Of a stretch of DNA of 32,086 nucleotides, positions 1 through 32,086 are shown one piece after another. Under the pieces are notes generated by a model. That model saw nothing but the letters and a program-made list of their open reading frames with translations. It was not told the origin of the DNA and ran no database searches. The DNA is from Deltaproteobacteria bacterium. Lineage in GTDB: Bacteria; Bacillota; Desulfotomaculia; Desulfotomaculales; JAGUVT01. The stretch's first letter is position 1; the number at the start of each line of letters is the position of its first letter. Made by a program: the position numbers and the translations under genes. The stretch lies in assembly GCA_020062745.1 (NCBI GenBank), contig JAGUVT010000044.1, positions 1 through 32,086 of the forward strand, in the 5' to 3' direction.

Positions 1-78
1 ATGGTTTTTCGAAAAAAATTGTCACTACAACTGCTTGTCTTTCTGTTGATTTCTAAAAATAGAAGGAGGGCTAATATT

Positions 79-621
79 ATGGAAAAAATCGTAAAGGATA
101 TAATGGTCCTTATTGAAAGTTTCCCGGCTGTAACGGTGCAAAGCACCGTAAAAAATGCGGTGGCTGTTTTGATTAAGGCGCTGGAAACCGAGCCCTGTAT
201 TCACAAGGTAGTGCTTGTGGTGGAAAATAATACCCTGGCTGGAACTGTCGGTCTTAAAGAATTACTTATGTCTACAGAGCCGTCGTTTTTAAAAGAGAAT
301 ACTTACCGCGGATGGACAGTGAGTGGGGAATGGACAATGCCGCTGTTTGTGAGGGGCGGGGTTGCGGAGCGGTGTCGGGAATCAGCCGACCGTCTGGTTA
401 AAGATATCATGAGGCCTGTTGTGCTTAAATTAAAAACAGTTGACCCGCTTGGAAAAGCTATCCATCTGATGCTTGCCGAAAGACTGGATATTTTACCGGT
501 TTTGCAGGATAACCGGGTAGTGGGTATGGTCAGAGATGTCGATATCTTTTATGAATTGGCCTCGCTGATCTTAAACAAAGAATACGTATCCGACAATCAG
601 CGGAAACAAATGGTCGGGTAG
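79..621 (+). CDS. Two-CBS-domain protein, module A
   Basis: This 180-aa soluble protein consists of two CBS motifs, which in known families pair into a Bateman module that binds adenine nucleotides (AMP, ATP, SAM) and regulates a partner. The first CBS begins at VKDIMVLIESFPAVTV (residues 5-20) and ends near LAGTVGLKELL. A linker of about 45 residues rich in W and charged residues follows, then the second CBS begins at VKDIMRP and ends at VVGMVRDVDIF. The open frame extends upstream to base 1, but the ATG at 79 is preferred because AGGAGGG lies at 63-69, 9 bases upstream. It lacks any fused catalytic or membrane domain, so it must act on a separate protein. The permease gene downstream on the same strand is the obvious candidate. 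Four other proteins of the same architecture lie in this window. The ligand is not predictable. Confidence 0.88.
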   Translation: MEKIVKDIMVLIESFPAVTVQSTVKNAVAVLIKALETEPCIHKVVLVVENNTLAGTVGLKELLMSTEPSFLKENTYRGWTVSGEWTMPLFVRGGVAERCRESADRLVKDIMRPVVLKLKTVDPLGKAIHLMLAERLDILPVLQDNRVVGMVRDVDIFYELASLILNKEYVSDNQRKQMVG

Positions 622-668
622 GATAGAAACAATTTCTAATGCCGGGTGACCAGGGAGGTGACGCTATT

Positions 669-2108
669 ATGTTTTTCCGCAAAGTAACCAGCCGTCGGAA
701 TGGTAAGGAGTATAATTATTTGAAGTTGATTGAAAATTACAGAGAAGGTGACAAGGTCAAGCAGCGGGTTGTTGCCAATCTGGGCAGTTTGGATAACCTT
801 ACCACGGAAAAAGTGCGGAACATGATCTCCGGTCTGTCCAGGATATGCGGTTTGGATTACTCTGACCTGCCTTTTATCGAAGCCAGGAAGGTGCTCCGCT
901 ACGGAGAGGTTTTAGCAGTCCATGAGGTTTGGGAAATGTTAAATGTCACCTCTATAATAAAAAAACTCTTGCCTGATCCCGGGCCGGATTTGGATGTTCC
1001 TTTGTTGCTGGAATTGATGGTGGTGAACGGGCTTATCAGACCGCAAGGTAAACAGGCCTTGAGTGACTGGCCTCACAGTTTGTATTTACCCGGTCTGAAA
1101 GAAAAGGAGTTGCTTCCACATCACTTCAACCGTGCCCTGAACTGTTTGGCCGGGGCCAGAAAAGAAATCGAGATGCAAATACTTGATAACGTTTGCAAAC
1201 AAATCACCGTTGATAAGAGTGCGGCGTTTTGCAGGCTTACCACCGCTTATTTTGAACCTGTGTCGCGCGGACGGCCACAGGCGACAGCGTATGGAAAGTA
1301 CTTTGTGGGCGAATATGAGGAACGAAAACGTGTTGACCTCGGAATATTTGCGTCAAGGGACGGAATGCCTTTTGGGCACCGGTTGTTCCCGGTTGTGCCT
1401 GAGCAAGGAAAATTTCAAGAAATCCTTAGTTCATTAAAGGGGCAGTTTGGGGTTGACCGCTGTATTTTTGTGGGCGAACACAAAGTTAAGACCAACCCCC
1501 AACTGGAACTTTTGCTGGCCCACCGGTATGACTACCTGGTCGGACAGAAATTGACCAGCCGTCGCGATAAACAGTTTTTTGTTGATGAGCTGGCCGCAGG
1601 GAAAAAGGATTTCAATCAGTTGAACGATGAACTCTGGTTTAAGGAACTTAAAGTTAATGACGTGCGTTATTTGTTATGCTTTGCTCCTCATAAGGATCCG
1701 GCGCAGCGGCAAAAGCAGGCGTTTCTTCTGGCTACCAACAACGATTTTTTAAGCGGTAGTGAGGCCATACAGGCATATGCGGTTCTGGCTGAATTGGCGG
1801 AAGCGTGCCGGGAAGTGGCTGCCTTCAACCCGCAAGAGCTGTCGTTCTTTTATAACGAGCCTGATGTCTCAGCTCATATCTTTGTGTGCATACTGGCCCG
1901 TATGCTGGCGGAGGTCATGGAGAGGATGTTGCGGCTTGCCGGTGTTAACCTTACCTGCCGCCAGGCTTTGGAAATATTGGAGGATATCAAGCTGGCTACC
2001 GGCCGCCTTGGCGGCCGGGAAGTCAGGCTGGTCACGCAAACGCAAAAAATACACGGGGACATTATGCGGGCTCTCGGCGTTCAAGAGTTGCCGCGAATAG
2101 TAGTTTAA
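669..2108 (+). CDS. IS4/IS1634-type transposase-like protein, probably catalytically dead
   Basis: This 479-aa protein begins MFFRKVTSRRNGKEYNYLKL, the typical N-terminus of a Firmicute IS4/IS1634-family transposase, and can be followed through the whole DDE fold. The ATG at 669 is chosen over 639 because GGGAGGTG (653-660) precedes it. From memory of the family, the first catalytic Asp lies in D[LV]TTLYFE and the second in VADRG. Here the equivalents are RLTTAYFE (R189) and VGEHK (E270), so two of three acidic residues are replaced. The third, the Glu of the W.VEEaFR helix, seems kept as LAEACR (about E378). The frame is uninterrupted, no terminal inverted repeats are evident, and the gene sits 47 bases after a CBS gene and 97 bases before a permease. 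It may be domesticated, or a decaying copy that happens to remain open. Confidence 0.8.
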   Translation: MFFRKVTSRRNGKEYNYLKLIENYREGDKVKQRVVANLGSLDNLTTEKVRNMISGLSRICGLDYSDLPFIEARKVLRYGEVLAVHEVWEMLNVTSIIKKLLPDPGPDLDVPLLLELMVVNGLIRPQGKQALSDWPHSLYLPGLKEKELLPHHFNRALNCLAGARKEIEMQILDNVCKQITVDKSAAFCRLTTAYFEPVSRGRPQATAYGKYFVGEYEERKRVDLGIFASRDGMPFGHRLFPVVPEQGKFQEILSSLKGQFGVDRCIFVGEHKVKTNPQLELLLAHRYDYLVGQKLTSRRDKQFFVDELAAGKKDFNQLNDELWFKELKVNDVRYLLCFAPHKDPAQRQKQAFLLATNNDFLSGSEAIQAYAVLAELAEACREVAAFNPQELSFFYNEPDVSAHIFVCILARMLAEVMERMLRLAGVNLTCRQALEILEDIKLATGRLGGREVRLVTQTQKIHGDIMRALGVQELPRIVV

Positions 2109-2124
2109 GCTTCTGCGGGTGATG

Positions 2125-2154
2125 TCATTGCCAGCGAAGCCTGGTTATCTCGAA
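2125..2154 (+). repeat. Dispersed REP-like repeat copy 1
   Basis: A 30-base stretch starting TCATTGCCAGCGAAGC and ending ATCTCGAA matches about 23 of 30 positions of the stretch at 22721-22750. I recall a very similar TCATTGCGAGCGAAGC...ATCTCG element being abundant between genes in related Firmicutes; that is memory, not a search. It lies just after the transposase-like gene and before the permease ribosome binding site. Confidence 0.55.
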
Positions 2155-2205
2155 ACATTCGGGTAGTCGTGTACGAAAGCTGATGCAATTTAGGAGGTGT
2201 AATAT

Positions 2206-3522
2206 ATGAAAATTCTTAAACAAACTGCTTCGGGCGGGTTGGCTGCCGGACAGTTTCTTACGGAACTGTCCAGGGCCCAGGCCAAATGGGAACTGGAAAT
2301 GAGCAGGGTAATTCTTGGCAGGCGTTGGAAGCTCTTGTTATTAGCCTTGCTTCCCGTGCTGCTGGGAGTTGGCATGGAGCTGGCCTCTGCAGCCATTCCC
2401 GAGCATCTTGGCGGGCATAAAGGTTACATGCCGAGCTTTGCAACCACCGAAATGTTTATAGGGTCGATTTTTATCGGTTTGATGGCCGGCCTGATTACCG
2501 GGGTGATCGGCGCCGGCGGCGGCTATGTTCTCACACCTGCTCTTATGAGTATCGGCGTAAAGGGAATTATGGCCGTCGGTACAGACCAGTTTCACCTGTT
2601 TGCCAAGGCTATTATGGGCACTGTCATCCATAAAAAAATGGGCAATGTTAATTTATGGATTGCGGTCTGGTTTGTTGTTGGTTCTGTGTCCGGAGCAACT
2701 GTGGGGGGTATAATCAACCGCTCCATTTACCAGAAGAGCCCGGCCTTGAGTGACGCTTTTATCAGTTCGGTATATGTGCTTATTCTGGGTATTCTCGGAG
2801 CATACGCCCTTTATGACTGGATTAGTTCCGGTAAGGGAAAGGCTAAAGGGACGGTGTCTTCAACCGAGGCAACCACGAAACTTGCCAAATGGATACAGTC
2901 TGTTCCCCTGAAGCCCCGGTGCAGGTTCGATGAGAACATCGTGCCCGGCGGCCGCAGCATTTCAGTATATCCGCTGATTATTGTAGGTTTTATCGTCGGC
3001 TTTGTGGCGGCTATCATGGGTGTCGGCGGCGGTTTTCTAACCTTCCCGATCTTCGTGTACGCCCTTGGCGTGTCAACGTTTACTACTGTGGGCACTGACA
3101 TCTTGCAAATCATTTTCACTACAGCGTATTCCTCTATTGCTCAGTATGCTGTGTATGGCTATGTTTTCTACAGCCTGGCCATGGGTATGCTGCTCGGCTC
3201 GCTGGTTGGGGTCCAGATGGGCGCCCTGGCGACAAAAGTTTTGAAGGGTACAACCATCAGGGCTATTTACGCCGTGACCATCATTGCCGGTTTTACCAAC
3301 AGGGTCTGTGCCTTGCCGCCAAAGCTCAGTGATGCGGGGTACGTGTCGGTGAGCAAACAGGCCGTTACAATTCTTACCAGCGTGGGTAATATAGTGTTTT
3401 TTGTTCTTGCCGCTGTTTTTTCACTCTGGATAATGCTCTCTTTCTTTAAGGGCGTAGGCAAGTTCCGTGCTGAAGCGAGGGATGCTGTAGAAACTGGATC
3501 TGCTGCCGCGGCAAACCGTTAG
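2206..3522 (+). CDS. TauE/SafE family anion permease, module A
   Basis: This 438-aa integral membrane protein belongs to the TauE/SafE (PF01925, formerly DUF81) family, which moves small anions such as sulfite, sulfoacetate or sulfonates; the substrate cannot be read from sequence. The two inverted half-repeats are marked by GVIGAGGGYVLTPALM (about 99-114) and GVGGGFLTFPIFVYALGV (272-289), each followed by an AVGT/TVGTD motif. It differs from the other three permeases in its N-terminus: about 40 residues rich in charged and Ala/Gln residues (AQAKWELEMSRVILGRR), then an extra helix (43-62), before the canonical fold. A soluble loop of about 60 residues separates the halves. TAGGAGGTG at 2191-2199 precedes the ATG by 6 bases. 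It is followed after 25 bases by the 235-aa membrane protein gene, and the two probably function together. Confidence 0.9.
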   Translation: MKILKQTASGGLAAGQFLTELSRAQAKWELEMSRVILGRRWKLLLLALLPVLLGVGMELASAAIPEHLGGHKGYMPSFATTEMFIGSIFIGLMAGLITGVIGAGGGYVLTPALMSIGVKGIMAVGTDQFHLFAKAIMGTVIHKKMGNVNLWIAVWFVVGSVSGATVGGIINRSIYQKSPALSDAFISSVYVLILGILGAYALYDWISSGKGKAKGTVSSTEATTKLAKWIQSVPLKPRCRFDENIVPGGRSISVYPLIIVGFIVGFVAAIMGVGGGFLTFPIFVYALGVSTFTTVGTDILQIIFTTAYSSIAQYAVYGYVFYSLAMGMLLGSLVGVQMGALATKVLKGTTIRAIYAVTIIAGFTNRVCALPPKLSDAGYVSVSKQAVTILTSVGNIVFFVLAAVFSLWIMLSFFKGVGKFRAEARDAVETGSAAAANR

Positions 3523-3547
3523 AATTAGCGAAGGAGGTGTTTTAAGG

Positions 3548-4255
3548 ATGATAATTAACAAGAGGCAATTCACGATCGGCTTGGTAATGATGGTATTCTT
3601 CCTCGTCGTTTTTGTTGTGATCATGAGCCCGATCATAAACGGCAAGACGATTGTACAAACTGCCGACGATTTGTTCAACTCTCTGACCAAGGGATCGACG
3701 TACTATATCTTGAAAGCGCAAAAAAGCGCAGCCGGCTTTGAAGGTAAAACGTTTGATGTTTCACTGACTCTCAAGTCAAAAGAAGAGGTCGATAAAATCA
3801 CCGGAGTTCTCAGTACGGCCGGCGCCGCTGTTGAGGCCGTTGATACCAGAGTAAAGGTCAGCGGTGACCTGGGGAAAGTGGCGAAGGGCGCCCTGGCGGA
3901 TGCGGACGGAATTTTTAAAGGTGAAGATGCCAGGGTGACCGGCCGCTACGGGTTTGCAGGCAGGGAGGCTCTTTACTACTGGTGGCTGCTTTTTAAAGAA
4001 TTGAATGGCAAATATAAGCTGGAAGGAAAATCTTCGGAAATGTCCTTCGTAAATACGGTGCAAACCAAGGCCCTGGAGGTGGCATACAACTTCAACGGTA
4101 TTCAGGCGGATAAAGTTGCCGACAGGGCTGGGATTACCACGTTCATGCTGGTGTTTTACGTAGTCTATACTGTCTGGTACGGCTTCGCCATAATGTTTCT
4201 CATGGAAGGACTGGGAATCGTTGCGTCAGCGCATGGCGAGAAGGTGGAGGCCTGA
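3548..4255 (+). CDS. Bitopic membrane protein with extracytoplasmic domain, permease partner
   Basis: I do not recognise a named family for this 235-aa protein. It has an N-terminal hydrophobic helix (about residues 9-30), a hydrophilic central domain of about 165 residues, and a C-terminal helix (about 200-222) that ends in a short charged tail. Topology is therefore two membrane spans flanking a domain most likely outside the membrane. The central domain contains a regular beta-alpha pattern (TFDVSLTLKSKEEVDKITGVL, then VKVSGDLGKVAKGAL) that could be a small alpha/beta fold. The gene starts 25 bases after the permease with AAGGAGGTG at 3531-3539 and is followed directly by a terminator, so it is the last gene of the module. 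An accessory or substrate-presenting subunit of the permease is inferred from context only. Confidence 0.8.
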   Translation: MIINKRQFTIGLVMMVFFLVVFVVIMSPIINGKTIVQTADDLFNSLTKGSTYYILKAQKSAAGFEGKTFDVSLTLKSKEEVDKITGVLSTAGAAVEAVDTRVKVSGDLGKVAKGALADADGIFKGEDARVTGRYGFAGREALYYWWLLFKELNGKYKLEGKSSEMSFVNTVQTKALEVAYNFNGIQADKVADRAGITTFMLVFYVVYTVWYGFAIMFLMEGLGIVASAHGEKVEA

Positions 4256-4272
4256 GCAATTCCTTTTGTTAC

Positions 4273-4307
4273 CGGGCAGCAGGAAAAAATCCTGTTGCCC
4301 GTTTTTA
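4273..4307 (+). terminator. Rho-independent terminator of module A
   Basis: An 11-bp stem, CGGGCAGCAGG (4273-4283) with CCTGTTGCCCG (4291-4301, one G-T pair), has a 7-base A-rich loop and is followed by TTTTTATTT. It lies 17 bases after the stop of the 235-aa protein gene. Confidence 0.9.
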
Positions 4308-4585
4308 TTTTCACATGATTGTTAATTTTTTAGTATTTGAGAGTACCCCGGTAATTCCTTGTGAAAGGCCCCGGTTCCCGCTGACGCCTGACTAAGCCGC
4401 AATTGCTCCTCCAGTCCTTATTAGATCTAAATATCTCTTCATATCTGTTGGCAGTGTTGTATTGCTTTTTAAAGGTGTGCAAATCGTTTTGGCCTTTGTC
4501 GCTGGCGCTCATTATCCATCTATTTGCCTGATGTGAAACTGGAAACAAGAGAGATATTGTGAAAAAAGAAATATGTCATGAATGC
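4308..4585. other. Intergenic stretch without a supported gene
   Basis: Between the terminator and the next promoter I see no supported coding sequence. A 72-codon frame on the minus strand (4330-4548) has no ribosome binding site and no recognisable protein pattern. Confidence 0.6.
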
Positions 4586-4614
4586 TTGCCAAATATGTAG
4601 TGACAACTTATAAT
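4586..4614 (+). promoter_or_regulatory. Sigma-A promoter for the 146-aa protein gene
   Basis: TTGCCA (4586-4591), a 17-base spacer and TATAAT (4609-4614) form a near-consensus vegetative promoter in an AT-rich tract 54 bases before the ATG at 4669. Confidence 0.8.
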
Positions 4615-4668
4615 TAATTTATAAAAAATTCTCAATTATTATGTTGACCGTGGTCAGGAGCGATTGAA

Positions 4669-5109
4669 ATGTCCAGTTCTTCACATGCCTGCCATCATGG
4701 CCTGGAGTGGGCGCCTTCCAGGGCAATGAAACACTTGAAGAATCTTCTGGAGGGTTTTTTTAAAAGCGAGGAATTAACTAGAATGGCAAAAGTGTTCCAC
4801 GGCGAATTTTCGTACGAGTTGGTTCCAAATACTGCCATAAGAGACTTCTATAATATGAATAAAGTAACGTTTATTGAATCTGGAGACTGCTATGTTTGTG
4901 TGTTTGATGCCCCGCAGTATCAGGGGCAGTACCGGATCGTAGGGCCTGGTGAAAAGGTTGTAGTGGGCGACTGCGGTTCAATAGTTGTTAGTACGCAAAC
5001 GTTCCCGGTCGATGTGGTGCGGAATAATACCCGTCCTCCGGACGGATTCTGGGAACTTTCCGGGCCCATGTACCTGTTTCATTTTTCCCCCGGTTACCGG
5101 TATGTCTAG
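4669..5109 (+). CDS. Hypothetical 146-aa soluble protein, possibly beta/gamma-crystallin-like
   Basis: I do not recognise this protein with confidence. It has no signal peptide or membrane segment. The first 45 residues are helical and basic (MKHLKNLLEGFFKSEEL). The rest looks all-beta, with many aromatic residues and a stretch FDAPQYQGQYRIVGPGEKVV followed by VGDCGSIVVS that resembles the Y/F..p.f.G....l..G....l.....SSv pattern of a beta/gamma-crystallin motif. That comparison is weak and made by eye. The ATG at 4669 has CAGGAG (4655-4660) 8 bases upstream. It is monocistronic: its own sigma-A promoter and terminator flank it, which separates it from the permease modules on both sides. An N-terminal HACHHGLEW cluster could bind metal, but this is speculation. 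Confidence 0.65.
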   Translation: MSSSSHACHHGLEWAPSRAMKHLKNLLEGFFKSEELTRMAKVFHGEFSYELVPNTAIRDFYNMNKVTFIESGDCYVCVFDAPQYQGQYRIVGPGEKVVVGDCGSIVVSTQTFPVDVVRNNTRPPDGFWELSGPMYLFHFSPGYRYV

Positions 5110-5154
5110 AAAATACCATTGGACAATGCTTCTCCAAGCTGTATTTTCAGTAAT

Positions 5155-5197
5155 AAAGAGGAATGCTGCTTTGCTAAAAAGGGCGCTCCTCTTTTTT
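5155..5197 (+). terminator. Rho-independent terminator, probably bidirectional
   Basis: A 12-position stem (5155-5166 with 5183-5194, one mismatch and one G-T pair) carries a 16-base loop and is followed on the + strand by TTTTTT (5192-5197). It ends the 146-aa gene. On the minus strand the stem is followed by TTTATTA, so it could also end the convergent permease gene. Confidence 0.8.
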
Positions 5198-5248
5198 GTG
5201 AAAATTCCTTGTTATTTTAATTATGATCTGTGAATTGCAGGATTCGTG

Positions 5249-6289
5249 CTAAAGACTTGCATCTTCGGTCGATGTTGCTTTTTCTCCTTTTATAATAATA
5301 CCTGTGGCAGGCTTGCGCTCCCGCAGAATGGATTTTATGACTGAGATGATTATGGTCATTCCCAGAACGAATACCGATCCCAGGATTAGCAGGCCGGCCG
5401 GTGTGGTATGTCCGGTGTGTTTTAGGAGTACGGCAAAACTGTTGAGTAAAATGATTGCGGCAAAAAGGGGGATTATTTTTTTACGTTCGGTGTACCTGAT
5501 TGCCAGGAGTCCCAACTGGGTGCCGGTTCCCGCGCTGATGATCAGAACTAAAGCGCTGACGATCTCAGTTCGTCCGGAGAAAGCATAACTGACTGTACCC
5601 CAGCCGTTTGTGATCAGGGTTGCCATGACATCGGTGCACAGGGCGGTCAGCATGGGCAGGCCCATTATCATGATCATAAAAGGCAACCTGATTAGACTGC
5701 CGCTGCTACCCAGAAGGCCGGTCAGGAAACCGGTAAGCAGCCCCAATACGACAATCAGCCACAGCGAAATGCTTTTATCGCTACCGGGAGATAACGAAAT
5801 CATGGGAGGCAGCTTGAGCCTTTGCATATTTTTGGCCAGGCGGTTAATCCAGGTAGTGTTTCTACTTGCGCCGGCATCTTTTTTTTGCCGGAAGTATTCG
5901 GCCAGCAAAAAAGTTCCGGTTCCGATCAGGATAAAAATATATGCTATTCTTAAAACAGAGCTTGCTACTCCCGCTTCTTCGAGGAAAAGTATTACCTGTT
6001 TGCCCTGCTGAACGCTGAAAATTCCGGCCAGGCCGATGATGACACTTGCCTTCCAGTTTATGTTTTGGAAGATGTTGTTTTTGACTGCGGTGAGAACCGA
6101 CTGGCCGGAAAGGTAGGCCAGGTTTGTTCCAATGGCAAACGCCATGGGAAAACCGAGAATGTTCAGCAGCGGGGTAAACATAAAGGAGCCGCTGATTCCG
6201 AAGAAACCGGCTGCTATGCCGATGAAAAAACCGGCGCTGATCAAAATGAAGAGATTGACAAACGTATCCGCAAAAGGCAAATAAATCAT
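5249..6289 (-). CDS. TauE/SafE family permease, divergent type, module B
   Basis: This 346-aa polytopic protein has the TauE/SafE layout of about eight to nine helices in two halves, but it is the most divergent of the four here. The usual GxGGG glycine motifs are altered to GFFGISGSFMFTPLL (28-42) and GLLGSSGSLIRLPFM (191-205), and the second half has CTD in place of the VGTD seen elsewhere. These changes are at the positions that line the transport path in this family, so it may carry a different anion. The start has AAAGGGGG 8 bases upstream. It is preceded, with a 14-base gap, by a gene for a 54-aa membrane peptide that shares its promoter. The C-terminal 30 residues are hydrophilic and cytoplasmic (REERKPATGIIIKGEK-like, read approximately). 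Confidence 0.88.
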   Translation of the reverse strand: MIYLPFADTFVNLFILISAGFFIGIAAGFFGISGSFMFTPLLNILGFPMAFAIGTNLAYLSGQSVLTAVKNNIFQNINWKASVIIGLAGIFSVQQGKQVILFLEEAGVASSVLRIAYIFILIGTGTFLLAEYFRQKKDAGASRNTTWINRLAKNMQRLKLPPMISLSPGSDKSISLWLIVVLGLLTGFLTGLLGSSGSLIRLPFMIMIMGLPMLTALCTDVMATLITNGWGTVSYAFSGRTEIVSALVLIISAGTGTQLGLLAIRYTERKKIIPLFAAIILLNSFAVLLKHTGHTTPAGLLILGSVFVLGMTIIISVIKSILRERKPATGIIIKGEKATSTEDASL

Positions 6290-6303
6290 TTTTTATCCCC
6301 CTT

Positions 6304-6468
6304 TCAACTTGTGTCTTTAGTTTTTTCCGCCAGGTTCCGGAAAAAGAACTGGGAGAGCAGCCCCAGGTTTATTCCTGCCAGAAATATCACCAGAAATGCC
6401 TGGATGCTGTAAAAATACCTGTTGTGAGCATATACATTCAAGAAGAAGTTATTTAGGCCTTCAAACAT
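6304..6468 (-). CDS. 54-aa single-span membrane peptide, module B
   Basis: This small gene encodes MFEGLNNFFLNVYAHNRYF followed by one hydrophobic helix (about residues 19-42, SIQAFLVIFLAGINLGLL) and a short basic/acidic tail (RNLAEKTKDTS). The ATG at 6468 is chosen over the longer frame from 6510 because GGAGGGGGTGG lies 6-7 bases upstream of it, inside the longer frame. It ends 14 bases before the permease start, so the two are co-transcribed. Genes of this size directly in front of TauE/SafE permeases suggest a small regulatory or assembly subunit, and module D has a similar arrangement with a 77-aa protein. No family name is known to me, and no sequence similarity between the two small proteins is evident. 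Confidence 0.8.
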   Translation of the reverse strand: MFEGLNNFFLNVYAHNRYFYSIQAFLVIFLAGINLGLLSQFFFRNLAEKTKDTS

Positions 6469-6662
6469 TGTAACCACCCCCTCCGGATAAGTGTTAGTGT
6501 ATTCTTTCACATGTTTCTTGTTAAACCAGCCCGAAAGCGGGGTTGTACGGTATTCAAACTACTTGAAAAAGCAGCTTGCGTGAGGGGTTTTTACAGTTTA
6601 AGGCCGGTTTGCGGGCTGTGTAGTGATGAAAATGTGAAATATTGTTTAATTTATTTGCCCTT

Positions 6663-6691
6663 ATTATAGGACTTATAAGTTGAAATTGCAA
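6663..6691 (-). promoter_or_regulatory. Sigma-A promoter of module B
   Basis: Read on the minus strand: TTGCAA (6691-6686), 17-base spacer, TATAAT (6668-6663). It leaves a leader of about 190 bases before the 54-aa gene. No riboswitch or attenuator that I recognise lies in that leader. Module B therefore appears vegetatively expressed, unlike modules C and D. Confidence 0.75.
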
Positions 6692-6754
6692 TAGTGTTTT
6701 GTGAAAAATATTATAAATCCAGCAAAGTTCTAAAATTCATAATTATATAAAAAT

Positions 6755-6788
6755 AAAAAAGCCCCGCCTCTATCTCTCACAGGGCCTT
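6755..6788 (-). terminator. Probable terminator of module C
   Basis: On the minus strand AAGGCCC and GGGGCTT, separated by about 16 bases, can form an imperfect stem with one bulge, followed directly by TTTTTTATTTTTAT. The U-run is strong and the stem weak. Position, 37 bases after the last gene of the module, supports the call. Confidence 0.5.
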
Positions 6789-6824
6789 GATATTTGACAT
6801 TGCTTATGTGGAGTTTGGCCCGGC

Positions 6825-7319
6825 TTAAACGACGCCTGATTTGTTAAGAACGGGCTTGGTGGTGGCAATCAGCCCGGCCAGCTTTTCGGCAGCCGTGCGG
6901 ATGTTTCCCTCTTTAACCAGGAAATAGGGAAGAAAAAGCTTGAAGCGATATTTGCCGGTGGCTTCTGCTTTCGGCTGCTCTCTTTCCAGGGTTGTGCCGA
7001 GTTTGCTTTCAATCTGGTTTTTCTGAGCCAGGAGAGGAAGGAAGGCCTGCTTTTTATGGCCGTCCATCACCAGTTCGATCACCAGCAGTTCTTTTCCCCG
7101 GTGTAAACCCTTGCGGGGGGTGGTTTTCCCGAGCCGGTAGTAGACTTCACCGTCTTCAAAGGCGTAAATGCATTTCCAGCTTTTGCTGAAGCACTTCCAC
7201 GCCCGGTTGTTGTGGGAAAATGGTTGGCCACCCGGCAAGATGTTATTTGCGGTAAGAATTTCTGATGCTTTTTCCAAAACGTCGTTGGCAAACTGATCGA
7301 AATTTTGGTCGTTCATCAT
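6825..7319 (-). CDS. DUF4268-like small protein, module C
   Basis: This is a 164-aa soluble protein. Residues about 60-155 follow the pattern I associate with DUF4268: a beta strand LLVIELVMDGHKKQAFLPLL, then QKNQIESKLGTTLEREQ, then KYRFKLFLPYF, ending with a helix EKLAGLIATTKPVL. In known DUF4268 proteins this domain follows a nuclease-like part, whereas here it stands with only a short N-terminal segment that has KCFSKSWKCIYAFEDGEVYYRL. No catalytic motif is visible. AAAGGAG lies 8 bases upstream of tandem ATG codons (7319 and 7316), so either could start translation. The gene is the last of module C, 20 bases after the CBS gene, and should be under the same sigma-54 control. The assignment is by eye and tentative. 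Confidence 0.72.
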   Translation of the reverse strand: MMNDQNFDQFANDVLEKASEILTANNILPGGQPFSHNNRAWKCFSKSWKCIYAFEDGEVYYRLGKTTPRKGLHRGKELLVIELVMDGHKKQAFLPLLAQKNQIESKLGTTLEREQPKAEATGKYRFKLFLPYFLVKEGNIRTAAEKLAGLIATTKPVLNKSGVV

Positions 7320-7339
7320 AACACTACTCCTTTGGGAGT

Positions 7340-7864
7340 TTATGCAGAGACTGACTCGGGCTCGTTGGTAACCAGTTCGCTGATTTCATTGAAGATTTCG
7401 GCAATCCGGATCATTCCCACCACCCGGCCGTTGCTAACCACCGGCAGTGCACCCAGCTTGTGTTTAATCATGGCATACACTGTCTTAATTATGGTGTCTT
7501 CGGCGTTAACGGTGACCAGGGTAATGGGATGCATGACTTCCTTTACTTTTTTTTGCGCTTCCTCCCGGCATCTTTCAGTGAAGAGTCCTTCCCAAAAAAC
7601 CGGTACGGCCCACTGTTCCACTTTCAGGAACCGGGGTTCAATGGCTACCAGAAGGGACCGGAAGGTGAGGAGGCCGGCCAGATTGTCGTCATCGTCGAAC
7701 ACCAGTACCGAGCGGTGGCCGGTGCAATGCTCTGTTCCGGCCGGACAAAAGGATTCCTTGAGTACCATGATTGCTTCTTTTACCGTACTGTTTATGTTTA
7801 CCCTCGAATACTCCTCGATTGGAATCATTAAGTCCTTTACCTTTTTCTCATGAGTAGCCGGCAT
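7340..7864 (-). CDS. Two-CBS-domain protein, module C
   Basis: A 174-aa protein with CBS 1 starting at VKDLMIPIEEYSRVNI and ending LAGLLTFRSLLVAI, a linker with the pattern W..P.FWEGLFTERCREEA, and CBS 2 from VKEVMHP to VVGMIRIAEIFNEI. It is closest in linker sequence to the CBS protein at 79-621 (shared ERCRE). The open frame starts at 7885, but the ATG at 7864 has AAAGGAGG 8 bases upstream, inside the longer frame, so 7864 is the start. It lies 58 bases after the TIGR02186 gene and 20 bases before the DUF4268-like gene. Role by family knowledge: binding of an adenine nucleotide to control a partner, here most likely the permease of the same module. Confidence 0.88.
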   Translation of the reverse strand: MPATHEKKVKDLMIPIEEYSRVNINSTVKEAIMVLKESFCPAGTEHCTGHRSVLVFDDDDNLAGLLTFRSLLVAIEPRFLKVEQWAVPVFWEGLFTERCREEAQKKVKEVMHPITLVTVNAEDTIIKTVYAMIKHKLGALPVVSNGRVVGMIRIAEIFNEISELVTNEPESVSA

Positions 7865-7922
7865 TTTACTTTCCTCCTTTCTCAATTTGGGCAGCTTGAA
7901 ATTTTGGGCTCGTAATTTTTTG

Positions 7923-8792
7923 TCAATGATGTGTCCCGACGCTGCTGTCGTCCTTAAAGATGATCCGGTTTATTTCCTTGAAGGCCGCAGAAACCAGGAG
8001 CCCAGCTCCCAACGCCACGACGACCGCCATGATGCCGTAAGCGACGGCGTTTTGCTGGGCCATGATATTCAGCGATTGTACCAGCCCGACGCTGGTTACT
8101 TTAAAGTCTTTAACGGCAGTGCCTGCGATTTTTCCATCTTTTACGGCATAAGCATAGATTTTACTTTCGCCGCGCGGCACGTCCGGCGGAATGTTGATTG
8201 TTCCTTTAAAGGAAGAACCGGAAACCTCGACAGCATTGTTTTCGTAACGGTAAAGACCCTTTTTCTCGTTGATCCGGACCAGGCCTTCAATGAATTCATT
8301 TGCTTCCTCCGGCGGCAGGACAACTGTTTTTTCATCGTGCTTGCTGGTTACTTCGGCTGTTTTTTTAAGGGCCGGGTAGCCTGGCTCGATGCCCATTTCT
8401 TGCTGCAGGGCCGGCGGCAGGTCTTCTATTTTCCCCGAACTCATTACCTGGAACATACCGGGCATCCGGCTTACCTGCACGGTTTCAACGGTCAACCACA
8501 CGGGGCCTTTTCTGCCCTGCTTGCTTAATCCCACTTTTTTATCGGGGGAAAGCACTTTCAGGAAAATAGCGCTTCCTTCAGGAGCCTGACCGGAGAATTT
8601 GATCTGGCTGCCGTTGAAATTCATGCCCACGTCGATATTGTCGATTTCGGTAGCAAGTGCCAGGGGGCCGGCAACTGCCGCCTGGTTTCCGTTGTCCGGG
8701 GCGGATGATACGGGAGTCACTGCTGCGGCGGCCAGGACTGTAAAAACCACCAGCGCCGTGATCAGAGTAAGGATCGAAGCTGGTTTTTTCAT
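7923..8792 (-). CDS. TIGR02186 (Alph_Pro_TM)-type membrane-anchored protein
   Basis: This 289-aa protein has a signal peptide (about residues 1-30, MKKPASILTLITALVVFTVL then AAAAVTPVSSA), an extracytoplasmic domain of about 215 residues, and one C-terminal helix (about 247-272) followed by a short cytoplasmic tail. The domain opens with IDVGMNFNGSQIKFSGQAPEG followed by VWLTVETVQVSRMPGMFQVMSS, which matches my memory of the TIGR02186/PF09608 family (I..-F.G....FG, W.n...v.-..P.fY.v.Ss). In other bacteria that family is encoded next to TauE/SafE permeases, exactly as here. The start overlaps the permease stop (TAATG), and its GGAGGAGGTGG ribosome binding site lies within the end of the permease gene, so translation is coupled. 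A substrate-binding or gating partner of the permease is a reasonable inference. Function of the family is not established. Confidence 0.85.
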   Translation of the reverse strand: MKKPASILTLITALVVFTVLAAAAVTPVSSAPDNGNQAAVAGPLALATEIDNIDVGMNFNGSQIKFSGQAPEGSAIFLKVLSPDKKVGLSKQGRKGPVWLTVETVQVSRMPGMFQVMSSGKIEDLPPALQQEMGIEPGYPALKKTAEVTSKHDEKTVVLPPEEANEFIEGLVRINEKKGLYRYENNAVEVSGSSFKGTINIPPDVPRGESKIYAYAVKDGKIAGTAVKDFKVTSVGLVQSLNIMAQQNAVAYGIMAVVVALGAGLLVSAAFKEINRIIFKDDSSVGTHH

Positions 8793-9739
8793 TAATGTCC
8801 ACCTCCTCCTTTAGTCAGTGCGATCAAATCCGCGGGTGCGGCTACCAGGCCGATCAGCATCTTTACCATTACGGCCAGTACGATAATCGATAGAAGGATT
8901 CTCAGTTGCTCACCCCGCAGGCGCCTGCTCAACCTGGCGCCGAATTGGGCTCCGATGGTGGAGCCGCAAAAGAGGAGAATGGCCAGGACAATATCAACGG
9001 TATGATTGGTAATGGCCTGCTGGAACGTGACATTCATGCTGGTAAATACAATTTGAAACAGGTCTGTTCCGACGGCGGCCATGGTGGGCATTCCCAGGAG
9101 ATAAATCATGGCCGGCACCGTGATGAATCCGCCTCCCACGCCCATCAGAGCGGCCAGCAGTCCGACCAGGAAGCCGAGACCGACCACGAAAATAATGGAA
9201 GCACGGATACCGCTGACGTGGAAGTCGGTCTGGAACGGAAGGCCGGCCATGAACCTTTTAAAGGCGGAAGGTTTGGCGGGCTTGTCGGAGGCCGGTTCTT
9301 TGTTATTCCCCTTTAAAGTTTTTAAAGCGTTTAAGCTTTCAAAGAACATGAATCCGCCGATGCCGGCCAACACCACGACATAAATCAACTTTACCGTGAA
9401 ATCATAATTACCGAGAGACCTCAATGCTTTTACCCACTGGGCGCCTACGGTGCCGCCCATGATTCCACCCACCAGGAAGGTAATTCCCATTTTCATATCG
9501 ACATTTCCGAGCCGTTTATGAGCGACGGCTCCGGAGGCGGAAGCGGCGACGATCTGGTTGGAATCGGAAGCGGCCGCTACGGCCGGTGGAATTCCGACCA
9601 TCATTAGTAAGGGTGTAAGCAGAAAGCCTCCGCCAACCCCAAAAAGACCGGACAGCACGCCTACCATTCCACCAAGACCCATGATTAAAAATACATTAAC
9701 CGGCATTCCCGCGACGGCTAAATATATAGTCACAAACAT
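8792..9739 (-). CDS. TauE/SafE family permease, module C
   Basis: A 315-aa permease with both canonical half-repeat motifs: GLFGVGGGFLLTPLLMMVGI (31-50) and GVGGGFITVPAMIYLLGM (200-217), with AVGTDLFQI after the second. The first half has AAASDSNQI where the AVGT motif is expected, a difference shared with no other permease here. A basic and charged cytoplasmic loop (about 140-172) separates the halves. GGGGAGGG lies 4-5 bases upstream of the ATG. It is the first gene of a four-gene unit transcribed from the sigma-54 promoter at 9927-9941, with a leader of about 175 bases. Together with the TIGR02186 protein encoded directly after it, it probably forms an anion transport complex. Substrate is unknown; sulfite, sulfonates and thiosulfate-like anions are family precedents. 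Confidence 0.92.
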   Translation of the reverse strand: MFVTIYLAVAGMPVNVFLIMGLGGMVGVLSGLFGVGGGFLLTPLLMMVGIPPAVAAASDSNQIVAASASGAVAHKRLGNVDMKMGITFLVGGIMGGTVGAQWVKALRSLGNYDFTVKLIYVVVLAGIGGFMFFESLNALKTLKGNNKEPASDKPAKPSAFKRFMAGLPFQTDFHVSGIRASIIFVVGLGFLVGLLAALMGVGGGFITVPAMIYLLGMPTMAAVGTDLFQIVFTSMNVTFQQAITNHTVDIVLAILLFCGSTIGAQFGARLSRRLRGEQLRILLSIIVLAVMVKMLIGLVAAPADLIALTKGGGGH

Positions 9740-9926
9740 TCCCTCCCCAAGACATTTTTATTCAGGTTTTCTTCTTTCTCTTTTTCTCTGTATTTGCCGG
9801 GGTCTTCTTACTCAGCAGGCATTAAATTGTTCGTTTTTTCACTTCTCTGGGCATCCCTCCCGTCATTCTTTAAAAAACTTGCCGGATGTGCTATAATTTT
9901 AGCGTTTGGTTTGGTAACTATGATAC

Positions 9927-9941
9927 GCAATTTTTGTGCCA
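9927..9941 (-). promoter_or_regulatory. Sigma-54 promoter of module C
   Basis: The minus strand reads TGGCAC-AAAAA-TTGC (9941 to 9927), the full -24/-12 consensus of RpoN promoters with correct spacing. Transcription should begin near 9914 and run into the permease at 9739. The genes for two NtrC-type activators lie adjacent, which is the expected requirement for such a promoter. Confidence 0.88.
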
Positions 9942-9950
9942 GTGAGAAAA

Positions 9951-9966
9951 AGTGAAATATTTCACT
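9951..9966. promoter_or_regulatory. Perfect 16-bp palindrome next to the sigma-54 promoter
   Basis: AGTGAAATATTTCACT is a perfect inverted repeat starting 10 bases upstream of the -24 element. A dyad of this size in front of a promoter suggests a protein-binding site. It is closer than usual for an NtrC-type enhancer site, so a second regulator, or a repressor, is possible. No second copy is seen in the window. Confidence 0.6.
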
Positions 9967-9982
9967 GTATTGGGACACTAAT

Positions 9983-10001
9983 TGTATGAATACAGACACA
10001 T
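9983..10001. promoter_or_regulatory. Candidate enhancer site A (module C)
   Basis: TGTATGAATACAGACACAT here recurs with two changed bases at 10080-10098, and its last ten bases (ACAGACACAT) recur inverted at 19073-19082 near the other sigma-54 promoter. It contains the dyad TGTAT-GA-ATACA. Its distance from the -24 element is about 57 bp. It is the candidate binding site for one of the adjacent NtrC-type regulators. Confidence 0.55.
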
Positions 10002-10079
10002 TCTGCCGGGATGTTGATCAGGTTGACAGGTAAATGCCGGTTTGTATGGGCTTTGTGAAGCAGATAACATTCCAGATGG

Positions 10080-10098
10080 TGTATGATAACAGACACAT
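10080..10098. promoter_or_regulatory. Candidate enhancer site B (module C / kinase gene)
   Basis: TGTATGATAACAGACACAT is a 17/19 direct copy of site A, 97 bp away (centre to centre). It lies about 154 bp upstream of the module C -24 element, and 39 bases before the GTG start of the histidine kinase gene, so it could serve both as enhancer and in autoregulation of the kinase-regulator pair. Confidence 0.55.
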
Positions 10099-10136
10099 GA
10101 ATGTTTGTAAATGAACAATTTCGGGAGGATTTATTA

Positions 10137-11684
10137 GTGGGTTTTATTGTTTCGTTGTTTAAAAGAAAAAGTCTCAGCCTGCAGATTTTGTTGATTACAA
10201 CGGCTATTTTAGTGGTACCGGTGCTGGTAATGCTTTATGATCTTTTTTTTGCGGCTAAGGAAGAGGAAATTCTTTTTTCAGCCAGAGAGGAGCGCCTGAG
10301 TATTGTTACTCAGGGTCTGGTTCAGGAGATAACATCCACGCTGAACGAACGCAAGGTCGAGTTTGACCATATGCGTGGTGAAGATAAGGCGGCCCTGCTG
10401 CAGAAGATTTTTGAGGAGACTGCCGGGCCTCTGGCTGCGAATAATCCCGGTGTGCGGTTGGGACTCTACCTGCCGGAGAATGAGGAGATTTTTATTGTCG
10501 GTTACCTTCACAACTACCGCAATTTTTCACCGGAAGAGGAAAATGAAAGGGAAAGAAGGGTCCTGGCGGAAGCCCGCACCGGGATTATGGCCGTTGTGGC
10601 CAGCAAGGCTCCTTTATCAAGGTTGACTGCCACTTATGACGATCAGGTCTTTGAAAACCTGTCACCGCTGCTGGTTGACGATAAGCTGGCAGGAGTGGTA
10701 TGGGCAGATGAGCGGCTGCATCCGATCTTTGCCCAGAGCCGTAATTTCCGGGCGCTTATTCGTTATGCCGCGCTGCTGGCGTTCTTTTTAGGGGCTGCCG
10801 GCGCTTTGCTTGTTATTCACAACCTGGCCGGCGGGGTCAGGCAAATAAAGGATGGTTTAATGGGTTTGGGAAATGATATTCACAAACTTCTCCCGCCCCT
10901 GCCCGGGGAAATGGGCCAGGTGGCACAGGCTATTAATAGGATGGCCCTGTCCCTGGCGGAAAAGGAAAAGCTGGAAGATGAGTTGCATCGCTCCGAGCGG
11001 CTGGCCGCCCTGGGCCGGCTGGTTACCGGACTGGCCCACGAGTTGCGCAATCCGATTGGAGTAATCAAGGCGACCGTCCAGGTAATAGAGAAGGAGTATG
11101 AAAAAATAACGGGGCTGCCTGATTACGCCAGGGTGATCAAAGAGCAGGCGGACCGGCAAAACAGGGTTATCCAGGAATTGCTCGACTTTGGAAGGCCGAG
11201 GCCGCCTCTGATTCAGTTGATTCCGGTTAATTCCCTCTTGAGCTCAACATTTACTCTTACCGAACCTTTGCTCAAGCAGCACAAAGTTGAGCTTCTTCTG
11301 GAACCGGCTGAAGCTTTGCCTCCGGTAGAAGTGGATGGGGAGAGAATAAAACAGGTTTTTGTCAACCTGATCATGAACGCGGTAGAGGCGATGCCGGAGG
11401 GCGGCAGGCTGACCGTCGGCGCCCGCATGGAGTGTGACCGGGTGGTAGTGGAATTTACGGATACGGGGAAAGGAATTGCCAGAGAGGATCTGCCTCACGT
11501 TTTTGATCCCTTTTATACCACTAAAGACGGTGGGACCGGTCTGGGCCTTTCGATCAGCCACCAGATTATAAAAATGCACGGCGGCTCGATGGATGTTAAA
11601 AGCGACTGTACACAGGGAACTACTTTTACTATTAATTTACCGGCATGGAGGCAAGAGGATGATTCCAAAGATACTGGTAATTGA
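10137..11684 (+). CDS. Membrane histidine kinase of NtrB/ZraS type, pair 1
   Basis: A 515-aa sensor kinase. Start: GTG at 10137 with GGGAGGA 7 bases upstream; the longer frame from 10101 lacks a ribosome binding site and contains this one. Layout: helix 1 (about 14-38), an extracytoplasmic sensor of about 170 residues, helix 2 (about 209-229), HAMP-like segment ending KLLPPLPGEMGQVAQAINRM, HisKA with the H box GLAHELRNPIG (H301), then HATPase with N box NLIMNAVEAM (N414), G1 DTGKGI, F box FDPFYTT and G2 GGTGLGLSI. It should autophosphorylate and pass phosphate to the NtrC-type regulator encoded next, with which it overlaps by 26 bases. Unlike pair 2 it has no PAS domain. The sensor aligns by eye with that of pair 2 (PGV..G.Y, later L.GV.WA.E.L), so the two are paralogs, and the signals may be related. 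Confidence 0.93.
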   Translation: MGFIVSLFKRKSLSLQILLITTAILVVPVLVMLYDLFFAAKEEEILFSAREERLSIVTQGLVQEITSTLNERKVEFDHMRGEDKAALLQKIFEETAGPLAANNPGVRLGLYLPENEEIFIVGYLHNYRNFSPEEENERERRVLAEARTGIMAVVASKAPLSRLTATYDDQVFENLSPLLVDDKLAGVVWADERLHPIFAQSRNFRALIRYAALLAFFLGAAGALLVIHNLAGGVRQIKDGLMGLGNDIHKLLPPLPGEMGQVAQAINRMALSLAEKEKLEDELHRSERLAALGRLVTGLAHELRNPIGVIKATVQVIEKEYEKITGLPDYARVIKEQADRQNRVIQELLDFGRPRPPLIQLIPVNSLLSSTFTLTEPLLKQHKVELLLEPAEALPPVEVDGERIKQVFVNLIMNAVEAMPEGGRLTVGARMECDRVVVEFTDTGKGIAREDLPHVFDPFYTTKDGGTGLGLSISHQIIKMHGGSMDVKSDCTQGTTFTINLPAWRQEDDSKDTGN

Positions 11685-13023
11685 CGACGAGGAACACATG
11701 TGCTGGGTGCTGGAGCGGGCCATGCGGCAGGAAGGCTACCAGGTTTTTACTGCTACCCGCGGGCGGCAGGGTCTGAACTTAATCAGGGAGGAAGCGCCTT
11801 CCCTGGTTATTCTGGATTTAAAAATGCCGGAGATGGGCGGCATGGAGGTTTTGCGGCAGGCCAAGGAGATGCAGCCGAAGCTTCCGGTTATTATCCTTAC
11901 CGCGCACGGAACCATTGAGACGGCTATAGAGGCCATGAAAATTGGCGCGGCTGATTACATAACCAAGCCTTTTGATTTGGATGAACTGAAGATTGTTATT
12001 AAGAAAGCCCTGATGATCAGCCAACTGGTTACGGAAGTTAATTTTTTGCGCTCCGAGTTAACCAAAAATTACGGCAGCATGATCGGCAAGAGCCGGGTAA
12101 TTAAAGATATCCGCCATTTAATTGAACGGGTGGCGAGGACTAATGCTACTATCTTAATTACCGGTGAGAGCGGAACCGGTAAGGAAGTGGCGGCAGTTTC
12201 CCTTCACCAGGCCAGCCTCCGGCACGAGATGCCGTTTGTGGCGGTGAATTGTGCTGCTTTACCTGAGAACTTGCTGGAAAGCGAGTTGTTCGGCCATGAG
12301 AAAGGGGCGTTTACCGGCGCGGTGGCGCGTAAGGTGGGCCGCTTTGAACTGGCCGACCGGGGTACCATCTTTCTGGATGAGATTGCTGAAATACCGCCGA
12401 GTATGCAGGTCAAGTTGCTGCGCTTTTTGCAGGAAAAAACCTTTGAAAGGGTGGGCGGTACCGAAACTCTAAAGGTGGATGTGCGGGTAATTGCGGCTAC
12501 CAACCGGAATATTGCGGAAGCTGTCGGCAAGGGCGATTTCCGTGAGGATTTGTATTACCGTTTAAATGTTGTGCATATCCATATGCCTCCGTTGCGGGAA
12601 AGAAAAGAGGATATTCCTCTTCTGGCGGAACACTTTTTGAACAAGTTTTACCCCACTTACCTGGTAAATAAGATATCGCTGGCTGCTATGGACATGCTCT
12701 GCCATTATCACTGGCCGGGCAACATCCGGGAACTTCAGAACGTGATTGAGAGGGCGGCCATTATCTGCCACGGCGGTGAAATTTTACCCGACCACTTGCC
12801 CAAAGAACTGCAGGCCGGTCAAAAATCGATGACATTAGCCGGGCCGGTGGTTCGTTTGCCGGAGGAGGGCGTTTCATTAGAAGAGGTGGAAAAGCAGTTG
12901 ATCATCCAGGCCCTTGAGCAAAGCGGCCACAATCAGAGCAAGGCGGCCCTGCTTTTGGGGATAACCAGGTCTGCCTTGCTTTACCGGATGCAAAAACATG
13001 GCATTGGTGCAGGCTCGAAATAA
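11659..13023 (+). CDS. NtrC-type sigma-54-activating response regulator, pair 1
   Basis: A 454-aa regulator in three parts. Receiver (1-120): acidic pocket IDDEE, phosphoacceptor D53 in LDLKMP, and K103 in TKPF. AAA+ domain (about 142-375): Walker A GESGTGKE (169-176), the sigma-54 contact loop GAFTGA (216-221), Walker B TIFLDE. C-terminal Fis-type helix-turn-helix (about 411-452, NQSKAALLLGITRSALLYRM). An intact GAFTGA loop means it should activate RpoN promoters, and two such promoters lie in this window. The ATG at 11659 (GGAGG 7 bases upstream) is chosen over the frame start at 11593. It overlaps the kinase gene by 26 bases, as in pair 2. No terminator is visible in the 31 bases before the convergent 141-aa gene. 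Confidence 0.95.
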   Translation: MIPKILVIDDEEHMCWVLERAMRQEGYQVFTATRGRQGLNLIREEAPSLVILDLKMPEMGGMEVLRQAKEMQPKLPVIILTAHGTIETAIEAMKIGAADYITKPFDLDELKIVIKKALMISQLVTEVNFLRSELTKNYGSMIGKSRVIKDIRHLIERVARTNATILITGESGTGKEVAAVSLHQASLRHEMPFVAVNCAALPENLLESELFGHEKGAFTGAVARKVGRFELADRGTIFLDEIAEIPPSMQVKLLRFLQEKTFERVGGTETLKVDVRVIAATNRNIAEAVGKGDFREDLYYRLNVVHIHMPPLRERKEDIPLLAEHFLNKFYPTYLVNKISLAAMDMLCHYHWPGNIRELQNVIERAAIICHGGEILPDHLPKELQAGQKSMTLAGPVVRLPEEGVSLEEVEKQLIIQALEQSGHNQSKAALLLGITRSALLYRMQKHGIGAGSK

Positions 13024-13054
13024 GATGGCCGGCAAGCTTGCGATTTAAAGAAGC

Positions 13055-13480
13055 CTATCTTGAGCGGGCTCCAAAAACCGGGTCGGCGCTTTTTGACGGC
13101 GGTGAACCGAGCCGGTTGATTAAAAGCATAGCCAGGTAATGCTCTTTTAGGAGGTGGTAGGTTCCCAGGGCAATACCCATGATTATTAATATCAAAGCCG
13201 TAACCGTATAAGGAAATAACTTTACGTGGATGTCATCAGGAGTGTAAACTTTTCCTAAAGCGTCTTTCCACCTGTAAATCTCCAGGGTATCGGGGTCTTG
13301 CTCGACTATGATGTGCCTGGAAGGGTTGAAATTGTGCTTTAATACACTTTCTTTCAGAAATTCGATGCCTGCAAAGAAACCAATCAGCGCCAGTAAGGTA
13401 ATGACAAGCGCCGCCCGCCAGCAGAACCGGCGCATTTTTTGCTGTTCCTTCAGGCTCAAAACGTCATCTACTTCCCACAC
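13055..13480 (-). CDS. Two-span membrane protein with NPSRHIIV motif (paralog of 17084-17515)
   Basis: A 141-aa protein of unrecognised family. A short N-terminal charged segment is followed by helix 1 (about 20-40), a loop of about 50 residues and helix 2 (about 89-111), then a cytoplasmic tail. The loop carries FNPSRHIIVEQDP, then EIYRWKDALGKVYTPDD and VKLFPY. Nearly the same loop occurs in the 143-aa protein of module D, so the motif is under constraint. The start is GTG at 13480 with GGAG 10 bases upstream. An in-frame stop lies just before, so nothing longer is possible; a later ATG (MRRFCWR) would shorten it by 15 residues. It lies between the two regulator genes, transcribed with pair 2 or from its own weak promoter. 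Function is unknown; a membrane partner of the kinases or permeases is inferred from position. Confidence 0.82.
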   Translation of the reverse strand: MWEVDDVLSLKEQQKMRRFCWRAALVITLLALIGFFAGIEFLKESVLKHNFNPSRHIIVEQDPDTLEIYRWKDALGKVYTPDDIHVKLFPYTVTALILIIMGIALGTYHLLKEHYLAMLLINRLGSPPSKSADPVFGARSR

Positions 13481-13504
13481 GGGAGTTCATCTCCATACTC
13501 TCTT

Positions 13505-13532
13505 TAAATAGTAGAATACCCGGTATGGTCAA
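13505..13532 (-). promoter_or_regulatory. Weak possible sigma-A promoter for the 141-aa gene
   Basis: Minus strand TTGACC (13532-13527), 16-base spacer, TATTTA (13510-13505). The -35 is good and the -10 poor. It lies 24 bases before the GTG start. Confidence 0.35.
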
Positions 13533-13601
13533 AAAGACGAAGAAAATTTCTTTAAACGGCATTATTTTTAGCCGTACAGGTAAATAGGCAAGTCGGGCGT
13601 T

Positions 13602-14969
13602 TCACATGATTATGCCCAGTTCCTTCATTTTGGCATAAAGGGTGCTGCGGTTCATTTTTAAAGCCTGCGCTGCCGCCGAGCGGTTCCAGTTATGTTCGTT
13701 TAAAGCCTTCAGGATAACCTGGCGTTCCACGTCAGCCATTATTTCCTTAAAAGACATGCCGGAGAGATCGGCGGGCCATTGTTTTTCTTTAAGGCGGGAA
13801 ATGATGCTGAACGGGATGTCTTCGGGCATTATTACCGGTCCCGCGGACATCAGCACGGCCCTTTCACAGATATTTTTCAATTCCCTGATGTTACCGGGCC
13901 AGTCGTACTGGTTTATAATTTCCATGGCCTCCCTGGAGATCCCGGTGATGTTCTTGCCGAATTCCCGGTTGCTGCTTTTGATCAGGTAGTCGACGAGAGG
14001 CGGCAGGTCTTCTTTTCGTTCGCGCAGGGGAGGCATCCAGATCTCCAGGACATTTAGCCGGAAGAAGAGGTCTTCCCGGAATGTCCCCTCCTGGATGGAT
14101 TGCTCCAGGTTTTTATTAGTGGCGGCGACGATGCGCACATCGACTTTAATGGTTTCGTTGCCGCCGATCCGCTCGAATTCCTTTTCCTGGAGAACCCGCA
14201 GGAGCTTGGCCTGGGTGGCCAGGCTGATTTCGCCGATTTCGTCTAAAAAAATGGTGCCCCGGTGAGCCAGTTCGAACTTGCCGGGCTTTCTGGCCACCGC
14301 TCCGGTAAAGGAACCTCTTTCGTGGCCGAACAACTCGCTTTCCAGCAAGTTTTCCGGAATGGAAGCGCAATTTATTTTTATAAAGGGCTGCTCCCGCCGC
14401 AGGCTGTTATAATGAATGGCCCGGGCCACCAGTTCTTTGCCGGTTCCGCTTTCCCCCCGGATTAAAACGGTGATGTTGCGGTCCACAATCCGGCCGATGG
14501 ACTTGTAAATGGCCTGCATCTTGGGAGACTGGCCGATCATGACGCCTTCGTTCAGTTTTACTTCATCCAGGTCATCCTGAATGGAAGTTATGCGGGAGAC
14601 GAGTTCCTGCATATTGACGGCCTTTTTTACGGCGGCCAGCAGTTCGTCGAGATTAAAAGGCTTCGTAATGTAGTCGAAAGCGCCCAGTTTCATTGCTTTT
14701 ATAGTGGTTTCGGTGGAACCGTAGGCGGTGATTAGAATAATCGGTACTTTCGCTCCGGTTTCGCGTACAATTTCCAGCACTCTCATGCCGTCCAGGTCCG
14801 GCATCCGGATATCCAGGAGGACGGCCCGGGGGTCCAGTTCCTTTATTTTTTCCAGGGCCTGCGTGCCGTTGGCGGCCAGTTCCACTTTGTATCCGGAATC
14901 TTCCAGCACATCCCGCAGGGCCTGGCGCACCCCTTCTTCGTCATCAGCTACAAGAATAAGATTTGGCAC
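13602..14969 (-). CDS. NtrC-type sigma-54-activating response regulator, pair 2
   Basis: A 455-aa paralog of the pair 1 regulator with the same three parts: receiver (phosphoacceptor D53 in LDIRMP, K103 in TKPF), AAA+ (Walker A GESGTGKE, Walker B TIFLDEI, then the C-terminal lid), and a Fis-type helix-turn-helix (NRSAAAQALKMNRSTLYAKM). The sigma-54 contact loop is GSFTGA (219-224) rather than GAFTGA, a variant seen in working activators. Start: GTG at 14969 with GAGAGGAG 7 bases upstream; the longer frame to 15080 is only the 3' end of the kinase in another frame. It overlaps the kinase gene by 26 bases. The DNA-contact helix differs from pair 1 (ALKMNRSTLYAKM against LLGITRSALLYRM), so the two may recognise different sites. 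Confidence 0.95.
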   Translation of the reverse strand: MPNLILVADDEEGVRQALRDVLEDSGYKVELAANGTQALEKIKELDPRAVLLDIRMPDLDGMRVLEIVRETGAKVPIILITAYGSTETTIKAMKLGAFDYITKPFNLDELLAAVKKAVNMQELVSRITSIQDDLDEVKLNEGVMIGQSPKMQAIYKSIGRIVDRNITVLIRGESGTGKELVARAIHYNSLRREQPFIKINCASIPENLLESELFGHERGSFTGAVARKPGKFELAHRGTIFLDEIGEISLATQAKLLRVLQEKEFERIGGNETIKVDVRIVAATNKNLEQSIQEGTFREDLFFRLNVLEIWMPPLRERKEDLPPLVDYLIKSSNREFGKNITGISREAMEIINQYDWPGNIRELKNICERAVLMSAGPVIMPEDIPFSIISRLKEKQWPADLSGMSFKEIMADVERQVILKALNEHNWNRSAAAQALKMNRSTLYAKMKELGIIM

Positions 14970-16788
14970 CGTAATTCTCCTCTCTGCTGGTCTGAACAAA
15001 AAAGCGGAAGGTCGTACCCTGTCCCGGCTTGCTCTCCACTTCGATGTTGCCTCCGTGGGCGCGGATAATTTCGTAAGCAATGGCCAGCCCCAGGCCGGTT
15101 CCTTTTGGTTTGGTGGAGTAAAACGGATCGAACAGGTGGCTTAAGGCCTCAGGAGCGATGCCGCAGCCGGAGTCGCTTACCGTTGTTGTTATGGCGCCCG
15201 TAACGGCGTCGTAAACCGTCTTTACTTCCAGCCTGCCGCCGTCGGGCATGGCCTGGATGGCGTTGAAGATTAAATTCATCAGCACCCTTTCAATCTGTTC
15301 GGGGTCGATCCAGGCCGGCGGCAGGTTAACGGCCAGGCTCTTGATTATGGTATACTTCCCAGGATACAGTTCAGTAAAGAACTGCAAAACTTTTTCAACC
15401 AGTTGGTTGAGGTTCTGGGTGCTGAATTTAGCTTCGGCCGGCTTGGCAAAATAAAGCAACTGATTTACTAGGGTGTCCAGCCTGGTAACCTCCTGCTGCA
15501 TGGTGGCCAGCGAGCGGGGAGAAGGATTGTTATGTCTTTGCCAGAGCTGGATATAACAACTGATTGAGGTAAGCGGGTTGCGGATTTCATGGGCTACCCC
15601 GGCCACCAGCTTGCCCAGTGCGGCCAGCCGTTCCTGGCGGTACACCCGTTCTTCTAGTCGCATCCTTTCGGTAACATCCCGGCAGCATAAAACAGTGCCG
15701 ATTATTTCCTGCTTGCTGTCCATTAGAACTGCTGTGCTGGCCAGGAGTTCCAGTGTTTTCCGGGACGGTGACACCCATTTTACTTTGACGTCCTTAAACT
15801 GCCTGTGTTCTTCGATGGTCCGGGCCAGGAGGGAAGGGAAGGGGGAATCGGCAGGGAAAATATCGGTATACTTTTTTTCCAGGCTGTCGGGGAGCAGGCC
15901 CAGTATCCTGGTCGCCGCCGAGTTGGCGATGACCACCTTGCCGCGGGAGTCCACTACCAGCAAGCCGTCGTCGATGGTCGCCAGCATTATTTCGTTGTAC
16001 TTGTGCACGTCCGAAAGCCGTATGGCCAGGCGGTTGATTGCTTTAGAAATCTCTCCCAGTTCGCCCGGCGCCGGGGGAAGAGTTTTTTTAAGATCAAATT
16101 GCAGGGTTTGCAGCCCCTTCTTGATTTGATCCACGTATTTCACAAATTTTTGCATCAACACAAGAGAGCTGCCCAGTCCGAAGACTATACCCATGATGAT
16201 TATGGCGTAAGAAGTCTGTTCGACCTGCTTGAATTTTTTATAATAATTGGTATTGCTCAGGTTTTCGGTGGCCCAAATGACCCCCTGCAACTGGCTGTGC
16301 CGGTAAAGAGGCTTGTAGGCTTCCAGAATGCCGCCCACTGATCGGCCGAAGGTCTGAACCATCGGTTCTTGCTGATTGATTGTTTTTTCAAAGGCGCTTT
16401 TGCGCCGGCGGGAGAAGTTTTCTTCGTAGTTTTCGCTGCCGTCCAGCATGACGTCCAGCTCTGATGAATAAAATCCCACTTCCACACCCGGGTACCTGGT
16501 CATTATTTCGGCAATATGAGTTTTCAACTGGTTGTTCAAAACCCGCACCTTTTCCGCTTTTGGTTCATTTAAAGCGCCGTGTTTTTTTAAAATATCGTTA
16601 AAGCTCTCACCTGTGCTTAGATCTAGCTCGTCTACCGCTCTTAAGAGCTTTGCCTTTTGATTTTCGACCAGCGCCAGTTCACTGTTTTTGATCACATGCA
16701 GCATGTAGAGGGTGACGATTACCGGCACGACCAGAAGAAAAGCAATAACAACAAGCAGTTGGTTGCCGAAGCCGTGCAGCTTGAACAT
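14944..16788 (-). CDS. PAS-containing membrane histidine kinase, pair 2
   Basis: A 614-aa sensor kinase: helix 1 (about 10-32), extracytoplasmic sensor of about 160 residues, helix 2 (about 193-214), HAMP-like segment KTLPPAPGELGEISKAINRL, PAS domain (about 264-372, IDDGLLVVDSRGKVVIANSA to GTVLCCRDVTER), HisKA with GVAHEIRNPLTS (H400), and HATPase with NLIFNAIQAM, DSGCGI, FDPFYSTKPKGTGLGLAI. The ATG at 16788 has GAGGGGGT 8 bases upstream and begins directly before helix 1; the longer frame to 16983 has no such signal. The sensor and the LPP.PGE linker resemble the pair 1 kinase. The PAS domain is the main difference and could bind a cofactor or small ligand. It should phosphorylate the regulator encoded after it. 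Confidence 0.93.
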   Translation of the reverse strand: MFKLHGFGNQLLVVIAFLLVVPVIVTLYMLHVIKNSELALVENQKAKLLRAVDELDLSTGESFNDILKKHGALNEPKAEKVRVLNNQLKTHIAEIMTRYPGVEVGFYSSELDVMLDGSENYEENFSRRRKSAFEKTINQQEPMVQTFGRSVGGILEAYKPLYRHSQLQGVIWATENLSNTNYYKKFKQVEQTSYAIIIMGIVFGLGSSLVLMQKFVKYVDQIKKGLQTLQFDLKKTLPPAPGELGEISKAINRLAIRLSDVHKYNEIMLATIDDGLLVVDSRGKVVIANSAATRILGLLPDSLEKKYTDIFPADSPFPSLLARTIEEHRQFKDVKVKWVSPSRKTLELLASTAVLMDSKQEIIGTVLCCRDVTERMRLEERVYRQERLAALGKLVAGVAHEIRNPLTSISCYIQLWQRHNNPSPRSLATMQQEVTRLDTLVNQLLYFAKPAEAKFSTQNLNQLVEKVLQFFTELYPGKYTIIKSLAVNLPPAWIDPEQIERVLMNLIFNAIQAMPDGGRLEVKTVYDAVTGAITTTVSDSGCGIAPEALSHLFDPFYSTKPKGTGLGLAIAYEIIRAHGGNIEVESKPGQGTTFRFFVQTSREENYGAKSYSCS

Positions 16789-16852
16789 TTTGTTTACCCC
16801 CTCTTTCCCCGTCATGGGGCGCCGCAAAAAAATTCCTTTTTTATCTTCCTTT

Positions 16853-16881
16853 ATTTTATTATATAGTACATGCCCAGTAAA
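16853..16881 (-). promoter_or_regulatory. Possible sigma-A promoter for kinase-regulator pair 2
   Basis: Minus strand TTTACT (16881-16876), 17-base spacer, TAAAAT (16858-16853). This is 65 bases before the kinase start. An overlapping TATAAT is one helical face away but has no -35. Confidence 0.4.
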
Positions 16882-17012
16882 GCCGTGCCGGCCTGTTATA
16901 TTTTTCTTTCTCCTTAAAATATGAGAACAAATTTGCCCTTCGGGCGACTTCAAAGAAGTTATCCACAAAAGGCTCATCCCCAAAAGGCCCGCAGCACAAT
17001 TTCCTATCCGAT

Positions 17013-17038
17013 AAAAAAAAGGCCCAAAAGGGCCTTTT
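17013..17038 (-). terminator. Terminator of module D
   Basis: AAAAGGCCC-AAAA-GGGCCTTTT forms a 9-bp perfect stem with a 4-base loop. On the minus strand it is followed by further T residues, so it ends the 143-aa gene 46 bases upstream and separates module D from kinase pair 2. Confidence 0.9.
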
Positions 17039-17083
17039 AAAGGAGAGAATGTTTGTCTCTCCCGTCACGGGCTTTTTGGATAT

Positions 17084-17515
17084 TTACAGGTTGGAGACCC
17101 TTAAGGGTGAGATGCGTTCTTCTGCCAGGCAGGGCAGGAACCGGCGCTTGAACATCAGCATCAATATATAATGTTCGGTGATCAGTTTGTAAGCTGACAG
17201 ACAGATCAACATTTCGGCCAGTACCAGGCCGGCTACCCCGTAAGGAAAAAGCTTAACGTCCCTGTCTTCCGGGGTGTATACGTAATTCAAGGCGTCCTTC
17301 CAGGCGTAAACCTCGCCTGTCAGGGGATCCTGATCGACGATGATATGCCTGGTCGGATTAAAGTAATGCCGGAAGATGTTTTCTTTCAAGAAGTAAGTAC
17401 CGGCCCAGAAGGCCAGGGATGCCAGCAGCACTATTATTGCCGCCGTTGCCGTTTTGAGTTTTTGCAGTTGCCTGCGTTCTTTTGGCGATAATAATTGTTC
17501 GATTTCCATATCCAC
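17084..17515 (-). CDS. Two-span membrane protein with NPTRHIIV motif, module D
   Basis: A 143-aa paralog of the 13055-13480 product. Layout: charged N-terminus (EIEQLLSPKERRQLQKL), helix 1 (about 24-45), loop with FNPTRHIIVDQDPLTGEVYA then WKDALNYVYTPEDRDVKLFP, helix 2 (about 92-113), and a basic tail. By eye the two proteins share roughly half their residues in the loop and far fewer elsewhere. It starts 12 bases after the permease stop and is the last gene before the terminator, so it is co-transcribed under the sigma-54 promoter. A conserved Arg-His in a loop between helices could bind an anion or a partner. I do not know a family name. Its role as a third subunit of the permease complex is inferred from operon position. 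Confidence 0.85.
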   Translation of the reverse strand: MDMEIEQLLSPKERRQLQKLKTATAAIIVLLASLAFWAGTYFLKENIFRHYFNPTRHIIVDQDPLTGEVYAWKDALNYVYTPEDRDVKLFPYGVAGLVLAEMLICLSAYKLITEHYILMLMFKRRFLPCLAEERISPLRVSNL

Positions 17516-17527
17516 ACCAGCTTTTAT

Positions 17528-18601
17528 CTAATTTGTTGTTGCCGTAATGGCTTCGGACTCGATTTGCAGCTCTTTTTTCCCCTTCCACATGCTGCCCAAA
17601 ATAATGATTCCGCCGATTGCCAGCGCCAGGCACATAATAATAAAGCTGGTATTCTTTAATAAATGCTCGGTGGCCGGGCTGATTGTCAGTTTACCCAGCT
17701 TGTGCAGGTAAATGGGCATGGCGATGGCCCTGCTGAGGGAGACGATAAGCATGATGGTGGCCATTACCAGCTTGATGGTATATTCTTTAACGTAAGTAGT
17801 GCCTATCGCGCCGAATTGCACGCCGATCAGGGAACCTCCCAGGATTAAAAGAACCATTCTGATATCGACGAACCCGCCCAGAGCCCAGGTTATCGTACCG
17901 CTTAATCCCATTACGAAAGCGATTATCAGTTCTGTGGCGCTGGCCATTAAGGCCGGCACGCCGAGTATGTAAATCATCCCGGGCACCCCGATAAAGCCGC
18001 CGACGGCTATGGTTGCCGCCAGCATGCCGGTGGCAAATCCTACCGGCAAAGTAAACCACAGGGAAATCTTGCTGCCTGCGACGGGAAACCTGACTACCGG
18101 CCAAATCTTTATCTTCTGGACTTTACGGGCAAGATTTGTAGTGGATTCTTCACCCTTGCCCTTCATTGTTTTAATGGCGTCGGCCAGCACGTAAGTACCC
18201 AGGATGGTCAGCACGGTGATAAAGGCAAGACTCACATACAGGTCCGAGCCGGCGGAGCCCCATTTGGCAAAGATTGTTTTTTGAATCCGGATGCCCACCT
18301 GTACTCCGGCGGTGGCGGAGATCGCTAAAATAAGCCCCAGCTTTATATCTACCTGGCCGTATTTGTAACGTTTCCAGGCCCCCACCAGGGCCTTTGGAAA
18401 TTTGTGGCACATGTTGGTGGCCACGGCAATTGCTCCCGGAACGCCGAGGCTCATCATGCCGGGGGTTAATACAAACGCTCCCCCCGAACCGATAAAACCG
18501 CTTATTAACCCGCCCAGGAAGCCCAGAATTACTAAAAACAGGGCGTTGAGCGGGTCTAAATTGATAAATTGTTGGGCAATTTCGCTTGCGGTTCCTCCCA
18601 T
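17528..18601 (-). CDS. TauE/SafE family permease, module D
   Basis: A 357-aa permease with GFIGSGGAFVLTPGMMSLGV (35-54) in the first half and IAVGGFIGVPGMIYILGV in the second. The second half has SATELIIAF where other family members have VGTD, and the first has AVATNMCHK. These permease motifs differ from the module A and C versions, suggesting an older divergence rather than recent duplication. A basic loop (KGKGEESTTNLARKVQ) joins the halves. The start is ATG at 18601: GGGGGAGG lies 9 bases upstream, while the alternatives at 18610 and 18640 are too close to it or upstream of it. The gene sits between the 77-aa and 143-aa membrane protein genes, all driven by the sigma-54 promoter at 18964-18978. 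Confidence 0.9.
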   Translation of the reverse strand: MGGTASEIAQQFINLDPLNALFLVILGFLGGLISGFIGSGGAFVLTPGMMSLGVPGAIAVATNMCHKFPKALVGAWKRYKYGQVDIKLGLILAISATAGVQVGIRIQKTIFAKWGSAGSDLYVSLAFITVLTILGTYVLADAIKTMKGKGEESTTNLARKVQKIKIWPVVRFPVAGSKISLWFTLPVGFATGMLAATIAVGGFIGVPGMIYILGVPALMASATELIIAFVMGLSGTITWALGGFVDIRMVLLILGGSLIGVQFGAIGTTYVKEYTIKLVMATIMLIVSLSRAIAMPIYLHKLGKLTISPATEHLLKNTSFIIMCLALAIGGIIILGSMWKGKKELQIESEAITATTN

Positions 18602-18665
18602 CTTGACCATCCTCCCCCGGATAAATTTATACCTGCTCAATTCTTATATGTGTGCCGGCCAGCGC

Positions 18666-18899
18666 TCAATGTTTTTCAGCCGGTTCGATCCCGACCAGTT
18701 CCAGGAAGTAACTGGCAAATGCGCCGTAAACAAATGAAAACAACAAGGCTGTTGCAATTATGGCGATGGCAGATATTCCTCCCCGGGTGAAATAAGCCGT
18801 CACGGTTTCTTGATTGGTGAATACCGCAATGTATGCGGCAAGTGAAATAATTCCCCACAGGATGGTTTCCTTAACCGGTTTTTTTCTGGCGGTTTTCAT
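18666..18899 (-). CDS. 77-aa two-span membrane protein, module D
   Basis: This short gene encodes a basic N-terminus (MKTARKKPVKE), helix 1 (about 12-29), a short loop with NQETVTAYFTRGG, helix 2 (about 40-66, ISAIAIIATALLFSFVYGAF), and a tail ending EPAEKH. GGAAGGGGGGAT lies 6 bases upstream of the ATG. It is the first gene after the sigma-54 promoter and ends 64 bases before the permease start. Position matches the 54-aa peptide in front of the module B permease, though no sequence similarity is evident. I know no family name. A small subunit needed for permease assembly or control is the simplest reading. Confidence 0.8.
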   Translation of the reverse strand: MKTARKKPVKETILWGIISLAAYIAVFTNQETVTAYFTRGGISAIAIIATALLFSFVYGAFASYFLELVGIEPAEKH

Positions 18900-18963
18900 G
18901 ATTTATCCCCCCTTCCTGGCAAGGCCGTTGTAGTTGGCCGGTTTTCTTTAAAACTTATATTGA

Positions 18964-18978
18964 GCAATAATTGTGCCA
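18964..18978 (-). promoter_or_regulatory. Sigma-54 promoter of module D
   Basis: The minus strand reads TGGCAC-AATTA-TTGC (18978 to 18964), again a full -24/-12 match with correct spacing. The start point should be near 18952, about 52 bases before the 77-aa gene. Confidence 0.88.
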
Positions 18979-19072
18979 ACCGGAACAAGTGCAGCGGGGA
19001 GGGAGGGATGGTTTTAAAAAAGCCTCATCGGCGTGATTTAGCGGGGGGTGCGGGCAGGGGGGGTCCTGGCGG

Positions 19073-19082
19073 ATGTGTCTGT
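19073..19082. promoter_or_regulatory. Candidate enhancer site C (module D)
   Basis: ATGTGTCTGT is the inverse of ACAGACACAT found at 9992-10001 and 10089-10098. It is about 100 bp upstream of the module D -24 element, a usual enhancer distance. Only the 10-bp core (11 bp with site A) is shared. The 90 bases between it and the promoter are G-rich and contain no other feature that I can support. Confidence 0.5.
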
Positions 19083-19126
19083 AAAGTTGGCGGGTGTTGT
19101 AATTTTATACACAAAGCTGACTAGAA

Positions 19127-19606
19127 TCACAACATGTTTTTGATAATTCTGAAGACATCAATGGTTCTCAGTATTCCTACCACTTTTTTCTTTTCCAGCA
19201 CGGGCAGGGAATTTACCTGGTGGATAAAGAATAAGAACGATGCCTTTAATGCGTCGTCCTCCGCGTTGACTGTAGCCAGTTCAATCGGGCGCATAATGTC
19301 TTTAACCCGGACGTTGGCCTGTTCGCGCAGCCTGTTCAAAAAATACCATCCCCAGGTTTCGGCTTTAATCCAGATATCTTCGGCCAGGTCCTGAATCCCC
19401 AAGGTTACGAGTAAACTGCGCAGGGTTAACAAGCCGACCAGTTCCTCTTCTTGATTCAGCACAATCAGGGAGTGGTGGCCGTGCCAGGCGCCGACCAGAC
19501 GGTGGAAGGAAGCACGCAGCGCGGCTATTGCTTCCTTGACGGTGGCGTCTTCCGATATGGTGGAGTAGTCGTTTAATGGAACCATTACTTCTCTAACCGG
19601 GATCAT
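19127..19606 (-). CDS. Two-CBS-domain protein, tandem copy 1
   Basis: A 159-aa protein: CBS 1 from VREVMVPLNDYSTISE to LVGLLTLRSLLVTL, linker WIKAETWGWYFLNRLREQAN, CBS 2 from VKDIMRP to VVGILRTIDVFRII. It is very similar to the protein encoded just upstream (19609-20112), sharing VMVPLNDYST and WGWYF in the linker, which points to a local tandem duplication. The ATG at 19606 has GGAGGAG about 11 bases upstream, within the end of the previous gene; the previous stop (TAA) is only 2 bases away, so translation is probably coupled. The protein stands 61 bases beyond enhancer site C, on the same strand as module D, and no strong terminator separates them. Confidence 0.9.
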   Translation of the reverse strand: MIPVREVMVPLNDYSTISEDATVKEAIAALRASFHRLVGAWHGHHSLIVLNQEEELVGLLTLRSLLVTLGIQDLAEDIWIKAETWGWYFLNRLREQANVRVKDIMRPIELATVNAEDDALKASFLFFIHQVNSLPVLEKKKVVGILRTIDVFRIIKNML

Positions 19607-19608
19607 GT

Positions 19609-20112
19609 TTATGAATCTCCTCCCGCCAGCAATTCACCGATTACCTGGAAGACGTCAAAAGTACGGACAATTCCGACCACATGGTCTTCATCCAAAACGG
19701 GCAGGGAATTAATGCGGTGGGTTACCATCTTGACGGCTGCTGAAAATACCGTGTCTTTCGCCCTGGCTGTAACCAGCTTGAGCGGGCGCATGACATCTTT
19801 TACCCGTATGCCCGTCTTTTTTTGGTGTTGGGCGGCAAAATACCATCCCCAGGAAGATCCTCTCAATTGTTGGTTCTGCTTTAGTTCTAAAAGCATTACC
19901 GCTTTTAAAATAGTACGCAGGGTTAACATGCCGACCAGTTCTTTTTGGGGGTTGATTACCAGCAATGAGTGGTATCCGTACCAGATCCGTTCGTACTGGT
20001 GGAGGGAATCGTGCAGTACATCTATTGCTTCTCTCAGGGGAGCGTCGATCAGCACGGTAGAATAGTCATTCAGGGGAACCATAATTTCTTTGACCCGTCT
20101 GTCGCTCGGCAT
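19609..20112 (-). CDS. Two-CBS-domain protein, tandem copy 2
   Basis: A 167-aa protein: CBS 1 from VKEIMVPLNDYSTVLI to LVGMLTLRTILKAV, linker QQLRGSSWGWYFAAQHQ, CBS 2 from VKDVMRP to VVGIVRTFDVFQVI. It is the nearest relative of the 19127-19606 product. The ATG at 20112 is chosen because GGGGAGG lies about 9 bases upstream, inside the longer frame that begins at 20172. First gene of a two-gene unit. In both tandem copies the linker motif WGWYF is distinctive and could be the partner-contact surface. Ligand and partner are unknown. Confidence 0.9.
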   Translation of the reverse strand: MPSDRRVKEIMVPLNDYSTVLIDAPLREAIDVLHDSLHQYERIWYGYHSLLVINPQKELVGMLTLRTILKAVMLLELKQNQQLRGSSWGWYFAAQHQKKTGIRVKDVMRPLKLVTARAKDTVFSAAVKMVTHRINSLPVLDEDHVVGIVRTFDVFQVIGELLAGGDS

Positions 20113-20282
20113 TTTTAAAAAACCTCCCCATAGCGAATTGTTGTTGCGAGAGCAAAGCCAAAAAGCAATCATAAAAGCCGGCGACTGACGATCGATAGCC
20201 CGGAGGTTGACGTACTCGCCTTGAGGTTTGTCAAAAATCTCAGAAAATAATGTTCTTTTGATCTTACTACACTTGCAAAAAA

Positions 20283-20330
20283 CGTGCTACAAAAAAAATG
20301 TGCTGCATAAAAAATGTGCTGCATAAAAAA
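20283..20330. repeat. Three tandem 16-bp units between CBS genes
   Basis: CGTGCTACAAAAAAAA (20283-20298), TGTGCTGCATAAAAAA (20299-20314) and TGTGCTGCATAAAAAA (20315-20330) are directly adjacent; the last two are identical. A further degenerate unit may precede them (about 20268-20282). The last unit overlaps the T-run of the next terminator. The period is fixed and no spacer exists, so this is a short tandem repeat, not a CRISPR. Confidence 0.8.
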
Positions 20331-20351
20331 CCACCCCTGGCAGGAGTGGTT
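20324..20351 (-). terminator. Terminator of the third CBS gene
   Basis: Minus strand AACCACTCC-TGCCA-GGGGTGGTT, a 9-bp stem with one T-G pair and a 5-base loop, then TTTTATG. It begins 4 bases after the stop at 20356. Confidence 0.9.
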
Positions 20352-20355
20352 AAAG

Positions 20356-20847
20356 TTAGACTTCTTTTGAACCCAGCAGTTCTCCGATAATGTCAAAGAT
20401 ATCAATGGCCCTGATGATGCCGACCAACTTGCCTTTTCCGATGACAGGCAGAATATTGGTTTTGCTGGTCAGCATCACGTGGGTAACGTGGGTAACTTTA
20501 TCGTCTGTTTTGACATATGGTTTGTATACCGGCCGCATAACTTCCCTGACTTCCATATTGACGCCTTTGTTAATGACGTTGCTGCCGATCAGGGTAAATC
20601 CGACCCAGGCTGGCCCCAGGGAGCGGTACTCAATTGCTTTCAGGATAGAGCGGATAGTTAATATTCCCACCAATTCATTATCTTCATCAAGTACCAGCAG
20701 GGATCTGTGACCGGTGATCACTCCCCTTTCGTCCTTTTTAAAAGAGGCCCTTAAAACTTTTATGGCCGTAGCCAGGGTGTCGGTAGTCCGGACGGTCGAG
20801 TATTCGCTTACCGGGATCATAATTTCTTTGGCCAGTCTTTCAGGCAT
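20356..20847 (-). CDS. Two-CBS-domain protein, third of the cluster
   Basis: A 163-aa protein: CBS 1 from AKEIMIPVSEYSTVRT to LVGILTIRSILKAI, a linker without the WGWYF motif (LGPAWVGFTLIGSNVINKGV), CBS 2 from VREVMRP to LVGIIRAIDIFDII. The ATG at 20847 has GGGGG 10 bases upstream; a TTG at 20856 is too close to that signal. It is a single-gene unit with its own promoter and terminator, which sets it apart from the tandem pair downstream on the same strand. Whatever small molecule the set senses, this copy would report it constitutively. Confidence 0.9.
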   Translation of the reverse strand: MPERLAKEIMIPVSEYSTVRTTDTLATAIKVLRASFKKDERGVITGHRSLLVLDEDNELVGILTIRSILKAIEYRSLGPAWVGFTLIGSNVINKGVNMEVREVMRPVYKPYVKTDDKVTHVTHVMLTSKTNILPVIGKGKLVGIIRAIDIFDIIGELLGSKEV

Positions 20848-20888
20848 ATCTGTCAATCCCCCTTTTTTATTTATATATTATTGACAGT

Positions 20889-20918
20889 ATTATATTTTCT
20901 CAATAATCTGCCGGTGAA
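20889..20918 (-). promoter_or_regulatory. Probable sigma-A promoter of the third CBS gene
   Basis: Minus strand TTCACC (20918-20913), 18-base spacer, TATAAT (20894-20889), 41 bases before the ATG at 20847. The -10 is perfect and the -35 moderate. Confidence 0.5.
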
Positions 20919-21052
20919 TTACGTTTTTTTTAGCTCGGATGTTATAATATAAAAGTCGAGGGTTTCACAAGAAGTTTTGATTTGTTTGGTGTGAAGGATT
21001 TCCCATGGCGGGGTAAGAAATACTTATGAGGAACCGCCGGGTAGAAGATAAA

Positions 21053-21074
21053 GGGCGCCATTTTACAGGCGCCC
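21053..21074 (-). terminator. Terminator of the spore protein gene
   Basis: GGGCGCC-ATTTTACA-GGCGCCC, a 7-bp perfect GC stem, is followed on the minus strand by TTTATCTT. It starts 10 bases after the spore protein stop. On the + strand it is followed by CGTTTTC, so it may act both ways. Confidence 0.8.
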
Positions 21075-21083
21075 CGTTTTCAG

Positions 21084-21257
21084 CTATTGTCCCATTAACA
21101 TGGCTCGTTCGGCTCGTTCTATGGCAAGGCGGACCAGGTTGCCACAGTTTCGCGAAGAAACGTTACCGAAGCCCTCCCTGCGCACCACGTCGCCTACCCC
21201 GAGTTCATCGGCTAACTCATACTTCAGTCTTTCGGACATTACTCCTCTACGACCCAT
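21084..21257 (-). CDS. Alpha/beta-type small acid-soluble spore protein
   Basis: This 57-aa protein binds and protects spore DNA. It reads MGRRGVMSERLKYELADELG followed by a G-rich VGDVVRREGFGNVSSRNCGN and LVRLAIERAERAM. The match to the family is the K.E.A.ELG segment, which is also the site cut by the germination protease (after the E of YELADEL), and the G.[ST]SR..G segment that contacts DNA; the usual GG.MV is GNLV here. The ATG at 21257 has GGGGGTAGG 4-5 bases upstream; the longer frame from 21287 has no such signal. It is monocistronic, with a candidate sigma-G promoter upstream and a terminator downstream. It shows that the organism forms endospores or descends from one that does. Confidence 0.9.
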   Translation of the reverse strand: MGRRGVMSERLKYELADELGVGDVVRREGFGNVSSRNCGNLVRLAIERAERAMLMGQ

Positions 21258-21298
21258 TAGCCTACCCCCTTTATTTAATTGGAACAATAGCCTTTTAT

Positions 21299-21328
21299 TA
21301 TTATCTTATTTTTAAAAGCCGATTATGC
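21299..21328 (-). promoter_or_regulatory. Candidate sigma-G promoter of the spore protein gene
   Basis: Minus strand GCATAA (21328-21323), 17-base spacer, GATAATA (21305-21299), close to the forespore consensus GCATA...CATACTA. It lies 41 bases before the spore protein ATG. Confidence 0.5.
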
Positions 21329-21415
21329 CGGAAAATTTACGGTAATTTTTAATAAAGCAGAACTTTGTTTTTACGATAATATGATATAAAATTAGATATA
21401 TGAGGGGGTAGGAAA

Positions 21416-22693
21416 ATGGACCCGGAAATGATTTTGTCTGACTTAATTAAGATCGATTCGGCGAACCCGCCCGGCAACGAACTGGCAGTAGCCAGGTATT
21501 TAAAAGAGCTTTTCGACCGGGCCGGCATTCTCAATCAGATCATTGAAACGAGCGATAACCGGGGTAATTTTGTTGCCCGGCTGGGTGAAGGGAAGAAAAA
21601 ACTATTATACTTATCCCATACCGATGTGGTACCTGTGGCAGATGGCTGGGATTTTGAGCCCTTTTCCGGCGCCATTGAAGGAGGTATGGTGTACGGGCGG
21701 GGGGCGCTGGACTGTAAAAGCCTGGTGGCGGCTGAGGCCTATGCCATGCTTTCCCTGGCAGCAGACGGAGGTCTGGAAGGCACTCTGATCTTTGCGGCTA
21801 CTGCCGATGAAGAAAAGGGCGGCGAGTACGGTATCAGGTATTTGATTGAGCATCACCGGGATTTGATTAAGGCTGATTTTGCGGTTAATGAGGGAGGAGA
21901 AGAGCCTTTGCTCATTAATGGCCGTGCTGTTTATTTTATTCAGGTGGGAGAAAAGGGTACGGCCTGGAGCAGGTTGACGGCAAAAGGCTTTTCCTGTCAC
22001 GGTTCGGTGCCCGCCCTGGGAGATAATGCGGTGGTTAAGATGGCCGGGGCTGTGCAGCGGCTGGCCCGATATAAGCCGGCTGTTTGTTTAATCCCGGAAG
22101 TTAAGGAGCTTCTAAAAGAACTTGCCCTGCTGCAGGAACTGGAACCGGAGGTGGAAGCGGATAAGGTTGATCTCCTCCTGGACCGGTTTGCCGATAAAGA
22201 TCTGGCTGAAGTAATCCGGGCCATGACTCGCATGACGGTATCCCCCAACGTAATACAGGGCGGGATTAAGACCAACGTGGTGCCGGACAGTTGTTGGGCC
22301 GAGGTGGATGTGCGGATCATGCCCGGCCAGGATAAGGAGTACGTGCTGGCCGAACTGCGCCGCTGCGTGGGAGAAGAAATTGACATCGATCCGGCCGGTT
22401 ACCACCCGCCGTCTTTTTCCGGCGCCGATACAGAGTATTTTCACCTGATGGAAAGTGCGATCCGGGAACTGACCGGCGCGGCTGCTGTTCTTCCCCATCT
22501 TTCTCCCGGGGCGACAGATTCGCGTTTTTTAAGGGAGGCCGGTATTCCCGCCTATGGTATCGCTGTAATGGCGCCTGATTTCAACCCGGCTTTGAGAGTA
22601 ACCATTCACGGTAAAAACGAAAGAATCGATGTTAAAAGCGTCCGGATGGAAGCCGAATTTTTGAAGATGCTGGCGAAAAAGTACCTGGTATAG
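21416..22693 (+). CDS. M20 family metallopeptidase (ArgE/DapE/ACY1 type)
   Basis: A 425-aa cytoplasmic hydrolase of the M20/M25 clan, which deacylates N-acyl amino acids or cleaves dipeptides. Metal-site motifs are in place: LSHTDVVP (H68, D70), GRGALDCKS (D99), the catalytic ATADEEKGGE (E132/E133) and NEGG (E159), with the C-terminal VTIHGKNE. The lid domain runs from about residue 176 to 300 (QVGEKGTAWSRLTAKGFSCH GSVP, then NVIQGGIKTNVVPD). GAGGGGGT lies 8 bases upstream of the ATG. It is divergent from the spore protein gene and monocistronic. The exact substrate cannot be told: family members include acetylornithine deacetylase, succinyl-DAP desuccinylase and carboxypeptidase G2. No neighbouring amino acid biosynthesis gene helps. 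Confidence 0.92.
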   Translation: MDPEMILSDLIKIDSANPPGNELAVARYLKELFDRAGILNQIIETSDNRGNFVARLGEGKKKLLYLSHTDVVPVADGWDFEPFSGAIEGGMVYGRGALDCKSLVAAEAYAMLSLAADGGLEGTLIFAATADEEKGGEYGIRYLIEHHRDLIKADFAVNEGGEEPLLINGRAVYFIQVGEKGTAWSRLTAKGFSCHGSVPALGDNAVVKMAGAVQRLARYKPAVCLIPEVKELLKELALLQELEPEVEADKVDLLLDRFADKDLAEVIRAMTRMTVSPNVIQGGIKTNVVPDSCWAEVDVRIMPGQDKEYVLAELRRCVGEEIDIDPAGYHPPSFSGADTEYFHLMESAIRELTGAAAVLPHLSPGATDSRFLREAGIPAYGIAVMAPDFNPALRVTIHGKNERIDVKSVRMEAEFLKMLAKKYLV

Positions 22694-22720
22694 TGATCCG
22701 AAGCCTTTCCAATAATTGGG

Positions 22721-22750
22721 TCATTGCAAGCGGAGCAAAGAAATCTCGAA
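22721..22750 (+). repeat. Dispersed REP-like repeat copy 2
   Basis: TCATTGCAAGCGGAGC and, after 6 bases, ATCTCGAA match copy 1 at 2125-2154 in about 23 of 30 positions. It lies in the 195-base gap between the peptidase gene and the 107-aa gene, with no other feature recognisable there. Confidence 0.55.
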
Positions 22751-22888
22751 GTGTTCTGCCAATTTTATTGGTAGTGGAATTTAAAAAATATACCGGTGCA
22801 TAATAAAAATATAGGATATTTGCAGGGATTAAGTTATTTGGCGTTGAATAGCTTAATACTGTCATTTAGACAAAAAAGGAGTTTTTTT

Positions 22889-23212
22889 ATGAACCGTTTG
22901 TTTTTAGTGGCATTTGCCCTTGTATTTCTCGGCATTCAAGTTTTTAGCTATATGTCGGGTATTTCTAAACATGAAGAGCAGGTGATCAAGATCGGGATGC
23001 AGACCGCCCAGCCTGCAAGTGAAAGCCGGTATTTTGACGCCCGGTATAACCCGACACTGGAAATGCAGAAGGAAAGGAATCGGTTTAAAGCCGAAACACT
23101 TAATTTCATAATTAAAATTTTATTTATATCAGGAGCTACGGCTTTTACCTTTGCCTTGATGAGAGCCGAGAAAAACAATCAGCTTCCGCCAGGTACGGAG
23201 AGAAACGACTAG
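22889..23212 (+). CDS. Hypothetical 107-aa two-span membrane protein
   Basis: An unrecognised small membrane protein: helix 1 (about 3-22, RLFLVAFALVFLGIQVFSYM), a hydrophilic middle of about 50 residues with a RYFDARYNPTLEMQKERNRF segment, then helix 2 (about 72-91, FIIKILFISGATAFTFALM), and a short polar tail. The ATG at 22889 has AAAGGAG 7 bases upstream; the longer frame from 22796 has no ribosome binding site. It is convergent with the helicase gene and their stops overlap by 4 bases. No function can be proposed. Confidence 0.7.
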   Translation: MNRLFLVAFALVFLGIQVFSYMSGISKHEEQVIKIGMQTAQPASESRYFDARYNPTLEMQKERNRFKAETLNFIIKILFISGATAFTFALMRAEKNNQLPPGTERND

Positions 23213-25518
23213 AAACTCAAAGCAATTTCATCCCGGTCCAACTTGCTCCGGATCAGCCGGGCTCTTTCGGCCAGGTTTTTATTTTCTCCGGCGGCCCGTT
23301 CCACCTGGCGGAGGAGGTCGATTTCCCGGCGGAAGATGGAAAAAACGTCTCCGGGCTGCAAAGAGCACATTTCCAGGAGTTCTTTAAAGGTTGCACCGTT
23401 AAACCAGGCATGGGCCAGAGGGCCGGGCAGGCTGGACCAAATACAAAAGTGATCCGGCACGCCGGCCTGTAGAAGCTCTTTTTTTAACCGGCCACCTTCT
23501 TTTAGTAGGGGAATTTCTTGCTTGACCACCTGCGTGCTTCTGGCCGGGATGAATTCCACGCCGGCTAGAAGGGCGGCCGCTTCGGCCGGAGGGTTGTCTT
23601 CGATTAAACCGGCAAAAGCCATCTCGGTTACCAAAATTTCCTGCACATGCATTTCCAGGGCAAAGTTTCCACGGGGGTAAAACTCACGGCCATTCATATA
23701 ACCGAGCTTTTCCAATAACTTGCGCACGTCTTCGAACTCTATGATGCAAGACATTATCTGTTCTGAAGCGATCTGGTATTCGTGCTGTAATTTATCTAAG
23801 CGGGCCCGAAGATTTTTAACCCTGAAAGATACGGGCCGGCATTTTTCCGTGTGGCTGCATCTGTTTGGGGTAACCGATGCAAGTTGACTTTGTAGTGATT
23901 CTTTTTCTCTATTTTTGCCGCGATAGCGCAAGCGTTTCAGATGTTTGCGTGCTCTGAACCGTTCTAACGGGCACGTCAGGGTAAAACTATCCGGACAAAG
24001 TAATGCTTGCTGGCCGGTTATCTGGGCAGAGAGGGTTTCGATTTTTTCGGCCAGCAACTCTTTTTTCTTTTTTAACTGAAAGGTTTTAAAGTTACACGTA
24101 AGAAAGTGGTTGATTTCGGTATCGGTTTTATACTTCAGGAGGCTTAAAACCGTGTTCGGAGAAATAACGAGGCGACCGAGCACGGGTTCCACGGCTTTTT
24201 CGGAGAAAAACCCGGTTTGCTCCGGGAACCGGCTGTCTACCCGGACAAAAGAATGTCCGATCCGGTCAAACCCCCGCCGGCCGGCCCGGCCGGCCATCTG
24301 GAAAAACTCCCGGTTCTGAAGAGGGCGAAAATCATGGCCGTCCCATTTGCGGGTGGAATCAAATACCGCGCTGGCGGCAGGGAAGTTAACTCCGGCGGCA
24401 AAAGTTTCGGTGCAAAACACTACCCATAGCAAACGCTGGGAGTAGAGACTTTCCACCAGGTATTTCACCGGCGGCAAAAGCCCGGCGTGGTGGTAGGCGA
24501 TACCCTGGAGCAAAAGCCGGCGCAGGTTTCGCCAGGCTGGGCCGCTGAATGTGCCTGGATGCTCCATTTCAGCGTTGCGGATTACTTGTCCGGCGCTGCG
24601 CTTTTCTTTAAGATTCAGGAAGTCCCATTCCCGCCCTAATTCTGCAGCCAGTGCCTCGGTGCGGCCGCGGCTAAAGACAAAAAACAGGGCCGGCAGCTTA
24701 TCCTGGATGATTTCTATTATTCCGGAGCATGATGGTTCGTCTTGATCTGTCAGTAAGGATTTGTTATTACGAACTACCCGCAGGCGTTCGGTCAGCTTTT
24801 TCACTTTGTGGCGGGCACTTTTTTCGGTCATGAGCTGACCGTCCGGTAAAATCCACCTGGTTTCAAGAGGTATATACCGCCTTTGCTCTTTGACTATAAA
24901 TACTTTTTCTCCTCTTACGGAACTGATCCAGTCGGCCATTTCGACGATATTTGGCACAGTGGCGGAAAGGCCGAGAATTTTTATGTGAGGCGGGGCGAAC
25001 AGGATGCTTTCCTCCCAGGTAGTGCCCCGTTCAGCATCGTCTAAGTAATGGATTTCATCAAAAACAACGTAAGCCATCTTTTTGAGGAGATGTGGTTCGC
25101 TTAAGCACCAGTTACGGAAAATCTCAGTGGTCATAATTATAAGGGGAGCTTCCGGGTTGATACTGACATCGCCGGTTACCAGCCCGACCTGTTCGGCGCC
25201 GAGACAATCCCGGAAGTCACGATATTTCTGATTGGAAAGGGCTTTTAAAGGAGAAGTGTAAATCATTCCCTTTTCCGCAGCCATCAGGTTCCGGGCGAGT
25301 ATTTCAGCGACCAGTGTCTTGCCGTTCCCGGTGGGCGCCGATACGATTAGAGAGTATCCGGATTGAAGGATTTTGTTTGCTTCTGTCTGAAACCGGTCCA
25401 GGATTAGTTCGCCTGTGGAAGGAGGTATTTCTTCCTTCTTGCGCAATGGCTTTTTTTTAATTTTGAGTGGTACGGTTGTTTCAGGGATTTCTTCAGATTT
25501 GCTTTTGAAATCAGCCAA
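23209..25518 (-). CDS. Ski2-like superfamily 2 DEAD/DEAH RNA helicase
   Basis: A 769-aa helicase of the Ski2/Mtr4/HelY group. Motifs in order: a Q-motif-like segment ILDRFQTEAN (39-48), Walker A SAPTGNGKT (60-68), TSPLKALSNQ (Ia), Walker B DEIH (154-157), SAT (185-187), FSRGRTEALA (IV), TFAAGVNFPA (V), and QMAGRAGRRG (VI, 407-416). The C-terminal 330 residues include a long coiled segment rich in K, E and R with several Cys (CRPVSFRVK region), and a helical DSHCT-like end. Proteins of this kind unwind structured RNA for decay or processing, mostly in eukaryotes, actinobacteria and some Firmicutes. The start is TTG at 25518 with GGGGTG about 11 bases upstream; no ATG occurs before Walker A. 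It stands alone, convergent with the 107-aa gene. Confidence 0.9.
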   Translation of the reverse strand: MADFKSKSEEIPETTVPLKIKKKPLRKKEEIPPSTGELILDRFQTEANKILQSGYSLIVSAPTGNGKTLVAEILARNLMAAEKGMIYTSPLKALSNQKYRDFRDCLGAEQVGLVTGDVSINPEAPLIIMTTEIFRNWCLSEPHLLKKMAYVVFDEIHYLDDAERGTTWEESILFAPPHIKILGLSATVPNIVEMADWISSVRGEKVFIVKEQRRYIPLETRWILPDGQLMTEKSARHKVKKLTERLRVVRNNKSLLTDQDEPSCSGIIEIIQDKLPALFFVFSRGRTEALAAELGREWDFLNLKEKRSAGQVIRNAEMEHPGTFSGPAWRNLRRLLLQGIAYHHAGLLPPVKYLVESLYSQRLLWVVFCTETFAAGVNFPAASAVFDSTRKWDGHDFRPLQNREFFQMAGRAGRRGFDRIGHSFVRVDSRFPEQTGFFSEKAVEPVLGRLVISPNTVLSLLKYKTDTEINHFLTCNFKTFQLKKKKELLAEKIETLSAQITGQQALLCPDSFTLTCPLERFRARKHLKRLRYRGKNREKESLQSQLASVTPNRCSHTEKCRPVSFRVKNLRARLDKLQHEYQIASEQIMSCIIEFEDVRKLLEKLGYMNGREFYPRGNFALEMHVQEILVTEMAFAGLIEDNPPAEAAALLAGVEFIPARSTQVVKQEIPLLKEGGRLKKELLQAGVPDHFCIWSSLPGPLAHAWFNGATFKELLEMCSLQPGDVFSIFRREIDLLRQVERAAGENKNLAERARLIRSKLDRDEIALSF

Positions 25519-25734
25519 TATTTGCTAGCACCCCAAGCTTTTTAGTTTTTTTAAGGATGTCCTGTTTAGTCTAACATATGTTGTACTGTTACCACAATAG
25601 CCACATATTTATCTGATTGGTTCTTAAGCAAATTAATGGTATGTCATCTAATTTAGTTAAGCATACTTGAAAAAATTTTTCTTTTGCAGGAGAAAAGAAT
25701 CTTATTGGCTAATTTATTATAGTAATTTTTACAT
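25519..25734. other. Intergenic, AT-rich, divergent promoter region
   Basis: The 229 bases between the helicase and the copper-amine-oxidase-N protein gene are AT-rich and must hold both promoters. I find no combination of -35 and -10 elements good enough to report. Confidence 0.4.
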
Positions 25735-25747
25735 GGAGGTGTAGATA

Positions 25748-26923
25748 TTGTTAATGAGGTTGTTTCTTGTCCTGTTGTTTTCTTTGTGCCTGGCCTTGCC
25801 GGCGGCAGCCGGAGAACCCGTGAAGATCAGCATTAACGGTTCACTTTTGGCTACCGATGTTGACCCGGTGATTGTAGAAGGTCGCACTATGGTGCCGATA
25901 CGCGCTATAGCTGAAGGTTTTGGGGCCGATGTGGCGTGGAACGGGCAAAAAAAGCAGGTGACCATAGAGAAGAGTGGCAATGTTGTTATTTTGGTTGTCA
26001 ACGATGTAAATGCTCTGGTCGATGACGCGCAGGTGCAGATGGACGTGACGCCGCAGATCGTGAATGGACGGACCATGATCCCGGCCCGGTTTGTCAGCAA
26101 TGCCCTTGGTGCTCAAGTGGACTGGGACGGTATCAACCGGGTGGTGCTGATTGAAAAGCATGAAGTTGACGGCGGCTTGACGCCCGAACAGGTTTTGGAA
26201 AAGTCAATGGTTGCGACGGATGTGTATGAAAGTTATCGTTTTAAGGGTAACATACAGCTCAATATGGATATGGACAGTGTGATACCGTTAGGCCAGGACA
26301 GCATGCAGATGCAGATGAACATGGAGGGAGCATGCAAGAAGCCGGCTACGGTTTACATGAAAATGGATGCTGTCATGCCGCAAATGCCGGGAGAATCCCT
26401 TAAGATGGAAATGTGGACTGACGGCAGTACATTTTACATGAACGACGGCAGCGGTTGGGAAGAAGTCGGCAGTTTAAGCCTGCCCGGGCAGCAGGGTAAT
26501 CCCTTGTTGAGTAATCAGCCGGATCCTGCCAGCGCCATGAAGATGATTAAGGAATGCGGCGGTATTGTAAGCTTTACCAGAAACGACGAGGATTATTACC
26601 GGGTAAGGATAATCTTCAACGCAGAGAAGTTGTTTGAATATGTGTTATCTCAGGCCGGTTTCCCGGGGCTGGCACCGGGTATGACTGCGGAAGATCTGAA
26701 AGAAATGTCGGAGTTCTTTAAATCAATGAAGATTAAACTGATGTATGATTTAAAGATTCACAGGGGCGATTTTATTACCGAATCCATACAGATTAACGGT
26801 GATATGAAGATGGATATGAGTAGCCTGGCGGGCATCGATGCGAGAATGAAAGTTGAAATGTCCGGTGTGATTAATCTGTACGACTACGGTAAGGTTTCTG
26901 CCATCACGAAACCGAATGTATGA
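25748..26923 (+). CDS. Secreted protein with copper-amine-oxidase-N domain and lipoprotein-like C-terminal domain
   Basis: A 391-aa exported protein. A signal peptide (about 1-21, MLMRLFLVLLFSLCLALPAA) precedes a copper-amine-oxidase-N domain (PF07833, about 25-138) in which two half-repeats with VEGRTMVPIRAIAEGFGADV and VNGRTMIPARFVSNALGAQV each end in a V.W.....V.I pattern. This domain is a common extracytoplasmic module in Clostridia and is not an oxidase. The rest (about 145-385) resembles the beta-sheet clamp of DUF6612/LppX-like lipoproteins (SYRFKGNIQLNMDMD, TVYMKMDAVMPQMPGESLKM, FYMNDGSGWEEV). The start is TTG at 25748 because GGAGG at 25735-25739 is 8 bases upstream; an ATG at 25754 is 14 away. 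It is upstream of comEC by 34 bases and could be co-transcribed. Confidence 0.85.
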   Translation: MLMRLFLVLLFSLCLALPAAAGEPVKISINGSLLATDVDPVIVEGRTMVPIRAIAEGFGADVAWNGQKKQVTIEKSGNVVILVVNDVNALVDDAQVQMDVTPQIVNGRTMIPARFVSNALGAQVDWDGINRVVLIEKHEVDGGLTPEQVLEKSMVATDVYESYRFKGNIQLNMDMDSVIPLGQDSMQMQMNMEGACKKPATVYMKMDAVMPQMPGESLKMEMWTDGSTFYMNDGSGWEEVGSLSLPGQQGNPLLSNQPDPASAMKMIKECGGIVSFTRNDEDYYRVRIIFNAEKLFEYVLSQAGFPGLAPGMTAEDLKEMSEFFKSMKIKLMYDLKIHRGDFITESIQINGDMKMDMSSLAGIDARMKVEMSGVINLYDYGKVSAITKPNV

Positions 26924-26957
26924 GGAAGTCAAATAGGACCGGTATTTGGAGGATGCC

Positions 26958-29405
26958 GTGCATAGTCCGTTAGTAATCCTGACCCTGCTTTACGTTGCCG
27001 GGGTTAGTATTGGCAGTTTCTTTACGGTAAATTTTGCGGTGGTTACGGCGCTTTCAATTATCATGCTGATTTATGCGTTAGCCGGTTATTTTCTGGCCTG
27101 GCGGGGAAACCGCCAGGCTGTTTTCATGCTTTTTCTTTTGCTCGGCCTGGTCATGGCCCGGCTGGCAGATGAAGGAAGCATTACCGCCCTGGCTGATTAT
27201 ACCGGCCGTTACGTTACCCTGACCGGTCAGGTAAGCAGTGAACCGGACGTACGTCTGGATAAGGTCTTTTATGTCCTTGAGGCCAGGGTGATAACCAGGG
27301 GCGTGGAACAGCGGCAGGTTACCGGGCCGGTGCGGGTGCAGGTGCGGGAGCCGGAGCAGATTTACAGCTACGGTGACATCCTGCAGGTAAAAGGGTTACT
27401 TGTCCAGCCGGAGAAACCGGGCAACCCCGGCCAGTTTGATTATGGAAGTTACCTTTCCCGGCAGGGTATAAAGGTTATTCTTATAACCCGGGGGGACGAT
27501 GCGGTGCAGAAGGTCGGTACCGGCTCCCGCAATCCGGTTCTTTTTGCCGCTCTCCAGGTTAAGCAAAAGCTGATCCGGAATGCCGGTCTTTCTCTTTTGC
27601 CTTCTCAGGTTGCTGTATTGAACGGGATTGTTTTTGGGATCCAGGGCAAAATTGACCAGGATATAAGGGACTCCTTTGTAGCGACAGGAGTAGTTCATAT
27701 CCTCAGTGTGTCGGGGCTTCATGTAGGTTTGGTTCTGGGCGGCGTGTTGGGACTGGCCCGTCTGGCGGGACTGGCGCCTGGTATGACAGCGCCGGTGGCT
27801 TCGGCGGTGATCATTTTTTATGCCCTCATTACCGGTTTTAATCCGGCAGTCATGCGGGCCACCCTGATGGCGCTGCTTTTTTTGTGGGCTCACCACTTCG
27901 GCCGCGACCGGGACTGGCCCGCAACTTTGGCCTTTGCCGCCCTGGTTATCCTGCTCTGGAAACCGTTCTATCTTTATCATCCCGGCTTTCAGCTTTCCTT
28001 TGCCGCCACCTGGGGCATTCTTTACCTCGGCCCGATCCTGGCTGGTGCCGGCACAGCTTTTCTCGACCGGTTTTCCTTTCCCTGGAGCCGTGCGGCAGCC
28101 ATGATAGCAGCAATACCGCTGGCTGCCCAGTTAGCCATCATTCCTCTGGTAGCCTGGTATTACAACCTGGTTTCACCGGTATCCATTCTGGCCAATATAG
28201 TGGCGGCGCCGCTGGTTGGCTTAATTCTTTTTTTCGGCATCGCTGTGGCTATCCTGGGCCTGTTCTGGGCGGCTCTGGCTGGTTTCGTCAATGTTGCCAC
28301 CGGCGCGATTCTGGATCTGTTCCTCCTGCTGGTCGGCTTTTTTCAGAAATTGCCCGGGGCGGTGCTTTACACGCCGGCACCATCTGTCCCGGTAGTTGCA
28401 TTATGGTATGCAGGGCTGATTTTTGCTGCCCGGTTTGCGGCTGATGAGGAATGGCGCCAGAAAATTTTGGGTTATTTTCCCGGCCGGCGGACGGTTGCCG
28501 GGGCTGCCGCTGTTGTTGTTATACTTGTTTTGGCCTGGGGCTTTTGGGCACCGGGCGGCAGCCACATGCTGACCGTGCATTTTATCGATGTCGGCCAGGG
28601 GGACTGCTCCCTGGTATGGACTCCGGGTGGAAAAACCATGCTCATAGACACGGGAGGCTGGCGGGAAGAGTTTGAAACCGGCTCCGGCGCCGGTGAAAAG
28701 GTAATCGTACCTTATTTGCGCCGGATCGGGGTAAAAAAGATCGATGTGATGCTGCTCAGCCACCCGCACGAAGACCATGCCGGCGGTGCGGCAGCGGTGG
28801 TCAGGAACTTTCCGGTGGCTCTGGCGGTGGTTTCCCCGGCCGGCGGCACCGGAGGTGAAACTACAGGTAATTTCAGCTTCAACGATGTCCCGGTACAATA
28901 CGTTTCCTTACTTAGAGAAATGATTGAACGGGGTATTCCTGTGCAGGCTGCCGGGGCCGGTGATACTCTTGTCCTTGACCGGGCAGTGAATATGGAATTG
29001 CTTTCTCCTGGCACCGTGCAGGCGGAGGGAAAAGATTCCGGCCTCAACAACGGTTCTATAGTTTTGAGCCTTAAATTTGGCCGGAAAACCTTTTTGTTCA
29101 CCGGCGACATCGAAGAAGAAGCCCAGGACCGCCTGCTGCGGCAGGGCGGCGAACTGGCGGCGGACGTGCTGAAAGTTCCTCACCACGGCAGCCGGCACCT
29201 GCTGCCCGCTTTTGTCAGGGAAGTCGACCCTGACGTGGCGGTAATATCCGTAGGCAGCCGGAACAACTTCGGCCAGCCGGACCCCGGCGTTGTAACCCTC
29301 TTGCAGGAGGAAGGCGCAGAAGTTTACCGCACCGACAATGACGGGGCAGTGATCATCACCACCGACGGGCAGAGCCTGGCCGTAAGAACAGGCCGAGGCA
29401 ATTAG
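26958..29405 (+). CDS. comEC: ComEC/Rec2 DNA-uptake channel with metallo-beta-lactamase domain
   Basis: An 815-aa membrane protein that forms the DNA translocation channel in natural transformation. It has a DUF4131-type N-terminal part (two to three helices and an OB-like domain, about 1-190), the Competence domain of about ten helices (about 200-500, including GIVFGIQGKIDQDIRDSF and HILSVSGLHVGLV), and a C-terminal metallo-beta-lactamase-like domain (about 530-815) with VHFIDVGQGDCSLV, the metal motif SHPHEDHAGG, FTGDIEEEAQ and LKVPHHGSR. Length and order are those of complete ComEC. GTG at 26958 is preferred, with GGAGGA (26948-26953) about 5 bases upstream; a TTG at 26946 would precede the signal. 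comEA and comEB are not adjacent, so the window does not show whether competence is functional. Confidence 0.95.
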   Translation: MHSPLVILTLLYVAGVSIGSFFTVNFAVVTALSIIMLIYALAGYFLAWRGNRQAVFMLFLLLGLVMARLADEGSITALADYTGRYVTLTGQVSSEPDVRLDKVFYVLEARVITRGVEQRQVTGPVRVQVREPEQIYSYGDILQVKGLLVQPEKPGNPGQFDYGSYLSRQGIKVILITRGDDAVQKVGTGSRNPVLFAALQVKQKLIRNAGLSLLPSQVAVLNGIVFGIQGKIDQDIRDSFVATGVVHILSVSGLHVGLVLGGVLGLARLAGLAPGMTAPVASAVIIFYALITGFNPAVMRATLMALLFLWAHHFGRDRDWPATLAFAALVILLWKPFYLYHPGFQLSFAATWGILYLGPILAGAGTAFLDRFSFPWSRAAAMIAAIPLAAQLAIIPLVAWYYNLVSPVSILANIVAAPLVGLILFFGIAVAILGLFWAALAGFVNVATGAILDLFLLLVGFFQKLPGAVLYTPAPSVPVVALWYAGLIFAARFAADEEWRQKILGYFPGRRTVAGAAAVVVILVLAWGFWAPGGSHMLTVHFIDVGQGDCSLVWTPGGKTMLIDTGGWREEFETGSGAGEKVIVPYLRRIGVKKIDVMLLSHPHEDHAGGAAAVVRNFPVALAVVSPAGGTGGETTGNFSFNDVPVQYVSLLREMIERGIPVQAAGAGDTLVLDRAVNMELLSPGTVQAEGKDSGLNNGSIVLSLKFGRKTFLFTGDIEEEAQDRLLRQGGELAADVLKVPHHGSRHLLPAFVREVDPDVAVISVGSRNNFGQPDPGVVTLLQEEGAEVYRTDNDGAVIITTDGQSLAVRTGRGN

Positions 29406-29485
29406 GCCACCAAGATAAACAAAACCGGTAAAAAACTCAAAACATTCGGTATAACTCAATTTCCGTAATTGAGGCCGGAGGCAGT

Positions 29486-30784
29486 TTACGGCGCCGGGTA
29501 GGTCACTGTTACCTCTTTTAATGTATCATTCCAATCTACCTTACACCCCAGATTTTCGGCAATGAATCTTAGGGGGAGCATGGTTCTCCCCGGGGGAATA
29601 ATAATCGGCACTACATTTGGATTATCCGCATCGATAAGTTTGTAGTTGCCATCTACTCGGGCGCTGTTCTGCCCAATCCACAGCTCAACTGTTTTACCGC
29701 TAAAGATTATGGTTACCTTTTGTTCGTCAGGTTTCCAGTCAACTGAAGCTCCGAGGGCCTCGGCGACGTACCGGATCGGGAGAAGTGTCCTGGATTCTAA
29801 TATTATTGGGGCGGTATCCATTGTTTTAGCTGTGTTGTTAACATAATAGGTAGTGCTGTCAATATAGAATTTGATTACGGTTGATAATGGGGCAGGTGGT
29901 TGTGGAATGGGCTGCTCCAGATATGCCCAAAGGTTGTCCGTACCCGGACTGGTGGCCAGTAATATTTCTCCGCCGGTGTAAATGCCGTCGGCAGCTCCCC
30001 CGATTGACACCCAGTTCCACGGCGTGCCTGTATATTGGTTAACGCTTTTTTTATCTGGGGATAGACCGTATAAATCTCCTTTGCTGCTGACGGCAAACAT
30101 ACTGCCGGGTCCGCCTATTTTAGTCCACTTAAAGGGAATCCCGTCGTAACGGAAGATTTCATTTGCAATCTGGCCAATCGCATAGATTTCCCCTCCAGCG
30201 TAAATTCTGTATGAAGGCCCCCCGATCTGTGTCCATTTACCCGGTGTGCCCGTATATTGAAAAATCCCCTGCTGATCTGGAGACAGGCCGTATAAAATGC
30301 CTTTAGTATCAACGGCAAACATGCTTCCGGGTCCGCCGACTTTTGTCCAATTCATAGGGCTCCCATTATATTGGTAAATATCTCCTGTCTGGGGATTGGT
30401 GGCAAAAAGTTTATCTCCCCCGGCGTAAATACCGGCAGCCGGCCCCCCGATCTGCTTCCACTTCTCCGGCGTGCCCGTATACTGAAAGACACCTTGCCCG
30501 TTTGGTGACAAACCATACAAGTCTCCTTTACTGCTAACAGCAAACATTTTTCCGGGACCGCCCACCTTCGTCCATTTGAAGGGAGCCCCGTCATATCGGA
30601 AAATGTCTCCCGTAGAAAGTTCTGTCGCATATATTGCGGAAGTGCCTTTAATCACGTCGTAATACCCCACAACCGTACCGGCCGGTCCCCAAATTTGCTG
30701 CCAGGAACTTGCTCCGTAAGCAATGTTGGAGGACATAAACATAATGCCGAAGATCAGCAACATTAATACCAGAGTTTTTTTCAT
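29486..30784 (-). CDS. Secreted tectonin-like beta-propeller fused to copper-amine-oxidase-N domain
   Basis: A 432-aa secreted protein: signal peptide (1-24, MKKTLVLMLLIFGIMFMSSN, cut near AYG-A), a repeat region (about 26-290), a proline-rich link (QPIPQPPAP) and a copper-amine-oxidase-N domain (about 310-430, with ILESRTLLPIRYVAEALGAS and IPPGRTMLPLRFIAENLGCK). The repeats alternate two types of about 43 residues: FRYDG.P..WTK.GGPG.MFAV..KG.LYGLSP and FQYTGTP.KW..IGGP...IYAGG, three pairs in all, which suits a six- or seven-bladed propeller of the tectonin/tachylectin type. Such propellers bind sugars or surface polymers. Pairs are very similar at the DNA level, a sign of recent duplication. 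AAGGAGG is 7-8 bases upstream. It is convergent with comEC; no terminator stands out between them. Confidence 0.88.
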   Translation of the reverse strand: MKKTLVLMLLIFGIMFMSSNIAYGASSWQQIWGPAGTVVGYYDVIKGTSAIYATELSTGDIFRYDGAPFKWTKVGGPGKMFAVSSKGDLYGLSPNGQGVFQYTGTPEKWKQIGGPAAGIYAGGDKLFATNPQTGDIYQYNGSPMNWTKVGGPGSMFAVDTKGILYGLSPDQQGIFQYTGTPGKWTQIGGPSYRIYAGGEIYAIGQIANEIFRYDGIPFKWTKIGGPGSMFAVSSKGDLYGLSPDKKSVNQYTGTPWNWVSIGGAADGIYTGGEILLATSPGTDNLWAYLEQPIPQPPAPLSTVIKFYIDSTTYYVNNTAKTMDTAPIILESRTLLPIRYVAEALGASVDWKPDEQKVTIIFSGKTVELWIGQNSARVDGNYKLIDADNPNVVPIIIPPGRTMLPLRFIAENLGCKVDWNDTLKEVTVTYPAP

Positions 30785-31081
30785 TGGTTAACCTCCTTCT
30801 TAATTTAGCGGTTTTAACAACCATTTTTGTTTTGATTTGTATGCTTTTATATTCACCTCCGAAATTGAAATCCTCAATAACCCCGGTTCAACTTATTTAG
30901 GTATAGTTTTAACCCATTCTTTTGAGGGTTTGACCTTTTTAATTGTCAGTCCTGTATTAATTATAAATTCTACCAGAAGCAGGTATTGCCTCATACACCC
31001 AAAAGTAGTAGAAAAACGATTTTTTTGTAGTATAATTTGATCAACTGAAAAAGGTAAATATTACCCGGGAAGTGGTTTCCC
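30785..31081. other. Divergent intergenic region
   Basis: This AT-rich region holds the promoters of the propeller gene (-) and the LuxR-type regulator gene (+). TATAAT at 31031-31036 is a possible -10 for the regulator, without a good -35. No riboswitch or sigma-54 promoter is visible, and a 67-codon frame (30837-31040) has no ribosome binding site. Confidence 0.5.
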
Positions 31082-31867
31082 ATGCAGGAAAAGAATATCC
31101 TGGATCTTGTTGCCGCGATCGGAGCTGTTCCAGATATTAACGAAGTGCGCCGGGTAACCTTGGAGATGATCCGTGAGCTGATCTGGTTCGACGGCGCGAC
31201 CTTCTGGTTGATTGAGCCGTTGACGGGACTGCTGCAAACGCCTCCGGTCTCGCTGGACATGCCTCCCAAGGGTCTTGCGTACTACCTGGAGCATTACCTA
31301 TATTCAGACGAAGTGTACCTGGCTTATAAGAACAGCAATTTATTGATTGCCTGCATCACCGACTTTCTTGATTTCCGGCGCTGGACACAGCAAAGTGAGA
31401 TGTATGATGCGTTATACCGGACTTATGGGCTCCATTACCAGTTAGGCTGCGAGATAAGGGAGGGACAGCAGGTCTTTGGTGCGATGTCCCTTTTTCGCAG
31501 CAAGAGCACCGGCAACTTTTGCCTGCAAGATATTAAAATTTTGTATTTACTTTACCCTCACCTGCTGAACCGGCTGCGGTGGCACCACACTCTGGAAGCT
31601 GCCCGCCGCAGGTTTTGGACATCACAGAGGCCGCATGACCGTGTTGCTTCGGGACATCCTTTTGGACTCCTCACCGGCCGCGAATGGGGCGTCGTCCAAC
31701 TGGTTTTATCCGGGGCGGCGAACCGGGAAATAGCGGAAAAACTAGATATTACTGCGAATACGGTCAAGATGCACATGCGAAACGTTTTTACCAAATTGGG
31801 GATCAAGAGGCGCAGTCAGTTGTTGGCGTTTTATCTGGCAGCGGGGATTACTTCCGATGATGAGTAG
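31082..31867 (+). CDS. GAF-like sensor / LuxR-type transcriptional regulator
   Basis: A 261-aa regulator. The N-terminal 170 residues resemble a GAF-type sensor (MQEKNILDLVAAIGAVPDIN, then VRRVTLEMIRELIWFDGATF and a later CEIREGQQVFGAMSLFRS). The C-terminal part (about 195-255) is a LuxR/GerE helix-turn-helix: LTGREWGVVQLVLSGAANRE, then IAEKLDITANTVKMHMRNVF, then TKLGIKRRSQLLAF. It lacks a receiver domain, so it responds to a ligand or partner rather than to phosphorylation. A short hairpin (GGGAA-GTGGT-TTCCC) directly precedes the ATG, and the ribosome binding site is weak (GGGAAGTGG), so translation may be modest. It is divergent from the propeller gene, which is the natural candidate target. 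No related regulator is seen elsewhere in the window. Confidence 0.88.
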   Translation: MQEKNILDLVAAIGAVPDINEVRRVTLEMIRELIWFDGATFWLIEPLTGLLQTPPVSLDMPPKGLAYYLEHYLYSDEVYLAYKNSNLLIACITDFLDFRRWTQQSEMYDALYRTYGLHYQLGCEIREGQQVFGAMSLFRSKSTGNFCLQDIKILYLLYPHLLNRLRWHHTLEAARRRFWTSQRPHDRVASGHPFGLLTGREWGVVQLVLSGAANREIAEKLDITANTVKMHMRNVFTKLGIKRRSQLLAFYLAAGITSDDE

Positions 31868-31970
31868 CTCTTGCGTAGTTATCTGCTGCAAAAAGCAGAA
31901 AAGGAAAACGAAATTTGTGAAATTGAAACAGTGCTGCAAAATAAAGAAATATTGTGACAGGTGGTTTAGC

Positions 31971-31999
31971 TTGCTTTCAAAAAGCATCTCTGGTATAAT
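31971..31999 (+). promoter_or_regulatory. Sigma-A promoter of the tRNA gene
   Basis: TTGCTT (31971-31976), 17-base spacer, TATAAT (31994-31999), 19 bases before the tRNA. This is typical for a strong stable-RNA promoter. Confidence 0.75.
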
Positions 32000-32018
32000 T
32001 ACATTCACAAAATAACCG

Positions 32019-32086
32019 GTCGGAGTGGCGGAATAGGCAGACGCGCACGTTTGAGGGGCGTGTGGGTAACCGTGCGGGTTCAAGTC
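32019..32086 (+). tRNA. tRNA-Leu (anticodon GAG), truncated by the window end
   Basis: The 5' part of a class II tRNA is present: acceptor strand GTCGGAG, D arm TGGCGGAATAGGCAGACGC, anticodon stem CACGT/GCGTG with loop TTGAGGG (anticodon GAG), a variable arm (TGGGTAACCG), and the start of the T arm (TGCGGGTTCAAGTC). The T arm and 3' acceptor lie beyond the window. The GG-AGAC-GC D loop and the long variable arm identify leucine. Confidence 0.92.

Follow-up and report, generated by a model that had tools for sequence, protein, structure and literature searches.

Analysis of a 32,086-nucleotide stretch of genomic DNA (hereafter the window) revealed three 16-bp dyads, O1, O2 and O3, which are conserved predicted docking sites for the adjacent two-component regulator RR_C in the sulfate-reducing host and about 14 related genera. 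Each repeat follows the consensus TGTNTG-N4-CANACA, and phylogenetic footprinting identifies the repeats as functional, putative sites (Table 1).

Occurrence and conservation of the dyads

The initial annotation described a pair of direct repeats sharing a 10-mer core. Both 19-mers are in place (TGTATGAATACAGACACAT at 9983-10001 and TGTATGATAACAGACACAT at 10080-10098, offset by 97 bp), and the 10-mer ACAGACACAT has three exact copies in the window, at 9992-10001 (+), 10089-10098 (+) and 19073-19082 (-). The claim that there is no further copy holds as well, with the sole one-mismatch 10-mer being intragenic at 17197, as do the positions relative to the two minus-strand sigma-54 elements. However, the 10-mer itself, for which a genome-wide count had been suggested, is unremarkable: its six copies across the 2.69-Mb genome are close to the chance level, the backwards control having three. 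Its three copies beyond the window are all intergenic, with no convincing sigma-54 element adjacent. The 10-mer was thus rejected as the functional unit for its chance-level frequency. The description as a direct repeat proved wrong, since each repeat is a 16-bp dyad, and the set of two sites was incomplete, having overlooked O3. The feature that exceeds chance is the dyad around the 10-mer at 9983 and 10080, plus the third dyad.

The comparison set consisted of regions upstream of HK_C orthologs in relatives of the same order, whose RR_C proteins are mostly 61-75% identical; named relatives with RR_C orthologs include Desulfotruncus, Desulfallas, Desulfoscipio, Desulforamulus and Desulforadius. 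When all 6-N-6 dyads were enumerated in 14 regions, one per genus and none from the window, the top class was TGTTTG-N4-CAAACA, found at two or fewer mismatches in 12 of the 14 (shuffle maximum 8); like all these statistics, this one counts genera as independent, although they are not fully so. A symmetric matrix was then trained on 18 orthologous upstream regions, leaving the window out; scanned across the window's 32 kb, it ranked O2 first, O1 second and O3 third, the fourth match reaching 11.0 bits. Genome-wide statements come from pattern searches, among which the degenerate pattern TGTNYRWWWWYRNACA had precisely three matches across all 2.69 Mb, namely O1, O2 and O3 (reversed control, 0). 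Comparison of orthologous intergenic regions, as the initial annotation had proposed, showed that RR_C orthologs in about 14 genera are accompanied by the same arrangement.

Table 1. Features of the window around modules C and D
Feature	Position	Strand	Description
p164	6825-7319	-	conserved 164-aa protein; probable end of module C operon
CBS-like protein	7340-7885	-	CBS by resemblance only; probable distal part of module C operon
TIGR02186-like membrane protein (Alph_Pro_TM)	7923-8792	-	second gene of module C operon
TauE_C permease (TauE/SafE, TSUP)	8792-9739	-	first gene of module C operon
Predicted sigma-70 promoter, kinase operon	9869-9897	+	TTTAAA-17-TATAAT; extended -10 TGCTATAAT at 9889-9897
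Module C sigma-54 -24/-12 element	9926-9941	-	TGGCACAAAAATTGCG
O1	9983-9998		TGTATG-AATA-CAGACA; centre ~75 bp upstream of predicted module C sigma-54 start; 19.1 bits
CRP/FNR-like dyad	10053-10070		TTGTGA-N6-TAACAT; just upstream of O2; conserved
O2	10080-10095		TGTATG-ATAA-CAGACA; centre ~-172; 21.8 bits, best in window
O3	10102-10117		TGTTTG-TAAA-TGAACA; 22 bp from O2; 17.2 bits, third in window
HK_C sensor histidine kinase	10137-11684	+	GTG start; RBS GGGAGGA at 10123-10129; Pfam HisKA and HATPase_c; HELRNP box
RR_C NtrC/AtoC-type sigma-54 activator	11593-13023	+	likely true start 11659; likely binder of O1-O3
Module D sigma-54 element	18963-18978	-	TGGCACAATTATTGCT
Third 10-mer copy	19073-19082	-	judged a coincidence, no operator
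Module D promoter element	19095-19134	-	TGTTGTGATTCTAGTCAGCTTTGTGTATAAAATTACAACA; likely RR_D site, differs from O1-O3; 28.7 bits

Promoter layout and candidate regulator

The site centres lie 75, 172 and 194 bp from the sigma-54 start in the window, and distances in relatives match (e.g. 96/174/196, 84/160/182 and 86/172/194). The plan conserved in about 14 genera places a single site ~75-108 bp and a tandem pair ~160-220 bp upstream of the start, the pair being usually spaced by 21-22 bp in relatives and by 30 bp in Desulforamulus-type loci. Dyads conserved ~70-220 bp upstream of a -24/-12 element have the position of enhancers or upstream activating sequences. In 12 of 14 genera this element points away from the kinase, and a strict sigma-54 match is missing from two of the 14 regions; a strict promoter pattern overlooked several relatives' elements, which a looser pattern recovered. 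A perfect 16-bp palindrome, AGTGAAATATTTCACT, sits between the sigma-54 element and O1 at 9951-9966. An extended -10 sequence, TGNTATAAT, is directed at the kinase in all 14 genera (0.3 expected) and in the opposite direction in none, and sits beyond the sigma-54 element as seen from the kinase.

RR_C has the domains of a group I (NtrC-type) activator: a receiver (Response_reg, 3.8e-32), a sigma-54 interaction domain (Sigma54_activat, 3.1e-73) with the motifs GESGTGKE and GAFTGA, the latter in its loop, and a Fis-type HTH (HTH_8, 2.7e-16). It was rejected as an equivalog of AtoC, ZraR or NtrC, scoring 514.7, 447 and 453.7 bits against NCBIfam cut-offs of 714, 760 and 558.6 bits, respectively. 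HK_C directly precedes RR_C here and in most relatives, as a cognate kinase would, and has one predicted extracellular Cache/PAS-like domain. Among the matches listed, the structure search of HK_C retrieved only kinase cores (e.g. ZraS) and full-length kinases, with no hint of a ligand.

RR_C is the likely binder of O1-O3, because the dyads are constantly near RR_C and paralog clades carry other elements. An improbable alternative is that another conserved regulator, such as an unlinked repressor, binds the dyads instead, as dyad presence alone names no protein and the conserved CRP/FNR-like dyad shows that further factors act at the locus. Dyads of this type (TTGTGA-N6-TCACAA) occur at two or fewer mismatches in 11 of 14 genera (Markov mean 0.6), usually ~30 bp upstream of O2 in relatives and 27 bp in the window, and a second regulator probably acts there. 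The CRP/FNR-like dyad is also found in five of 12 module D regions of relatives. Against a different binder of O1-O3, however, the dyads lie beside RR_C orthologs in most genera, their placement and tandem spacing suit an enhancer-binding protein, and sister clade P, which occupies the same place in the genome, has a differing motif, TGTATC-TTTT-CCTACA, albeit with weak statistical support.

Module D and the paralog clades

A second system, comprising HK_D, RR_D and TauE_D, occupies 13.6-18.9 kb of the window. The initial annotation saw in the 10-mer one enhancer at both sigma-54 promoters, through which RR_C, RR_D or both would co-regulate modules C and D, and the module D promoter does have an exact 10-mer ~100 bp upstream. 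This copy lacks a second half-site, however, and the full dyad there (19076-19091) scores -8 bits with the window-independent matrix; the best RR_C-type match within the module D region reaches 5.9 bits. Moreover, the recognition helices of RR_C and RR_D are unlike (ITRSALLYRMQKHGI vs MNRSTLYAKMKELGI), and the relatives of RR_D have an element of their own. No simple 6-N-6 dyad stood out for the module D class by enumeration, and comparison then found a larger element of ~38 bp, TGTTG...GGTCAG...TGACC...CAACA, in seven of 19 regions, window counted (Markov mean 0.35, maximum 2), and in none of 13 class C regions. The element at 19095-19134 is the best window match to a model built from five relatives' elements, with the next unrelated match at 12.2 bits. 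Module D was accordingly rejected as a target of an O1-type site, and a common enhancer for the two modules appears very improbable. The expectation of NtrC-type enhancer sites thus stands for the local regulator, with sites conserved beside RR_C orthologs, but fails for sharing with module D. In a genome with no close RR_C ortholog (G057), a module D-type promoter carries the class C-like sequence TGTTTGATATTCAGACA, with a 5-bp spacer; its distance upstream from the sigma-54 element (L112, 15652) is ~170 bp.

Mapped onto a 39-member regulator tree, each of the four operator classes (C, P, D and E) requires a single change, and the recognition helices differ among the clades. The clade E element, TGGGCA-N5-TGCCCA, is present in six of six regions (shuffle maximum 2). 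Given the differing operator classes and recognition helices, the clades appear insulated from one another, with no shared sites predicted. The host genome has a clade E paralog on another contig (L117, contig C9, ~1750-1850), which comes with a separate TauE module and a TGAGCA-N5-TGCCCA site.

Proposed mechanism and probable role in sulfur-oxyanion transport

We consider it very likely that the adjacent NtrC-type regulator RR_C has O1, O2 and O3 as its operator/enhancer sites. From the computed sites, their conservation and layout, their exclusivity in the host genome and their recurrence upstream of SulP genes, we infer binding, activation, autorepression and a signal as follows. The membrane kinase HK_C would phosphorylate RR_C, whose dimers would bind the three dyads; the tandem O2-O3, on the same DNA face two helical turns apart, may seed oligomerization. 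Via DNA looping, RR_C would then activate the sigma-54 polymerase, turning on the TIGR02186-like and CBS-like genes along with tauE and p164. The kinase operon would be transcribed from the sigma-70 promoter beyond the sigma-54 element, and upon activation a roadblock or promoter occlusion might also limit RR_C synthesis. Because the predicted kinase promoter lies beyond the sigma-54 element, the kinase transcript would cross this element and O1-O3, from which negative feedback is predicted. The sigma-70 promoter precedes O1-O3, as expected of an autoregulated operon, and this layout is conserved, which suggests negative autoregulation of the kinase operon. As for the claim that a site before the kinase gene suggests autoregulation, the placement is borne out and conserved beside RR_C orthologs, and autoregulation is plausible.

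Like NtrC, ZraR and AtoC, RR_C combines REC, AAA+ (GAFTGA) and Fis-type HTH domains; the paired dyads, placed 70-220 bp before a -24/-12 promoter, resemble the upstream activating sequences of these systems, and the regulator operon is probably self-controlled, as in the NtrC family. The present system differs from them in the operator, the three-site layout, the kinase promoter placed beyond the sigma-54 promoter and the unmet NCBIfam cut-offs. According to the available portions of two studies of Desulfovibrio vulgaris (Rajeev 2011, PMC3333781; Kazakov 2015, PMC4641369), TSUP/PSE permease operons of this sulfate reducer are sigma-54 dependent and controlled by response regulators (DVU0110, DVUA0057), and most sites there consist of 4-6-bp inverted repeats separated by spacers of 3-8 bp. 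These portions contain no sulfate-permease link for the regulators. D. vulgaris belongs to a different phylum, and the likeness concerns the kind of system, sigma-54-dependent TSUP-family permease operons under response-regulator control, rather than orthology or motif. The kind of system is therefore already known, whereas no paper describing the operator TGTNTG-N4-CANACA or its distribution was found in the literature searched.

Divergent from the kinase, relatives encode TauE/TSUP permeases and CBS proteins; several genomes also have SulP sulfate permeases there. Among nine full-length SulP genes in genomes with RR_C, the dyads precede four (background ~0.004 per 450 bp) and are absent from five. 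These other contexts, together with symmetric copies and variable spacers as for protein sites, leave barely any probability that the repeats, which lie within the kinase operon's predicted 5' leader, arose by chance duplication or belong to a leader RNA. An Rfam search returned no family above threshold, and a leader RNA element was accordingly rejected.

On balance we favor a role of the system in controlling the transport of sulfate or related sulfur oxyanions, because the same sites precede TauE/TSUP and SulP permeases in relatives. RR_C would probably switch sulfate-type transporters on and limit its own gene. High-affinity sulfate uptake by sulfate reducers appears regulated, judging from physiology (PMC5840216), and the TSUP permeases, numerous in sulfate-reducer genomes, lack an assigned substrate (PMC5840216, PMC4641369). 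Operators that mark TSUP and SulP genes may offer a direct handle on TSUP substrate and sulfate-uptake control.

More tentatively, an undescribed order-wide regulatory family might exist in sulfate-reducing Clostridia, with at least four NtrC-type clades (C, P, D and E) that have their own operator classes and control duplicated TauE/TSUP-CBS modules and SulP; in clade C, with its interleaved kinase and sigma-54 promoters, transporter activation would directly block regulator synthesis. If true, this family would represent transcriptional control of sulfate uptake for dissimilatory sulfate reduction. The four paralog clades with separate operators also form a ready data set on the insulation of duplicated enhancer-binding proteins.

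RR_C-type dyads with a nearby sigma-54 element also precede CBS-domain genes in the same clusters (L049, 14886-14923; L047, 16441; L050, 13846), and these genes are likely a second target unit. The host genome carries dsrA, lacks SulP and encodes a single DASS protein along with seven TSUP proteins; the window holds four of the seven, as TauE/SafE permease genes lying within 17 kb (2206-18640).
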